Source of the DNA: a virus
IMG/VR virus record: IMGVR_UViG_3300036715_003690
Location: 1-38,728 of that record
Direction: 5' to 3' (one strand)
DNA: 38,728 nt
Program-made: the position numbers and the translations under genes
In this document: positions 1 through 38,728 of the stretch, one piece after another
How the letters are laid out: each line of letters begins with the position of its first letter
How positions within the stretch are numbered: position 1 is the first letter of the stretch
The notes under the pieces: generated by a model
Told to the model about the DNA's origin: nothing
Databases searched by the model: none
Seen by the model: the letters and a program-made list of their open reading frames with translations, nothing else

Positions 1-372
1 TTATATCTGGGTTGGCTGAGTAAAGCAAAGACAGCTATTGTTGTGGAAGGTATGTATGATGCCCTTCGCATCTACATGTTCCTGAAGCAATTAAAATTAC
101 TTGAAAGGTTTTCTGTTGTTGGTTGTTTCGGCAGCAATGTGGGCTTACATCAAGTGTCTGCCATGAGAAAAAAATTCGCGCAATTAATACTCATGGGAGA
201 CAACGATCAAGCGGGTATAGATATGGAGAAGAGAATATACACGAGGCTTTCAAAGCAGGTGCCCCTTATATGGCGCGCCCGGTATGATTATCAAGACCCC
301 GCTAAGATACCCACAGCTAAGACATTGGCTCACGTATTGGAAGGCGCTACGCTGTATAAAAGTATTGCCTGA
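1..372 (+). CDS. DNA primase, TOPRIM domain (5' truncated by window edge)
   Basis: The reading frame is open from base 1, so the N-terminal part lies outside the window. The visible 123 residues contain a TOPRIM fold signature. The first motif is VVEGMYDAL, with the catalytic Glu, and the second is LMGDNDQAG, the Asp-x-Asp metal-binding motif about 50 residues later. This pair is typical of DnaG-type primases and of phage primase-helicases such as T7 gp4 or Twinkle, where it binds the metal ions used to make RNA primers. There is no helicase domain after it, because the frame stops about 45 residues past the Asp motif. The gene sits directly upstream of the DNA polymerase, as expected in a replication module. 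Whether the missing part carries a CHC2 zinc finger cannot be seen. Confidence 0.85.
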   Translation, partial: LYLGWLSKAKTAIVVEGMYDALRIYMFLKQLKLLERFSVVGCFGSNVGLHQVSAMRKKFAQLILMGDNDQAGIDMEKRIYTRLSKQVPLIWRARYDYQDPAKIPTAKTLAHVLEGATLYKSIA

Positions 373-437
373 GTATTTTTATATAGAAAAAAATTATTTA
401 TATTATAGCATTCATTGCAAAATTTTGGAGAATTTTT

Positions 438-2432
438 ATGCTTATACAATCTATGACAGACTTGCGGGATTTCGCGGCAAAGGTGCCGTCAGTCTTTAGT
501 CTCGATTTCGAAACCCACCCCAATATGTTGCCAAAAGGTTGGTCAATATGCTATAAAGCCAAAAGTGGTAAACTTATCGCTTGTTATGTACCTGTTAGTC
601 ATGAATTCAACATGATAGAAAAGACTGAGTACCGGAATCTCCCTTATAATGCGGCTAATGCTGTTCTGGAAAAATTAATCCAGAGGTCAGAAAAAGTTGT
701 TTTTCATAACGCTATATTTGACACAAGCGTTTTGAAGAAAATTGGCATAAATATTCCTATTGATAAGGTTGAGGACACCATACTTGCTCACCACGCTATA
801 AACACGGAGCGCTTACATGGGCTAAAATCTATAATGATAGATGAATACGGCAAGGAGGACACTGTAAAGTATAAGGAGGCTGAGAAGGCTGGGTTTGCAG
901 TATTCTCCCAGTATGGTGAGGATGACGCTATAAATACAATGGCGCTTTATCTTGACCTCCAGTCGAAGCTTGACAAGTTACCGAGGGTGAAAGACCTTTA
1001 TTATAAGCATGATCTTCCGCTCATGGAGGTTATGCGGGACATGAATGTAGAGAGGAATTATATACGAATAGATAAACCTTTGTATGATGCGTTCGCACGA
1101 AATCTTTTTGATGAGATAGACATTATAACAACCAAACTCACGGATATTTTAGGGGAAATAAATTTTGATTCACAGAAGCAACTGGGAGATGCTTTATCTC
1201 GCCACGGCTACAAAATAAAAAGAAAAAAGCCAACTGAATTCATGATTAAGCAGGCGGAGAAAAAAGGAATGACCGCGGAAGGAAACTACACTCTTGATGA
1301 GGATGCTCTTGATGAGCTTCAGGAGAAGCAGGGTGGCTTGATTATAGAACTGATACTGCACAGGCGTAGCTTAATGACGCTAAACAGCACTTTCATTCAA
1401 GGCATTGAAGATCAGATAGTAGAGGTTGATAAAGGTATTTTTGTTCTCACCGGGTACAATTTCAATCAAATAGGCACCAGAACCGGGAGACTTTCAAGCA
1501 CCCACCCTAATATGCAAAATCAGCCCCGTGACCCTACTCCAATGTTGATACTCATAACACGAAAGCTTATAAAATTAGGTCTTCTAAAAACAAAGGCTTT
1601 ATTTATTACGGAGAAAGAAGTAAAAGATATAATTGCAAAACAGTCCCCGAAAAGACAGGCGCAATTAAAAGCTATTCTTAAGCCTTATTTCATTGACATG
1701 CGATCTATTTTCATTCCAATGCCCGGCAAAGTATTCATAGGTGCTGATGAAAGCCAGCTGGAATTGAGAATGATGGGCGCGTATTCAAACGACCCTTTTC
1801 TTCTGGATGCGTATAACAATGATCGCGATGTGCATCAGCGAATGGCTGACAATATGACTGCCAGAATTGGTATACCTATTGAAAGGTGGAAAGCGAAGGA
1901 ATCCAATTTTAGCTTGTTGTATGGTATGTGGTACAAGACTTTTGCTCGCAAGCTTCGAATAGCAGAAGACCTCGCGGAGAAACTGGTGAGGGCTTGGAAA
2001 GAAGAATTGAAGGTCGTGGGTGCTTTTGTTGAACGCGTGCATTCGAGCGCTATAAGAACAGGTTGGGTATGCACAATACTCGGCAGAAGACGCTGTCTAT
2101 TATCTATGGGCATTCGGGATATGGACAGGGGAAACTGGTGGCGGCATAACAACGCGAAGAACGCCGCAGTATCTACTGTTATTCAAGGCTCCGCGGGTGA
2201 CTTGGTTAAGCAATCCATGATAAATATTTGGCAACAAATATGCCAGGGAGATAGCTGTAGAATCGTTCTTCAGATACATGATGAGCTTTTGCTTGAGGTA
2301 GACGAGGACAAGGCGGAAGGTTTCGTTCCTATCATAAAGAAGGAAATGGAAACGTCCCTGTCACACATTATTAAAAACATAAAATTCAAGGTCGAGCCGA
2401 ATATCGGCATGTCTTGGAGAGAAGTACATTAA
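438..2432 (+). CDS. Family A DNA polymerase with 3'-5' exonuclease domain
   Basis: This 664-residue protein is the replicative polymerase. The N-terminal DEDD exonuclease shows FSLDFETHP (D23, E25), FHNAIFD (N91, D95) and the Exo III motif around YGEDD (Y159, D163). The polymerase domain has TRTGRLSSTHPNMQNQPR, motif A GADESQLELR (D437), motif B RWKAKESNFSLLYG (R483, K487, Y495) and motif C QIHDE (D615). All catalytic residues are present and there is no 5' nuclease domain, as in other phage Pol A enzymes. One oddity is an extra, Lys-rich segment of about 55 residues (about 366-420) between NMQNQPR and motif A, where most homologs have about ten residues. The start is the ATG at 438, preceded by TTTTGGAGAATTTTT. 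Confidence 0.95.
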   Translation: MLIQSMTDLRDFAAKVPSVFSLDFETHPNMLPKGWSICYKAKSGKLIACYVPVSHEFNMIEKTEYRNLPYNAANAVLEKLIQRSEKVVFHNAIFDTSVLKKIGINIPIDKVEDTILAHHAINTERLHGLKSIMIDEYGKEDTVKYKEAEKAGFAVFSQYGEDDAINTMALYLDLQSKLDKLPRVKDLYYKHDLPLMEVMRDMNVERNYIRIDKPLYDAFARNLFDEIDIITTKLTDILGEINFDSQKQLGDALSRHGYKIKRKKPTEFMIKQAEKKGMTAEGNYTLDEDALDELQEKQGGLIIELILHRRSLMTLNSTFIQGIEDQIVEVDKGIFVLTGYNFNQIGTRTGRLSSTHPNMQNQPRDPTPMLILITRKLIKLGLLKTKALFITEKEVKDIIAKQSPKRQAQLKAILKPYFIDMRSIFIPMPGKVFIGADESQLELRMMGAYSNDPFLLDAYNNDRDVHQRMADNMTARIGIPIERWKAKESNFSLLYGMWYKTFARKLRIAEDLAEKLVRAWKEELKVVGAFVERVHSSAIRTGWVCTILGRRRCLLSMGIRDMDRGNWWRHNNAKNAAVSTVIQGSAGDLVKQSMINIWQQICQGDSCRIVLQIHDELLLEVDEDKAEGFVPIIKKEMETSLSHIIKNIKFKVEPNIGMSWREVH

Positions 2433-2444
2433 GGAACAAAACAA

Positions 2445-2572
2445 ATGCGCGAGATAAAAACAAGGGAAAAGAATATCAAGTACAACTTGGCATTATCGAA
2501 ATACTTCTTCGTGATGACGATGAGGAACTCATGTATTTAATTAATCGGGACAGAAGTGATCATAAGCTATGA
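2445..2572 (+). CDS. Small conserved-looking ORF, frame interrupted
   Basis: Between the polymerase and helicase lies a short coding-like stretch. An AAGGAAC box at 2431-2437 precedes an ATG at 2445, the same arrangement used by other genes here (for example before 5299 and 14011). That frame stops at 2540 after 31 codons. The -1 frame reads on as an acidic helix-like peptide (LGIIEILLRDDDEELMYLIN) and ends with a TGA at 2570-2572 that overlaps the helicase ATG at 2569. One extra A in the five-A run at 2456-2460 would join both parts into a 42-residue protein. The alternatives are a TTG start at 2414 in the second frame, slippage, or a sequence error. No function is recognised. Confidence 0.4.
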
Positions 2573-3984
2573 TTAGAACAGCATACGGGTTTAGCAAAGA
2601 TTTTATTGTTAGCTATCTTACAAAAATGGAAAAGCAGGAGCTCACAATCACTGCTTCGGACATGATACGCGCGAAAATACGCATGGGCATCCCCGTGGAT
2701 GAGGATGAGAATTTTGACATAAAGCTTTATTACCCTGTAAAGAATAAACAAGGGTTGTCTGGTTACGCGGTGCCTCGCTATTTCTTTGAGCCTTCAGTAA
2801 CAAGGATAGAAGAATTTGTTACTTCCAGAATGCTGAAATGTAATACCATAGATTTTCAAATTGCTAAAGAAAAAACCCCGTCGCCTCAGCAGGAGAAAAC
2901 AATCAATGCATCATTGGCAAACATTAAAAAGTTTGGTGGTTCGGTGATTGTCGCGAAACCTGCTGAGGGGAAGACTTTCATGGGATGCAATATTATCGCG
3001 CACCTGAAAATGAAGACCCTTATTCTGGTGCACAAGGATTTTCTCGCGGAGCAATGGCGCAAGGAGTTGAAGGAGGTGCTTGGTCTTGAGGATAACGAAA
3101 TAGGCACCCTGCGTAACGGTAAATTCAAGGATGGCAAAGTAGTAATAGGGACTTTCCAATCTTTGATGACATCAACATTTGGAAAGGAAATAAATAATCT
3201 TTTTGATTTTATCGTCGTTGATGAGGTACATACTTTGCCAACGAGAATGTTCTTGCGATCTTTCACGAGGTTCAACAGGATAGCATCTTTAGGGTTGACA
3301 GCTACCCCAAAGAGAGAGGATGGGATGGAAAGGTACTCTTACTTGCATTTGTCTTCAAATCTGGTAATGCATGAGAATGTGCGGAACATGCCTGTTGAGG
3401 TTGGCATTGCAGAATTTGTGCACTCCGATAAGCCATATATACCGTCGTATCTACCATATCTTGTTGGTCTCAAGATGTATTTGGAGAAGAACGTTGATCG
3501 AAATATGTTTATTTTCTCATACATTGTAAAATTGGCATCAAAGAAAATGGTAGTTCTGTCTGATCGCATAGCACAGCTGGATTTTATGGCTGCTCAGTAT
3601 CGTCGGGAATTCCCGAATAAGAAAGTTTGTAGAATGTATGGTGCAAAGAAACTCACAAAGAAGCAGAGGGCGCAAGGAATGAAACAAGAAATAATTCCTA
3701 CACCCACACAGATAGAGATGGATTCGGCTGATATACTATTCGCGACATACCAGAAAGCCAGTCTTGGTCTGAATGTGGAAACCCTGGAGGGGCTTATTTT
3801 AGCGATGCCTTTCTCCTCAAAAGTAATGCTTGAGCAGACAATTGGCAGGGTGCAACGATTAATGCAGGGAAAGGAACCTTTTGTTGTGGATTTCGCGGAC
3901 AAGGGCATACGTATGCTAGAAGGTATGGCGGACAAAAGGTATACCATGTACAGGAAATGGGGGTATAAAGTAGATTATTTTTAA
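2569..3984 (+). CDS. SF2 DNA helicase (ResIII / UvsW type)
   Basis: This 471-residue protein is a superfamily 2 DNA helicase. Visible motifs are a Q-motif-like SPQQEKTI (about 105-112), Walker A AKPAEGKT (129-136, K135), the DEVH box (218-221) in FDFIVVDEVHTLP, motif III TATP (244-247), motif V around TYQKASLGLN and motif VI QTIGRVQR near residue 425. The size and motif order resemble T4 UvsW and other ResIII-family phage helicases, which remodel replication forks and recombination intermediates by ATP-driven branch migration. The first about 100 residues before the ATPase core are not recognised and may bind DNA. Its ATG overlaps the stop of the small upstream ORF, so translation may be coupled. 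Confidence 0.9.
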   Translation: MIRTAYGFSKDFIVSYLTKMEKQELTITASDMIRAKIRMGIPVDEDENFDIKLYYPVKNKQGLSGYAVPRYFFEPSVTRIEEFVTSRMLKCNTIDFQIAKEKTPSPQQEKTINASLANIKKFGGSVIVAKPAEGKTFMGCNIIAHLKMKTLILVHKDFLAEQWRKELKEVLGLEDNEIGTLRNGKFKDGKVVIGTFQSLMTSTFGKEINNLFDFIVVDEVHTLPTRMFLRSFTRFNRIASLGLTATPKREDGMERYSYLHLSSNLVMHENVRNMPVEVGIAEFVHSDKPYIPSYLPYLVGLKMYLEKNVDRNMFIFSYIVKLASKKMVVLSDRIAQLDFMAAQYRREFPNKKVCRMYGAKKLTKKQRAQGMKQEIIPTPTQIEMDSADILFATYQKASLGLNVETLEGLILAMPFSSKVMLEQTIGRVQRLMQGKEPFVVDFADKGIRMLEGMADKRYTMYRKWGYKVDYF

Positions 3985-3999
3985 TTTTTTAATTTTTTA

Positions 4000-4031
4000 T
4001 TTGGATAGTATTTAAAAAAGTACTATGTTTA
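4000..4031 (+). promoter_or_regulatory. Bacteroidota-type promoter
   Basis: TTTG at 4000-4003, then exactly 20 bases, then TATGTTTA at 4024-4031. This fits the Bacteroidota -33 TTG / -7 TAnnTTTG promoter with one mismatch in the final base. It lies in the 104-base AT-rich gap between the helicase and the gene at 4089 and would give a leader of roughly 50 bases. Confidence 0.5.
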
Positions 4032-4088
4032 ATAAACAAAATTAACCACTTTTGTATCATTATTTCATTTATTTCATAGGAGCTTCTA

Positions 4089-4607
4089 ATGACAAAAAAA
4101 ATGTCAACTATTGTTAGACAGGTATTCTCTCTCGATTTCCTCAAGCAGACTAAAGATCAGATGCAACAGGCGGTTAAAAGAGCTACCGCTGATAGCATCG
4201 TTGACACACTTCATAAAATGCGAACTTTCATTGATTTGTATGAGGGAATAGCGAAAGAAGAACTCATACGTAGGGCTAAAAAATCGAAAGGTGTTATTGA
4301 AGCAGATTCAGGCCATATAACCCTGAGTGTTCGTAATAACTACACGTTTGATGAGCCAGAAATTGACGAGTATCTCAAGAAGAAAGGACTCGAGGATTCT
4401 GAGGTCTATGACTTAACGTATATAGTAGATATGGAAAGCTTGTCCCCTAAATTACGAAAAAACCTCATTGCTTCTGGGTGCTTAACCGTTAAGCGTAAAC
4501 TTACAGCCTCAAATTTTGAGGCTTTCGCGAATCGAGCAAAATTAACAGAAAAACAACTCCATAGGATGGTGTCAAATGCCCCAACTGAATACCTCAAAGG
4601 GCTCTGA
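4089..4607 (+). CDS. Hypothetical protein, charged and helical
   Basis: This 172-residue soluble protein has no recognised family. The N-terminal half (about 1-75) is rich in Lys, Gln and Glu with heptad-like helical patterns, and the rest mixes acidic helices with short strands. It has one cysteine and no membrane segment or signal peptide. It is the first gene after a Bacteroidota-type promoter and is preceded by TAGGAGCTTCTA, a reasonable ribosome-binding site. Its end overlaps the next gene by 32 bases. Its place among replication genes suggests an early accessory role, perhaps in DNA binding, but nothing in the sequence proves it. Confidence 0.75.
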   Translation: MTKKMSTIVRQVFSLDFLKQTKDQMQQAVKRATADSIVDTLHKMRTFIDLYEGIAKEELIRRAKKSKGVIEADSGHITLSVRNNYTFDEPEIDEYLKKKGLEDSEVYDLTYIVDMESLSPKLRKNLIASGCLTVKRKLTASNFEAFANRAKLTEKQLHRMVSNAPTEYLKGL

Positions 4608-5082
4608 GACAACCTATTATGACAAGAATAAACATAAGATTCTTGCCCGCGCGAGAATGCGTTATAGGACTGATCCCATTTTTCGTGACGCGCAAAAAAA
4701 GCGCGTAAGTGAAAACACGCGAAGGAAGCAGGATGAGAAGCGAGCACTTCGCAAGATATACAAGCAGGAAAAGCGTATTTGGAGAAAATTGCGTATAAAT
4801 GGGATTGTTCACCAATGCGCGAAAATATCATATGTAGCTATGCTCATAGATAGGACACCCGCGACAATCAAGCTTTGGGAGAAAAGTAACAGTTTCCCGA
4901 AGCCTGTAATCTACAACAAAATGAGATATTACACGAAAGCGCAAGTAATCCTCATTCAAAGGGTTTGGACTAAAATTGTCCGAACAAACAGGGACTTGCC
5001 GGTATTTTTTGAAACACTCAGAAAAGAGTGGGCTATTTTGAAAATTAAGCAGAAGAAGGAAGAAGATAATGCCCGCCGATAG
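4576..5082 (+). CDS. MerR/excisionase-like helix-turn-helix DNA-binding protein
   Basis: This 168-residue, very basic protein has two visible parts. Residues 14-50 (YYDKNKHKILARARMRYRTD onwards) match the basic segment often seen next to phage and homing-endonuclease DNA-binding domains. Residues about 83-125 form a MerR/Xis-type winged helix. The segment ISYVAMLIDRTPATIKLWEK is the helix-turn-helix, and the wing follows as FPKPVIYNKMRYYTKAQV. The C-terminus is a Lys/Glu-rich helix. Such proteins regulate transcription or act as DNA-architectural factors. It overlaps both neighbours (32 bases upstream, 14 downstream), so it belongs to the same transcript as the SSB and recombinase. Its target is unknown. 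Confidence 0.75.
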   Translation: MPQLNTSKGSETTYYDKNKHKILARARMRYRTDPIFRDAQKKRVSENTRRKQDEKRALRKIYKQEKRIWRKLRINGIVHQCAKISYVAMLIDRTPATIKLWEKSNSFPKPVIYNKMRYYTKAQVILIQRVWTKIVRTNRDLPVFFETLRKEWAILKIKQKKEEDNARR

Positions 5083-5293
5083 AGTTAGTGTAACGTTTGG
5101 ACAAAAGATACAAGTTACACAGTATGAACCTGTCAACATAGAGATAGCTTATGCAACGGATTGCAAATTGGGGGAGACCCCGCAGCAAGCCGCTCTGCGT
5201 GCGAAAGCATTCGTGGAGACACAAATGAAACCTGAGATTGATAAACTAATGCGTGTAAAACGCAAAAATATAAACTCACACAAAGAAGGATAA
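5069..5293 (+). CDS. Small hypothetical protein upstream of SSB
   Basis: This 74-residue protein starts inside the end of the previous gene and ends 5 bases before the SSB. The first half looks like beta strands (VSVTFGQKIQVTQYEPVNIE). The second half is an Ala/Lys/Glu helix ending in a basic tail. Small proteins of this shape are common beside single-strand-binding proteins in phage genomes, so a link to the SSB or recombination genes is likely. No catalytic motif is seen. Confidence 0.75.
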   Translation: MPADRVSVTFGQKIQVTQYEPVNIEIAYATDCKLGETPQQAALRAKAFVETQMKPEIDKLMRVKRKNINSHKEG

Positions 5294-5298
5294 GGAAC

Positions 5299-6666
5299 AT
5301 GGCTAATGATATTAAAAAAGGTACACGTGTAGGCATTTTGGATGGGAAGAAAAAGGTCATTTACGGCAAAGTACTTGCCGTTGTTGGCAAGGTTGCAAAG
5401 GTGCAATGGGAGGCTGATGGTTCTGTGCAACAAGTCAAGCTTAACACCCTTGCTGATGCCACAACATTTAGCAAGAAGACTGCTGCGGGGACACCCACTA
5501 AATCAAAGGTGAAAGAACCTGAACCCGAAAAGAAAACCAAAGGCAAAAAGGAAGAGCTTGATGCTGATGATTTCCCTGTTGAGGTTGATAGTTTTGAGCC
5601 TTCAGACGATGACATCATTGATCCCGATACCATGAATCACGAGGAGTTAGATGATGAGCTGGAACCAGAAGCAGACAACCTTGACGATCTGGACAAAAAA
5701 GGTCTCAAGGCTTTTATCATAGATAAGGAATTGGAAATTACTGGTATTGCAAAAATGGATGAGGATGAACTTCGTGCCGCTATTCGTGCAGCCATGACCC
5801 CCGAATCCCCGGAGGAGGATAAGGATGAGGAGCAGGAACCCGAACCCGTTGATCTATCTCTCCTTGATCGCGCGCAACTCAAAGCTTTCGTTTCTGATAA
5901 CGAGCTTGATATTGTTGGTATCGCGAGAATGACAGACGAGCAACTCCGTGACGCAATTGAAGAAGCTCTCCAGGGCGGTGGTGAGAAGCAGGATGAGGAT
6001 ACAGACCCTTTTGGAACACCCGGTGTACAAGGTGGTGATGATGAAGAATACAATACCGAAACGAGCAGCTGGTTCGCCACAGGTGAAGAAGAAGACACTT
6101 TTGTTGAGGACAACAAGGAACAGCGTAAAGCTTTCCGTACATGGCTCGAAAAAGGCGGTGTTAAGCATATCACGATTATATCTCCAAAACCGCTTGTTTT
6201 TAAGGAGCACTCTGTTAAAATAGGCGGTAAATATGACACGTTGACCTGCATCACCCCGATGGGCAAGCGTTGTCCTATCTGTGAAGCCGGAACTTCTCGT
6301 GCTTATGTTGCTCGTGCGTTCAAGGTAATTGATCATACGCCGTATAAGAATAAGGACAACAAAACTATAACTGATTCTATTCGGCTTATGGTTTTTAAGC
6401 AGAATTACGAATTTTTGAAGGAAGTCGCTTCCGCCGCTCTTAGAGGTGAGGAGAACATAAATTTCGAAGGTTTGAAATTCCGCATTAAACGCACAACAGG
6501 TGAGAAATCCTACGCAACTGGGGACATCTTCACTTTTGAAGGTCGGGTTAAATTAACCCCGGAGCAAAAAGCAGAAGGCACTATTCAGAAATTATCTGAA
6601 GACCTTGCTCCGCTTACGCAAGGTGCCCTACAGAAAAAGGTGACCTTCCTTGAAGAACGTGACTAA
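5299..6666 (+). CDS. Single-strand DNA-binding protein with HeH/SAP-like repeats
   Basis: This 455-residue protein has an unusual domain string. Residues 1-55 look like a small SH3/KOW-type beta barrel. Residues 60-125 are a Lys/Pro/Glu then acidic linker. Residues about 127-166 and 186-225 are two similar helix-extended-loop-helix (Rho-N/SAP-like) repeats, each of the form LKAF-x4-L-[ED]-I-x-GIA[KR]M-x-[DE]-[DE]-[EQ]-L-R. An acidic linker follows to about 270. Residues about 272-440 form the DNA-binding core, with FKEHSVKIGGKYDTLTC, a CPIC zinc-type knuckle (C325, C328), FKVIDHTPY and a beta-rich end. The core resembles phage single-strand-binding proteins that carry a Cys motif. Its place between small DNA-binding proteins and RecA supports that role. 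The SSB call is good; the roles of the barrel and repeats are inferred. Confidence 0.75.
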   Translation: MANDIKKGTRVGILDGKKKVIYGKVLAVVGKVAKVQWEADGSVQQVKLNTLADATTFSKKTAAGTPTKSKVKEPEPEKKTKGKKEELDADDFPVEVDSFEPSDDDIIDPDTMNHEELDDELEPEADNLDDLDKKGLKAFIIDKELEITGIAKMDEDELRAAIRAAMTPESPEEDKDEEQEPEPVDLSLLDRAQLKAFVSDNELDIVGIARMTDEQLRDAIEEALQGGGEKQDEDTDPFGTPGVQGGDDEEYNTETSSWFATGEEEDTFVEDNKEQRKAFRTWLEKGGVKHITIISPKPLVFKEHSVKIGGKYDTLTCITPMGKRCPICEAGTSRAYVARAFKVIDHTPYKNKDNKTITDSIRLMVFKQNYEFLKEVASAALRGEENINFEGLKFRIKRTTGEKSYATGDIFTFEGRVKLTPEQKAEGTIQKLSEDLAPLTQGALQKKVTFLEERD

Positions 6667-6822
6667 TATGTAAATAGAGACCTCTGGAAACGTGGAGAAG
6701 CAATTTCTTCGGGAATACGTTGTCAGGATAAAGGCCACGCGAATATTTCACAATAGTCACGCGAATGTGCTAACATCTGATGCAGAGGTTGTCTTTTTAT
6801 TAACTTATAAGTGAAGAAAATC

Positions 6823-8124
6823 ATGGCGAAGAAGATAGAAGGCAAAAAACCCGCAACGGCGGGAAAGAAAGACGAATTAAAGACAGAAACCACGGAGGAT
6901 GTTAAAAACAGACTCATGAATACGGTTAATCTCGCCTACAAGGATGAGGTTATACGCGTGGGCTCTGACATTAAAATGGTCAAGTCTCGAACGGGGATTT
7001 TTGCCATTGATATAAAGATAGGTGGGTACACGAGGGGTCGTTGGCATATTTTGGTAGGAGCCGCGAGCAGTACAAAATCCACAACAATGTACATAGGCGC
7101 TGGAATAGCTCAAAGAATCTGTGGCACCTGCCTTGAGGGGCATATTACGGAGAAGAATTTCAAGAAGGTTGTTGTTGACCCCGCGACTGTCATCTCCAAG
7201 AAGTACTACGCTAATCACCAGAAGAAGAACATCTATTGCCCCAATCAAAAATTCCACCACAAGAAGCCTTTTTATGCTCTCGAGTATGACATTGAATGTT
7301 CACATTGTAGTGAGCCGTCTTATTCCTTATTTTTTCTTGTCGATTCTGAACATAACTATACAAGAGAATGGGCGACTAAATTCGGTGTCGTGCATAACAA
7401 TGTAGTTTTGTTTAATCCTGAACACAGTCAGCAGGTTGGTGATGTCATGCGTGAGGCTCTTAACACCGGGCGAGTTACTTTCGTTGGTGTTGATTCGGTG
7501 GATGCAATAGGTGGTAAGGAGGAATCTGAAAAGTCTCTTGAGGATTACCAGCAAGGTTTGCAGGCACGCATATGGAACAAGATTGTTCGTGTGCTTACTT
7601 CTCGTCTTAATAGTAGGTTTGATTTCGTGTATCGTGATAAGGAGGGTAAGATGGTTGAGGTGCGGAAGCAGGCGGAGCCTATCCTTGTTGTCATTCAGCA
7701 ATGGCGCGAGAAAATCGGCGCATATGGTGACTCTCGTGTTATGGGTGGGGGTGGTGGTCTTAAGTATGGTTCCTCAACCACGATAGATTTCACTGCCGGA
7801 GAAAAGGTTTGGATAAGTCAGGAGAAAAGACTCATCGAGGGTATCTGGATAAATTTCACTATTCTTAAAAACAAAACCGGGAAGCCGTGGCAATATGGAA
7901 AGTTCTTCTATTCTATATTGAAGGATGACATCGTAAATAACTTAAGCGTTGTGCACGTCTCCGTTGAGCTTGGCATTGTGAAGCAGGCGGGAGCGTGGTA
8001 TACTTACAAGAATGATCGTTTTCAGGGTGCAGACAAATTTGCAAAGGCTCTTGACGAGCGCCCTGATTTGGCAGCTGCCCTGATGGAACAATGCTTTACA
8101 AAAGTAGAACAGGCGGCAACATGA
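6823..8124 (+). CDS. RecA/UvsX-type recombinase with zinc-finger insertion
   Basis: This 433-residue strand-exchange ATPase pairs single-stranded DNA with homologous duplex. Walker A is GAASSTKST (residues 79-87), Walker B is VTFVGVDSV (218-226), and QQGLQARIW leads into the polymerisation region. The C-terminal end has the RecA-like VKQAGAWYTY. In Walker A the Gly that normally precedes Lys is Thr, giving G-x4-T-K-S. Between Walker A and B is an extra segment of about 70 residues with C100, C103, C139, C159 and C162, likely zinc-binding, as seen in some large-phage recombinases. The ATG at 6823 is preferred over an in-frame GTG at 6811. The 144-base gap upstream has no clear promoter. The stop overlaps the next ATG. 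Confidence 0.85.
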   Translation: MAKKIEGKKPATAGKKDELKTETTEDVKNRLMNTVNLAYKDEVIRVGSDIKMVKSRTGIFAIDIKIGGYTRGRWHILVGAASSTKSTTMYIGAGIAQRICGTCLEGHITEKNFKKVVVDPATVISKKYYANHQKKNIYCPNQKFHHKKPFYALEYDIECSHCSEPSYSLFFLVDSEHNYTREWATKFGVVHNNVVLFNPEHSQQVGDVMREALNTGRVTFVGVDSVDAIGGKEESEKSLEDYQQGLQARIWNKIVRVLTSRLNSRFDFVYRDKEGKMVEVRKQAEPILVVIQQWREKIGAYGDSRVMGGGGGLKYGSSTTIDFTAGEKVWISQEKRLIEGIWINFTILKNKTGKPWQYGKFFYSILKDDIVNNLSVVHVSVELGIVKQAGAWYTYKNDRFQGADKFAKALDERPDLAAALMEQCFTKVEQAAT

Positions 8125-8465
8125 TACCCACACCAAAAAAAGAAAAAAAACTCTTCAGTCTATCCGATAGGGATAGCATTAAAAAGCAGGCAAATAAGCA
8201 AGAGAAAATTATTGCAAAAAAGCTAGGCGCGAAACAGACACCTAATTCAGGTTCAACTCCTTTCCTTAAAGGCGATATGATAAAAGGCGATCAGGTTATG
8301 GATATTAAATCTGCTCTCACCACGAATTCAATAACTATAACCGTTGATATGCTTGTTAAGTTAGAGCAGGATGCTATACGTGTTGGTAAGATTCCTATAC
8401 TACTCTTAAACTTTCCTCATGCAAAAGGTTTAATTCACAAGATGTGGTCACTTCAAACAATATAA
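8121..8465 (+). CDS. PD-(D/E)XK nuclease, Holliday-junction resolvase-like
   Basis: This 114-residue protein starts at an ATGA overlap with the RecA stop. A Lys-rich N-terminus precedes a short nuclease core: helix Glu at E28 (KQEKIIAKKLGAKQTPNSGS), Asp at D52 (FLKGDMIKGD) and the D61-I-K63 motif (VMDIKSA), followed by a long helix and the strand IPILLLNF. The E, D and DxK order and the small size match Hjc-type and phage resolvase-like PD-(D/E)XK enzymes that cut branched DNA. Its position straight after a recombinase fits recombination or packaging-associated cleavage. Confidence 0.7.
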   Translation: MIPTPKKEKKLFSLSDRDSIKKQANKQEKIIAKKLGAKQTPNSGSTPFLKGDMIKGDQVMDIKSALTTNSITITVDMLVKLEQDAIRVGKIPILLLNFPHAKGLIHKMWSLQTI

Positions 8466-8476
8466 GGTTCTTTTCA

Positions 8477-8908
8477 ATGCAAACAAAAGCTATAGAAACA
8501 GTAGGCGTTCAGCCTTTAGATGAGATATTCAAACAGTACAGCGATAGCGTCCGGGAAGGGACTGCTAAGGTCGTCATTGGCAGACAGTATAAAGCTTCTA
8601 TCTTAGATCGATATAAGCGATCTCGTGATGGGTACGCGATTGGGCGTTATGGCAATGATGAACTTTTGATTTTTCGTATTTACCGGGAACTGCGCGCGTG
8701 TATAAGGTACTTTCTACAGCAGCCACGCTTGATTCTTTCCGAAATTGATAACAGGAGAAGTGATAGAATTGTCTTGGAGTACAAGAAAGAAGAACAGTAT
8801 CTTAAGTCTCTCTATTCACCAATTAAACTTGTAAAAGACGAACGATACCTCAACGAAAGAAAAATGCGGCGGCAAGCCCGGAAAGAACGGGTAAATGGAC
8901 AAGCCTAA
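8477..8908 (+). CDS. Hypothetical protein, basic C-terminus
   Basis: This 143-residue protein of unknown family starts at the ATG at 8477, with TAAGG nine bases upstream; an in-frame GTG at 8444 would overlap the previous gene. It is rich in Arg, Lys and Tyr with helical segments, for example YKRSRDGYAIGRYGN and IFRIYRELRACIRYF, and it ends in a strongly basic helix (about 120-143). This suggests nucleic-acid binding. It overlaps the MazG-like gene by 14 bases. No catalytic motif is seen. Confidence 0.7.
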   Translation: MQTKAIETVGVQPLDEIFKQYSDSVREGTAKVVIGRQYKASILDRYKRSRDGYAIGRYGNDELLIFRIYRELRACIRYFLQQPRLILSEIDNRRSDRIVLEYKKEEQYLKSLYSPIKLVKDERYLNERKMRRQARKERVNGQA

Positions 8909-9554
8909 TACACTAAATATTTATCAAGCCACGAAAATGGTTTATGCAGGTTTGCGGGAAAAGGGCTTCTTAGCTCCGGAGGATATGATTCCTGATCTTC
9001 ATCTATGCCTCGTTCTCACTGAGGTTGGTGAGGTTGTTGAGGCAATGCGGCGTGGCTCTTATTTGGACTTGGAACGTCTTAAGAATTTTCTTGACGATGA
9101 GCATGAATTAGGTGCCACCCCGGAAGAATACTGCGTACGTGGTTACACTATGCATGTTAAGGGAACTGTTGAAGAAGAAATTGTTGATATACAAGTGAGG
9201 TTGCTCGGTCTTCTTGGTTATCTGCTCGATAAATTCGGCATTGAGGAGCAAGCCATTGATAACATACGCAAACTTGGCATCCTGATGGAAAAGCAAGTAC
9301 CTTTCAGCAGGAATTACTTAAAGTTTACTGTTGCTGATTTAAGTTCCTTCATGCTGTCAATAACCCGGCAGCTTATTGATCTTAATATAGTCCCTATTTC
9401 AAGGACTTCAGCAATTGCACAAATAAATGGCTTTTGTAAACTTATCGATAACATAAGCACAAACATGGAGGGTTATTTCCCTATAACGAAGGTCTTTGAG
9501 ATTAAGCATTGGTACAATCAAACAAGACCAAATAAGCATGGGAGACTCTTTTAA
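8895..9554 (+). CDS. MazG-like nucleotide pyrophosphohydrolase
   Basis: This 219-residue all-alpha protein has the MazG/dUTPase-like metal site: LTEVGEVVEAMRRG (E43, E46) and, one helix pair later, EEEIVDIQVRLLGL (E95, D98). Such enzymes hydrolyse (d)NTPs to monophosphate and pyrophosphate. In phages they are thought to adjust nucleotide or alarmone pools. The domain seems to have a second helical half (about 125-219), so it may be a pseudo-tandem MazG fold with one active site. Its stop (TAATG) overlaps the next start by one base. Confidence 0.8.
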   Translation: MDKPNTLNIYQATKMVYAGLREKGFLAPEDMIPDLHLCLVLTEVGEVVEAMRRGSYLDLERLKNFLDDEHELGATPEEYCVRGYTMHVKGTVEEEIVDIQVRLLGLLGYLLDKFGIEEQAIDNIRKLGILMEKQVPFSRNYLKFTVADLSSFMLSITRQLIDLNIVPISRTSAIAQINGFCKLIDNISTNMEGYFPITKVFEIKHWYNQTRPNKHGRLF

Positions 9555-9748
9555 TGGCAAATATTGATTGCTTGGATTGTGAGTATGTTTTGGTGTTGGC
9601 AAATAAGACTTTTAAGGGTATTAATAAACCAAAAATAAATTGTGATCTCAAAATACGCCCTGGTGTTTGGACAAAAAAACATGATATGCAATATGGGAAG
9701 TATATCAAGTCATCATGCCACGGCTACAAGAAGGATGAAGGTTTATAA
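9554..9748 (+). CDS. Small Cys-containing hypothetical protein
   Basis: This 64-residue protein begins MANIDCLDCEYVLVLANKTF and is linked to the MazG-like gene by a TAATG overlap. It has four cysteines: the CLDC pair near the N-terminus, one in the middle and one near the end. They could bind a metal. The basic, Lys-rich composition fits a small zinc-ribbon-like protein. No function is recognised. Confidence 0.6.
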   Translation: MANIDCLDCEYVLVLANKTFKGINKPKINCDLKIRPGVWTKKHDMQYGKYIKSSCHGYKKDEGL

Positions 9749-9790
9749 ACTGCATGTAGCAGGAGTTCTATAATCATACAAACAGAAAGG

Positions 9791-9943
9791 ATGGCAAATA
9801 TGCCTAAAAAACTAACACCCGCGGAAACAAAAGCGAAACTCAAAGAGCTTAACGCTGAAAAGAAAAGGCTCGAAAAGTCTATCAAGATGGTAACAAAAGC
9901 TCTTGAAAGAAACGCGAAAGCAATCGCGAAACTCTCCACGTAA
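9791..9943 (+). CDS. Small basic coiled-coil protein (50 aa)
   Basis: This short gene starts at the ATG at 9791 behind AGAAAGG and ends at the TAA at 9941-9943. After MANMPKKLTPAETKAKL the protein is an almost continuous amphipathic helix of Lys, Glu, Leu and Ala with heptad spacing, ending in KAIAKLST. It is followed within 20 bases by a strong terminator, which marks it as a real transcribed gene at the end of an operon. Function is unknown; DNA binding or a scaffold role is possible. Confidence 0.7.
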   Translation: MANMPKKLTPAETKAKLKELNAEKKRLEKSIKMVTKALERNAKAIAKLST

Positions 9944-9959
9944 TACCCATACCTTGATG

Positions 9960-9995
9960 AAGGGAAGGAGAATTTCTTCTTCCCTTTTATTTTTT
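9960..9995 (+). terminator. Rho-independent terminator
   Basis: An 11-base-pair stem, AAGGGAAGGAG with CTTCTTCCCTT (one G-T wobble), closes a 5-base loop AATTT and runs into TTATTTTTT. It ends the operon that finishes with the 50-residue gene. It lies only 5 bases before the ATG at 10001. Confidence 0.85.
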
Positions 9996-10000
9996 AACAA

Positions 10001-10279
10001 ATGATGCAAGAAATGGTCAAATTTTTTGCAATAGATGAAAGTAAAATGACTGATAAAGTTGTAAAGTATCACGTTAAGCAATTTGACAGCCTTCTTGCTG
10101 TGAATATCGTGGACAATCTTTCTATGGCAGAAAGCAAACTGGTGGCTTTGTCTCAGAATGAGGGGAATGAATCAAAGGCGGCAGAATTGAGGTTTCAACT
10201 CGCTACTCTGGTTGCAACAAGAACAGCTTTGCAGGGTATCCGGGATAACCTACAAATGGTCTTTGATTTCAAGGTATAA
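10001..10279 (+). CDS. Hypothetical helical protein
   Basis: This 92-residue protein is predicted all-helical, with an acidic/hydrophobic pattern (VDNLSMAESKLVALSQNEGN and RFQLATLVATRTALQGI). The frame starts at ATGATG at 10001, 5 bases after the T-run of a terminator. There is therefore no room for a normal leader unless transcription reads through or begins inside the hairpin; a later ATG at 10013 is an alternative start. It has no cysteine, membrane segment or known motif. It is followed closely by a promoter at 10283. Confidence 0.65.
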   Translation: MMQEMVKFFAIDESKMTDKVVKYHVKQFDSLLAVNIVDNLSMAESKLVALSQNEGNESKAAELRFQLATLVATRTALQGIRDNLQMVFDFKV

Positions 10280-10282
10280 CTT

Positions 10283-10313
10283 TTGATTATTTGCCTCAAT
10301 ATTCTTATATTTG
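10283..10313 (+). promoter_or_regulatory. Bacteroidota-type promoter for the ligase operon
   Basis: TTG at 10283-10285 (within TTTTG), 20 bases, then TATATTTG at 10306-10313. This is an exact match to the TTG-N20-TAnnTTTG form. Transcription should begin about 7 bases downstream and leave a 35-base leader before the ATG at 10355. Confidence 0.75.
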
Positions 10314-10354
10314 AGGTACTAAAATTCACTACAAACAAATTCGGAGAAATTTTC

Positions 10355-11461
10355 ATGGCGCGTAAAATACGACAAATAATTTTTGGTGGCGTGGGTGGTC
10401 TCACCCCGGACTACACAAAATACGCGATAGATGATCTTGTTGTAAATTTGAAGTACAACGGGGCTCTTTACCATGTTCACGTTGAAAATGAAAGAGTATA
10501 CGGGCTTACGAGTAAACGTGAATCTAAAAAAACTACTGGTTTAAACGAGAAGCTATCCTGCTTTCCCACCTTAAAAAAAGAAACTATACCCTGCACGAAA
10601 GAGACCATACTTGTTGCCGAGGCTGTTGCGGAACACTTAGGCAAGGAGCAAGGTGTCATCTGTGGCTTCGTTGCGGGCATCATGAACAGTAGCGCAAAGA
10701 CTCTTGCTGAAAAATTTCCCTATGGTCATGGTCTTAAACTTGTCGTGCACGATATTCTTTATTTCGAGGGTAAATCCTTCATGTCCAGGACTTATGGTGA
10801 TGTTGAGAATCATCTGGGTCTTTTGAATGACAATCTTCAGAATAGCCCACTACCCATAGCAGGCTTCTTTGGTGATAAATTGAAAAGCATTAAGGGTACG
10901 CTTGCAATAGTTAGCTCACAACCTGTCGCGTCGGTGCTAAACGCATTTGGTAAATCAAAAAGTATTACTGGTGATTACTTTGCTGCTCTTCAGGAGATTG
11001 TGGATTCTCCTAAATTCAAGTACGAGGGCTTTGTCGTGAAGGATTTGAATAGCCGGCTTTCACTAAAGGTCTTGAAGCAAAGAAACATTGATGTTATTAT
11101 CACAGGATTCACACCCGGGAAGAACAAGTATACTGGACAGGTGGGTGCTATTCAAATAGGCGTGTTAACTAAGGAGGCAGCAAGGGTTCTTGATAACAGA
11201 ACTTATATAACACCTAGTGAAGTAAAGCGTCTAATAAAGCAGGAGCAAATTATTAGCGTTGGTAATGTGGCGGGCATAGATAACGACCGCAGACTCGACA
11301 TGACTAACCACCCTAACGCGTACTTGGGGCGAATAATAACAGTAAAGTACAAGCACTGGACAGGTGAGAAACTTTTCCACCCCCGAATTGATAATAGTGT
11401 TGGGTTTCGGGATGACAAATTACTAAAGCGTTGCACTCTACGGCAAATAAAAGAAGGGTAA
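10355..11461 (+). CDS. ATP-dependent DNA ligase
   Basis: This 368-residue nucleotidyltransferase seals DNA nicks. Motif I is LKYNGAL with the adenylated Lys at K33. The usual K-x-D-G is K-Y-N-G here, an Asp to Asn change. A motif III-type Glu lies at about E89. Motif IV is YEGFVVKD (E224), and motif V is LSLKVL (K238). An OB-type C-terminal domain follows, with VITGFTPGKNKYTGQVGAIQIG-like strands, GRIITVKYKHW and FHPRI near the end. The ATG at 10355 is preferred over an upstream in-frame TTG at 10283, because that TTG is the -33 element of the promoter and GGAGAAATTTTC precedes the ATG. RNA-ligase activity is less likely, given the OB domain and the replication context. Confidence 0.85.
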   Translation: MARKIRQIIFGGVGGLTPDYTKYAIDDLVVNLKYNGALYHVHVENERVYGLTSKRESKKTTGLNEKLSCFPTLKKETIPCTKETILVAEAVAEHLGKEQGVICGFVAGIMNSSAKTLAEKFPYGHGLKLVVHDILYFEGKSFMSRTYGDVENHLGLLNDNLQNSPLPIAGFFGDKLKSIKGTLAIVSSQPVASVLNAFGKSKSITGDYFAALQEIVDSPKFKYEGFVVKDLNSRLSLKVLKQRNIDVIITGFTPGKNKYTGQVGAIQIGVLTKEAARVLDNRTYITPSEVKRLIKQEQIISVGNVAGIDNDRRLDMTNHPNAYLGRIITVKYKHWTGEKLFHPRIDNSVGFRDDKLLKRCTLRQIKEG

Positions 11462-11464
11462 CAT

Positions 11465-11758
11465 ATGGGACGATCAGACGCGATATACCTACAAGTAAAG
11501 TACATGGTGTCCCTGAGGGTTGAGCAGGTATTAGTACTTCGTTTGCAGAAATATTCCTTTCAAGAATTGGACCTAATAGTGGACGCTATTCTACGCGCTT
11601 TAATCAGCGAAAAGAATAAACCAAAAAAAGTTTTAACAATAACAGAGATAACAAAAGATGGCATTATCAGACCTTCTAACAACGAATCCAAAATCAGCGA
11701 GATCATCAAACGTGTCAATGATCAGATTAATCTACACGTATCTCGAAAATCGAGATAA
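11465..11758 (+). CDS. Hypothetical protein
   Basis: This 97-residue protein starts 3 bases after the ligase stop, behind AAGAAGGGTAAC. The first 50 residues look like a helical DNA-binding or dimerisation domain (VSLRVEQVLVLRLQKYSFQE). The rest is Lys-rich, with ISEIIKRVNDQI. Its last 100 bases overlap the next gene in another frame, which is long for this genome. One of the two starts may therefore be misplaced, or the overlap may be real. No family is recognised. Confidence 0.6.
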   Translation: MGRSDAIYLQVKYMVSLRVEQVLVLRLQKYSFQELDLIVDAILRALISEKNKPKKVLTITEITKDGIIRPSNNESKISEIIKRVNDQINLHVSRKSR

Positions 11759-12467
11759 GATACAACCTTTTTCTTTTAGTATTAACCGGGGTTCCTTTAA
11801 AGGTTTTCATCCTTCTAGCATGTATGGGGACTGTCCCAGAAAAATGGGATTCGGCTTGGCTGATGAACGTGGGAAATTGCGACACATGGATTTGAAAAAG
11901 GAAAGTCGGAAGGACTCTAAACTGGAGCTTATCTTTGATGTTGGTCATGTTATTCACGCGTTAATTCAAGAAAGCTATATGCGTAATTATGATAGTACTG
12001 CTAAATGTGATGTTCCTATTGAGTCCTTGAAAGATTACAATATTGGTGGTACGGCGGATCAGGTTATCCGCTTGCAGGATGGTAACTTGTATGTTATTGA
12101 CTACAAGACACAGCGAACGGAGAAATTCCGCAGTACGAATACTATTGCGGATATAAGCCCTAAATATATTGGGCAAATAAATTTATACATGTACGCACTA
12201 AAGGTTCGTGGTTGTATCCTTTTCTTTAACAAGAATGATCAGTCGATGAAGGAGTTCTTTTTTGATAAGCCGGATATGAAAATCGTGAATGCTATGTTGG
12301 CTCTGGCAAAGACGGCGACAGATTTTATAAACGGGAAAACGTACGTGAAAATTCTTCAGGAATGCCTCGCGGGGGAAGGTATGTACCTGGACTGCCCCTA
12401 TGCTATTCACTGTATGAAGTGCAAAACATTGGATGCTATTAAAAAAATTACGAAAGGAACTGTATGA
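11658..12467 (+). CDS. Cas4/RecB-type PD-(D/E)XK exonuclease with four conserved-type cysteines
   Basis: This 269-residue nuclease carries the Cas4/AddB-like signature: C59 (YGDCPRK), H100 (FDVGHVIH), D134 (GGTADQVI), D148-Y-K150 (YVIDYKTQ), Q173-x3-Y177 (GQINLYMY), then C246, C252 and C255 (LDCPYAIHCMKC). One N-terminal Cys plus three C-terminal Cys is the iron-sulfur-cluster arrangement of Cas4 and AddB nucleases. The residue order supports a DNA end-processing exonuclease. In phages such proteins serve recombination, replication or host DNA breakdown. It has no Cas neighbours, so CRISPR adaptation is not implied. The ATG at 11658 gives the whole N-terminal region before HPSSMYGDC; a later start is possible. 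Confidence 0.8.
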   Translation: MALSDLLTTNPKSARSSNVSMIRLIYTYLENRDKIQPFSFSINRGSFKGFHPSSMYGDCPRKMGFGLADERGKLRHMDLKKESRKDSKLELIFDVGHVIHALIQESYMRNYDSTAKCDVPIESLKDYNIGGTADQVIRLQDGNLYVIDYKTQRTEKFRSTNTIADISPKYIGQINLYMYALKVRGCILFFNKNDQSMKEFFFDKPDMKIVNAMLALAKTATDFINGKTYVKILQECLAGEGMYLDCPYAIHCMKCKTLDAIKKITKGTV

Positions 12468-12967
12468 AAGTACAAGGTGTGTCACAAATACCAAAACCTA
12501 TTGTAGTTGTTCGATCCTACGAGGACTTACACAAGCAAGAGGAGGTTGTTTCCGCGATGAATCAGCTTGATTTCATTTCTAAGCCTACTATTGAGATCGC
12601 GTATTTTTTGAACCACGTTGCTACCATGTATCAAAGGGACTTGCAGTATCTTGAGAAATGCATGACAATTTTTATTGGTTACCAGAATTTTTATGGTAGC
12701 TTACTTGCGCAAATGGAAATTATCAGGGGTGTGGCTGACTCACAACTTGCTCATACAACCTCTGTTCTCATGGGTACGAAGGATGGGACGCTGAACGAGC
12801 GAAAGGATGCCGTGAGGGCGAGCGATAAGTACAGGCAGGCAGAAGAAGTCTACAATAAAGCCAATGGCCGGTATATCATGCTGAAATCTATATTCGAGTC
12901 TTGCGACAGGGCTTACAAATTGGCAAGCAGAATATTGACTGTTAGATTGGGAATAAAAGAGCTATAA
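12464..12967 (+). CDS. Hypothetical helical protein
   Basis: This 167-residue protein is linked to the Cas4-like gene by an ATGA overlap. After a short N-terminal strand (PIVVVRSYEDL) it is nearly all helix with coiled-coil character, including ATMYQRDLQYLEKCM and KYRQAEEVYNKANGRY. It has no membrane segment and no catalytic motif. Coupling to the nuclease suggests a partner subunit, but this is only context. Confidence 0.7.
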   Translation: MKVQGVSQIPKPIVVVRSYEDLHKQEEVVSAMNQLDFISKPTIEIAYFLNHVATMYQRDLQYLEKCMTIFIGYQNFYGSLLAQMEIIRGVADSQLAHTTSVLMGTKDGTLNERKDAVRASDKYRQAEEVYNKANGRYIMLKSIFESCDRAYKLASRILTVRLGIKEL

Positions 12968-12980
12968 TGAAAATCTGTTG

Positions 12981-12988
12981 TATATTTG
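12981..12988 (+). promoter_or_regulatory. Possible -7 element
   Basis: TATATTTG matches the Bacteroidota -7 element (TAnnTTTG) in the 45-base gap before the SpoVS-like gene, giving a leader of about 20 bases. No TTG is found at the expected -33 distance, so it is a weaker candidate than the other promoters. Confidence 0.35.
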
Positions 12989-13012
12989 AGAAACAAAAAT
13001 TGAAAGTATCAC

Positions 13013-13297
13013 ATGTCAGACGTTAAAGAAGAAGTAATAAAAGAAATGCGCGTCGCGGGAAGCACGAACGCGAAAGAGTTGGCTATAGCAATTTTTTCAG
13101 AATTCAACAACTTCAAGTGCATAACACTAACAGCAATAGGTCTTCAGTCAATAAACCAAACGGTTAAAGCTATCGCTATAGCAGGTGGTTTATGCGGTCA
13201 AAAGGCTAAAACGATAAACACCCGAATCGGTTTCACGGAGGTATCTATCTCAGGGGACATAAGGACAGCAATTATCTTCACTTGCAGGCTATCCTAA
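13013..13297 (+). CDS. SpoVS/Alba-like protein
   Basis: This 94-residue protein follows the SpoVS pattern. It has an N-terminal strand (MRVAGSTNAKELAIAI), then ITLTAIG (A41-I-G43), the helix INQTVKAIAIAGG (47-59) that matches the family's NQAVKAIAIAR core, and a C-terminal strand with GDIRTAIIF (RTAI at 84-87). SpoVS belongs to the Alba superfamily of small nucleic-acid-binding proteins, first known from Bacillus sporulation. A phage copy next to the DNA-modification genes could bind DNA or RNA or alter host gene expression; that is inference. The stop overlaps the next ATG (TAATG). Confidence 0.75.
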   Translation: MSDVKEEVIKEMRVAGSTNAKELAIAIFSEFNNFKCITLTAIGLQSINQTVKAIAIAGGLCGQKAKTINTRIGFTEVSISGDIRTAIIFTCRLS

Positions 13298-13590
13298 TGG
13301 ATGAACGGTATTTTCGAAAATACTTAAAAGTAGGCGATCATGCTATTGCCAAAATGGACAATGATGATATTATGACAGGTGTCATAGGCATGATGGATGA
13401 CGAGTCTTTGTCTCTGCTTACTTTGGATGACGATAAAATGCTTGAGTTGTTTTTACTTTATGGCAGGATAGAATGGTTTGGTAAAATAACCCCGGGGCCA
13501 AAAGAAGTAAACGCGCAATTAGTGTCAATTATTAAACGAATAAACAAAGAACCTACGAATGACAACGATAACGAAAACGATAACCGTTGA
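13297..13590 (+). CDS. Hypothetical acidic protein
   Basis: This 97-residue acidic protein begins at a TAATG overlap; an in-frame TTG at 13282 is less likely. The pattern VGDHAIAKMDNDDIMTGVIG, then LSLLTLDDDKM, suggests a small beta barrel of the SH3/Sm sort. The end is a run of Asp, Asn and Glu that overlaps the QueD start by 32 bases. No known family was recognised. Its coupling to queD ties it to the modification operon. Confidence 0.6.
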   Translation: MDERYFRKYLKVGDHAIAKMDNDDIMTGVIGMMDDESLSLLTLDDDKMLELFLLYGRIEWFGKITPGPKEVNAQLVSIIKRINKEPTNDNDNENDNR

Positions 13591-13996
13591 CTATGGCCAT
13601 GCTCTGCATCTGCATAATGGTAGATGCAGGGGTATACATGGTCATACTGCTCGTATCACGATAGCCCTGGAAGGCACACCCTCACCTATTATGAAAGGCA
13701 CAGCTATGGAGGGTATGGTTCTTGATTATGGCACCGTGAAAGCTTTCCTGAAGGAGAGTATCGAGGAAACATTTGATCATAAATTAATTTTGTGCAAGGA
13801 TGATGAAAGATTGAATATGCTTTTATCTCACGCGGGTGTCTTTCAGAATATCTTGCGTGTTGAGGAAACACCCACTGCGGAGAATCTTGCTAAGCTATGT
13901 TTTCAAATTTTGAAAGAAAAATTCAATGGCTTTGCGAAAGTAAAATTTGTAGAATGGTGCGAGACTCCCACGAGTAGCGCACGTTATGAAGAATAA
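13559..13996 (+). CDS. queD: QueD, 6-carboxy-5,6,7,8-tetrahydropterin synthase
   Basis: This 145-residue member of the PTPS/QueD family carries out the second step of preQ0 synthesis, from dihydroneopterin triphosphate to 6-carboxytetrahydropterin. The zinc site is H14 (YGHAL) plus H27 and H29 in CRGIHGH, and the catalytic C23 sits in the same C-x3-HGH motif typical of QueD. Further active-site residues are D73-H74 (FDHK), PTAEN (105-109) and E132 and E135 in VEWCETP. Length and all key residues are normal, so the enzyme should be active. It opens the cluster that continues with FolE, QueE and QueC. Confidence 0.93.
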   Translation: MTTITKTITVDYGHALHLHNGRCRGIHGHTARITIALEGTPSPIMKGTAMEGMVLDYGTVKAFLKESIEETFDHKLILCKDDERLNMLLSHAGVFQNILRVEETPTAENLAKLCFQILKEKFNGFAKVKFVEWCETPTSSARYEE

Positions 13997-14010
13997 TCTA
14001 AGGAACTTTT

Positions 14011-15096
14011 ATGGCTAAAGATAGAAAAATGATCATTTCTCCTGAAAAATACTTTTCTCTTGAGGATGAGAACTTTTATTGCTCTACTTGCAATTATAAG
14101 AAGCACTGTGAAAAAACAGTTGTTGTTAAAGCACCTTTCGAGCATGCGGATGCGAAACAATTCTTTCCTGATAACCCTTACGCGATAGCAACCATGTTCC
14201 CTGACATTGAAAAGTATCGTGCACCCCGGTTAGGCAAGCTTGCAGAAATACCCGTGGACTTTCCAAAGGTATCTTTCGTGACCCACCAGAAAATTGACGC
14301 GCACGAAAAAGTACTCACCTTTCCTTTGTCAAAGCTTTCAATGGGTATGGAGAAACGATTGACGAATCTTGCAAAGTCACGTCAATGCTCTTTAGGGTTG
14401 CTCATGTCAGATGATGATAAATCTTTGCTTAGTTGGTTATTCGGCAAAGAAGTCTTTCAAAGTAATGAGCAGTATCTTGGTGTCTATAATAACGAGGGTA
14501 TGAACATTGCAAGCCCTACTTACGCGTACTTGCAAAGGGATTGGACAAAGCCTTTTAGGGAGAAGGGATTTGAATATGTTATGTCTCCCACGGTAAGCTT
14601 TTTCTTTAATCAACCTGCTTGCTCAACTGTTCAGAATAGGCTCCTTAGTTATAAGTTTATCAAGGATTTGGTTGATAATGGTTTCCCAACAATACCTTGT
14701 TTTTTGTATCTTTGGGAGAGTGATGCAAAAGCTTTCGCGAATTGGATTAACAAGACGGGTTTTTCCCATGTCTATTTTCCAATTCAAATGGCACGTCAAG
14801 AAGTTTACCATGATTACGCGGTGAAACAATTCAAGCTGATCAGGTCTTTGCTGAACCCCAGTGTTAAGATAATTGTCGTTGGTGCCTCTACAGTTAGTCG
14901 TATCGTGCAGTATCACGCGATTGACAAGAACGCCTTGTACATGAACTCTTATATACCTGTTATATCCTCCCGCCGTTTGATCTGGGGCGTGAAGGAAAGT
15001 AGATACTCGACAGATCAATTTTATTTGAGTGATGACATCTTTATGGAAAACGCCGCTAATTTTAGAAAAGAATTGGCAAAGAAAGGAATCAAATAA
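14011..15096 (+). CDS. Unknown protein in the 7-deazaguanine cluster (DUF4417-like guess)
   Basis: This 361-residue protein is not firmly recognised. It starts behind TAAGGAACTTTT. The N-terminus has a possible metal site, C24-x2-C27-x5-C33 (FYCSTCNYKKHC). The C-terminal half (about 186-345) looks like an alpha/beta barrel. Its core is MSPTVSFFFNQP, then NRLLSYKFIKDLVDNGFPTIP, then IIVVGASTVSRI and a late NSYIPVISS. The pattern of a PxxS-x-F/Y strand, a Pro-bearing loop, then a helix and a G-x-P-x-I-P strand recalls DUF4417 proteins, and loosely the TIM-barrel fold of TGT/DpdA enzymes. Its position between queD and folE argues for a role in making or inserting the modified base. Function is unknown. 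Confidence 0.75.
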   Translation: MAKDRKMIISPEKYFSLEDENFYCSTCNYKKHCEKTVVVKAPFEHADAKQFFPDNPYAIATMFPDIEKYRAPRLGKLAEIPVDFPKVSFVTHQKIDAHEKVLTFPLSKLSMGMEKRLTNLAKSRQCSLGLLMSDDDKSLLSWLFGKEVFQSNEQYLGVYNNEGMNIASPTYAYLQRDWTKPFREKGFEYVMSPTVSFFFNQPACSTVQNRLLSYKFIKDLVDNGFPTIPCFLYLWESDAKAFANWINKTGFSHVYFPIQMARQEVYHDYAVKQFKLIRSLLNPSVKIIVVGASTVSRIVQYHAIDKNALYMNSYIPVISSRRLIWGVKESRYSTDQFYLSDDIFMENAANFRKELAKKGIK

Positions 15097-15097
15097 C

Positions 15098-15355
15098 ATG
15101 GGTGGCTCAAGGGCGAATCGCTCATCAGGAAAGCAAAAGGAAAGCTTCCAAACAACGGCTTCTATTCATGGACGGGAAATGAAGGTAGGTGGCACTTATA
15201 ATTTCTATAATTTACATAACAGTAAACTCATAAGTTATGATAAGGCTACAAACACTTTCAAGTTCTTCAATAGCCGTATACCGTCGAGAATTTCAAAAGA
15301 TCATACTTTTATTATTAATGACCATAACAAAGCAAGCTTCAGCTTCTTGGATTAA
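15098..15355 (+). CDS. Small hypothetical protein in the modification cluster
   Basis: This 85-residue basic protein starts at the ATG at 15098, one base after the preceding stop codon; the longer in-frame extension would lie inside the preceding gene. A Ser/Arg/Lys-rich, probably disordered N-terminus (about 1-25) precedes a beta-rich part with VGGTYNFYNLHNSKLISYD and FKFFNSRIPSRISKDHTF. It ends 2 bases before folE. No family is recognised, and it is too small for a typical enzyme. Confidence 0.65.
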   Translation: MGGSRANRSSGKQKESFQTTASIHGREMKVGGTYNFYNLHNSKLISYDKATNTFKFFNSRIPSRISKDHTFIINDHNKASFSFLD

Positions 15356-15357
15356 AA

Positions 15358-15915
15358 ATGAAAAAGCCAAATATAGCTGAAGGGGAGAAAATAATTGGTG
15401 ATCTGCTTGCTTGGCTTCAATTACCTGTTGACGGGCACACGAAAGACACACCAAAAAGGGTTGCTAAAATGTACCTGGAGCTTTTCTCCGGGCTGTATAA
15501 GAACCCACCCAAGATAACCACGTTCGAGGGTAAGGATGGGTATGTGGCAGTATCGAATATAAATTTCACTTCTTATTGCGCGCATCATTTGTTGCCCTTT
15601 TTTGGCAAGGTTGGTGTTGTATATCATTGCAGTAATCGCACCATTGTAGGTCTTTCCAAAATCGCGAGAATAATAGGATACCACTCTGCTAAACCACAGG
15701 TGCAAGAGAACCTTACCGCGGATATAGCAGAAGACATAATGAAACGCCTTCAGCCAAAAGGTATTTTCGTGGTGTGTTCAGCGGAGCATCTTTGCATGAC
15801 AATACGGGGTGTTAAAAGTATCGGGAGTGTCACGACAACATCTTGTATGCTTGGTGACATTGATAAGGCGGAGGCTCTTAATCTTTTACAAAGTAACAAA
15901 CAATTTTTTCAATAA
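15358..15915 (+). CDS. folE: FolE, GTP cyclohydrolase I
   Basis: This 185-residue enzyme converts GTP to 7,8-dihydroneopterin triphosphate, the first step towards preQ0. Visible motifs are TPKRVAKMY (31-39), SYCAHHLLPFFGKV with C74, H76 and H77, VGLSKIARI (97-105), QVQENLTADIAEDI (114-127) and SAEHLCMTIRGV (H144, C146). C74, H77 and C146 are the zinc ligands. The usual C-E-H-H-L-L-P-F has Ala in place of Glu at residue 75; other catalytic residues are kept. A phage copy next to queD and queE indicates local production of deazaguanine precursor rather than folate. Confidence 0.93.
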   Translation: MKKPNIAEGEKIIGDLLAWLQLPVDGHTKDTPKRVAKMYLELFSGLYKNPPKITTFEGKDGYVAVSNINFTSYCAHHLLPFFGKVGVVYHCSNRTIVGLSKIARIIGYHSAKPQVQENLTADIAEDIMKRLQPKGIFVVCSAEHLCMTIRGVKSIGSVTTTSCMLGDIDKAEALNLLQSNKQFFQ

Positions 15916-15930
15916 AATGTAGATACCAGG

Positions 15931-16686
15931 ATGATCGTGAAAAGGAGACGTAGTGGGATTAATAGCAATATTGCTTCGCTGTATGTGCAAGAAATTTTTG
16001 ATTCTATACAAGGTGAAGGTCTCTTAAGTGGTTTCTTGACAAGGTTTGTCAGAACGAATGGTTGCACTGTTGGTTGTGCTTGGTGTGACACTAAAAATTC
16101 TTGGAGACAAAATAAAAAATTCAAAGTGCTCTGTGCTGATGTTTACAAAAGAATAGTTGAGGGCTGGAATAAGAACGCTTGGATTTGCATAACTGGGGGT
16201 GAACCTATGGAACAAGCAGAATCAGTACATTGGCTGATTGGCAAGCTTCATAAGAATGGCTATGATTATATTTCTGTTGAGACCTCCGGGTATCCCTTCC
16301 CGGACAGGAAAGTTTTATTCGATATGCTTAATGATAATGTTTTCTTTTCTGTATCACCAAAGCTTTCTTCAGCTACAAAAGGTTCGGCTAAAATAGATGC
16401 ATCTCTTGCTCGCGCGAAGGAGGTTGTAGAATTTTGGTTATCTCCTGATATGACTTTTAATGTGCAATTGAAATTCGTTGTTGGTACTGATGCTGATTTA
16501 AGGGATTTGCGAAATATTTTTGCAACTTGTAAAGGCTTCAAATTGAATACTCTAATCTTTATACAACCCGATTACTACGTTTTTCAGAAAGATAAAACAT
16601 TGATAAATAAATTATTGTTGTTTCTTGAAGATTTTCCAAATGTTCGATTATCCACTCAGATGCACAAAACACTTGATTTAAAGTAA
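15931..16686 (+). CDS. queE: QueE, 7-carboxy-7-deazaguanine synthase (radical SAM)
   Basis: This 251-residue radical SAM enzyme turns 6-carboxytetrahydropterin into 7-carboxy-7-deazaguanine (CDG). It shows the QueE hallmarks EIFDSIQGEG (21-30), the iron-sulfur site C45-x3-C49-x2-C52 (GCTVGCAWCDT), ITGGEPM (87-93), SVETSGY, a VSPKLSS segment, QLKFVV and a C-terminal LSTQMHK. All key residues are present. The start at 15931 adds a basic N-terminal stretch (VKRRRSG); an internal start is possible. Its 3' end overlaps the -33 element of the next promoter. Confidence 0.93.
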   Translation: MIVKRRRSGINSNIASLYVQEIFDSIQGEGLLSGFLTRFVRTNGCTVGCAWCDTKNSWRQNKKFKVLCADVYKRIVEGWNKNAWICITGGEPMEQAESVHWLIGKLHKNGYDYISVETSGYPFPDRKVLFDMLNDNVFFSVSPKLSSATKGSAKIDASLARAKEVVEFWLSPDMTFNVQLKFVVGTDADLRDLRNIFATCKGFKLNTLIFIQPDYYVFQKDKTLINKLLLFLEDFPNVRLSTQMHKTLDLK

Positions 16687-16703
16687 CGTTCATGGTAATT
16701 TTG
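16673..16703 (+). promoter_or_regulatory. Bacteroidota-type promoter
   Basis: TTG at 16673-16675, 20 bases, then TAATTTTG at 16696-16703, an exact match to TTG-N20-TAnnTTTG. It lies across the queE stop and would transcribe the small basic gene at 16750 after a leader of about 40 bases. Confidence 0.7.
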
Positions 16704-16749
16704 TGCAGTGCAAAAAATAACTTAATCTCTAACATGAAAGGTCACGAAA

Positions 16750-16881
16750 ATGGGTAACTCCGCGAAAGGCAAACCGGCAGGAAAGATGATTGCCGCGAAA
16801 GGCAAAGCCACTCCGGCACGGGGCGGCAAAGTAAATAGCAAGTCCAATCCTAAAGTAGGTAAAAGGGCACGCGGCAAATAA
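16750..16881 (+). CDS. Small Lys/Gly/Ala-rich basic protein (43 aa)
   Basis: This gene encodes MGNSAKGKPAGKMIAAKGKA followed by a further 23 residues of the same kind, ending KRARGK. It is composed almost wholly of Lys, Gly, Ala, Arg, Ser and Pro and contains a repeated SAKGKPAGK / AAKGKATPA unit. The protein is strongly positive and probably disordered, like the tails of histone H1-type or Hc1-type bacterial DNA-binding proteins. It has its own promoter upstream and a strong terminator 30 bases downstream, so it is a one-gene transcript in the middle of the modification cluster. DNA compaction or binding is the best guess. Confidence 0.7.
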   Translation: MGNSAKGKPAGKMIAAKGKATPARGGKVNSKSNPKVGKRARGK

Positions 16882-16910
16882 GCCTCCCAAAATTTCCTAT
16901 GCTTCTTCTC

Positions 16911-16936
16911 AAACCCGCTGTTATGGCGGGTTTTTT
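16911..16936 (+). terminator. Rho-independent terminator
   Basis: AACCCGC (16912-16918) pairs with GCGGGTT (16926-16932) around a 7-base loop TGTTATG, with an added A-T pair at the base and a run of six T at 16931-16936. It ends the one-gene transcript at 16750. The hairpin falls within the first codons of the long frame that begins at 16899, and one base before the ATG at 16938. Confidence 0.85.
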
Positions 16937-16937
16937 A

Positions 16938-17990
16938 ATGCCCAAAGAGTATTTTTTGTATAAAATAAAAACAGTATATTACACTAATATTTGTTACATA
17001 ATTTCGGATAAAACTTTGAAGCACGTACGCTTGGACTTCGGCTCTAATCCAGAGTTGACTCGTGTTATAGTTTCGCATGAGGATGGCTTCAAATCAATAG
17101 AGGCTATTTACCACAAGACCTCTCCTTTTTTGAATAAACTCAATTATGTTCTACTGTATTGCCTTTACGTTTATGATGAGGCAGAGATTGAGGTTCCTTA
17201 TTTTCTGAATAAAAGAATGTTTTCTGTTGTTATTAGCTATTTGGAAATATTACAAAATCGGGATAAAAAAATAATTTTTAAGGAGGTCTCTTATCATGGT
17301 TTGAACATTGAGGACTCTACAAAAAGTGTCTATCCTTTTTTGGTAATGTATTCTGGTGGTAAGGATAGCACCATGATTTCTTACCTCAATTCAAACGTAC
17401 CAGAAAGCATAAGAGTTATGTACGCGGAGTTTTTCGGGGTAACTGATAGAAGAAGGAGTGACTTTGTTATAGAGGGGAGTATGTTTTCATTACTTAGAAG
17501 GGCTCTTGGGGATGACAGATATTATAAAGAAGTGCTCGTTGAATTTGCGTATCCTATTTTTTATAACGGACAAAATATTCTTGTTGGCTATGAAAAGGAG
17601 GTTTGGGATAATCTAATTCTTGTTCAAGGCTTTGATATGAAAGCTTATTATAATTCTCTTTCCCACGCGGGTAAGCATGTTGCTTCTCCAATAAGTCACA
17701 TGGATTCTTTGACTATTCTGGAGACCCTCAAGAAGATGAAGGTAGACTTCGCTCATTGTAATAGTGAAGACTTCATGGATTTTTGCTATCACTGCTTCAA
17801 ATGTGATACTCTTTACTTGATGGGCGCGAATAAAAAATTGCATGGTTTTGACAGAAAAATGTACAAGGAAGTAACGAGGGAAGAAGACGGGGCAAGTGTT
17901 GAAGCATCACTCCTTCAGCATTATTCTGATAAACCTGCTTTACTGGAATTTTTAAGGAAAATTAATACATGCAAACAGCTAAAATTTTAA
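16938..17990 (+). CDS. Divergent QueC-like PP-loop ATPase
   Basis: This 350-residue protein has a PP-loop, VMYSGGKDST (S139-G-G-K-D-S-T145), which adenylates carbonyl or carboxylate substrates. It ends with C274-x8-C283-x2-C286-x2-C289, the exact cysteine spacing of the QueC zinc site. Before it is ASPISHMDSLTILETLKKM, which parallels the SPFVHMDKTDMV of the QueC at 18729. The QueC motifs for substrate binding (RN, PDR, SCY) are missing, and an unrelated N-terminal region of about 130 residues is added. It is therefore a QueC relative with another substrate, perhaps the carboxyl or nitrile group of the deazaguanine. The in-frame ATG at 16899 lies before a terminator hairpin, so 16938 or a later start is preferred. 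Confidence 0.7.
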   Translation: MPKEYFLYKIKTVYYTNICYIISDKTLKHVRLDFGSNPELTRVIVSHEDGFKSIEAIYHKTSPFLNKLNYVLLYCLYVYDEAEIEVPYFLNKRMFSVVISYLEILQNRDKKIIFKEVSYHGLNIEDSTKSVYPFLVMYSGGKDSTMISYLNSNVPESIRVMYAEFFGVTDRRRSDFVIEGSMFSLLRRALGDDRYYKEVLVEFAYPIFYNGQNILVGYEKEVWDNLILVQGFDMKAYYNSLSHAGKHVASPISHMDSLTILETLKKMKVDFAHCNSEDFMDFCYHCFKCDTLYLMGANKKLHGFDRKMYKEVTREEDGASVEASLLQHYSDKPALLEFLRKINTCKQLKF

Positions 17991-18757
17991 CGATGGTTCG
18001 GGAGGATCGCTTTGCCATGTTCTCAAAGGTTATGACGAATCTCTTGTTGAACACGACGAGCATAAGTATAGAGTGGGAAATTCTCACGTACTCGATGGAT
18101 TTCGCGAAATTCTTCAAAACGGAATTCGCAATTGCTAAACGAAACAAACACCTTATTGACGTGCACCTTGTTTCTCATGATGTCTCCATGCCCGCGGCGA
18201 AAGCACGATGGGCTCTGTCGCACGAGGGGTATGACGTTTTTCTCGTGCTTGATGACGATGTTTTGATCGCTCAAAATGACTTTCAGAAAATAGTCGAAGC
18301 AATGGAAAAATTGGATAGTGACAAAAAATGTACCCCTGATATGATAGTCATATCCACGGTTGATGTCGAGAATGCACGTGGCTTCCCGGATTACACGGAC
18401 AAGGTTTTTTCAAACCCCGATGGTACCGACATTATTTTGAGGAAGGACATTCCACTTAAGATGTATGGCAAGGTTCGTTTTGATCATGTTGGTCCGGCGT
18501 ATGGTGTCTCGGGTACGTATATTATAAAAAGAGATTGCTTTTTAGCTCTCTACGAGTCATTCATAGCCTATAAAAAAGGTGAACGTGGTTATGACACGGA
18601 ATTATTCTTGAGTATACCGGAGGATAAACGGGTGCAATTGGGTCAGGCGACCGCGTGGCATATAGGTTGCTATGAGCCTTTTTTTAACGAGCATTGGAAA
18701 GGTATGCGGAAGGAGGTTAGTGATTATTATGAAGCCAAAGAAAGTCCTACTGTATAG
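17969..18757 (+). CDS. GT-A fold glycosyltransferase
   Basis: This 262-residue protein looks like a family 2-type, nucleotide-sugar-dependent glycosyltransferase. The strand and metal site VFLVLDDDVLI (D95-D97) is a DxD motif that binds UDP- or GDP-sugar through a metal ion. An upstream Rossmann-like start (AKILTMVREDRF), an acceptor-side segment GPAYGVSGTYIIKRDCF and a late AWHIGCYEPFFNEHW fit the fold. The start overlaps the PP-loop gene by 22 bases and its end covers the QueC start, so it is co-translated with both. Its setting inside the 7-deazaguanine operon suggests that the acceptor is the modified base or DNA; this is inferred. Confidence 0.75.
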   Translation: MQTAKILTMVREDRFAMFSKVMTNLLLNTTSISIEWEILTYSMDFAKFFKTEFAIAKRNKHLIDVHLVSHDVSMPAAKARWALSHEGYDVFLVLDDDVLIAQNDFQKIVEAMEKLDSDKKCTPDMIVISTVDVENARGFPDYTDKVFSNPDGTDIILRKDIPLKMYGKVRFDHVGPAYGVSGTYIIKRDCFLALYESFIAYKKGERGYDTELFLSIPEDKRVQLGQATAWHIGCYEPFFNEHWKGMRKEVSDYYEAKESPTV

Positions 18758-19496
18758 TGGTGGTCTTGACTCCTTTATTGCTTCTGCTTACTTGAAACCC
18801 GATATGCGGGTATACGTTCCTCTTGGGCATAGGTACCAGGAAGCTGAGATGAAGTCCATTATGAGGACAAATCATGTAGGAAAAATACATTATGCCCCGG
18901 GCATGCACATTGGGGCATTCGAAAAAAATGACGCTGAAATCCCCCTTCGGAATTCTTATCTTTGCCATGTTGCAACGAGTATGGCACTTCGTGAATACCC
19001 GGCAGCAAACAGCTACATGATTGCTCTTATTGTTCAGGAGGATGAAATGAGTATCCCTGACAGGACACAAGAATTTATGATGAACATGAGCACGCTTCTT
19101 ACAAGTCTGTCCGGGAAAAATATCATCGTGGAGTCTCCTTTCGTGCACATGGACAAAACAGACATGGTTCATTGGTACATTGAAAATTATGGCAAGTCTG
19201 GCATAGCTTCGCTCGTGAGTACACATTCTTGCTATAGCCCGGTTCGTAGTAACTCGGGTTTTATTGAATGTGGTAATTGCCCGGCTTGCTTTCGAAAATT
19301 TGTTGCTCTGGCAAACAATGATATTACAGGAAATTTCGCGGTGAATCCTGCTGAGTCAACCACGGCGCGTACTTACTTGGAGAACCTAAATAAGTATAGC
19401 GAGAAAAGACAGCACCGCATAAAGGATGCTATTGCTAAGAAAACACGACTATTTATTACGAAAGAAATTACGCATGGACGAGAAAAAAGAAGATAA
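18729..19496 (+). CDS. queC: QueC, 7-cyano-7-deazaguanine (preQ0) synthase
   Basis: This 255-residue enzyme converts 7-carboxy-7-deazaguanine to preQ0 with ATP and ammonia. Motifs: PP-loop LLYSGGLDS (10-15), IPLRNSYLCHVATSMAL, SIPDRTQEFMMN (the PDR motif), ESPFVHMDKTDMV, and STHSCYSP with CGNCPAC as zinc site. The first Cys is separated from the next by 12 residues instead of the usual 8. The ATG at 18729 is chosen because GAAGGAGG (up to 18716) is the clearest Shine-Dalgarno site in the window, 12 bases ahead, and because the fold begins right at KKVLLYSGG. It overlaps the GT-A gene by 29 bases. Confidence 0.88.
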   Translation: MKPKKVLLYSGGLDSFIASAYLKPDMRVYVPLGHRYQEAEMKSIMRTNHVGKIHYAPGMHIGAFEKNDAEIPLRNSYLCHVATSMALREYPAANSYMIALIVQEDEMSIPDRTQEFMMNMSTLLTSLSGKNIIVESPFVHMDKTDMVHWYIENYGKSGIASLVSTHSCYSPVRSNSGFIECGNCPACFRKFVALANNDITGNFAVNPAESTTARTYLENLNKYSEKRQHRIKDAIAKKTRLFITKEITHGREKRR

Positions 19497-19611
19497 ACTT
19501 GAAGGTAAAAGGATAAAATTCATACGTGCACGTGGTTCTTCCAATGGTGACCCCCATGTTACTTTAGAGTACCTGGAGCCAAATGCCGGGGTGGGTGAGG
19601 TGGCTGAATGA
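19474..19611 (+). CDS. Small hypothetical protein (45 aa)
   Basis: This 45-residue protein starts inside the QueC end (ATG at 19474). Its stop overlaps the next gene in an ATGA arrangement. After a charged start (MDEKKEDKLEGKRIKFIRAR) it has a short strand-turn-strand and ends in EVAE. The two overlaps indicate a translated linker gene. No function is recognised. Confidence 0.55.
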   Translation: MDEKKEDKLEGKRIKFIRARGSSNGDPHVTLEYLEPNAGVGEVAE

Positions 19612-20582
19612 TTTTAATAAACAGGTTGCATAAGACTGCTGATTCTTGGAGCAAGGATTTTCAGGAACGTCTTGAGGCTGTCGCGGATAATCGTGTCCTT
19701 TTTTATGGGGAGCCTATCTCCGTTTTGAGCAACTCAACGTTGTTTGAAAACCTTGCTTATTATGGTTATAAATCAATGCTTGAATTGCGTGGGAAAGTAG
19801 AAATGATCGGGCATGAGAACATCGAGAAAATAATTTTCTTGGATTCTATGCAATTGCCCTTCCAACAAATGATTGGTCTTGATAGGGAAATTCCTTTTGA
19901 GATATACGTGCACGTGTCAAAGGATTATCAAGATTATGTGCACGCTCCAGCGTACTATAAGCAAAATTCTCTTTGTACACCGATGCTCGTGTCAACTTCT
20001 TCAACAGCTTTATCTTATGGTTTGCATGAATCACAATATAGGTCTATTGGTTGCCCCTTGCTTCCTTTTCAGAATGCCTCTATTAAAAGAAGCAAGACGG
20101 TTATTTGGGCAGGAAATGATATTAACAATCCTGTAAAAGGATTTCCTGATTTTCAAAAACTAATGCGTGAATTTCCTGATTTTGAATTTCATGTTTGCAC
20201 GAGACGAATACCCTTATCCGTGGCGGAAACTCTAGCAAAGGAACATCCTAATATGGAGTTACACGTGGGACTTACTTCGGAGGAATACCAGAAGCTTGCA
20301 TCCACTTGCGAGATTATCGTGAGCACAGCCTTTTGTGAGTCCTTTGGCCTTTCCGTTATGGATGCTGTCGCAACAGGGACTATCCCTTTATGCCGAGATG
20401 TTGGTTCTTATCATGATCTGTTTCCACGGAATTTCCTGTACTCGGATATTCTTCAAGCTGATCTTTATAAAGCTCAAAGGACTGATGAGGCAGGCTTTCT
20501 TAGTTTGGAAATGGTGGTGAATCATTTCTCAGCAAAAAATGTGTACGAACGTCTTATAAATCCTATGGATTGTCACGGGTGA
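19608..20582 (+). CDS. GT-B fold (GT4-like) glycosyltransferase
   Basis: This 324-residue protein has the C-terminal half of a GT4-type glycosyltransferase. Visible segments are TVIWAGNDINNPVKGFPDF (about 164-182), FEFHVCTRR, LHVGLTSEEYQKLASTCEI (219-236), ending with STAFCESFGLSVMDAVATG (E244). In that motif the Glu and the following FG bind the nucleotide sugar. The N-terminal half is alpha/beta without a clear signature. There is no membrane segment. It is placed between QueC and DpdA, with a coupled start to the small gene at 19474. A second sugar transferase of another fold in the same operon suggests two-step decoration of the modified base, though the acceptor cannot be read from the sequence. 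Confidence 0.75.
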   Translation: MILINRLHKTADSWSKDFQERLEAVADNRVLFYGEPISVLSNSTLFENLAYYGYKSMLELRGKVEMIGHENIEKIIFLDSMQLPFQQMIGLDREIPFEIYVHVSKDYQDYVHAPAYYKQNSLCTPMLVSTSSTALSYGLHESQYRSIGCPLLPFQNASIKRSKTVIWAGNDINNPVKGFPDFQKLMREFPDFEFHVCTRRIPLSVAETLAKEHPNMELHVGLTSEEYQKLASTCEIIVSTAFCESFGLSVMDAVATGTIPLCRDVGSYHDLFPRNFLYSDILQADLYKAQRTDEAGFLSLEMVVNHFSAKNVYERLINPMDCHG

Positions 20583-20586
20583 GAAA

Positions 20587-21579
20587 ATGGAATTAATATT
20601 CGCGGGTGTGGAAGACAGGCAGATCAGGAATGATTGCTATAGCGCGGGAGTCAAGAAAGTCCTGATGTCCTATTACTATATTATTGACAAGGGTGTTCCC
20701 TTTGACGAAGTTCTCGATATGTTTCCTCTCGTTGTTCTTGATTCTGGGGCTTTCACCATGTTCTCAAAAGCACAAGATAATCACGAGAAAATTAACCATG
20801 TCAAATATCTTTCAGACTATCTCAATTTCGCATCCAAGTATATTGGGAGACTCTTTTGGGTCGCTAACTATGATGTTAACCTGCTTGTGGGGGACAAACA
20901 GGTCTATGATTGGAATAAAGAATTTGAGCAATTGGAGAAAGAAGGTCAGCGAGTCTGCTATGTCACTCACGATTATAGCCTACCATACAAGAATCTTTAC
21001 GAATACTTTGATCGTTATAACTTTATAGGTGCATCAGGTGGTATCAATTCAAAAACTGATACTGGATACTTTGAGCAAGTATACAATCTCTCCTACAGGT
21101 ACAGGAAATTGGTTCATGGGTTCGCTATGACAAACTTCGTGTCATTTGATAAATTTCCCTTGTTTAGTGCTGATTCAACCACGTATTTTAGTGGTGGTAA
21201 ATATGGCATCACATATGTCTGGAATGGGAGTTTCTTTGAGACGATTGATTACACGAAGAAGGAAGCTATTCGTAGACAGCAATTTCGTACCTGCCATAAA
21301 TGGGGTGTTGACTTTGGCAAATTCATGGATGATAATACTCGGCAGGTGAATAAATTCAATATCAATGCTTGGCTTATGAATGAGAAAAATTTTAACAGGA
21401 GAACACTGAATAGACAATGGTGGCTCACTGAAGCAGAACGCGATTTCATTAAAACGAATCCTTTTTACATGTGTACACCAAATGAGCTTGAAGTAATGCA
21501 CGGTGTAGCACCAAAGGTTGCGCCGAAAGGCCGACGTGGTAGACGAAAGAAAAAGAAAGAAGAAAATGGCAACACTTAA
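20587..21579 (+). CDS. dpdA: DpdA-like DNA-guanine transglycosylase
   Basis: This 330-residue TGT-related enzyme exchanges guanine in DNA for a 7-deazaguanine base. Signature segments are VVLDSGAFTMF (D52-S-G54), FWVANYDVN (D96), VCYVTHDYS, FIGASGGI (147-153), HGFAMTN (177-183) and FSADSTTY (D196). The LDSGAFT and SADST motifs are typical of phage DpdA, where the Asp residues serve as nucleophile and general acid. The C-terminus is a basic tail, KGRRGRRKKKKEE, that likely aids DNA binding. It follows the GT-B gene by 4 bases and overlaps the HNH gene by 14. No tRNA-queuosine role is expected, because this is the DNA-type branch of the family. Confidence 0.88.
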   Translation: MELIFAGVEDRQIRNDCYSAGVKKVLMSYYYIIDKGVPFDEVLDMFPLVVLDSGAFTMFSKAQDNHEKINHVKYLSDYLNFASKYIGRLFWVANYDVNLLVGDKQVYDWNKEFEQLEKEGQRVCYVTHDYSLPYKNLYEYFDRYNFIGASGGINSKTDTGYFEQVYNLSYRYRKLVHGFAMTNFVSFDKFPLFSADSTTYFSGGKYGITYVWNGSFFETIDYTKKEAIRRQQFRTCHKWGVDFGKFMDDNTRQVNKFNINAWLMNEKNFNRRTLNRQWWLTEAERDFIKTNPFYMCTPNELEVMHGVAPKVAPKGRRGRRKKKKEENGNT

Positions 21580-22603
21580 AGAGCAGAAAAAGAAGCAAGC
21601 AGAAGAAGACAGCAAGAAATTAACCACGAAGGAGAAGAAAAAGCTTCGTAATGAGATAACTCACAAGTTAAGGTTCGAGATTCTTGAAAGAGATCAGCAT
21701 CGTTGTAAACGCTGCGGTGCATCTCCAAAAACTGATCCCACGGTAGAATTGGTAATAGATCACATTGTGCCGCTTTCAGCTGGAGGGACAAATGACCTCA
21801 CGAATTTGGAGACGCTCTGTCATTCTTGTAACGAGGGGAAGAAGGATACTGTCATACAAAAGAAGGTTGATAAACTCGTTGTGAATCCAGTAGAATTCTA
21901 TCAGATACAGACAGAAGGTGAAATACAATCTTTCTTCCTTTCTCCTTCAAATGAAGAAGCAAGACAATGGCTATTCACAACGCATGAAAAAAATGGCACA
22001 GACTGTCCCCGTGACTGTGGTTTATGCGTGACAAAGAAGCAATTCTACAATCATTGTTTCAACATGCTTACCCGTGAGCTTAAAAGTCAAGGAGGTTCCC
22101 AGACGATCGAGGTGCGGAAGATAGAAGCCAACCCGTTATTACAGGATGACCTCATTGTTTGCAACACTTGCTATCTTGCTGGACGGTGCCCTAAATTTGT
22201 GGTGAATCAATCTTGCGTTTTTAATTTTTCGCTGGATACTGATTTTAGTGATACTAAAACTGGTATGCGTGTTCTTGTTAATATCCAAAAGGAGCGTGTT
22301 ATGCGTGCAGTCCTGAATGAGAAAATTGATGGTGGCGTTCTTGACAAGAATTTAACAAACGAGATAAGTGTACTATCCCAGCTTATGTTTAATGTTGAAA
22401 ATCTAAATTCAGACAACACGCAATCTATCGAGATAAAAGCTACCGGGTCAAAAGGCACGGGTATTCTTGCCACTTTATTTGGTGATCTCCTGCAAGGACG
22501 GTCTGCCCTGGCCCCGGTGGCTGTTCAGCAATTGCCCGCGGCAGAGGTAGTGAATCCTGTATCTGAAGTGCTAAATATGGCGAAGGTTCCTTCTAAAAGT
22601 TAA
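21566..22603 (+). CDS. HNH endonuclease fused to a Cys-rich C-terminal region
   Basis: This 345-residue protein begins with a Lys-rich helix (1-35) and then an HNH nuclease: RCKRCG (C47, C50), LVIDHIVPLSAGGTNDLTN (D65, H66, N80) and LCHSCN (C85, C88). A second region has two more Cys groups: C147, C151, C154, C164 (DCPRDCGLC) and C199, C202, C208, C217 (CNTCYLAGRC). A helical end (about 230-345) follows, with VNIQKERVMRAVLNEKI and IEIKATGSKGTG. The C-terminal layout reminds me of small proteins near phage terminases, but I cannot name the family. A free-standing homing HNH is unlikely because of the fusion. The start at 21566 is the first ATG with a sensible leader (AAGAAGAAA). Confidence 0.75.
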   Translation: MATLKEQKKKQAEEDSKKLTTKEKKKLRNEITHKLRFEILERDQHRCKRCGASPKTDPTVELVIDHIVPLSAGGTNDLTNLETLCHSCNEGKKDTVIQKKVDKLVVNPVEFYQIQTEGEIQSFFLSPSNEEARQWLFTTHEKNGTDCPRDCGLCVTKKQFYNHCFNMLTRELKSQGGSQTIEVRKIEANPLLQDDLIVCNTCYLAGRCPKFVVNQSCVFNFSLDTDFSDTKTGMRVLVNIQKERVMRAVLNEKIDGGVLDKNLTNEISVLSQLMFNVENLNSDNTQSIEIKATGSKGTGILATLFGDLLQGRSALAPVAVQQLPAAEVVNPVSEVLNMAKVPSKS

Positions 22604-22606
22604 AAA

Positions 22607-22638
22607 TTGATTTAATTGCTTAAAAAGCAGTAACTTTG
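22607..22638 (+). promoter_or_regulatory. Bacteroidota-type promoter for the tail operon
   Basis: TTG at 22607-22609, 21 bases, then TAACTTTG at 22631-22638, in the 60-base gap before the first structural gene. It matches the -33/-7 form and leaves a leader of about 20 bases. It probably drives the late tail operon. Confidence 0.7.
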
Positions 22639-22663
22639 GCATAACGAAAAACAAGAAAGACTC

Positions 22664-23191
22664 ATGGCTGACGTTACTATAACTTTACGAAGACGAATAG
22701 TCTATCATATGCGTAAACTGGCTAATAAGATAGCCAATAATGGCGTGGCGATAACAAAGCGAATCATCGAGGAGAACCATAAGGTAGCCACGGGACAGCT
22801 GTTGAATTCCATACAGTCTGAAATACGGCTACTCAGTCAGTCACAGGTGTACATAGAAATCTTTTCTGCATTACCTAAAAGTCATAACATTATTAATGGT
22901 AGGCGTGCTATGTCAACTATGCCACCTGCTGATGCTCTTGAGGCTTGGCTTAAAGCGAAACACATTGTTATACGCCATGATGCTAAGATAAATGGGCGGT
23001 CTTATCGCAGAAAATCCGGGAATGATTATGAAAGGGATTTGCAAAGAACTCTTTTCCTCATTCGCAGGCATATTGGTAAAAAAGGTATTCCACCTTTTAA
23101 TTATGTTGAGCTCTCTGTACCACCCATTAAAGAAATGGTTGAGTCTCTTGTTAAAGAAAGAGTAAACTTGGATTACACGGGAATATCATAA
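22664..23191 (+). CDS. HK97 gp10-like neck/tail-completion protein
   Basis: This 175-residue basic protein has the long N-terminal helix and VATGQLLNSIQSEIRL segment (about 42-57) common to HK97 gp10-like head-tail joining proteins. They show a helix ending in a TG-x-L-x-x-S-I turn followed by strands. A second helical part ends in PPFNYVELSVPPIKEM. The ATG overlap (ATAATG) with the next gene and the following tail genes agree with a connector or tail-completion role. The assignment rests on position and on the TGxLxxSI pattern only. Confidence 0.6.
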   Translation: MADVTITLRRRIVYHMRKLANKIANNGVAITKRIIEENHKVATGQLLNSIQSEIRLLSQSQVYIEIFSALPKSHNIINGRRAMSTMPPADALEAWLKAKHIVIRHDAKINGRSYRRKSGNDYERDLQRTLFLIRRHIGKKGIPPFNYVELSVPPIKEMVESLVKERVNLDYTGIS

Positions 23192-23646
23192 TGCCAGTAG
23201 ATATGAGTTTTTTTGATTGGGTCGATGTTGTCCCAGTATTGGATGATCTGAAAGAATATTTGGAAACAAGCATCACGGCTACAGAAGCATTTATATCCAT
23301 AGACCCCGACGAGGTCTTTGATTTTGATAATGGTGACAATACTTTTAAGGTTGGGATTATTGTTGAGGCCTCCGGCGTTTTTCCAACGGGAATAAGCGCG
23401 AAAGGAAATTTAGCATACGGCACACGGCAAATACGACTAAAAATTCTAAGCCCCTCCATAGGTTCTCCGTGGCGAGAATACAAGGCACGAATAACCAACG
23501 TGGTCAAGAAGCTCGTGTACGCTTTCGCGTATCGGCCAGACATAGCCTATAATTTCGTGTCTCTCACTTATGATGACTATGAGTTTGATGACAAAATGCA
23601 AATGAGTGGTGCAACTCTCGTGTTTGATCAAAGAATTAATAACTAA
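23191..23646 (+). CDS. Tail terminator / head-tail joining protein (probable)
   Basis: This 151-residue acidic protein starts at the last base of the preceding stop codon. It has an N-terminal helix (VVPVLDDLKEYLET), a strand-rich centre and a late pair of strands (VSLTYDDYEFDD, GATLVFDQRI). That size and alpha/beta pattern, placed between a gp10-like gene and the tail-tube gene, is the usual place of the tail terminator. No specific motif was found. Confidence 0.55.
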   Translation: MPVDMSFFDWVDVVPVLDDLKEYLETSITATEAFISIDPDEVFDFDNGDNTFKVGIIVEASGVFPTGISAKGNLAYGTRQIRLKILSPSIGSPWREYKARITNVVKKLVYAFAYRPDIAYNFVSLTYDDYEFDDKMQMSGATLVFDQRINN

Positions 23647-23661
23647 AACTTAAGGAAAAAA

Positions 23662-25266
23662 ATGAATACTGTTAACGCGGGTATTAAAGAATGCTTTCTC
23701 GGTGATGGCGCTTTCTCGGAAAGAAGCCTCCAAGAGAATTTGAGCAAGGATTCAAATTCTCCTGTTATGGGTTTAGGTACCAGGCAATCTGGGAATTTCA
23801 CCATAGTCAACGTTGATGAGTTCACGGATAACAAAGGTAGAAAGTATCCCAACAAAATGTCTTTTAAATCTGAAATAGGTACCATGCAGATCATAGACTA
23901 CCAATTGTTGAAAAGGGTTTTCGCGACAAAACCAAAACAAAACTGCATGGAAGTAGCAATACTCACCTCTGGTCTTAAAAAAATTGTGAATGATCGTGTC
24001 TCCTCTGGTAACACTGACTCACCGAGCGCGACAATCATGACGTCGGACACAGGTGGTATCTTCAGGTTTGATAATCCAGAGAATAGTGGCTATCTCTGGG
24101 GTATGACCCTGTTTGCTGATATGGCAAACTCACCAACGCTTCCAATTTTTGTTGAAGGTACCCCATATAATATCGCTTTTAGTGGTACATGGCAGAATAG
24201 AAATTTACGCGCGGGTGATGTTATCTATGTTGATGATGTTATGTACAAGCAAAATTTCACTGTTGAAGGAAACCAATCAGGGAACCCACCTTATGAAGGC
24301 TTCAGTACAGATGATAATGGAAAGTCCTATGTGATTCTTCCTAAAGGGTACTATGTTGTGGTTGCCCCGTGGATGCCAACTACTCTGGAGGGTGGGGGCT
24401 ATCCTACTGTCAACGTGGGTACTGCTATACAGCTGATTGACGCGAGAACAGGGCTGCTGGTTCGTGGCTCTTATGGTCATGGTCCAGGAGACACACCCAC
24501 ACCAAATAGCTACTATGACCCGGTCAATAGCGTCTGTCATTTTCATACAAACAAATCTATCCTGGCACACACGGACTACATGGCGGCTCGTGCAGTTTCT
24601 AACACCTACATGGTTTTCCCTATCGCGCAGGACGTTTTACCCAATAATGGTATCATGACGGCGGCGGATTCCCGTATGGGGTTTGAAGTCGATTTTAGTT
24701 TTGGTTTGAAAGACCGTTATTTGAAATTCAACTTCGAGAGGCAAATGCCTTATCTTCAGGGTATCGCTCAAATAATCGGAAGCCAGTACACCCGGATGGG
24801 CTTTGCTTCTAATAGTATTCCCGCGCTTGATTCAAAAAAAGTATCCTCTTTTTTTGACATGCCTGATTTTATACCTAATAATCTTGAGGTGTACTTTCAG
24901 GAAATGAATATTGTTGATTTCACCGGGAGTATCAAGTCAAAGACACAGAAGAATACGTGGGGTGTCAGTATGTATAGTGGTTTCACTGTTGAGCTAAAAG
25001 CCACGGCTTCAAGCTTGGACGTGGGTGGTCTCATAGAGGCTATGCGATACGTCATGCATGAGGATATTGTTCTTTCACTTCCGTCTGTTACTGGTACACG
25101 GGTGAAACTCGTGTTCTGCAAGGATGGTCTCACGCAATTAGGGAACATAGAAGTCAATGATGACAAACGAGAAGCAACCATAACATTAGGTGGTACTTTT
25201 GACGTTGATCTTGTTGCATCTTCGGATGCAGAAAACACTATTTATTTTAACGTATACGTATCTTAA
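23662..25266 (+). CDS. Major tail protein-like protein A (long paralog)
   Basis: This 534-residue protein is homologous to the product of 25551-26705. Shared N-terminal features are the VNAGIKECFL start, GLGTRQSG (near 37-44) and KYPNKMSFKSEIGTMQIID. Shared C-terminal features are LVFCKDGLTQLGNIEVNDDK and REATITLGGTFDVD. It carries an additional insertion of about 150-200 residues (roughly 130-330), rich in Gly, Tyr and Pro, absent from the paralog. Tandem paralogs ahead of the chaperone and tape measure suggest tail-tube proteins, the longer one possibly bearing an exposed decoration domain. It is preceded by AACTTAAGGAAAAAA. Function by context. Confidence 0.65.
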   Translation: MNTVNAGIKECFLGDGAFSERSLQENLSKDSNSPVMGLGTRQSGNFTIVNVDEFTDNKGRKYPNKMSFKSEIGTMQIIDYQLLKRVFATKPKQNCMEVAILTSGLKKIVNDRVSSGNTDSPSATIMTSDTGGIFRFDNPENSGYLWGMTLFADMANSPTLPIFVEGTPYNIAFSGTWQNRNLRAGDVIYVDDVMYKQNFTVEGNQSGNPPYEGFSTDDNGKSYVILPKGYYVVVAPWMPTTLEGGGYPTVNVGTAIQLIDARTGLLVRGSYGHGPGDTPTPNSYYDPVNSVCHFHTNKSILAHTDYMAARAVSNTYMVFPIAQDVLPNNGIMTAADSRMGFEVDFSFGLKDRYLKFNFERQMPYLQGIAQIIGSQYTRMGFASNSIPALDSKKVSSFFDMPDFIPNNLEVYFQEMNIVDFTGSIKSKTQKNTWGVSMYSGFTVELKATASSLDVGGLIEAMRYVMHEDIVLSLPSVTGTRVKLVFCKDGLTQLGNIEVNDDKREATITLGGTFDVDLVASSDAENTIYFNVYVS

Positions 25267-25278
25267 AAGTAAAAAGTT

Positions 25279-25524
25279 ATGGGCGGAGTACTCGTAAAAG
25301 CAGTACCCTTGCGATTCTGCAAATATGAAGGACTTTCTGCTAATTTAATTGTTGACTTAGGCGAAGGTGTTACCCTAATTTTCGATAAGAAGTGTCTGGC
25401 AAAATTAGGAGACGCGACCATTGATGATTATAAGAGAAAGGCTCCTGTAATACTCCCGGGTAAATTCGACCCTGATCTTATTTCTGTTACTGGTGACGTG
25501 ATTACTTTTGGTGCGACTTTATAA
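25279..25524 (+). CDS. Orphan C-terminal domain of the tail protein paralogs
   Basis: This 81-residue protein matches only the last about 65 residues of both flanking tail proteins: IVDLGEGVTLIFDKKCLAKL, then GDATIDDYKRKAP and LPGKFDPDL. The flanking genes have KDGLTQLGNIEVNDDKREAT and RDGITKIGEVTIDDDKREAS in the corresponding place. It begins with an ATG after TAAAAAGTT and has a stop of its own, so it appears to be an intact gene encoding one domain. It may have arisen by a partial duplication and may serve as a tail cap or decoration protein; a decaying fragment is the alternative. The domain is beta-rich. Confidence 0.6.
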   Translation: MGGVLVKAVPLRFCKYEGLSANLIVDLGEGVTLIFDKKCLAKLGDATIDDYKRKAPVILPGKFDPDLISVTGDVITFGATL

Positions 25525-25550
25525 AATAATAACTTAAAAAGGAAAAGAAT

Positions 25551-26705
25551 ATGAGCTTTATTTCCGCGGGTATCAAGGAGGCTTTCATTGCTCCGAGGGG
25601 CACGGGGTTTTCAGACCTCACTGCTTCAACTGTACATGGAATGGGCACAAGACAAAATGGTTCTCTTGTAATAACCCATATCAATGAAACACAAGACAGA
25701 ACAGGAAAGAAATTTCCTAACATGTTAAATTTCAAAGCAGAAGTTAATACCATGCAGATCATGGATTTAACTTTGCTGCAAGACATCATCGCTTTTTCCA
25801 GAAATGGTGGCTGTGATGTTGCCATTCTGTCCTCTGGTATCCAGAAGTCTGGTGCCCCGGCGATTGTCACGGCTCCTGATGGAGGTCTGTTTGTATTCAG
25901 ACAGGATGCAAATAAAAACTTAGGCGCGTGGACTTCTTCGGGAGTCACGGTAACCACGGACATCAATCATGGCCTCACAAGGGATGCTATTGGTTCTCCC
26001 GTTTCTCTGAATGGGCAATGGAGACATATTATTAGTGTAACTGTTGGTGGGGACACTTTCGTTGTTGATACTGCACCTTCCCAAATGTCAGGTGATGCGG
26101 CGTACATTTATGACCGTTATCTCGGTATTGATTTTGATCTAACATTTAGCCTCAAGGAGCGTGTACTGAAATTAACGCTTGAAGGGGCTATGCGTTATGA
26201 GGCAGGTCTTGAACTTGTTAAAGGTTCTGGTGTTCGGCAAATTGGTTATTCAGCAAACAAAATACCCTCGATTGACGACAGCAAGGTATCAGCCGGGTTC
26301 ATAAACCCCTCTTACATTCCACAGTCATGCGTCGCGTATTTTGATGATGCTCTTATCACGGATTTCTCGTGCACCGTGAAATCAAAATCCAGCAAAAATG
26401 GCTTCAATACTTCACTCATGAATGCTATAACTGTTGAAATGAAAGCAACATGCTCTGGTGCGGACTATATGGGTATCCAGAATATCCTGAAGCATGAGAC
26501 ATTTAGCTCGGATATTATCATTGATCTCGATCCTTCCGCGGCAGGAACAAAGAACCTGATCTTCAGCCGGGACGGTATTACCAAAATTGGCGAGGTCACG
26601 ATTGATGATGACAAGCGGGAAGCATCATTCACTCTAACAGGTGAATATGACCCCGATTACACAACGTATCCAGTAAACGGCGTTAACTTTAACAAGTACT
26701 TATAA
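25551..26705 (+). CDS. Major tail protein-like protein B (short paralog)
   Basis: This 384-residue protein is a paralog of 23662-25266. N-terminal features are ISAGIKEAFI, HGMGTRQNG and KFPNMLNFKAEVNTMQIMD. The C-terminal features are KNLIFSRDGITKIGEVTIDD and REASFTLTGEYDPD. It lacks the large insertion of protein A. It is preceded by AAAAAGGAAAAGAAT. A compact beta-rich protein without membrane segments, directly ahead of the tail chaperone, is the best candidate for the main tail-tube protein. A role in capsid decoration cannot be excluded from sequence alone. Confidence 0.65.
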   Translation: MSFISAGIKEAFIAPRGTGFSDLTASTVHGMGTRQNGSLVITHINETQDRTGKKFPNMLNFKAEVNTMQIMDLTLLQDIIAFSRNGGCDVAILSSGIQKSGAPAIVTAPDGGLFVFRQDANKNLGAWTSSGVTVTTDINHGLTRDAIGSPVSLNGQWRHIISVTVGGDTFVVDTAPSQMSGDAAYIYDRYLGIDFDLTFSLKERVLKLTLEGAMRYEAGLELVKGSGVRQIGYSANKIPSIDDSKVSAGFINPSYIPQSCVAYFDDALITDFSCTVKSKSSKNGFNTSLMNAITVEMKATCSGADYMGIQNILKHETFSSDIIIDLDPSAAGTKNLIFSRDGITKIGEVTIDDDKREASFTLTGEYDPDYTTYPVNGVNFNKYL

Positions 26706-26740
26706 TAATTATTTCAACATTTATTTAGGAGCAATTTTCA

Positions 26741-27130
26741 ATGCAAAAAATTAAAACAAAAGATTTCACTTACGTTCTGCCCGAAGAAATATCTCTGGAG
26801 CAATATACGGCTATCAGCGAAATGCTAACAAAACTTGATCTGTCTTTGGATTCAGGGGACATAACGGACGCGTGGCAAATAATCACCGCACTCTTTATGA
26901 AATTCATGCAGCAAGGCGTCATAGGTCAGGCTCTTGCTATTCTTTTGGTACGCGTGGATGAAAATGACGTGTGCGAGGAGTGGGAGCCTGAATTTGCTGA
27001 CTTACGCAAAAACGATTTCAAGAAGGTCGGCGACAAGTCGATAGCAAGCGTGCTACAGGATTTTTTATCTGGAAGGAAGGATTTGATAACAACTTTAATC
27101 AACTCCTTCAAGAAGTTGATGAACGAATAA
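26741..27130 (+). CDS. Tail assembly chaperone, short form (gpG-like)
   Basis: This 129-residue acidic helical protein (EEISLEQYTAISEMLTKLDL; FADLRKNDFKKVGDKS) sits directly between the tail-tube genes and the tape measure gene, the normal place of lambda gpG-type chaperones. TTTAGGAGCAATTTTCA ahead of the ATG is a good ribosome-binding site. It ends with a TAA at 27128-27130. A second frame is read by -1 frameshifting to give a longer protein (see 26741-27366). Chaperones of this type hold the tape measure protein while the tail tube assembles around it. Confidence 0.75.
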   Translation: MQKIKTKDFTYVLPEEISLEQYTAISEMLTKLDLSLDSGDITDAWQIITALFMKFMQQGVIGQALAILLVRVDENDVCEEWEPEFADLRKNDFKKVGDKSIASVLQDFLSGRKDLITTLINSFKKLMNE

Positions 27131-27366
27131 AATTAGCGAGTGGTCAGCTAAAGCTAAAAAAGAAGGGTGACCTCCCAGAAGTATACGAACCAAAAATAGC
27201 GGCAAATGCAACGAGACAACTACTATACCAACTATCAGATGGTGATGTGACAAAGTATCAGGCAATACGTAAAAGCAAAGTAGGCGAAGTCTTCTACACC
27301 CTATATCTGAAGAAGGTCGAAAGGCTCAACGAGATATATGATTCGATACACATGTACAAAAGCTAG
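26741..27366 (+). CDS. Tail assembly chaperone, -1 frameshift product (gpG-T-like)
   Basis: The -1 frame is open from 27001 to the TAG at 27364-27366. It encodes a clear protein-like stretch (QLLQEVDERIKLASGQLKLK, later KIAANATRQLLYQLSDGDVT and KVGEVFYTLYLKKVERLNE). It has no ATG, GTG or TTG start at all, so it must be reached from the upstream gene. The overlap contains T TTT TTA at 27061-27067, correctly phased (GAT TTT TTA) for a -1 slip. The fused product would be 109 residues of the short form plus 99 new ones, about 208 in total. The arrangement equals lambda G/GT. A hairpin TCAACT/AGTTGA at 27099-27119 follows but is rather distant. Confidence 0.75.
27061..27067 (+). promoter_or_regulatory. 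Ribosomal -1 slippery heptamer T TTT TTA
   Basis: The heptamer lies in frame as GAT TTT TTA of the tail chaperone. It has the X XXY YYZ form, the same U UUU UUA used by HIV-1 gag-pol. After a slip both tRNAs re-pair with TTT TTT. Confidence 0.75.
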
Positions 27367-27384
27367 TTTGCATTCAGTTGCACC

Positions 27385-27414
27385 AAAGGGTTATCTTAGG
27401 ATAACCCTTTTTTT
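27385..27414 (+). terminator. Rho-independent terminator before the tape measure gene
   Basis: AAAGGGTTATC (27385-27395) pairs perfectly over 11 bases with GATAACCCTTT (27400-27410), with a TTAG tetraloop, and runs into seven T at 27408-27414. It stands in the 70-base gap between the chaperone frame and the tape measure start at 27437. No promoter was seen between them. Confidence 0.85.
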
Positions 27415-27436
27415 ATTTATAGAAAGATCATAAGAA

Positions 27437-30400
27437 ATGCCCGTACAGGATGGAGTCCGTTTCATTGCTGATATTAAGGATATTGAGCAAGCCTTCACGA
27501 GAATAAAATCCGGAATAACAGAACTCAAACAAACTTCTGCTTCAGCCCTTCGTGATATGGTTGTCCCCCCGCAGACAAAGGCTGATCTCACTGAAATAAA
27601 CAAATTTATAAATGAGATAAAGACAAATATCAGGGGTTGGTCTCTTAACATTATTGCCTTTGAGCGTATCCTGTACATGGTAACACAAATTAAGGCCGTG
27701 ATCTCTGCACCTCTTGATGATTCCGGGCTGTTTGAAAAATACCGGACAACTCTTGGTGTAATGCTCAAGGACACTGAACTCGCGAGGGAACGGTTTGAGG
27801 AAATGGTTAAGTTCGCTGCGGTCACTCCTTTCTCGGTTACACAGGTTATTGAGGCAGGAAATCAGCTTCAGGCTGTTGGTAGGTACTCGTTGGATACCTT
27901 GAGGTCTCTGGGTGACCTTGCTGCTGCTTCTGGAAAGCCAATGGAGGAGGCTCTGGCTGCTTTTCAGGCTTTAGCGGTAGGAAGGAAGGGTATTGCCCTC
28001 AGAATGTTCAGAACGCTTCTAGTGACTTACCAAGATTTCATGGATGAGCTACATGTTAAGACTAAAAAAGGGGGACGGGAAATTGATGCCTCTATTGAGG
28101 ACTTGCTTGATGCGCTTCCTCGAATAATCGAGAAAAAAGGTTTCGCGGGGATGATGGATAAGCAGATGGAAACCTACCAGGGACGCATGCAGAACCTTCG
28201 GGACATCATGCAGCAGGTTATGGCGGGTGTTGGTGATACCTACATGCCTGAAGTAAAGAAATTCTTGATCGAGACGACCAATTACGTTCAGCAGCATAAG
28301 AAAGAAATTATTGAAATTGCTGACACGATAAAGCACACCTCTGAGACTTCCCTCAATTTTGTGTCCCATATGCTAAGCCCCATTAAAACTTTATTCACAG
28401 GGGTGTCCGCTGTTTTTGGTGGCGTCAACAATTCTATTTCTTTGATGATGAATTCTCTTAATGCTTTTCTAATGCTCACCGCGGGTAAAGCTTTGTCAAA
28501 CAGGCTAATGAAAAATACAATTGACAATTGGGCTGAGTCGCATGGTATTGCCTCTGCTCAAATTATGCAGCATGCTAAAGCTATGGGCATTTTGAATAAA
28601 GAAGCCACGAACATGTCCAGCAGAATCGAGAGCATGGCAAAACGAGATATGTATGGTGTCATGGGTCGTCAAACACCAACTCGTGCAGGTATGATGAATA
28701 GTGGCATCCCGGGTGTGAATCCTGATAATGTGGATGAGATTATTCGGCAAAGACAGCTGCTTATTACCGCGAATAAAGCCGTGGCAAACGCGCAATTCAA
28801 AAACGATGTCATAGGTGGTAATGGGCTCTTGTCAAGAAACGTGTTTAAGCCTAATGAAGAGACGAGAAAAGAACTTCAAAAAGAACTACAAGAAGCCACA
28901 GAAATTCGCGATCAAATAAAAAAGAATATCGCGGAAACTCTTAAACCAACAACAATGAAAGAGCAACTTTTTATTGACAAGGAACACCTTGCTATTTTAC
29001 AAAGTAAGAATACCTTGTACCAAAAAGCAAGGGCTATTCAGAATATGATCGTCGAGCGACAGAAAATACTTTTAGTTGATGGCGAACAGCAAGTCGGAAC
29101 AACTCAGGCTGAAATTCGTGCCATGCAGGAAAAGCTTATACTTGCCACGCAGGAGGCTACTGAACGTATAAGAGGCAACGCGGCGCTTATGTCTGAGTTT
29201 GCATTGCAGGAACAAATTGTTGATGCTGAAATAGGCAAGGCGGTAAAGAAAGAATTTGTCAAGTCTATTGAGGTTGACATTCTTGCTTTAGACACAGAGA
29301 GAGAAATTCTTTTAGAAGAAGGTAATGCTACTGAGGCAGCGGGTATTGAATTACGAATTTCAAAACTGCGACAGATTGCTGAAGAAATTGAGATGATGAC
29401 TGAGGCGCAGGCATTAAATGAGCGTGGAACGCTTAGCTGGGAGGCCACTGCATTGATGACAGAAAAAGGCGCAAAGAATCTTCGGAAGTATGACGATCAA
29501 TTGGCTGAACGGGCAAACCGGGAGGGCAGCATAAGGTCTCTTGTTGCTGAACAGGCGGCAAAAGAAGTTGAAGCCTCGTTCGTTGAGGAACAACGGAGTC
29601 TTGTTTTGAATAAAATAAAGGCGCAACAAGAGGAAATTACCACGGCTGTTATGATGCAGACAAAAGAAATATCCTTATCTGCTATCGCGCAGTCTGCTTT
29701 TAACGGGTTGCTGTCTTTTGGTAAGGCTCTTATGGCTGATCTCAAGGCAATGTTTCTTTCTTCCCCGCTCGCTCTGCTCACGGGTGTTCTCACGGTGTAT
29801 AGTGCTGTGAAGAGCTTCTGGGAAGAGAGTGATAAGAAGGCTGAGGAGTCAGCAGAAAAAGCGCGAGCCTCAACAGCCGATGCTATAAAACAGAGAATAG
29901 ACTACTACAAGGAAGAAGCAGAATTAACTGAGAAGCAGGTAAAGCAACTTGAGTACGCTCGTGATATTGCTATGACAATGGAACGTGACAGGCGGCAAGC
30001 TGCTGCACTATCCGGGGATAAAGGCCAAAAGGTCGATGGAGAATACATTCAGTCTATTAAAGAAAGAAAAGCTCTTTATGATGCCGAGGTAAAAGTACTT
30101 GAAGACCTCGAGGATAAAAGGGCTAAACTTTCAGCAAAGACTTTGTCCACAGCAGCTTTGGACACGGATGCTTTAAAGAAACTCAGTAATGAAATTTCGA
30201 ATCAGCGTGTTAAGGTAAATGATCTGGCAGACTCTTATAACGCTGCTATTACCGCGAAGTCTGCACTCATTGAAAAAACGAATGTGCTTAAAAGACTTTT
30301 CCCTGACCTTGCAGCGCAAATTGATAACGTGGGTATCTCTTCAAGTAATACTTCGGGATTGCTTTTCATTATTAACGAAAGAATGGCAGCACTCAAACAG

Positions 30401-33097
30401 ACAGCTATCGATTTGCGGACTCAAATGTCGGGTCTCGCGATTGATCTTGCTATTGAGGACGTTCGTTCTTATGCAAAGTCAAAAGCAAACAAGGATGCCA
30501 TTGGTGAAAGCAAACGCTCATACGGTATATTCGAGAGTAACTCCAACTTGTCACACAAACTTGATAATATCATAAAGCCTCAGCAGGAAATAAATGCTGA
30601 AATTATTAAGAACATTGATGCTATACCTGTTGATGCAACCCCAGAGCAGGTAACAAACCAAATAACCGCTATCGCTACAAGCCTTCGTAAAAGGATTGAT
30701 AATGAGAACAGCAAAGGAATTATATCGCTCTTTAAGCAATTTCTAGGTGGCGTGTATAGCACGAAGGAAGGTAAGCTTGACGAGGACAAGTACAAGGAGG
30801 CTATTAAATCAGCTTTCGGTGTAGATTTTGTTGACATCAGTTCTCTTGGGGACTTTGAAAAAACTGACTACGTGCAAGATATTATTGACAGGTACAACAA
30901 GGACTTGGCACAGGTTACTATGCTTGAGTCTAAAAGAATCGCCGTGAATAATGCTCTTGTAAATTCAGTGAAGATAGCAGAGAAGCCAACTGTTCCGAAT
31001 GACGAGGATAAGGTGCCAAAGGACAAGTACAACGATGACCCGTTGACAAAGGAGTTGAAAGAATTCAAGCTACAAGCTTCTATCATGACTGAGCAGTATA
31101 ACCACCTTGCTTCCACTCTCATGGAAATGAGTGCTTCTATGGCTTCTCTGGGAAATAGCGATCAGCTTATTAAACGGCTCACCGCTCCCCAGACAGAAAT
31201 AGAAAAAACTTTCAAGGAAGGTGTTCAGGATTACTCTAAAAAGGTTCTCGAAAAAATAGCAGAACTGAAGAAATTCAAAGCACGTGCGCTCGCGAATACA
31301 AATAGGGATTTTGGTTTTAGACAGGCCAATGAGATTGATCAAATGCTAAAGCAAGCAGAAGCAGAAAATTTCAAGCTGCAAATGCTTCCTTATGATAACA
31401 TGGTCAATCGCATGAAAGAAGACCTTAGTGCTGCCGAGATTCGTTTTTACTCCGCGGGTACTCCGGAGGAAAAGGCTACCGAACAGAAGACAATGATCGA
31501 GATGCAGAATAAATATCGGGAGGCAAAAGAAGATCACACTGCAAGAATAAGACAACTCATTGATGAGGGTAGGAAGAATGGCTTTTCCTTTGTACAAATA
31601 GAAGTTTTGTATGATATGCTCACGAAGGACTTGAAAGAAAATGCTGCCACGCAAAAGAAAACTTCTGATCTGGAAGCAGAAATAACAAATCTTTCAGGGA
31701 GTGCTGACTCTATAATGAAAGCGTACGAGTCTTTAGAGGATAAGAAAGAAAAACTCCGGGAAAGGATATTGTCTAATTATGCCACAACCCCGGAACAAAA
31801 AGCAAAAGAATTAGAGAACCTGAAAAATACCAGCCAGGCGGGAATTAATAAACTGTTCACGGTCGAAGAACAAAAAGCGGCTGATATAGAAGCAGAGGTA
31901 AATATTGATAGGCTTTCTAAACTCGTTGAATCGATGGGTGAAGACTCCCAGGATTACAAGCATTTGTTTAATGCTACAGAAAAAATAGAGGCTGAGAAGT
32001 CTCTTATTAGAGCGCAGTATGACAAAAAAATAGCTGATATAAGAGCAAAGCAAGAAGAAGAAGAGGCGAGTATCGCGGATATTCTCAAGAAGAGAAAAGA
32101 CTACGAAAAAGGCAATAGTGGTGTCCCTTTGAGCCCGGAGGAAACGAAACGTGCTAATCTTTATGACAGGAATACTGCTGCGCGTAACGCGCAAATTATA
32201 GCTTTGTCAAAGGACAAGGATAAGGAAACGGATAAGGTTGACAAGAAAAGTATGCTCTCCAAATTCAACACGACAAAGGATTTTCTGGATAGAATTACAT
32301 CCGCTTTTAACACGTATTTTGAATGGAAGAAGCAAAAGATTACTGATGAGGTTGAAACTTGGAAGAAAGCTCAAGAAGTAATTCTTACGAACGAGGAAAA
32401 CTCCGCGATGCGTTTCGCGACAACGGAGAATCAAAAGGAGCGGGTTCGTCAACAATTTGAAATACGTAAACAGCAACTTGATAAAGAAGCGGAACAGAGG
32501 AAGCATGCTGCTTTGAAAAAGGACTGGGAAATCTCCCATGCTCTCGCTATGGCACAAATTGTTACCAATACCGCGATCGGCGTGATGTCAGCTTTAGCGA
32601 TGCTTCCCCCCAATATTCCTTTGTCTATTATCATTGGTGCAACAGGTGCCACGGAACTGGCAATAGCAGCCTCTCAAACACCACCCAAATTTGCTGAAGG
32701 CGGTCTTAATGTAAATGGGAAAGGCATAAGCTATTTGCCAAAGGGTTTATTCCGGGGTGTTGGTGGTGAGAAGGATGATAAAAACCTTGTTCTGCTTAGT
32801 GACAACGAATTTATTGTTAATGCCCAGCAGACAAAGAAACACTTACCCTTACTTCAGGCTATTAATGACGGCTTCGCGAACGGCGGTTTGTTTGGTGGTG
32901 GTATCAAGACTGATCTCTATGCCATGAATTTTAGTGCCAACACTAGCGCGCTGCATAGTGAACTGAAAGACATGAATAAGAATTTAACGAAGCATCTCGA
33001 GAATCCTGTTAGACCTATACTTATTATTGACAAGTATACTGCCGGGGAAATAGCAGGTATTGGGATACAGGAAATGAAACGTGGAGCCGGATTATGA
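27437..33097 (+). CDS. Tape measure protein
   Basis: This 1886-residue protein is the longest gene. The N-terminal part (about 90-200) has the tape-measure pattern KYRTTLGVMLKDTELARERF, then AAVTPFSVTQVIEAG and GDLAAASGKPMEEALAAFQA. Long stretches of coiled coil follow (about 380-750 and 1200-1650). Hydrophobic segments lie near 760-795 (SPLALLTGVLTVYSAVKSFW) and 1700-1745. Near the C-terminus is a typical KFAEGGLN/NGKGISYLPKG region with NEFIVNAQQTKKH. Tape measure proteins fix the tail length and help DNA injection; at 0.15 nm per residue this suggests a tail near 280 nm. The start at 27437 is the first ATG after the terminator. Its stop overlaps the next ATG. Confidence 0.92.
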   Translation: MPVQDGVRFIADIKDIEQAFTRIKSGITELKQTSASALRDMVVPPQTKADLTEINKFINEIKTNIRGWSLNIIAFERILYMVTQIKAVISAPLDDSGLFEKYRTTLGVMLKDTELARERFEEMVKFAAVTPFSVTQVIEAGNQLQAVGRYSLDTLRSLGDLAAASGKPMEEALAAFQALAVGRKGIALRMFRTLLVTYQDFMDELHVKTKKGGREIDASIEDLLDALPRIIEKKGFAGMMDKQMETYQGRMQNLRDIMQQVMAGVGDTYMPEVKKFLIETTNYVQQHKKEIIEIADTIKHTSETSLNFVSHMLSPIKTLFTGVSAVFGGVNNSISLMMNSLNAFLMLTAGKALSNRLMKNTIDNWAESHGIASAQIMQHAKAMGILNKEATNMSSRIESMAKRDMYGVMGRQTPTRAGMMNSGIPGVNPDNVDEIIRQRQLLITANKAVANAQFKNDVIGGNGLLSRNVFKPNEETRKELQKELQEATEIRDQIKKNIAETLKPTTMKEQLFIDKEHLAILQSKNTLYQKARAIQNMIVERQKILLVDGEQQVGTTQAEIRAMQEKLILATQEATERIRGNAALMSEFALQEQIVDAEIGKAVKKEFVKSIEVDILALDTEREILLEEGNATEAAGIELRISKLRQIAEEIEMMTEAQALNERGTLSWEATALMTEKGAKNLRKYDDQLAERANREGSIRSLVAEQAAKEVEASFVEEQRSLVLNKIKAQQEEITTAVMMQTKEISLSAIAQSAFNGLLSFGKALMADLKAMFLSSPLALLTGVLTVYSAVKSFWEESDKKAEESAEKARASTADAIKQRIDYYKEEAELTEKQVKQLEYARDIAMTMERDRRQAAALSGDKGQKVDGEYIQSIKERKALYDAEVKVLEDLEDKRAKLSAKTLSTAALDTDALKKLSNEISNQRVKVNDLADSYNAAITAKSALIEKTNVLKRLFPDLAAQIDNVGISSSNTSGLLFIINERMAALKQTAIDLRTQMSGLAIDLAIEDVRSYAKSKANKDAIGESKRSYGIFESNSNLSHKLDNIIKPQQEINAEIIKNIDAIPVDATPEQVTNQITAIATSLRKRIDNENSKGIISLFKQFLGGVYSTKEGKLDEDKYKEAIKSAFGVDFVDISSLGDFEKTDYVQDIIDRYNKDLAQVTMLESKRIAVNNALVNSVKIAEKPTVPNDEDKVPKDKYNDDPLTKELKEFKLQASIMTEQYNHLASTLMEMSASMASLGNSDQLIKRLTAPQTEIEKTFKEGVQDYSKKVLEKIAELKKFKARALANTNRDFGFRQANEIDQMLKQAEAENFKLQMLPYDNMVNRMKEDLSAAEIRFYSAGTPEEKATEQKTMIEMQNKYREAKEDHTARIRQLIDEGRKNGFSFVQIEVLYDMLTKDLKENAATQKKTSDLEAEITNLSGSADSIMKAYESLEDKKEKLRERILSNYATTPEQKAKELENLKNTSQAGINKLFTVEEQKAADIEAEVNIDRLSKLVESMGEDSQDYKHLFNATEKIEAEKSLIRAQYDKKIADIRAKQEEEEASIADILKKRKDYEKGNSGVPLSPEETKRANLYDRNTAARNAQIIALSKDKDKETDKVDKKSMLSKFNTTKDFLDRITSAFNTYFEWKKQKITDEVETWKKAQEVILTNEENSAMRFATTENQKERVRQQFEIRKQQLDKEAEQRKHAALKKDWEISHALAMAQIVTNTAIGVMSALAMLPPNIPLSIIIGATGATELAIAASQTPPKFAEGGLNVNGKGISYLPKGLFRGVGGEKDDKNLVLLSDNEFIVNAQQTKKHLPLLQAINDGFANGGLFGGGIKTDLYAMNFSANTSALHSELKDMNKNLTKHLENPVRPILIIDKYTAGEIAGIGIQEMKRGAGL

Positions 33098-35541
33098 GTG
33101 AACCAAAACCCAAGTATCAAATAGAGTTCATGGAATTCGGCGTTGACGCGAATTGGATTGACTGGACACCGTGGCTTTTGAATGACGGTGTAATTAGTAA
33201 AAAAGTCGAAAGTGATAATCCTGCTGATATTGGGGTTGTTGCTTTTGATACTTATAATGTTACATTTCGTTATGAGGACATTGTTCGTGATCGTTTGCGG
33301 AAGCCCTTTAATGAAAAGAAAAGGTACTTGTTCAGACTATCCATTTGGTATCTTTTTGAAGATGTACCCACGCAAAAGAACATTTTTTATGGCGTGCTTG
33401 ACTTTATGACTATCACGTATCCCCTGATGAAGGATGCCACCGGGGAAATCATAAATATTGTCTCTTTTGATATTCTTGACAAACTGAGTAGTATTGCAAT
33501 GCTCCGGGAGATAGAATTAAGAGATAGCTACTACATGGAATTGAAGGCGAATCCTATAATTCAAATGAGCCCTATTTCAAGTACAGACAAAAAGATAACG
33601 GTATACGCGACGGATGATGTGGATGGTACGAGCATTTTGAGCTATGAGACTATTGTTTATTACTGGTCCACGCAAGGTTCTGATCATTTGGAGGACATGG
33701 TAAATCATCTGAATACTTTCAAAGTCCACGAGAATTTAATAACTTACTTCAGGGCGGGCGATATTATAAAGGCTCCCGCTGATTGTGGTGACCCCGAGAT
33801 TGATGACGATGCAAGTACTTATCTTCTTGTTTTGGAGGCAAGGGAATCCTCTCTCGCTATTTACGGCACGGAGAACGCGGCATATGAATTGGTTATGCGG
33901 CAACAAATAAGAGTATTCCCAAGAGTTCCCACGGGTACCGATTGGGTCATATACTACACGAAAATATGGACACCCCGTATGTATGATTATACTGATATAA
34001 ACGTGTATGACAATACTGCTAACGGGGGTACAGACACGACTGAAAGAACCGATATTCTTTCAACTGTTGTTCGTGGTTGTTATTTCAATAAATACAATGG
34101 TAGAAAGACCTTCTGGAAGCTCTACGATTTCGCGGGTGGCTCGAATACGTTACTTTATGAGGATGCACCCATAACGGACTTCGTACCGGGAACGCTATTT
34201 AGAAACAAGGAGTATGTTGATCTCTCCAGTATGCAGGCTCTTGTCTCTGAATTTCTGGAACCAGGCGACTACGAGGTGACCACTCTTTTGGCCAGTACTT
34301 TTCCTGATAGCACTTATGAATATGGCTATGTCGATATTGCTAATGGCGTGCGTACAACGCTTGCTATAGAAAGTCTTTGTGCTGACCCTCATGGCACAAC
34401 TTATACCGCGAATGTCATTATCACGAAAAATATGTCTTTCACAATTCCTGCTGGGAGTCCAAAACAATTCTACGTGCAGGCTGTTTATGGTAAAGACTTG
34501 AAGGTCGCGTACGTGGAAATAAAAAAGCCAAAACAAAAAATAAGACAAGACTCCGCGTATATAAACAAGTATTACTACGAGGACGCCGTGAAAGCCTTCA
34601 GGTTGATTGGTATACTCGAGTCTCTCATTTCTTATGCTTGGGGTGACGCGAGTATTTCTTACGCGGTAGGTGCTCTTACTGACGCGGATTTTAGGTTACC
34701 ATACGATTACTTTAATCAGTTGATCATGAAACAACCTTTCCTTCAGCATCCTTTTGATGCTCTCAAGTATGTCGTGAATACTTTCGGCGCGTATTTGTAT
34801 GTCACGAATGACGGCAATTTCAAATTAGCCGTGATTGACAACCTTTCTACTGACACGCCTATTGGTTCTCTCTCTTTAAATGGTATAAATTTCATAAGTG
34901 GTACGAAGAAAGAATTTTGGGACAAGTTAACAGACGCTTTTAAGGTTACAGCGAAAACATGGATGCGTATAACACTCACTGATTTGAATGGCGTTATTTC
35001 TGATGTGGCTCTTGATGGTGCGGGGGTGGCATATAGTTTTCCCGACATTACACCCCACAATCTTAAGAGTAAAGATGTTTTGGTTACCCAAAAAATGCTC
35101 ACGGACATTGGTATGTACCTGGGTACTTACTCGGGATCAGACCCCAAAATTATATACGGGGGGAGTGGTCCCACGAAAAAAGGGGGTATTGTTATACGGG
35201 CAAGTAGATACTTGTATAATTCAGACGGGAATGTTTTAACGGACCAACAGAATGCTCTTAATGTTATTGCAGAGGCATTCGCTGAAAAATATTTTTCTTT
35301 TTACGGGAAAAAGCATGTCTATTACGAAATCTCCTGCACTCTCACGCTGGAAATGTTTGATTGGCTGCCTTCTTCTATAATTCTTGTTGATGGTGTTAAA
35401 TGCATTATCATATCCCTGCGGTTGGATAAATGGTCCAAGATAGCCACCTTTCATCTCGTTGCTGTTGAGGGCGAGGATTATTCTGAAGGTTCTATATGGT
35501 TGGGCAGTTCAACCTTTGATCTCAACTCATCAAGGATATAG
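33094..35541 (+). CDS. Tail-tip / baseplate hub protein (large)
   Basis: This 815-residue protein is coupled to the tape measure gene by ATGA. The order tape measure, then a large tail protein, is the place of distal-tail and hub proteins of siphoviruses. The N-terminus (IEFMEFGVDANWIDWTPWLL; DVPTQKNIFYGVLDF) resembles a distal-tail or hub beta domain. The centre (about 180-500) is rich in beta strands and Thr/Tyr, and the C-terminal third has FQLI-like alpha/beta parts such as KYVVNTFGAYLYVTNDGNF. No receptor-binding or lysozyme motif is seen. The exact role is inferred from position. Confidence 0.65.
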   Translation: MSEPKPKYQIEFMEFGVDANWIDWTPWLLNDGVISKKVESDNPADIGVVAFDTYNVTFRYEDIVRDRLRKPFNEKKRYLFRLSIWYLFEDVPTQKNIFYGVLDFMTITYPLMKDATGEIINIVSFDILDKLSSIAMLREIELRDSYYMELKANPIIQMSPISSTDKKITVYATDDVDGTSILSYETIVYYWSTQGSDHLEDMVNHLNTFKVHENLITYFRAGDIIKAPADCGDPEIDDDASTYLLVLEARESSLAIYGTENAAYELVMRQQIRVFPRVPTGTDWVIYYTKIWTPRMYDYTDINVYDNTANGGTDTTERTDILSTVVRGCYFNKYNGRKTFWKLYDFAGGSNTLLYEDAPITDFVPGTLFRNKEYVDLSSMQALVSEFLEPGDYEVTTLLASTFPDSTYEYGYVDIANGVRTTLAIESLCADPHGTTYTANVIITKNMSFTIPAGSPKQFYVQAVYGKDLKVAYVEIKKPKQKIRQDSAYINKYYYEDAVKAFRLIGILESLISYAWGDASISYAVGALTDADFRLPYDYFNQLIMKQPFLQHPFDALKYVVNTFGAYLYVTNDGNFKLAVIDNLSTDTPIGSLSLNGINFISGTKKEFWDKLTDAFKVTAKTWMRITLTDLNGVISDVALDGAGVAYSFPDITPHNLKSKDVLVTQKMLTDIGMYLGTYSGSDPKIIYGGSGPTKKGGIVIRASRYLYNSDGNVLTDQQNALNVIAEAFAEKYFSFYGKKHVYYEISCTLTLEMFDWLPSSIILVDGVKCIIISLRLDKWSKIATFHLVAVEGEDYSEGSIWLGSSTFDLNSSRI

Positions 35542-35572
35542 TTGCTTTAAGGGGGGAATAGGGTTATTTTTG
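35542..35572 (+). promoter_or_regulatory. Bacteroidota-type promoter for the membrane/lysis block
   Basis: TTG at 35542-35544, exactly 20 bases, then TATTTTTG at 35565-35572 match TTG-N20-TAnnTTTG. It begins one base after the tail protein stop and lies 29 bases ahead of the first ATG of the membrane gene block. Confidence 0.7.
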
Positions 35573-35600
35573 AGCAATAAATAAACAAGGTTTGAAGGGT

Positions 35601-35918
35601 ATGGTTAAATATTTGGAAAAAGCAGCCATTATCGTGGTTGCATTTTTATTGATTTTTTTAGCATACAAACAACACGAAGCAATGAAGTCCATTACCACGA
35701 GTGTTTCCTTAATCGAGAAGCAGGTGAAAATGAACACGCAGTACATGGCAACTATCGATAGCCTGATCGCGCGAAAAAGAGACTCTGTATTTTTCTACAC
35801 GAATACCATTAAAATAATTGACAAAGAAAAAGAACAACGAAATGAAATCATCAGTAATACTACTGACATTGATAGTCTTATCAATTTCTACTATAAGCTT
35901 CGGCCAATCGGTTTCTAA
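35601..35918 (+). CDS. Membrane-anchored coiled-coil protein (Rz/i-spanin-like)
   Basis: This 105-residue protein has one N-terminal membrane segment (about 7-21, AAIIVVAFLLIFLAY) and then a long periplasmic-type helix of Lys, Gln and Ile with heptads (SVSLIEKQVKMNTQYMATID and KIIDKEKEQRNEI). That is the layout of Rz-type inner-membrane spanins, and the next gene starts inside it in another frame as Rz1 does. The start at 35601 is the first ATG, behind GGTTTGAAGGGT. The spanin assignment is likely but not certain; a phage anchor protein of other use is possible. Confidence 0.6.
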   Translation: MVKYLEKAAIIVVAFLLIFLAYKQHEAMKSITTSVSLIEKQVKMNTQYMATIDSLIARKRDSVFFYTNTIKIIDKEKEQRNEIISNTTDIDSLINFYYKLRPIGF

Positions 35919-36210
35919 GCTGGATTCCTCTTCAGTCAAGGTAACCAAAGAAGAACTTAAATTCATAACAAAAATTTATTCGGACTACCAGTATCTTTTT
36001 TCTGCTGACAGCTTGAAAAATCTCGTGATCGCGAAGCAGAATCAGGAGATTGATTTACTCCAGCAGAAACAAAAATTACTCGAGGATAACTTCCTTCTCA
36101 AGCAAAAGGAGGCTGATGCACTCGAGCCTACTTTTTGGGATAAAGTCCGTCCTTATGCTTTTGGTGTCGCGGGTTTTTGTGTTGGATATATCATACGAGG
36201 TAACCGATGA
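35842..36210 (+). CDS. Secreted or membrane-spanning partner, nested start (spanin-like)
   Basis: This 122-residue protein starts inside the previous gene, in another frame (77 bases of overlap). It has an N-terminal signal peptide, LLTLIVLSISTISFG|Q, with a Bacteroidota-style SFGQ end and no lipobox Cys. A coiled-coil stretch follows (about 55-90, KQNQEIDLLQQKQKLLEDN), and a final hydrophobic segment (about 100-116, RPYAFGVAGFCVGYII) could span a membrane. The nested position is like Rz1, but Rz1 is normally a short lipoprotein, so this would be an unusual spanin. Its stop overlaps the next ATG. Confidence 0.6.
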   Translation: MKSSVILLTLIVLSISTISFGQSVSKLDSSSVKVTKEELKFITKIYSDYQYLFSADSLKNLVIAKQNQEIDLLQQKQKLLEDNFLLKQKEADALEPTFWDKVRPYAFGVAGFCVGYIIRGNR

Positions 36211-36656
36211 CAATAGCAATCTTGACACTTCTGGTTATTATTTTTTATGGGGTGAAAGCCTATCGTGATGTAGGTTTTATTCGCGCAATGGAAAGTACAA
36301 CGGTTACGAATCCTGTTTTGTACAAAAAGAATATCGGTGTATGGCATGTTGCCGACATTTTTGAAAAAGCTATCGTGCATGTTGTTATGATTGTCGCGGT
36401 ATACCCGGGCATCACGGTAAAGGGTCTATGCTTTGCCTTCGTGTATCTTGGTGTATCACGTTGGTTGTGGAATGACTTCTTTATAGATTTTTTTCGTGGA
36501 AGGGATTTCGATGCACTCCCTTCAGTAGACGGGAATTGGGATATAACTGATTGGACAATTGTTCAGCTTGAACGCCTTCACATTCCCCCGGTGGTTGTAA
36601 AGCTTCTCTTGTGTGGCATTACTGGATATATCTTTTACGGGTACTCACATGTGTAA
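36207..36656 (+). CDS. Multi-pass membrane protein (holin candidate)
   Basis: This 149-residue protein starts at an ATGA overlap. Hydrophobic segments lie near 3-18 (IAILTLLVIIFYG), 55-87 (two helices, AIVHVVMIVAVYPG and GLCFAFVYLGVSRW) and 131-147 (VVKLLLCGITGYIFYGY). That gives three to four membrane passes. Between the last two is a soluble loop with FFRGRDFDALPSVDGNWDI. Small multi-pass proteins beside spanin-like genes are often holins, but the loop is longer than usual. It overlaps the REC-PAS gene by 8 bases. Confidence 0.55.
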   Translation: MTIAILTLLVIIFYGVKAYRDVGFIRAMESTTVTNPVLYKKNIGVWHVADIFEKAIVHVVMIVAVYPGITVKGLCFAFVYLGVSRWLWNDFFIDFFRGRDFDALPSVDGNWDITDWTIVQLERLHIPPVVVKLLLCGITGYIFYGYSHV

Positions 36657-37854
36657 GCTGCTTATTGTTGAAGACAACCCAGAACATGTTTGGATTACCA
36701 AGAAGATTCTGTTGAAAGTCCTGAAAGATAGCGAAATTATTGTTGCTGCTGGTTTCGATGATGCTGTTGATAAAATAGGTATCGAAAATCCAAATCTTTT
36801 TCTCGTGGATATAAATTTGGGTGCCGGGCATACAGGTCTTGATCTTATCCGTGTTATCCAAGAAAACGTTAAAGACCGAAATATCGCGGTAATGACTGCC
36901 AGCACGAATAATGAATTGCTAATAAAGCTTATTGATATGGGCATTGATAAATTCTTTCTGAAGCCCTATAATCGGGATGAGCTTGTTAGCTATTACTCGA
37001 TAAAAAAAGAGCAAATAAATGCAACGAGGGCTCTGAATAAGTTCGCCGAAATGCTACAATACCAGGTTGTCTCGGAAAAGATACCCATGGGTGTGACTAT
37101 TGTTGATATTGAAGGCAACATCGTGTATGTCAATGAGCAAATGGAAAGACAAACCGGATACACGAAAGAAGAACTATTGGGGGCGCATACAAGGATTTTC
37201 AAATCGGGTTTGCATGAGGATACTTTTTACACTAATCTCTGGGAGACTGTTCTTAATGGTCGCACATGGAAAAATGAAATTTGCAACAAGAGAAAGGATG
37301 GCTCCCTGTATTGGGAGGAACTAACCGCGGTTCCTTATTCAGAAGAAGGCAAAGTAACCCATATTATTGCCTATAAATCGGACATCACGAAGCAGCGGGA
37401 AATGGGCATCGAGCTGAAAAGCATCATCGAGGCCAACAAATCGCTCATCTTTATTTTGGATAATGACTTAAAGTACTTGAAATGCTACCCGGAGCAATCC
37501 GAGAATTTCTTCGCGGCGCCCTCAGAATTCTTGGGGCAACATGTAGGTGCCACGATACTTGATGATGAGACACGGGACACGTTTATAGCCAATTTTACTT
37601 TCGTGAGCCAAAACAGGCGGAAAAGAATTTTCCAGTATAAAGTAGAAAACGAAATCTGGGAATGTGTAGTGTCCCCTTTCAACGGGACAAAGATTATAGC
37701 TATCATGCAGGATGTAACGGAAAGGGAAGAATACTATAGCAGGGCTAAAAGCATCGAGGCAATAACAAATAGTTCAAAGGAACTCCGAAGTGTTTTGAAT
37801 AATTTTTTAGAAATGAGCACGAAGCATGTCGAAACAACCCGTGGCAATTACTGA
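36649..37854 (+). CDS. Phage REC-PAS-PAS sensory protein without output domain
   Basis: This 401-residue protein has a response-regulator receiver domain at 1-120. Its E8-D9 acidic pair is in LLIVEDN, the phospho-acceptor is D54 (LFLVDINLG), T83 is in VMTAS and K105 in FFLKP. All five conserved features are present, so it should accept phosphate. A PAS/PAC domain follows (about 145-250), with GVTIVDIEGNIVYVN, QTGYTKEELLG and VTHIIAYKSDIT. A second PAS lies at about 255-360 and ends with AIMQDVTERE. The last about 40 residues are helical (SIEAITNSSKELRSVLNNF). No His-kinase, GGDEF, EAL or DNA-binding domain is seen. The ATG at 36649 is preferred over a GTG at 36613. It is co-transcribed with membrane proteins. 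Confidence 0.88.
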   Translation: MCKLLIVEDNPEHVWITKKILLKVLKDSEIIVAAGFDDAVDKIGIENPNLFLVDINLGAGHTGLDLIRVIQENVKDRNIAVMTASTNNELLIKLIDMGIDKFFLKPYNRDELVSYYSIKKEQINATRALNKFAEMLQYQVVSEKIPMGVTIVDIEGNIVYVNEQMERQTGYTKEELLGAHTRIFKSGLHEDTFYTNLWETVLNGRTWKNEICNKRKDGSLYWEELTAVPYSEEGKVTHIIAYKSDITKQREMGIELKSIIEANKSLIFILDNDLKYLKCYPEQSENFFAAPSEFLGQHVGATILDDETRDTFIANFTFVSQNRRKRIFQYKVENEIWECVVSPFNGTKIIAIMQDVTEREEYYSRAKSIEAITNSSKELRSVLNNFLEMSTKHVETTRGNY

Positions 37855-38254
37855 TAAGAACGACATTCTTGAACTCAAGGTTGTCATGGAGCAACAGGCG
37901 GAGTTCATCAGGGTACTAACAAAGGTTCTCGAAACTTTAACACAAATAAATGATACCACTCGAAAGACGAATGAGTACTTCACCGGTAAAGAGGGCATAC
38001 AAAAGGATTTATTGATCACGGTTGATTCTGTTAAAGTCGACAATGAGAAGCAGGGAGATTCTGTTGTATGGCGTATCGTAGGTGTGACTTCTCTCGTGGC
38101 TATTATTTTTGCCACAATATCGTCTATATTCGCGAACTCGCAAAGAAATGAACTCACGAATGAGGTGAAGGCTTTGCGAGAAGAAGTAAGGGCACAAATA
38201 CATGTTGAGAACGGAAAAGCTAAAAGCGCCGAAATAGGCGAACAACAAAAATAG
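37826..38254 (+). CDS. One-pass membrane protein with coiled coils (XhlA-like)
   Basis: This 142-residue protein overlaps the REC-PAS gene by 29 bases. Residues 1-75 form an amphipathic helix (ELKVVMEQQAEFIRVLTKVL), residues 81-103 form one membrane segment (VVWRIVGVTSLVAIIFATIS), and a charged helix follows (LTNEVKALREEVRAQIHVEN). This layout is like the haemolysin XhlA-type proteins of phage lysis cassettes, in which a coiled coil precedes a membrane anchor. It could also be the partner that links the REC-PAS protein to the membrane. No catalytic motif is present. Confidence 0.6.
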   Translation: MSKQPVAITDKNDILELKVVMEQQAEFIRVLTKVLETLTQINDTTRKTNEYFTGKEGIQKDLLITVDSVKVDNEKQGDSVVWRIVGVTSLVAIIFATISSIFANSQRNELTNEVKALREEVRAQIHVENGKAKSAEIGEQQK

Positions 38255-38367
38255 AGGATAATTGTAATAGAAGAACAACGCGATGTACCAAGTACTTTCA
38301 GGGTCATCATTCAGGATTTACTGGTGATGCCCTTAAACAAGTAAATTTGACCATTGATAATCAATAA
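38255..38367 (+). other. Coding-like stretch without a start codon
   Basis: Directly after the TAG of the previous gene, the same frame reads IVIEEQRDVPSTF before continuing to a TAA at 38342. The -1 frame reads on, from about 38296, as FQGHHSGFTGDALKQVNLTI to a TAA at 38365-38367. Neither has an ATG at its head. A short gene split by a frameshift, a readthrough extension, or chance are all possible. Confidence 0.25.
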
Positions 38368-38384
38368 AGTATAAAGGCAACAAA

Positions 38385-38711
38385 ATGGCACTCAAAAATA
38401 TAAAAAACGCAACAGTAAAAACAGGCGAAGATTTCATATACGTGGGTCTTGGTGAGGACCTCCTTTGTGGTATCGTACTCTTGACAGGCACCGCTTCTGC
38501 CGGAGTTACAATATCCGCTTCAACAGATGGCACTGATGCCTACCCCATGAATAGTACTACCGGGGCTTTAGTCCTCCCGGCATTGACAGTAAATCAGTAC
38601 TATGTAATCGACCCCGCGAACTTTGAAGGTGTCAGTACTGTGAAACTATCTGGATTCTCTTCTGGCGCGACAATGAAATTATTCACCAAAACTGTACGTA
38701 CAGTAAGATAA
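38385..38711 (+). CDS. Small beta-rich virion-type protein
   Basis: This 108-residue protein has a Gly, Ala, Thr and Ser-rich sequence with alternating strands (TGEDFIYVGLGEDLLCGIVL; VTISASTDGTDAYPM; VKLSGFSSGATMKLF). It has no membrane segment and no cysteine pair. The composition fits a small structural or decoration protein of a phage particle. It is preceded by AAAGGCAACAAA. No family is recognised. Confidence 0.6.
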   Translation: MALKNIKNATVKTGEDFIYVGLGEDLLCGIVLLTGTASAGVTISASTDGTDAYPMNSTTGALVLPALTVNQYYVIDPANFEGVSTVKLSGFSSGATMKLFTKTVRTVR

Positions 38712-38728
38712 TCGGGCTATCAAGGTAT

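Follow-up and report, generated by a model that had tools for sequence, protein, structure and literature searches.

QueC converts CDG to preQ0 with ATP and ammonia. Cap9 attaches CDG to an N-terminal glycine, and a similar activity has been proposed for QatC (PMC13279940, PMC13329287). In E. coli QueC, mutation of R99, Y131 or Y189 abolishes activity (PMC13329287). The QueC fold has recently been shown to be reused for protein modification in anti-phage defence. CmoY, the asparagine-synthetase-like ligase of the CmoX/CmoY (5-carboxymethylcytosine) phages, attaches glycine to the base carboxyl of 5cxmC in DNA (PMC12783734).

The protein described here, called P0001, is a further, uncharacterised branch of the QueC fold on the phage side, and it sits inside a DNA-modification operon with glycosyltransferases. 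It is best read as a QueC-derived N-type ATP-pyrophosphatase with a rebuilt substrate pocket, the substrate and product of which we infer below.

The P0001 gene and its operon

The window, i.e. the whole stretch of 38,728 nucleotides that was analyzed, and an identical stretch of a 72-kb IMG/VR contig (G001) were read as phage DNA, with a DNA polymerase, a terminase-like gene and tail genes. G001 is a longer contig of the same phage; its locus L002 is 100% identical to the window over 21,050 bases and carries an identical copy of P0001. The source phage appears to swap guanine in its DNA for a modified guanine. The features of the operon are as follows.

13559..13996, + strand: QueD (TIGR03367 E=1e-19, below cut-off)
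15358..15915, + strand: GTP cyclohydrolase I, GCH1/FolE (PF01227 E=5e-52)
15931..16686, + strand: QueE, which makes CDG (phrog_2076 E=4e-33; TIGR04322 E=1e-24, below cut-off)
16911..16933, + strand: terminator-like hairpin with a 9-pair stem, directly 5' of the P0001 start (RNA fold -13.2 kcal/mol, z = -2.9)
16938..17990, + strand: P0001, divergent QueC-superfamily PP-loop protein of 350 aa (ORF; homologue P0004 in L009; profile link to QueC)
17352..17372, + strand: PP-loop SGGKDST, P0001 residues 139-145 (direct reading)
17586..17612, + strand: GYEKEVWDN, P0001 residues 217-225, an instance of the motif GxEKExWxN found also in P0004, aligned with the substrate-binding QueC region G-x3-D...YxDC (alignment, motif search)
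17757..17804, + strand: predicted zinc site C-x8-C-x2-C-x2-C, P0001 residues 274-289 (direct reading; alignment with QueCs)
17969..18757, + strand: GT2-like glycosyltransferase, overlapping the P0001 gene by 22 nt (PF00535 E=0.006, below curated cut-off)
18729..19496, + strand: QueC (P0003), overlapping the GT2-like gene by 29 nt (PF06508 E=1.8e-16; TIGR00364 below cut-off)
19608..20582, + strand: GT-B (group 1) glycosyltransferase (PF00534 E=2e-4, below cut-off; phrog_2170 E=1e-7)
20587..21579, + strand: DpdA N-terminal (transglycosylase) part (phrog_887 E=4e-27)
21518..22603, + strand: DpdA C-terminal part behind an HNH endonuclease domain (PF01844 E=4e-12; phrog_887 C-terminal part E=8e-18)

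Between QueD and GCH1 lie a 361-aa orphan and a small ORF starting with MGGS, and a 43-aa Lys-rich ORF stands between QueE and P0001. The orphan (14011-15096) has a Cys-rich N-terminus (FYCSTCNYKKHC) and no match in any library used. The two small ORFs, one starting with MGGS (15098-15355) and the other, Lys-rich, with MGNS (16750-16881), resemble N-terminal deazaguanylation acceptors. Because of the two overlaps, P0001, the GT2-like gene and queC are probably translated together.

P0001 consists of an N-terminal extension of ~130 aa, a PP-loop core, a four-Cys site (Cys 274, 283, 286 and 289) and a C-terminal extension of ~60 aa; an alternative in-frame ATG at 16899 would add 13 aa. Its G+C content of 35% is the lowest in the operon, compared with 41% for the window. 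The loop follows a beta strand (residues 134-138 in the model), as the SGGxDS/T loop does in N-type ATP pyrophosphatases. In 200,000 shuffles of P0001, the PP-loop pattern arose 63 times, the Cys pattern 28 times and both together never, so the combination is not a chance one. Slightly looser versions of both patterns were present in that order in 48 of the 1,473 ORFs of at least 180 aa from the fetched loci, a sample enriched for deazaguanine operons, and those inspected belonged to the QueC family or the P0001 family. L090 and other long ORFs with both motifs proved to be QueC or Gat-QueC-like. By sequence comparison, the P0001 gene is real, since an independent phage has a homologue with 30% identity over 189 aa (E=1e-13).

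Relatives and family placement of P0001

No significant match to P0001 was obtained in Pfam, PHROGs, NCBIfam, PADLOC, PDB sequences or INPHARED phages, and neither PF06508 nor TIGR00364 matched it at E<=1. A scan of GTDB contigs gave no cellular relatives, nor did a scan, run without a positive control, of 396 genomes from the phylum of a Bacteroidales genome. Searching IMG/VR with DpdA uncovered two related phages, L009 and L007; no more family members came from additional scans with P0001/P0004, DpdA or QueE as query. The known family is rare, and comprises the identical copy from the same phage, one clear homologue (P0004) and one distant relative (P0002), the last two in other dpdA phages. 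The preliminary description had proposed a search for this family beside dpdA elsewhere and had named as evidence against its view a best structural match to an unrelated PP-loop family together with no such association; an association with dpdA in two further phages is what was found.

P0004, the homologue with 30% identity to P0001 (L009:6296-7201, on a 26-kb contig), has 301 aa and lies directly 3' of QueE, with the loop SSGKDS and a C-x7-C-x2-C-x2-C site. It shares with P0001 the motifs GxEKExWxN and FDRK, both of which are new relative to QueC. P0002 (L007:7198-7914, on a 54-kb contig; BLASTP E=6e-4) has an altered loop, SKGLES, and the spacing C-x6-C-x2-C-x2-C; it lies downstream of QueE and of GNAT and SET genes and adjoins a GT2-like gene. 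Glycosyltransferases are present in all three operons that hold the family (window, L009 and L007). With PF06508, neither the L009 nor the L007 contig, both possibly fragments, showed a canonical QueC; the sole match, a weak one, was to P0002 (E=0.004). Searches of the three phage records for QueF and GATase_6 genes returned just weak matches at the GCH1 gene, or none.

Several other genes were encountered in these surveys. From QueE to P0002, L007:4887-7198 encodes a GNAT-SET fusion, an Acetyltransf_6/ATE_C-like protein and two SET-domain proteins within the deazaguanine operon, which is unusual for a phage. The best non-member match of the P0001/P0004 profile is a QueC-like protein next to a DpdA (L011:9253-9933), with the loop SAGKES and Thr for the conserved Lys. 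As a possible precedent, PMC6884629 mentions a QueC-like singleton in Salmonella phage SFP10; it was dropped because the profiles did not find it in ~139 of 158 kb.

The link to QueC comes from profiles. Using HHalign, the P0001/P0004 alignment matched 14 phage QueCs at 92.4% (E=5e-7), rising to 96.4% (E=1e-9) with P0002 added, both matches covering the C-terminal module and both E-values being those of a single comparison. When the three-member profile was run against all window ORFs, the only significant non-self match was the QueC P0003 (E=3e-5), and in the fetched loci the best non-self matches were again QueCs. All four cysteines are invariant in the joint alignment of P0001 with QueCs. 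The profile link lies in the C-terminal module and the loop motif; the N-terminal half has no recognised relative.

A QueC-guided AlphaFold model of P0001, from an alignment that contained QueCs, reached a pLDDT of 59.7, with parts of the core at 70-90, whereas the two sequences alone gave 33.6. Three phage-collection rows of 29 were left out of the model alignment, as was P0002, the loop of which MAFFT had misaligned. The best viral structural matches of this model were phage 7-cyano-7-deazaguanine synthases (E=1.5e-3), and the top Foldseek PDB matches were mostly PP-loop enzymes (E>=0.02), both results being partly circular given the QueCs in the input alignment. With its significant profile similarity to QueC, P0001 falls within the wider QueC superfamily, a placement that is well supported at the level of sequence.

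Substrate pocket and proposed activity

Like canonical QueC (PF06508, cluster 1 of PMC13329287), P0001 has an SGGxDS loop, the C(x)8CxxCxxC zinc motif, the C-terminal module (by profile) and an operon with QueD and QueE. Unlike it, P0001 has extra N- and C-terminal regions, no PF06508 match and none of the substrate motifs: VPxRN, YPDC and YxQxHxxE are absent by direct search and alignment, and RN, PDR/YPDC and SCY by direct search. The conserved Lys (K165 in E. coli) is replaced by Ser257, and the essential Tyr (Y189) after the first zinc Cys by Asn275. The window QueC P0003, above the PF06508 cut-off and below that of TIGR00364, is itself divergent, with the spacing C-x12-C-x2-C-x2-C, yet retains PLRN, IPDR, the conserved Lys and SCY. 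The preliminary description, which reported a divergent QueC-like PP-loop enzyme with the loop and cysteines of QueC, lacking RN, PDR and SCY, beside a true QueC at 18729 with a first Cys interval of 12, is borne out on each of these points.

P0001 also resembles QatC in its QueC core, terminal extensions and remodelled pocket. However, it matches neither the NF041925 (NCBIfam) nor the PDLC02214 (PADLOC) model, lacks DxW/YxxxF, HP, P(x)4TK and the long C(x)19C spacing, and has no recognised qatA/qatD neighbours; a single RxRxxF-like stretch (RRRSDF, residues 171-176) is absent from P0004. By the sequence tests made, P0001 is neither a canonical QueC nor a QatC. Cap9 of type IV CBASS, which uses a QueC-type fold for conjugation and not preQ0 synthesis, can be set beside P0001 as a comparison; as a minimal QueC it still has the RN and YxDC residues, both of which P0001 has lost. 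Gat-QueC of dG+ phages such as 9g is likewise a QueC-type enzyme beside dpdA, but it is fused to a GATase_6 domain, which is found in none of the three phage records (G001, G002, G003).

P0001 retains the PP-loop and the four cysteines and has lost RN, YPDC, Lys and SCY, in keeping with a rebuilt substrate pocket. Since QueE is in the operon and glycosyltransferases occur in all three phages, the simplest reading would be an ATP-dependent amide step on CDG or CDG-DNA. P0001 would adenylate a carboxyl or carbonyl group at the expense of ATP. The simplest candidate is the 7-carboxylate, either of CDG as made by the adjacent QueE or of CDG that DpdA has put into DNA. The activated group would then be transferred to an amine, giving an amide-type 7-deazaguanine derivative rather than preQ0, and the co-encoded glycosyltransferases would act next to produce a hypermodified, probably glycosylated, guanine in phage DNA. 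We infer that a carboxylate is activated, that an amine accepts it, in which order the steps run and how they connect with glycosylation, and the proposal as a whole, an ATP-dependent activation joined to an amine that feeds glycosylation, is offered tentatively, as a serious possibility that falls short of probable. Amide bonds on a base carboxyl have precedents in Cap9 on CDG (PMC13279940) and CmoY on 5cxmC (PMC12783734). The comparison with CmoY is one of proposed working logic only, the use of ATP to form an amide at the carboxyl of a base in phage DNA; P0001 is proposed to act on a different base and belongs to a different PP-loop subfamily. Counting against the proposal, the structural model is of limited quality and built with QueCs in its alignment, the N-terminal half has no recognised relative, P0002 has an altered loop, the L009 and L007 contigs are fragments and no sugar- or amine-donor enzyme was recognised.

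The preliminary description had suggested that P0001 acts on another carbonyl or carboxyl group, perhaps to make an amide or amidine. The first part fits the presence of the gene in the L009 and L007 deazaguanine operons, where, on what may be contig fragments, a canonical QueC was not found. An amide product is plausible and an amidine less so, because a nitrile can take up ammonia and form an amidine without ATP.

Among the alternatives, P0001 could be a redundant or alternative preQ0 synthase, a QueC paralogue that evolves fast, still converts CDG to ADG or preQ0 and replaces QueC in L009 and L007; this would suit both the superfamily placement and the failure to find a canonical QueC on those two contigs. 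It is rather unlikely, given that P0001 has no counterparts of the R99, Y131 and Y189 essential in E. coli QueC (PMC13329287) and that the window retains a QueC with RN, Lys and SCY. The overlap with the GT2-like gene and the glycosyltransferases of the three operons would also be expected of a sugar-side PP-loop amidotransferase, which, by analogy with WbpG and its nucleotide sugar, would supply the adjacent glycosyltransferases with an amino or amidino sugar; this appears improbable, as the WbpG-type CxxC(x)6CxC motif is absent from P0001 and the three records contain no nucleotide-sugar enzymes (by reading) and no GATase_6 domain.

TtuA, NcsA and YcfA are among the top PDB fold matches of the P0001 model, which raises the idea of a nucleobase thiolase that activates a base (or tRNA) carbonyl and delivers sulfur via the cysteines. 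Those matches all have E>=0.02 with low TM-scores, the cysteines are spaced as in the zinc site of QueC, the profile link goes to QueC and no sulfur-relay gene was recognised among the scanned operon proteins, so that a thiolase is quite improbable. Hardest to credit is a protein deazaguanylase that, as Cap9 does, would place CDG on the N-terminal glycine of a small phage protein. The two small MGGS and MGNS ORFs of the operon resemble the MGGS (CD-NTase) and MGTS (QatB) starts (PMC13279940), and P0001 has terminal extensions, as QatC has; but the acceptor motif is a short one spotted in hindsight, no MGx[ST] ORF exists in the L009 or L007 loci that carry relatives, no CD-NTase or qatA/qatD-like neighbour was recognised and the QatC motifs are missing from P0001.

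The amide reading also depends on the role of phrog_17812. This small protein, which has a QueD-like HRHLF stretch, occupies the place where QueC would be in L009 (7198-7536) and L007 (8504-8839) and is absent from the window. It occurs too in the deazaguanine operons of phiST, MA9V-3 and BUCT-ZZ01, with no annotated QueC in the stretch read. It may be DpdL, the CDG decarboxylase. Should phrog_17812 strip CDG of its carboxyl, no C7 carboxyl would be left to amidate, and the C7-amide reading would therefore be weaker for such phages.

The glycosyltransferases adjoining P0001, on which the preliminary description is silent, point to a longer hypermodification pathway. They recur in deazaguanine operons, since that of Synechococcus phage BUCT-ZZ01 holds, beside phrog_17812, a GT-B that is 58% identical to the L007 GT-B. 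It is conceivable, though doubtful, that the operon makes a glycosylated 7-deazaguanine DNA hypermodification via a C7 amide from P0001 as a QueC-derived ligase; a literature search found no description of such a guanine hypermodification. If this were true, phages would have for guanine what is already known for cytosine and thymine, a hypermodified form.

DpdA organization and other genes

In the window, L009, L007, L010, L011, L016 and L003, DpdA is split between two separate ORFs, one for the N-terminal part with the transglycosylase and one for the C-terminal part. The latter has acquired an HNH endonuclease domain at its N-terminus in three of them, the window, L009 and L007. In the human gut phage MT835482.1 (L004:12001-14040), ~1.26 kb breaks the DpdA match, as an intron, intein or inserted gene would. 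Near one contig end of G001 (60001-64614; L133:1-4614), adjacent type III restriction enzyme-like and methyltransferase-like genes were read by eye.

Follow-up and report, generated by a model that had tools for sequence, protein, structure and literature searches.

Arrangement of the gene cluster

The stretch of viral DNA analysed here (the window; 38,728 nucleotides, positions 1 to 38,728 of IMG/VR record IMGVR_UViG_3300036715_003690) carries a predicted 7-deazaguanine DNA modification operon, and within it lie two putative glycosyltransferase genes, GT-A and GT-B. The question raised by this locus is whether these enzymes place sugar on a 7-deazaguanine destined for phage DNA, as the original prediction had suggested. 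The genes of the cluster are arranged as follows.

13559..13996, +, QueD (6-carboxy-tetrahydropterin synthase); Pfam PTPS 7.8e-27, phrog_2389 2.8e-27
14011..15096, +, 361-aa protein between QueD and FolE, no family assigned
15358..15915, +, FolE (GTP cyclohydrolase I); Pfam 4.9e-52, 58% identity to FolE of phage L007
15931..16686, +, QueE (synthase of 7-carboxy-7-deazaguanine, CDG; radical SAM); phrog_2076 3.8e-33, 45% identity to L007 QueE
16899..17990 (probable start 16938), +, PP-loop ATPase, divergent QueC paralog; SGGKDS at 152, C(x)8CxxCxxC
17969..18757, +, GT-A, probable GT2-like glycosyltransferase, 262 aa; DDD 95-97, sub-threshold Pfam GT2 match
18729..19496 (longest ORF from 18672), +, QueC, divergent; Pfam QueC 2.4e-16
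19474..19611, +, 45-aa ORF overlapping QueC and GT-B; from sequence only
19608..20582, +, GT-B (GT4-like) glycosyltransferase, 324 aa; NCBIfam IagA/BgsA 3.6e-9, predicted fold
20587..21579, +, DpdA catalytic domain (DNA-guanine transglycosylase); phrog_887 3.7e-27
21518..22603 (ATG probably 21566), +, HNH endonuclease domain joined to a C-terminal DpdA segment; Pfam HNH 3.6e-12

The PP-loop ORF (ending at 17990) overlaps GT-A by 22 bp, and GT-A overlaps QueC by 29 bp when the start of QueC is taken as 18729, which was favoured over 18672 because AAGGAGG lies upstream of it. QueC (ending at 19496) overlaps the 45-aa ORF, which may encode a coupling peptide or be no gene at all and which overlaps GT-B by 4 bp. 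The end of GT-B is separated by 4 bases from the start of DpdA, in which the coupled gene run ends. Both glycosyltransferase ORFs were found at the predicted positions, GT-A with DDD at residues 95-97 and GT-B with CESFGLSVMDAVATG at 243, and their coupling to QueC proved tighter than had been claimed. The claim that they flank QueC holds for the protein encoded at 18729-19496, but two QueC-like proteins exist, and the other (16899/16938-17990) is encoded upstream of GT-A; the original prediction had overlooked both this second gene and the closeness of GT-B to DpdA. No match to the 361-aa protein was found in Pfam, PHROG, NCBIfam, PADLOC or cultured phages, and none that was significant in the PDB. 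Neither the window nor the remainder of its 72-kb contig, inspected as ORFs only, yielded a recognisable sugar-nucleotide gene.

DpdA, QueC and the PP-loop paralog

The cluster has a DpdA homolog with catalytic residues, together with FolE, QueD and QueE identified by Pfam and PHROG matches, as expected of a phage 7-deazaguanine DNA modification system. The TGT-type catalytic residues D52SGAF, H177 and D196 are present, and the protein is 42-47% identical to the DpdA of phages L007 and L012. Residues 201-331 of the HNH ORF match positions 352-481 of phrog_887. In Streptomyces phage BRock, whose DpdA is a single chain, residues 356-466 of that protein align with the HNH ORF (E 5e-15).

QueC retains SGGLDS, IPLRN and C(x)12CxxCxxC, with IPDR in place of YPDC; it scored above the Pfam QueC cut-off and missed the NCBIfam equivalog cut-off. 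The PP-loop protein is 30% identical to the protein in the same slot of L012 (E 4e-12), and its L007 homolog has a weak Pfam QueC match (E 0.004). A family scan recovered the PP-loop protein in this virus and L012 only, and no relatives were found in cultured phages.

GT-B is a glycosyltransferase by family and predicted fold

GT-B gave matches to glycosyltransferase families in Pfam (1.9e-4), PHROG (1.2e-7) and NCBIfam (IagA/BgsA, 3.6e-9). The AlphaFold (AF2) model, with a pLDDT of 77, has two Rossmann-like domains and matched solved GT-B enzymes over its whole length, with Z scores of 21-25 (up to 24.7) against GT4 enzymes in the PDB over approximately 300 residues and Foldseek TM scores of 0.6-0.74 for most top matches. 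These results bore out the predicted GT-B fold, and by family and model the product of 19608-20582 is a glycosyltransferase, beyond chance. T4 alpha-GT and beta-GT were absent among the solved-structure matches listed, which excludes nothing. In the donor site, E244 and K177 are retained, and two conserved positions deviate, with N170 in place of R and D252 in place of the second E of EX7E.

The nearest full-length relative of GT-B is a single L012 protein (GT-B2, E 3e-8). Against the profile of a viral glycosyltransferase family that we designated GT-B1, the match was limited to residues 187-283, the C-terminal donor half (41 bits). GT-B was not assigned to GT-B1, despite occupying the same operon slot, because a full-length profile match was absent, and a match in the donor half only does not establish a shared acceptor half. 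On sequence grounds GT-B is a distant relative of the GT-B1 family, and the association evidence below comes from GT-B1 loci.

GT-A is probably a GT2-like glycosyltransferase

The product of 17969-18757 is probably a GT2-like, GT-A glycosyltransferase, an identity that depends on a sub-threshold family match, motifs and synteny. The Pfam GT2 match (E = 0.0058) scored 17.0 bits against a gathering cut-off of 23.3, and for this reason GT-A is called probable and not assigned to GT2. The motif FLVLDDDVLI is of DxD type and follows a beta strand read from the sequence; a single-sequence AlphaFold model reached a pLDDT of 37.7, too low to show the fold. Searches of cultured phages and plasmids, and of the other IMG/VR viruses, gave no GT-A homolog, and a profile of four neighbouring genes of GT2 type failed to distinguish GT-A from its own shuffled sequences.

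A virus-only glycosyltransferase family accompanies DpdA and Que genes

A family scan of IMG/VR recovered GT-B1 relatives at 72 loci, 53 of them non-redundant. The query was an alignment of three members found via DpdA, which limits ascertainment; the relatives recovered, 23-38% identical, were not selected by context. DpdA, QueE, QueD or FolE lay within approximately 12 kb at all 72 GT-B1 loci and at none of 17 random loci (Fisher P 1e-16), the random control being small (17 loci, 166 kb). DpdA was the next gene after GT-B1 at 26 of the 53 non-redundant loci, and within 20 bp at 25 of them. The typical order was QueD-QueE-FolE-QueD2-radical SAM-GT-B-DpdA, with QueC usually absent. No GT-B1 relatives were found in 84,980 prokaryote genomes by an alignment scan that needed exact short conserved stretches and could miss distant ones, and the GT-B1 members tested had no match in PHROG.

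Among cultured phages, GT-B1 was located inside the Que clusters of PA5oct, ACP17, BUCT-ZZ01, X1 and Phosso. In Xanthomonas phage PhiXhv-12 it lies beside a PIG-L GlcNAc deacetylase and a GATase-QueC fusion that carries the annotation fructose-6-phosphate aminotransferase; no other Que gene was found next to it.

The slot of GT-B in the window is also occupied by a GT-B gene in phages L007, L012 and L014, where it touches DpdA in two of the three, and the slot is kept although their DpdA proteins are only 27-47% identical to that of the window. One of the three (L007) also has a GT-A, encoded by a GT2-like gene after the PP-loop gene, the same position as in the window. A GT2 gene lies directly upstream of GT-B1 in two further clusters (L032 and L039), and a sugar epimerase gene is contained in the L094/L095 cluster. 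Most related clusters have one GT-B and no second glycosyltransferase. The recurrent, exclusive association of GT-B1 with DpdA and Que genes and the slot shared with three phages provide strong comparative support for the part of the original prediction that ties sugar transfer to the 7-deazaguanine pathway.

Proposed role of the glycosyltransferases

We consider it likely that the glycosyltransferases glycosylate a 7-deazaguanine base, or its precursor, en route to phage DNA. FolE, QueD and QueE would produce CDG, and QueC and its PP-loop paralog would carry out ATP-dependent activation of the C7 carboxylate. GT-B, probably helped by GT-A, would take sugar from a nucleotide sugar of the host and attach it to the C7 substituent; the acceptor would be the free base, ahead of the DpdA step, or else the DNA after it. 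DpdA would exchange guanine in phage DNA for the 7-deazaguanine base. The outcome would be a bulky guanine analogue bearing sugar, which may shield the DNA against restriction. Stepwise addition of two sugars by the two enzymes is possible. The parallel drawn earlier with T-even hydroxymethylcytosine does not carry over: the known 7-deazaguanine DNA bases have, to our knowledge, no hydroxyl comparable to that of hydroxymethylcytosine, and the analogy therefore fails chemically. This missing handle also speaks against the proposed role, as do the match of GT-B to GT-B1 in the donor half only, its residues N170 and D252, the weak family match of GT-A and the lack of a recognised sugar-nucleotide gene. 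More broadly, it is an evenly balanced proposition that a pathway widespread yet found only in viruses (QueD-QueE-FolE-QueD2-radical SAM-GT-B-DpdA, in most cases lacking QueC) puts glycosylated 7-deazaguanine into phage DNA, the sugar perhaps being carried on the CDG carboxylate or a derived amide or amine; the window would be a variant with two glycosyltransferases, QueC and a QueC paralog.

It is unlikely that the acceptor is instead a small molecule of the pathway, such as a pterin (H2NTP/CPH4-type) or free CDG/preQ0, whose product would serve as a cofactor, decoy or export form and not be bound in DNA. FolE and QueD make pterins, and the closest solved folds to GT-B include UDP-glucose:tetrahydrobiopterin glucosyltransferases (Z 22-24), BshA and SenB, but other GT4 enzymes match equally well, the fold does not fix the acceptor, and GT-B1 most often adjoins DpdA, the DNA-inserting enzyme. 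It is quite improbable that one or both enzymes are degenerate or repurposed and the DNA base unglycosylated: the residues N170 and D252, the weak family match of GT-A and the divergence of QueC and its paralog would fit such decay, yet the frames are open and tightly coupled, the donor-site residues E244 and K177 are kept and the predicted GT-B fold is complete.

Many phage glycosyltransferases act on virion proteins or host surface glycans, and two generic viral GT4 relatives of GT-B (L004 and L005) have no Que or DpdA gene nearby. Such a target, with an accidental operon position, is nevertheless very improbable here given the 72/72 association, the gene overlaps and the recurrence of the slot beside such divergent DpdA proteins. 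Chance placement of a glycosyltransferase in the operon was rejected on the same 72 loci. Animal cells use two glycosyltransferases to convert queuosine to mannosyl- and galactosyl-queuosine, a precedent for a GT-A and GT-B pair on a 7-deazaguanine, and DpdA is related to tRNA-guanine transglycosylase. By this analogy the pathway might act on tRNA, which we regard as scarcely probable: the window transglycosylase belongs to the phage DpdA family (phrog_887), and a published survey found none of QueA, QueG and QueH in phages that carry genes of this kind (PMC6884629).

Significance and comparison with known systems

Glycosylation of a 7-deazaguanine, the reading we prefer, would extend sugar hypermodification of DNA to a purine, a guanine analogue; the sugar-bearing phage DNA bases known to us are pyrimidines. 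No published description of a sugar-decorated 7-deazaguanine DNA base was found, so far as the literature could be checked. If correct, this reading would add a possible shield of phage DNA against restriction; it would also assign a role to GT-B1 and to phrog_17812, a group with no function assigned so far. Many phages may make such a base, given a virus-only GT-B family always found alongside DpdA or Que genes.

In the phage 7-deazaguanine systems described to date, FolE, QueD, QueE, QueC and DpdA lead to dPreQ0, dADG, dPreQ1 and dG+ (PMC6884629). The window has the core genes in common with them, as well as the presumed chemistry to CDG/preQ0 and insertion by DpdA, but adds two glycosyltransferase genes and a second QueC-like ATPase, and its DpdA is interrupted by an HNH domain. 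The term 'glycosyl' is absent from the text of that 2019 survey of phage 7-deazaguanine genes. With the QueC family and its amide-forming relatives Cap9 and QatC, the window QueC shares SGGxDS, [VI]PxRN and a four-cysteine motif (PMC13329287); it differs in its longer cysteine spacing and in IPDR for YPDC, the Tyr of which is required in E. coli (PMC13329287). The PP-loop paralog has SGGKDS and the four cysteines, without the other motifs.

GT-B resembles the GT4 small-molecule enzymes (tetrahydrobiopterin glucosyltransferase, BshA and SenB) in predicted fold (Z 21-24), but differs from them in sequence (10-15% identity), gene context and the residues N170 and D252. In T-even phages, alpha- and beta-GT glycosylate hydroxymethylcytosine, and alpha-GT with TAGT yields disaccharides (PMC13390438). 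There, too, phage glycosyltransferase pairs act on a DNA base, and a second enzyme that extends the first sugar provides a precedent for two sugars, whereas the window would differ in having a guanine analogue for cytosine, no hydroxymethyl handle and a GT4-like GT-B.

The operon and its two glycosyltransferase genes

The window is a full IMG/VR record (38,728 bases), and its operon region is present base for base in a 72,277-base IMG/VR contig, so the operon did not arise from misassembly of a single record. The predicted gene content is that of a tailed phage, with ORFs read as DNA polymerase, helicase, RecA-like and tail genes in the window and as portal and terminase in the longer contig. 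The operon contains the following genes:

starts 13559: QueD
14011-15096: 361-aa ORF of unknown family, between QueD and FolE
starts 15358: FolE
starts 15931: QueE
16899 (or 16938)-17990: PP-loop QueC paralog
starts 17969: GT-A
starts 18729: QueC
starts 19474: 45-aa ORF
starts 19608: GT-B
starts 20587: DpdA
starts 21518/21566, ends 22603: HNH plus DpdA C-terminal part

Starting at the PP-loop gene and continuing through HNH, every adjacent pair overlaps or lies 4 bases apart. The 361-aa ORF had no match across all libraries tried. Inspection by eye found a strongly basic 43-aa ORF and, after it, a GC-rich hairpin with a T run (16751-16936), immediately 5' of the probable PP-loop gene start at 16938. 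This hairpin, which is absent from the terminator scan listing, may mean that the operon is transcribed as two units. On the longer contig, which comes from the same virus, inspection by eye also showed two DNA-methylase-like ORFs, and one end bears an SPVLPPFWEA peptide repeat (L119 16162-17007, L120 3331-4443, L121 1-429).

The original prediction of two glycosyltransferase genes within a 7-deazaguanine operon was borne out, with GT-A as a probable assignment. GT-B matched NCBIfam IagA/BgsA (3.6e-9) and a PHROG family (1.2e-7), and its predicted structure (pLDDT 77) superposed over about 300 residues on solved GT4 enzymes (Z 21-25, matches differing by <1 Z being counted as tied), including cyanobacterial tetrahydrobiopterin glucosyltransferases, BshA and SenB. 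These matches and the model identify GT-B as a glycosyltransferase beyond chance; its acceptor cannot be read from the predicted fold. GT-A, which carries DDD at 95-97 and matched GT2 under the curated cut-off (E=0.0058), is probably a glycosyltransferase.

Related viral operons

The same operon was found in a 54-kb contig (L007) and a 26-kb contig (L012), with DpdA 42-47% identical to that of the window; DpdA of a GC-rich contig, L014, was 27% identical. Between QueE and DpdA, L007 carries GNAT-SET, FemAB-like, two SET genes, a QueC-like PP-loop gene, a GT2-like gene, QueD2 (our working name for a short QueD-like 112-aa family, phrog_17812, of unknown function) and a GT-B gene that touches DpdA. 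In L012, DpdA is preceded by the PP-loop gene, QueD2, two GT-Bs and a methyltransferase. L014 contains QueD, QueE, FolE, QueD2, a radical SAM gene and a GT-B that overlaps the start of DpdA with its end. The second L012 GT-B matched most of the length of the window GT-B (26%, E 3e-8), and the other GT-Bs aligned with the window protein in its donor half. Direct comparison detected no homology between the L007 and window GT-A proteins, indicating that the slot is conserved and the protein is different.

A virus-only family linked to 7-deazaguanine genes

IMG/VR was scanned with an alignment of three GT-Bs, the first of L012 and those of L014 and L007 (together GT-B1). The scan returned 72 loci, mostly 23-39% identical, the query's own copy aside, and all 72 contained at least one of DpdA, QueE, QueD and FolE (FolE 59, DpdA 57, QueE 51, QueD 41; QueD2 68). 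These four genes occurred in none of 17 control loci drawn by an arbitrary 15-mer. Likewise, no DpdA, Que or FolE genes were present at two viral loci whose generic GT4 domains match the window GT-B. After near-duplicates were dropped, DpdA was present in 45 of 53 loci, directly adjoining GT-B1 in 26 (within 20 bp in 25), and a radical SAM gene in 27. The order QueD-QueE-FolE-QueD2-radical SAM-GT-B-DpdA recurs among these 53 non-redundant viral contigs (L028-L099), mostly without QueC, and varies in order and completeness. A QueC (PF06508) match above cut-off occurred in one of 45 records, of 436 kb, distant from the locus. A GT2 gene lies immediately 5' of GT-B1 in L032 (E 5e-11) and L039 (E 6e-6), making the GT-A and GT-B pair recurrent, not the rule. 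A scan of 84,980 bacterial and archaeal genomes, made with this same GT-B1 alignment, found no relative, and the GT-B1 members tried had no PHROG match.

GT-B1 also lies within Que clusters of the cultured phages PA5oct, ACP17, BUCT-ZZ01, X1 and Phosso. In Xanthomonas phage PhiXhv-12, it adjoins a PIG-L GlcNAc deacetylase, GNAT/FemAB-like genes and a gene (L025 4618-6743) annotated as glutamine-fructose-6-phosphate aminotransferase; we rejected this annotation in favor of a GATase-QueC fusion (Pfam QueC 2.3e-49). The deacetylase beside the glycosyltransferase suggests an N-acetylhexosamine as a sugar in this phage. Also near this GT-B are genes for a FemAB/GNAT fusion and for a Leu/Phe-tRNA-protein transferase, and L007 2887-5201 encodes the GNAT-SET fusion, a FemAB/ATE-like protein and two SET-domain proteins. 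Conceivably, a sugar or base is decorated with aminoacyl or methyl groups in these phages.

Proposed role in base modification

FolE, QueD and QueE produce CDG, QueC converts CDG to ADG and then preQ0, and DpdA swaps the base for guanine in DNA (PMC6884629, PMC13329287). The parts and their conserved association were observed here, and a glycosyltransferase would place a sugar onto the C7 substituent. To our knowledge, no known 7-deazaguanine DNA base carries a hydroxyl, so the sugar would be bonded to the carboxylate (a CDG ester, attractive where QueC is absent), to the nitrogen of an amide or amine, or to a moiety installed by a further enzyme, for example the radical SAM proteins. The predicted sugar role is partly supported, and much strengthened at the gene-family level by the 72 GT-B1 loci. 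The window GT-B does not match the GT-B1 profile over its full length, and it has N170 and D252 where the donor site is conserved; the case for applying the family result to the window is therefore built on its slot, its donor half, its L012 relative and the gene coupling. A limited literature check found no description of glycosylated 7-deazaguanine in DNA. For a possible stepwise addition of two sugars, as originally suggested, there is precedent in T6-like phages, in which a second phage glycosyltransferase extends the first sugar (PMC13390438).

The second QueC-like PP-loop ATPase (16899-17990) has SGGKDS and C(x)8CxxCxxC, and its only relatives are proteins in L012 and L007, the latter without an intact P-loop (SKGLES). 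Both window QueC-like proteins differ from the signature of canonical QueC; amide formation with protein amines has been proposed for relatives of QueC (PMC13329287), and an amide-linked group is therefore also possible. In the window (20587-22603), L007 (8001-9951) and L012 (9001-10987), DpdA is split: one gene encodes the catalytic half, and the other an HNH endonuclease domain followed by the Cys-rich C-terminal half. Streptomyces phage BRock has both halves in a single 500-aa chain.

Follow-up and report, generated by a model that had tools for sequence, protein, structure and literature searches.

What could a tailed phage do with a protein that joins a two-component receiver (REC) domain to two PAS domains and ends with no output domain behind them? 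Such a protein is encoded in the window, by which is meant the whole stretch of 38,728 nucleotides analysed here, an IMG/VR virus record classed as linear (IMGVR_UViG_3300036715_003690, positions 1 to 38,728). In reverse orientation, the window matches a 72-kb record (G001) at ~99.9% identity, and that record extends the view of the locus. The first-pass annotation of this DNA had described a REC-PAS-PAS protein without an output domain. That observation holds, and the open reading frame is real and complete. The parts of the protein are already known, and it is their combination at such a phage locus that is unusual. Features of the locus and of related loci are collected in Table 1.

Table 1. 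Features of the REC-PAS-PAS locus, with related features on other contigs (L002, 72-kb contig)
Feature	Position	Strand	Basis or remark
815-aa presumed tail protein, after 1886-aa tape-measure-like gene	33094..35541	+	Inferred from size and order
108-aa protein, one N-terminal TM segment	35592..35918	+	Inner-spanin-like by layout only
130-aa protein, 101-nt overlap with preceding gene	35818..36210	+	Outer-spanin-like by layout only
149-aa membrane protein, ~3 TM segments	36207..36656	+	End overlaps REC-PAS-PAS start by 8 nt
REC-PAS-PAS gene	36649..37854	+	ATG start, 401 aa, ORF complete, soluble
REC domain, residues 5-114	36661..36990	+	PF00072, E=6.9e-15
Long linker helix REC-PAS1, residues 109-141	36973..37071	+	AlphaFold2 model, low confidence here
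PAS1, residues 137-255, MmoS/NifL/Aer-like	37057..37413	+	Pfam and PDB searches; model pLDDT ~95
PAS2, residues ~266-361, divergent PAS_4	37444..37731	+	PAS_4 E=1.5e-4, just below cut-off; model
C-terminal helix, residues 357-400, continuous	37717..37848	+	AlphaFold2 model; position where kinases/cyclases run into output domain
142-aa protein, one central TM segment and flanking charged helices	37826..38254	+	Start overlaps REC-PAS-PAS end by 29 nt
108-aa protein	38385..38711	+	Next in longer contig: 131-aa holin-like gene, then endolysin
131-aa TM protein, holin-like	L002:10151-10546		Outside window, 72-kb contig
N-acetylmuramidase endolysin	L002:10543-11241		Outside window; PF11860 1.7e-39; PHROG endolysin 1.1e-46
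Cellulophaga phage membrane-anchored candidates	L064:39102-39620; L065:6203-6925; L067:2911-3546; L066:2935-3537		

Domain architecture of the protein

From the N-terminus, REC is followed by PAS1, which is strong, then by PAS2, which is divergent, and by a C-terminal helix of ~44 residues; no transmembrane segment is predicted in the 401-amino-acid protein. An in-frame GTG at 36613, upstream of the ATG, would lengthen it by 12 residues. The AlphaFold2 model referred to below was built from a ten-row alignment; a single-sequence model with a mean pLDDT of 35 was set aside.

An ordinary receiver (PF00072) is matched at 55.6 bits against a cut-off of 30.2, whereas the cREC of jumbo phages (PF20274; PMC7824862) reaches 18.8 bits against a cut-off of 27 and was rejected. 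The active-site residues E8, D9, D54, T83 and K105, read from the sequence, are all intact and are exactly those named at first pass. The protein has the features of a response regulator, i.e. a REC fold match with the acidic pair, the phospho-acceptor Asp, the Thr/Ser and the Lys. In the AlphaFold2 model the REC part displays alternating strands and helices at low confidence, as the alignment could take in no REC relatives. A REC alignment of six sequences was too diverse to serve for a scan. Receivers had been called rare in phages, which is fair but not absolute: several PHROGs families match REC, and phage PAS and histidine-kinase proteins are found in BFVD.

PAS1 is matched in Pfam by PAS_9 (E=7e-19, residues 146-247). 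Its best solved-structure matches in a PDB sequence search are MmoS (3EWK, 1.4e-29), NifL (2GJ3) and Aer (8DIK). The first two head the match list, and FAD redox PAS domains are the closest solved sequences. PAS1 and the PAS-A domain of MmoS are identical in 40 of 103 columns (39%), and Foldseek with the model places MmoS at the top, followed by the NifL-NifA complex. FAD contacts in Aer are H53, N85, R115 and W70, and the MmoS counterparts include N164 and R195 (PMC9668731). In the phage protein, N213 aligns with Aer N85 and MmoS N164, W198 aligns with Aer W70, G156 is kept among the FAD-contact equivalents, and K243 is a conservative change at the R115/R195 position. T181 is found in place of the Aer/MmoS His, and FAD binding is therefore uncertain. 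With N213 and W198 kept, a conservative K243 and T181 for His, binding of FAD by PAS1 is plausible, not established. A LOV blue-light photoreceptor was considered and rejected: the adduct Cys is absent, and the motif region reads GAHTRIF as against GKNCRF in the Bacillus photoreceptor 2PR5.

PAS2 is more divergent. With the C-terminal half scanned alone, it scores 22.4 bits against PAS_4, 0.7 bits under the curated cut-off of 23.1, and in the AlphaFold2 model it displays PAS topology with a pLDDT of ~65-82. PAS2 and PAS1 were also compared by profile (E=3e-28), and the result was discarded: two PAS2 sequences were collected and 44 reported, so that the comparison looks merged and circular. Of the two PAS domains that had been placed after the receiver, the first is thus strong and the second weak but supported by the model.

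No output domain was found in the 401-amino-acid protein by Pfam, NCBIfam, PHROGs and PDB sequence and fold searches. HisKA has no match in the region of the C-terminal helix (Pfam, profile search), and profile and PDB searches for a kinase, cyclase, phosphotransfer or DNA-binding domain after the PAS domains were empty, in agreement with the first reading of the locus. A hidden catalytic domain, which would have told against that reading, was not found with the AlphaFold2 model, Foldseek and Pfam. A match to the PriA 3′ DNA-binding domain at residues 325-391 (14.9 vs 22.7 bits) overlaps PAS2 and is taken as chance. Two complete signalling proteins were also considered and rejected: a hybrid histidine kinase, as neither HisKA nor HATPase is found in the protein or the 72-kb contig, and a REC-PAS-GGDEF diguanylate cyclase, as the GGDEF domain was not found. 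The 72-kb contig has one REC, and in none of its frames is there a trace of HisKA, HATPase, Hpt, GGDEF or a kinase; the phage genome may be incomplete, with a kinase possible beyond the contig.

Phage origin and gene neighborhood

The gene belongs to a phage and not to host DNA. Tail genes are found upstream and an endolysin gene downstream, and the 72-kb record also carries terminase, portal and major capsid genes. Over the 14.6 kb surrounding the gene, the two records differ at four positions, all outside the gene itself; three of these (38554, 38590 and 38687) fall in the 108-amino-acid gene at 38385-38711. Among the best matches of the capsid protein are one gut phage and one Bacteroides phage (34-35%), along with Streptomyces phages, and the endolysin is best matched by a Polaribacter phage (36%). 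A Bacteroidota host is plausible, though unproven. A Bacteroidota promoter motif was not enriched.

Elsewhere in the window, positions 13559-21579 carry a 7-deazaguanine pathway set consisting of PTPS/QueD-like, GTP cyclohydrolase I, radical SAM (QueE-like) and QueC proteins, together with a queuine tRNA-ribosyltransferase-like protein at 20587-21579. Such a set suggests that bases of the phage DNA, or of tRNA, are modified. The extreme end of the 72-kb contig displays a 30 bp tandem repeat in ~4 copies (L002:14093-14220) that encodes repeated AKPPKREAVP.

The REC-PAS-PAS gene is encoded in a lysis cassette, with tail genes upstream and a holin-like gene and N-acetylmuramidase downstream. It overlaps the membrane-protein genes on both sides and is thus built into the tail-to-lysis gene run. 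The gene had been described as lying among membrane and spanin-like genes. The membrane genes are confirmed, whereas "spanin-like" is a reading of gene layout; the 130-amino-acid protein has a hydrophobic N-terminus, a charged and helical middle and a short hydrophobic C-terminus. In a comparison of the nested pair 35592/35818 with nested pairs of Cellulophaga phages, one of four corresponding pairings was above shuffles, and spanin homology is not claimed. The lysis-related location itself is strengthened by the endolysin found beyond the window.

Proposed function

It is tentatively proposed, at somewhat less than an even chance, that the protein is an orphan response-regulator-type sensor or adaptor of a tailed phage, through which host phosphorylation and redox state adjust lysis by way of the neighboring lysis and membrane proteins. 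The REC domain would take phosphate from a histidine kinase of the host; no such kinase is encoded in the part of the phage genome that is known. PAS1 would bind FAD or another ligand and sense redox, and PAS2 and the long helix would relay the change through dimerization. As there is no enzyme or DNA-binding domain, output would have to be by protein-protein contact. The neighboring lysis and membrane proteins would be the likeliest partners, because the gene sits between tail and endolysin genes and overlaps membrane genes on both sides; through them, host phosphorylation and redox state could tune lysis. The run of co-directional overlapping genes leading into the holin-like gene and endolysin favors this proposal. 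Position is the one feature of the gene that points to lysis, and against such a link, late phage clusters carry unrelated genes too. Of the first-pass interpretation, the phage origin, the missing catalytic domain and the lysis-cassette position are supported; lysis timing, interference with host signaling and the C-terminal helix as effector are candidate roles.

If the proposal is right, the protein would provide a post-translational sensory input to phage lysis, unlike transcriptional quorum-sensing inputs such as VqmA. It would also offer a testable function for the output-less REC-PAS-PAS class, within a small system and with candidate partners encoded next door.

Alternative explanations

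A decoy, the main rival, is possible but rather unlikely. Here host two-component responses would be silenced during infection, either because the REC domain draws off the phosphate of host kinases or because the PAS domains associate with PAS kinases or cyclases of the host; a phage partner would be unnecessary. An intact REC with no cognate kinase in the known phage genome is consistent with this, as is the resemblance of the protein to the headless front half of cellular REC-PAS-kinase/GGDEF proteins. There is precedent in phage PIT4, an early protein that binds host histidine-kinase domains (PMC10714779), and single-domain regulators can act as phosphate sinks (PMC12802240). However, takeover proteins are usually early, PIT4 included, and the REC-PAS-PAS gene is in a late tail-lysis cluster. 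A phosphate sink also needs no two PAS domains, and similarity to cellular REC-PAS proteins is only ~30%. If the protein is a decoy, it would represent an added phage way to silence host two-component signaling.

That the gene is a passenger, i.e. a captured fragment of a host signaling gene that was cut before its output domain and has no present function, is unlikely. The protein does stop where its relatives go on into HisKA/HATPase or GGDEF, and no related phage was found to keep the gene. The first-pass annotation had proposed a search for homologues; searches with the whole protein, REC alone, the tail protein and the 534-amino-acid protein returned no diverged phage homologue, only the ~99.9% identical sister contig, and the capsid protein returned that contig and one further contig only. 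REC and PAS matches in phage collections are largely to unannotated contigs or to apparent bacterial sequence under phage names. Nothing points to decay of the gene, and, as no diverged phage orthologue was found, nothing points to conservation or purifying selection either. Among 30 phage genes this one has the lowest codon-usage score (z=-2.7), although within their spread of -2.7 to +3.0, whereas GC and GC3 are normal and like those of neighboring phage genes, so that composition gives little sign of recent capture. Against a passenger are also the frame, which is unbroken and retains the PAS core and every REC active-site residue, the snug overlaps with both neighbor genes, and the absence of a kinase remnant in every frame.

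A virion or tail accessory, either a cytoplasmic assembly partner or an injected sensor whose position reflects the tail operon and not lysis, is very improbable: tape-measure-like and tail-like genes are nearby, but membrane genes intervene before them, the next modules are holin-like and endolysin, and the protein matches no PHROG tail family.

PAS and possible PAS-like proteins in other phages

PAS-histidine kinases are encoded on viral contigs L019 and L024-L027. Those of L024-L027 are near-identical 409-amino-acid proteins (L026 is cut) with transmembrane segments, PAS and HATPase, and come from several metagenomes. A single-PAS protein is found on viral contig L020. A 48-kb viral contig encodes a 269-amino-acid PAS-PAS protein without an output domain (L023:5491-6300), a few kb before a 955-amino-acid protein with a weak portal match.

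Foldseek against BFVD detected a 240-amino-acid protein of Cellulophaga phage phi19:1 (E 2.2e-6) and a 172-amino-acid protein of phage phi18:3 (E 9.5e-5), which were assigned to phi19:1 gp108 and phi18:3 gp090 by length only. As with the REC-PAS-PAS gene, both genes lie between tail genes and endolysin, and in phi38:2 a gp090 relative comes immediately before the endolysin. In several families of Cellulophaga phages, the stretch from tail genes to endolysin repeatedly holds a membrane-anchored protein that may have a PAS-like domain. The gp090/gp108 families look membrane-anchored, at 172-240 amino acids and with no REC, whereas the REC-PAS-PAS protein is soluble. Membership of the latter in the gp090/gp108 family was rejected: it has no N-terminal transmembrane segment, and the profile comparison of gp090/gp108 with PAS1 is not significant (hhalign E=0.1). 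The parallel, drawn from predicted structures, is only suggestive. A broader hypothesis, and a distinctly unlikely one, is that lysis cassettes of Bacteroidota phages repeatedly include sensors with a PAS fold: membrane-anchored PAS-like proteins next to holin-like and endolysin genes in several Cellulophaga phage families, and the soluble REC-PAS-PAS protein here. Redox or energy state and two-component phosphorylation of the host would then set the moment of lysis.

Comparison with known systems

PIT4, like the protein under a decoy role, is a phage protein acting on host two-component systems, but no REC-PAS architecture is described for it, it binds kinase domains and its gene is early. 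In phage VP882 the lytic program is launched by the PAS receptor VqmA (PMC8284805). Like the protein considered here, VqmA is a PAS sensor encoded by a phage; the cue that it reads comes from the host, and the lytic program is under its control. VqmA differs in that it consists of PAS and a DNA-binding domain acting on transcription and has no REC.

Cellular relatives that start with REC-PAS (L029, L031, L036-L038, L040, L048) display ~30% identity over residues 4-257. In the one sampled phylum these, to judge from their sequences, run into HisKA/HATPase or GGDEF, whereas the phage protein continues into PAS2 and the helix. Six candidates per genome were scored in 297 genomes, a sampling too narrow to infer that output-less REC-PAS-PAS proteins are lacking there.

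With MmoS (3EWK), NifL (2GJ3, 9QQ6) and Aer (8DIK), the phage protein shares PAS1 sequence, predicted fold and several FAD-contact residues, and its PAS domains are in tandem as in MmoS and NifL. NifL is a FAD-containing PAS1-PAS2 protein that relays redox state to a binding partner (PMC3466315). Unlike these proteins, the phage protein has an N-terminal REC and no kinase-like, NifA-binding or chemoreceptor part.

With PAS after REC and no recognizable output domain, the protein has the architecture of orphan REC-(PAS)n regulators. Archaeal REC-PAS-PAS response regulators without output are a known class, none studied experimentally, for which dimerization and protein contacts have been proposed as the mode of action (Galperin et al., 2018; PMC5847659). 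The phage protein shares with this class the REC-PAS-PAS order, the conserved REC residues and the absence of an output domain. It differs in being phage-encoded, in a tail-lysis cluster, and in having a PAS1 of the FAD redox type.
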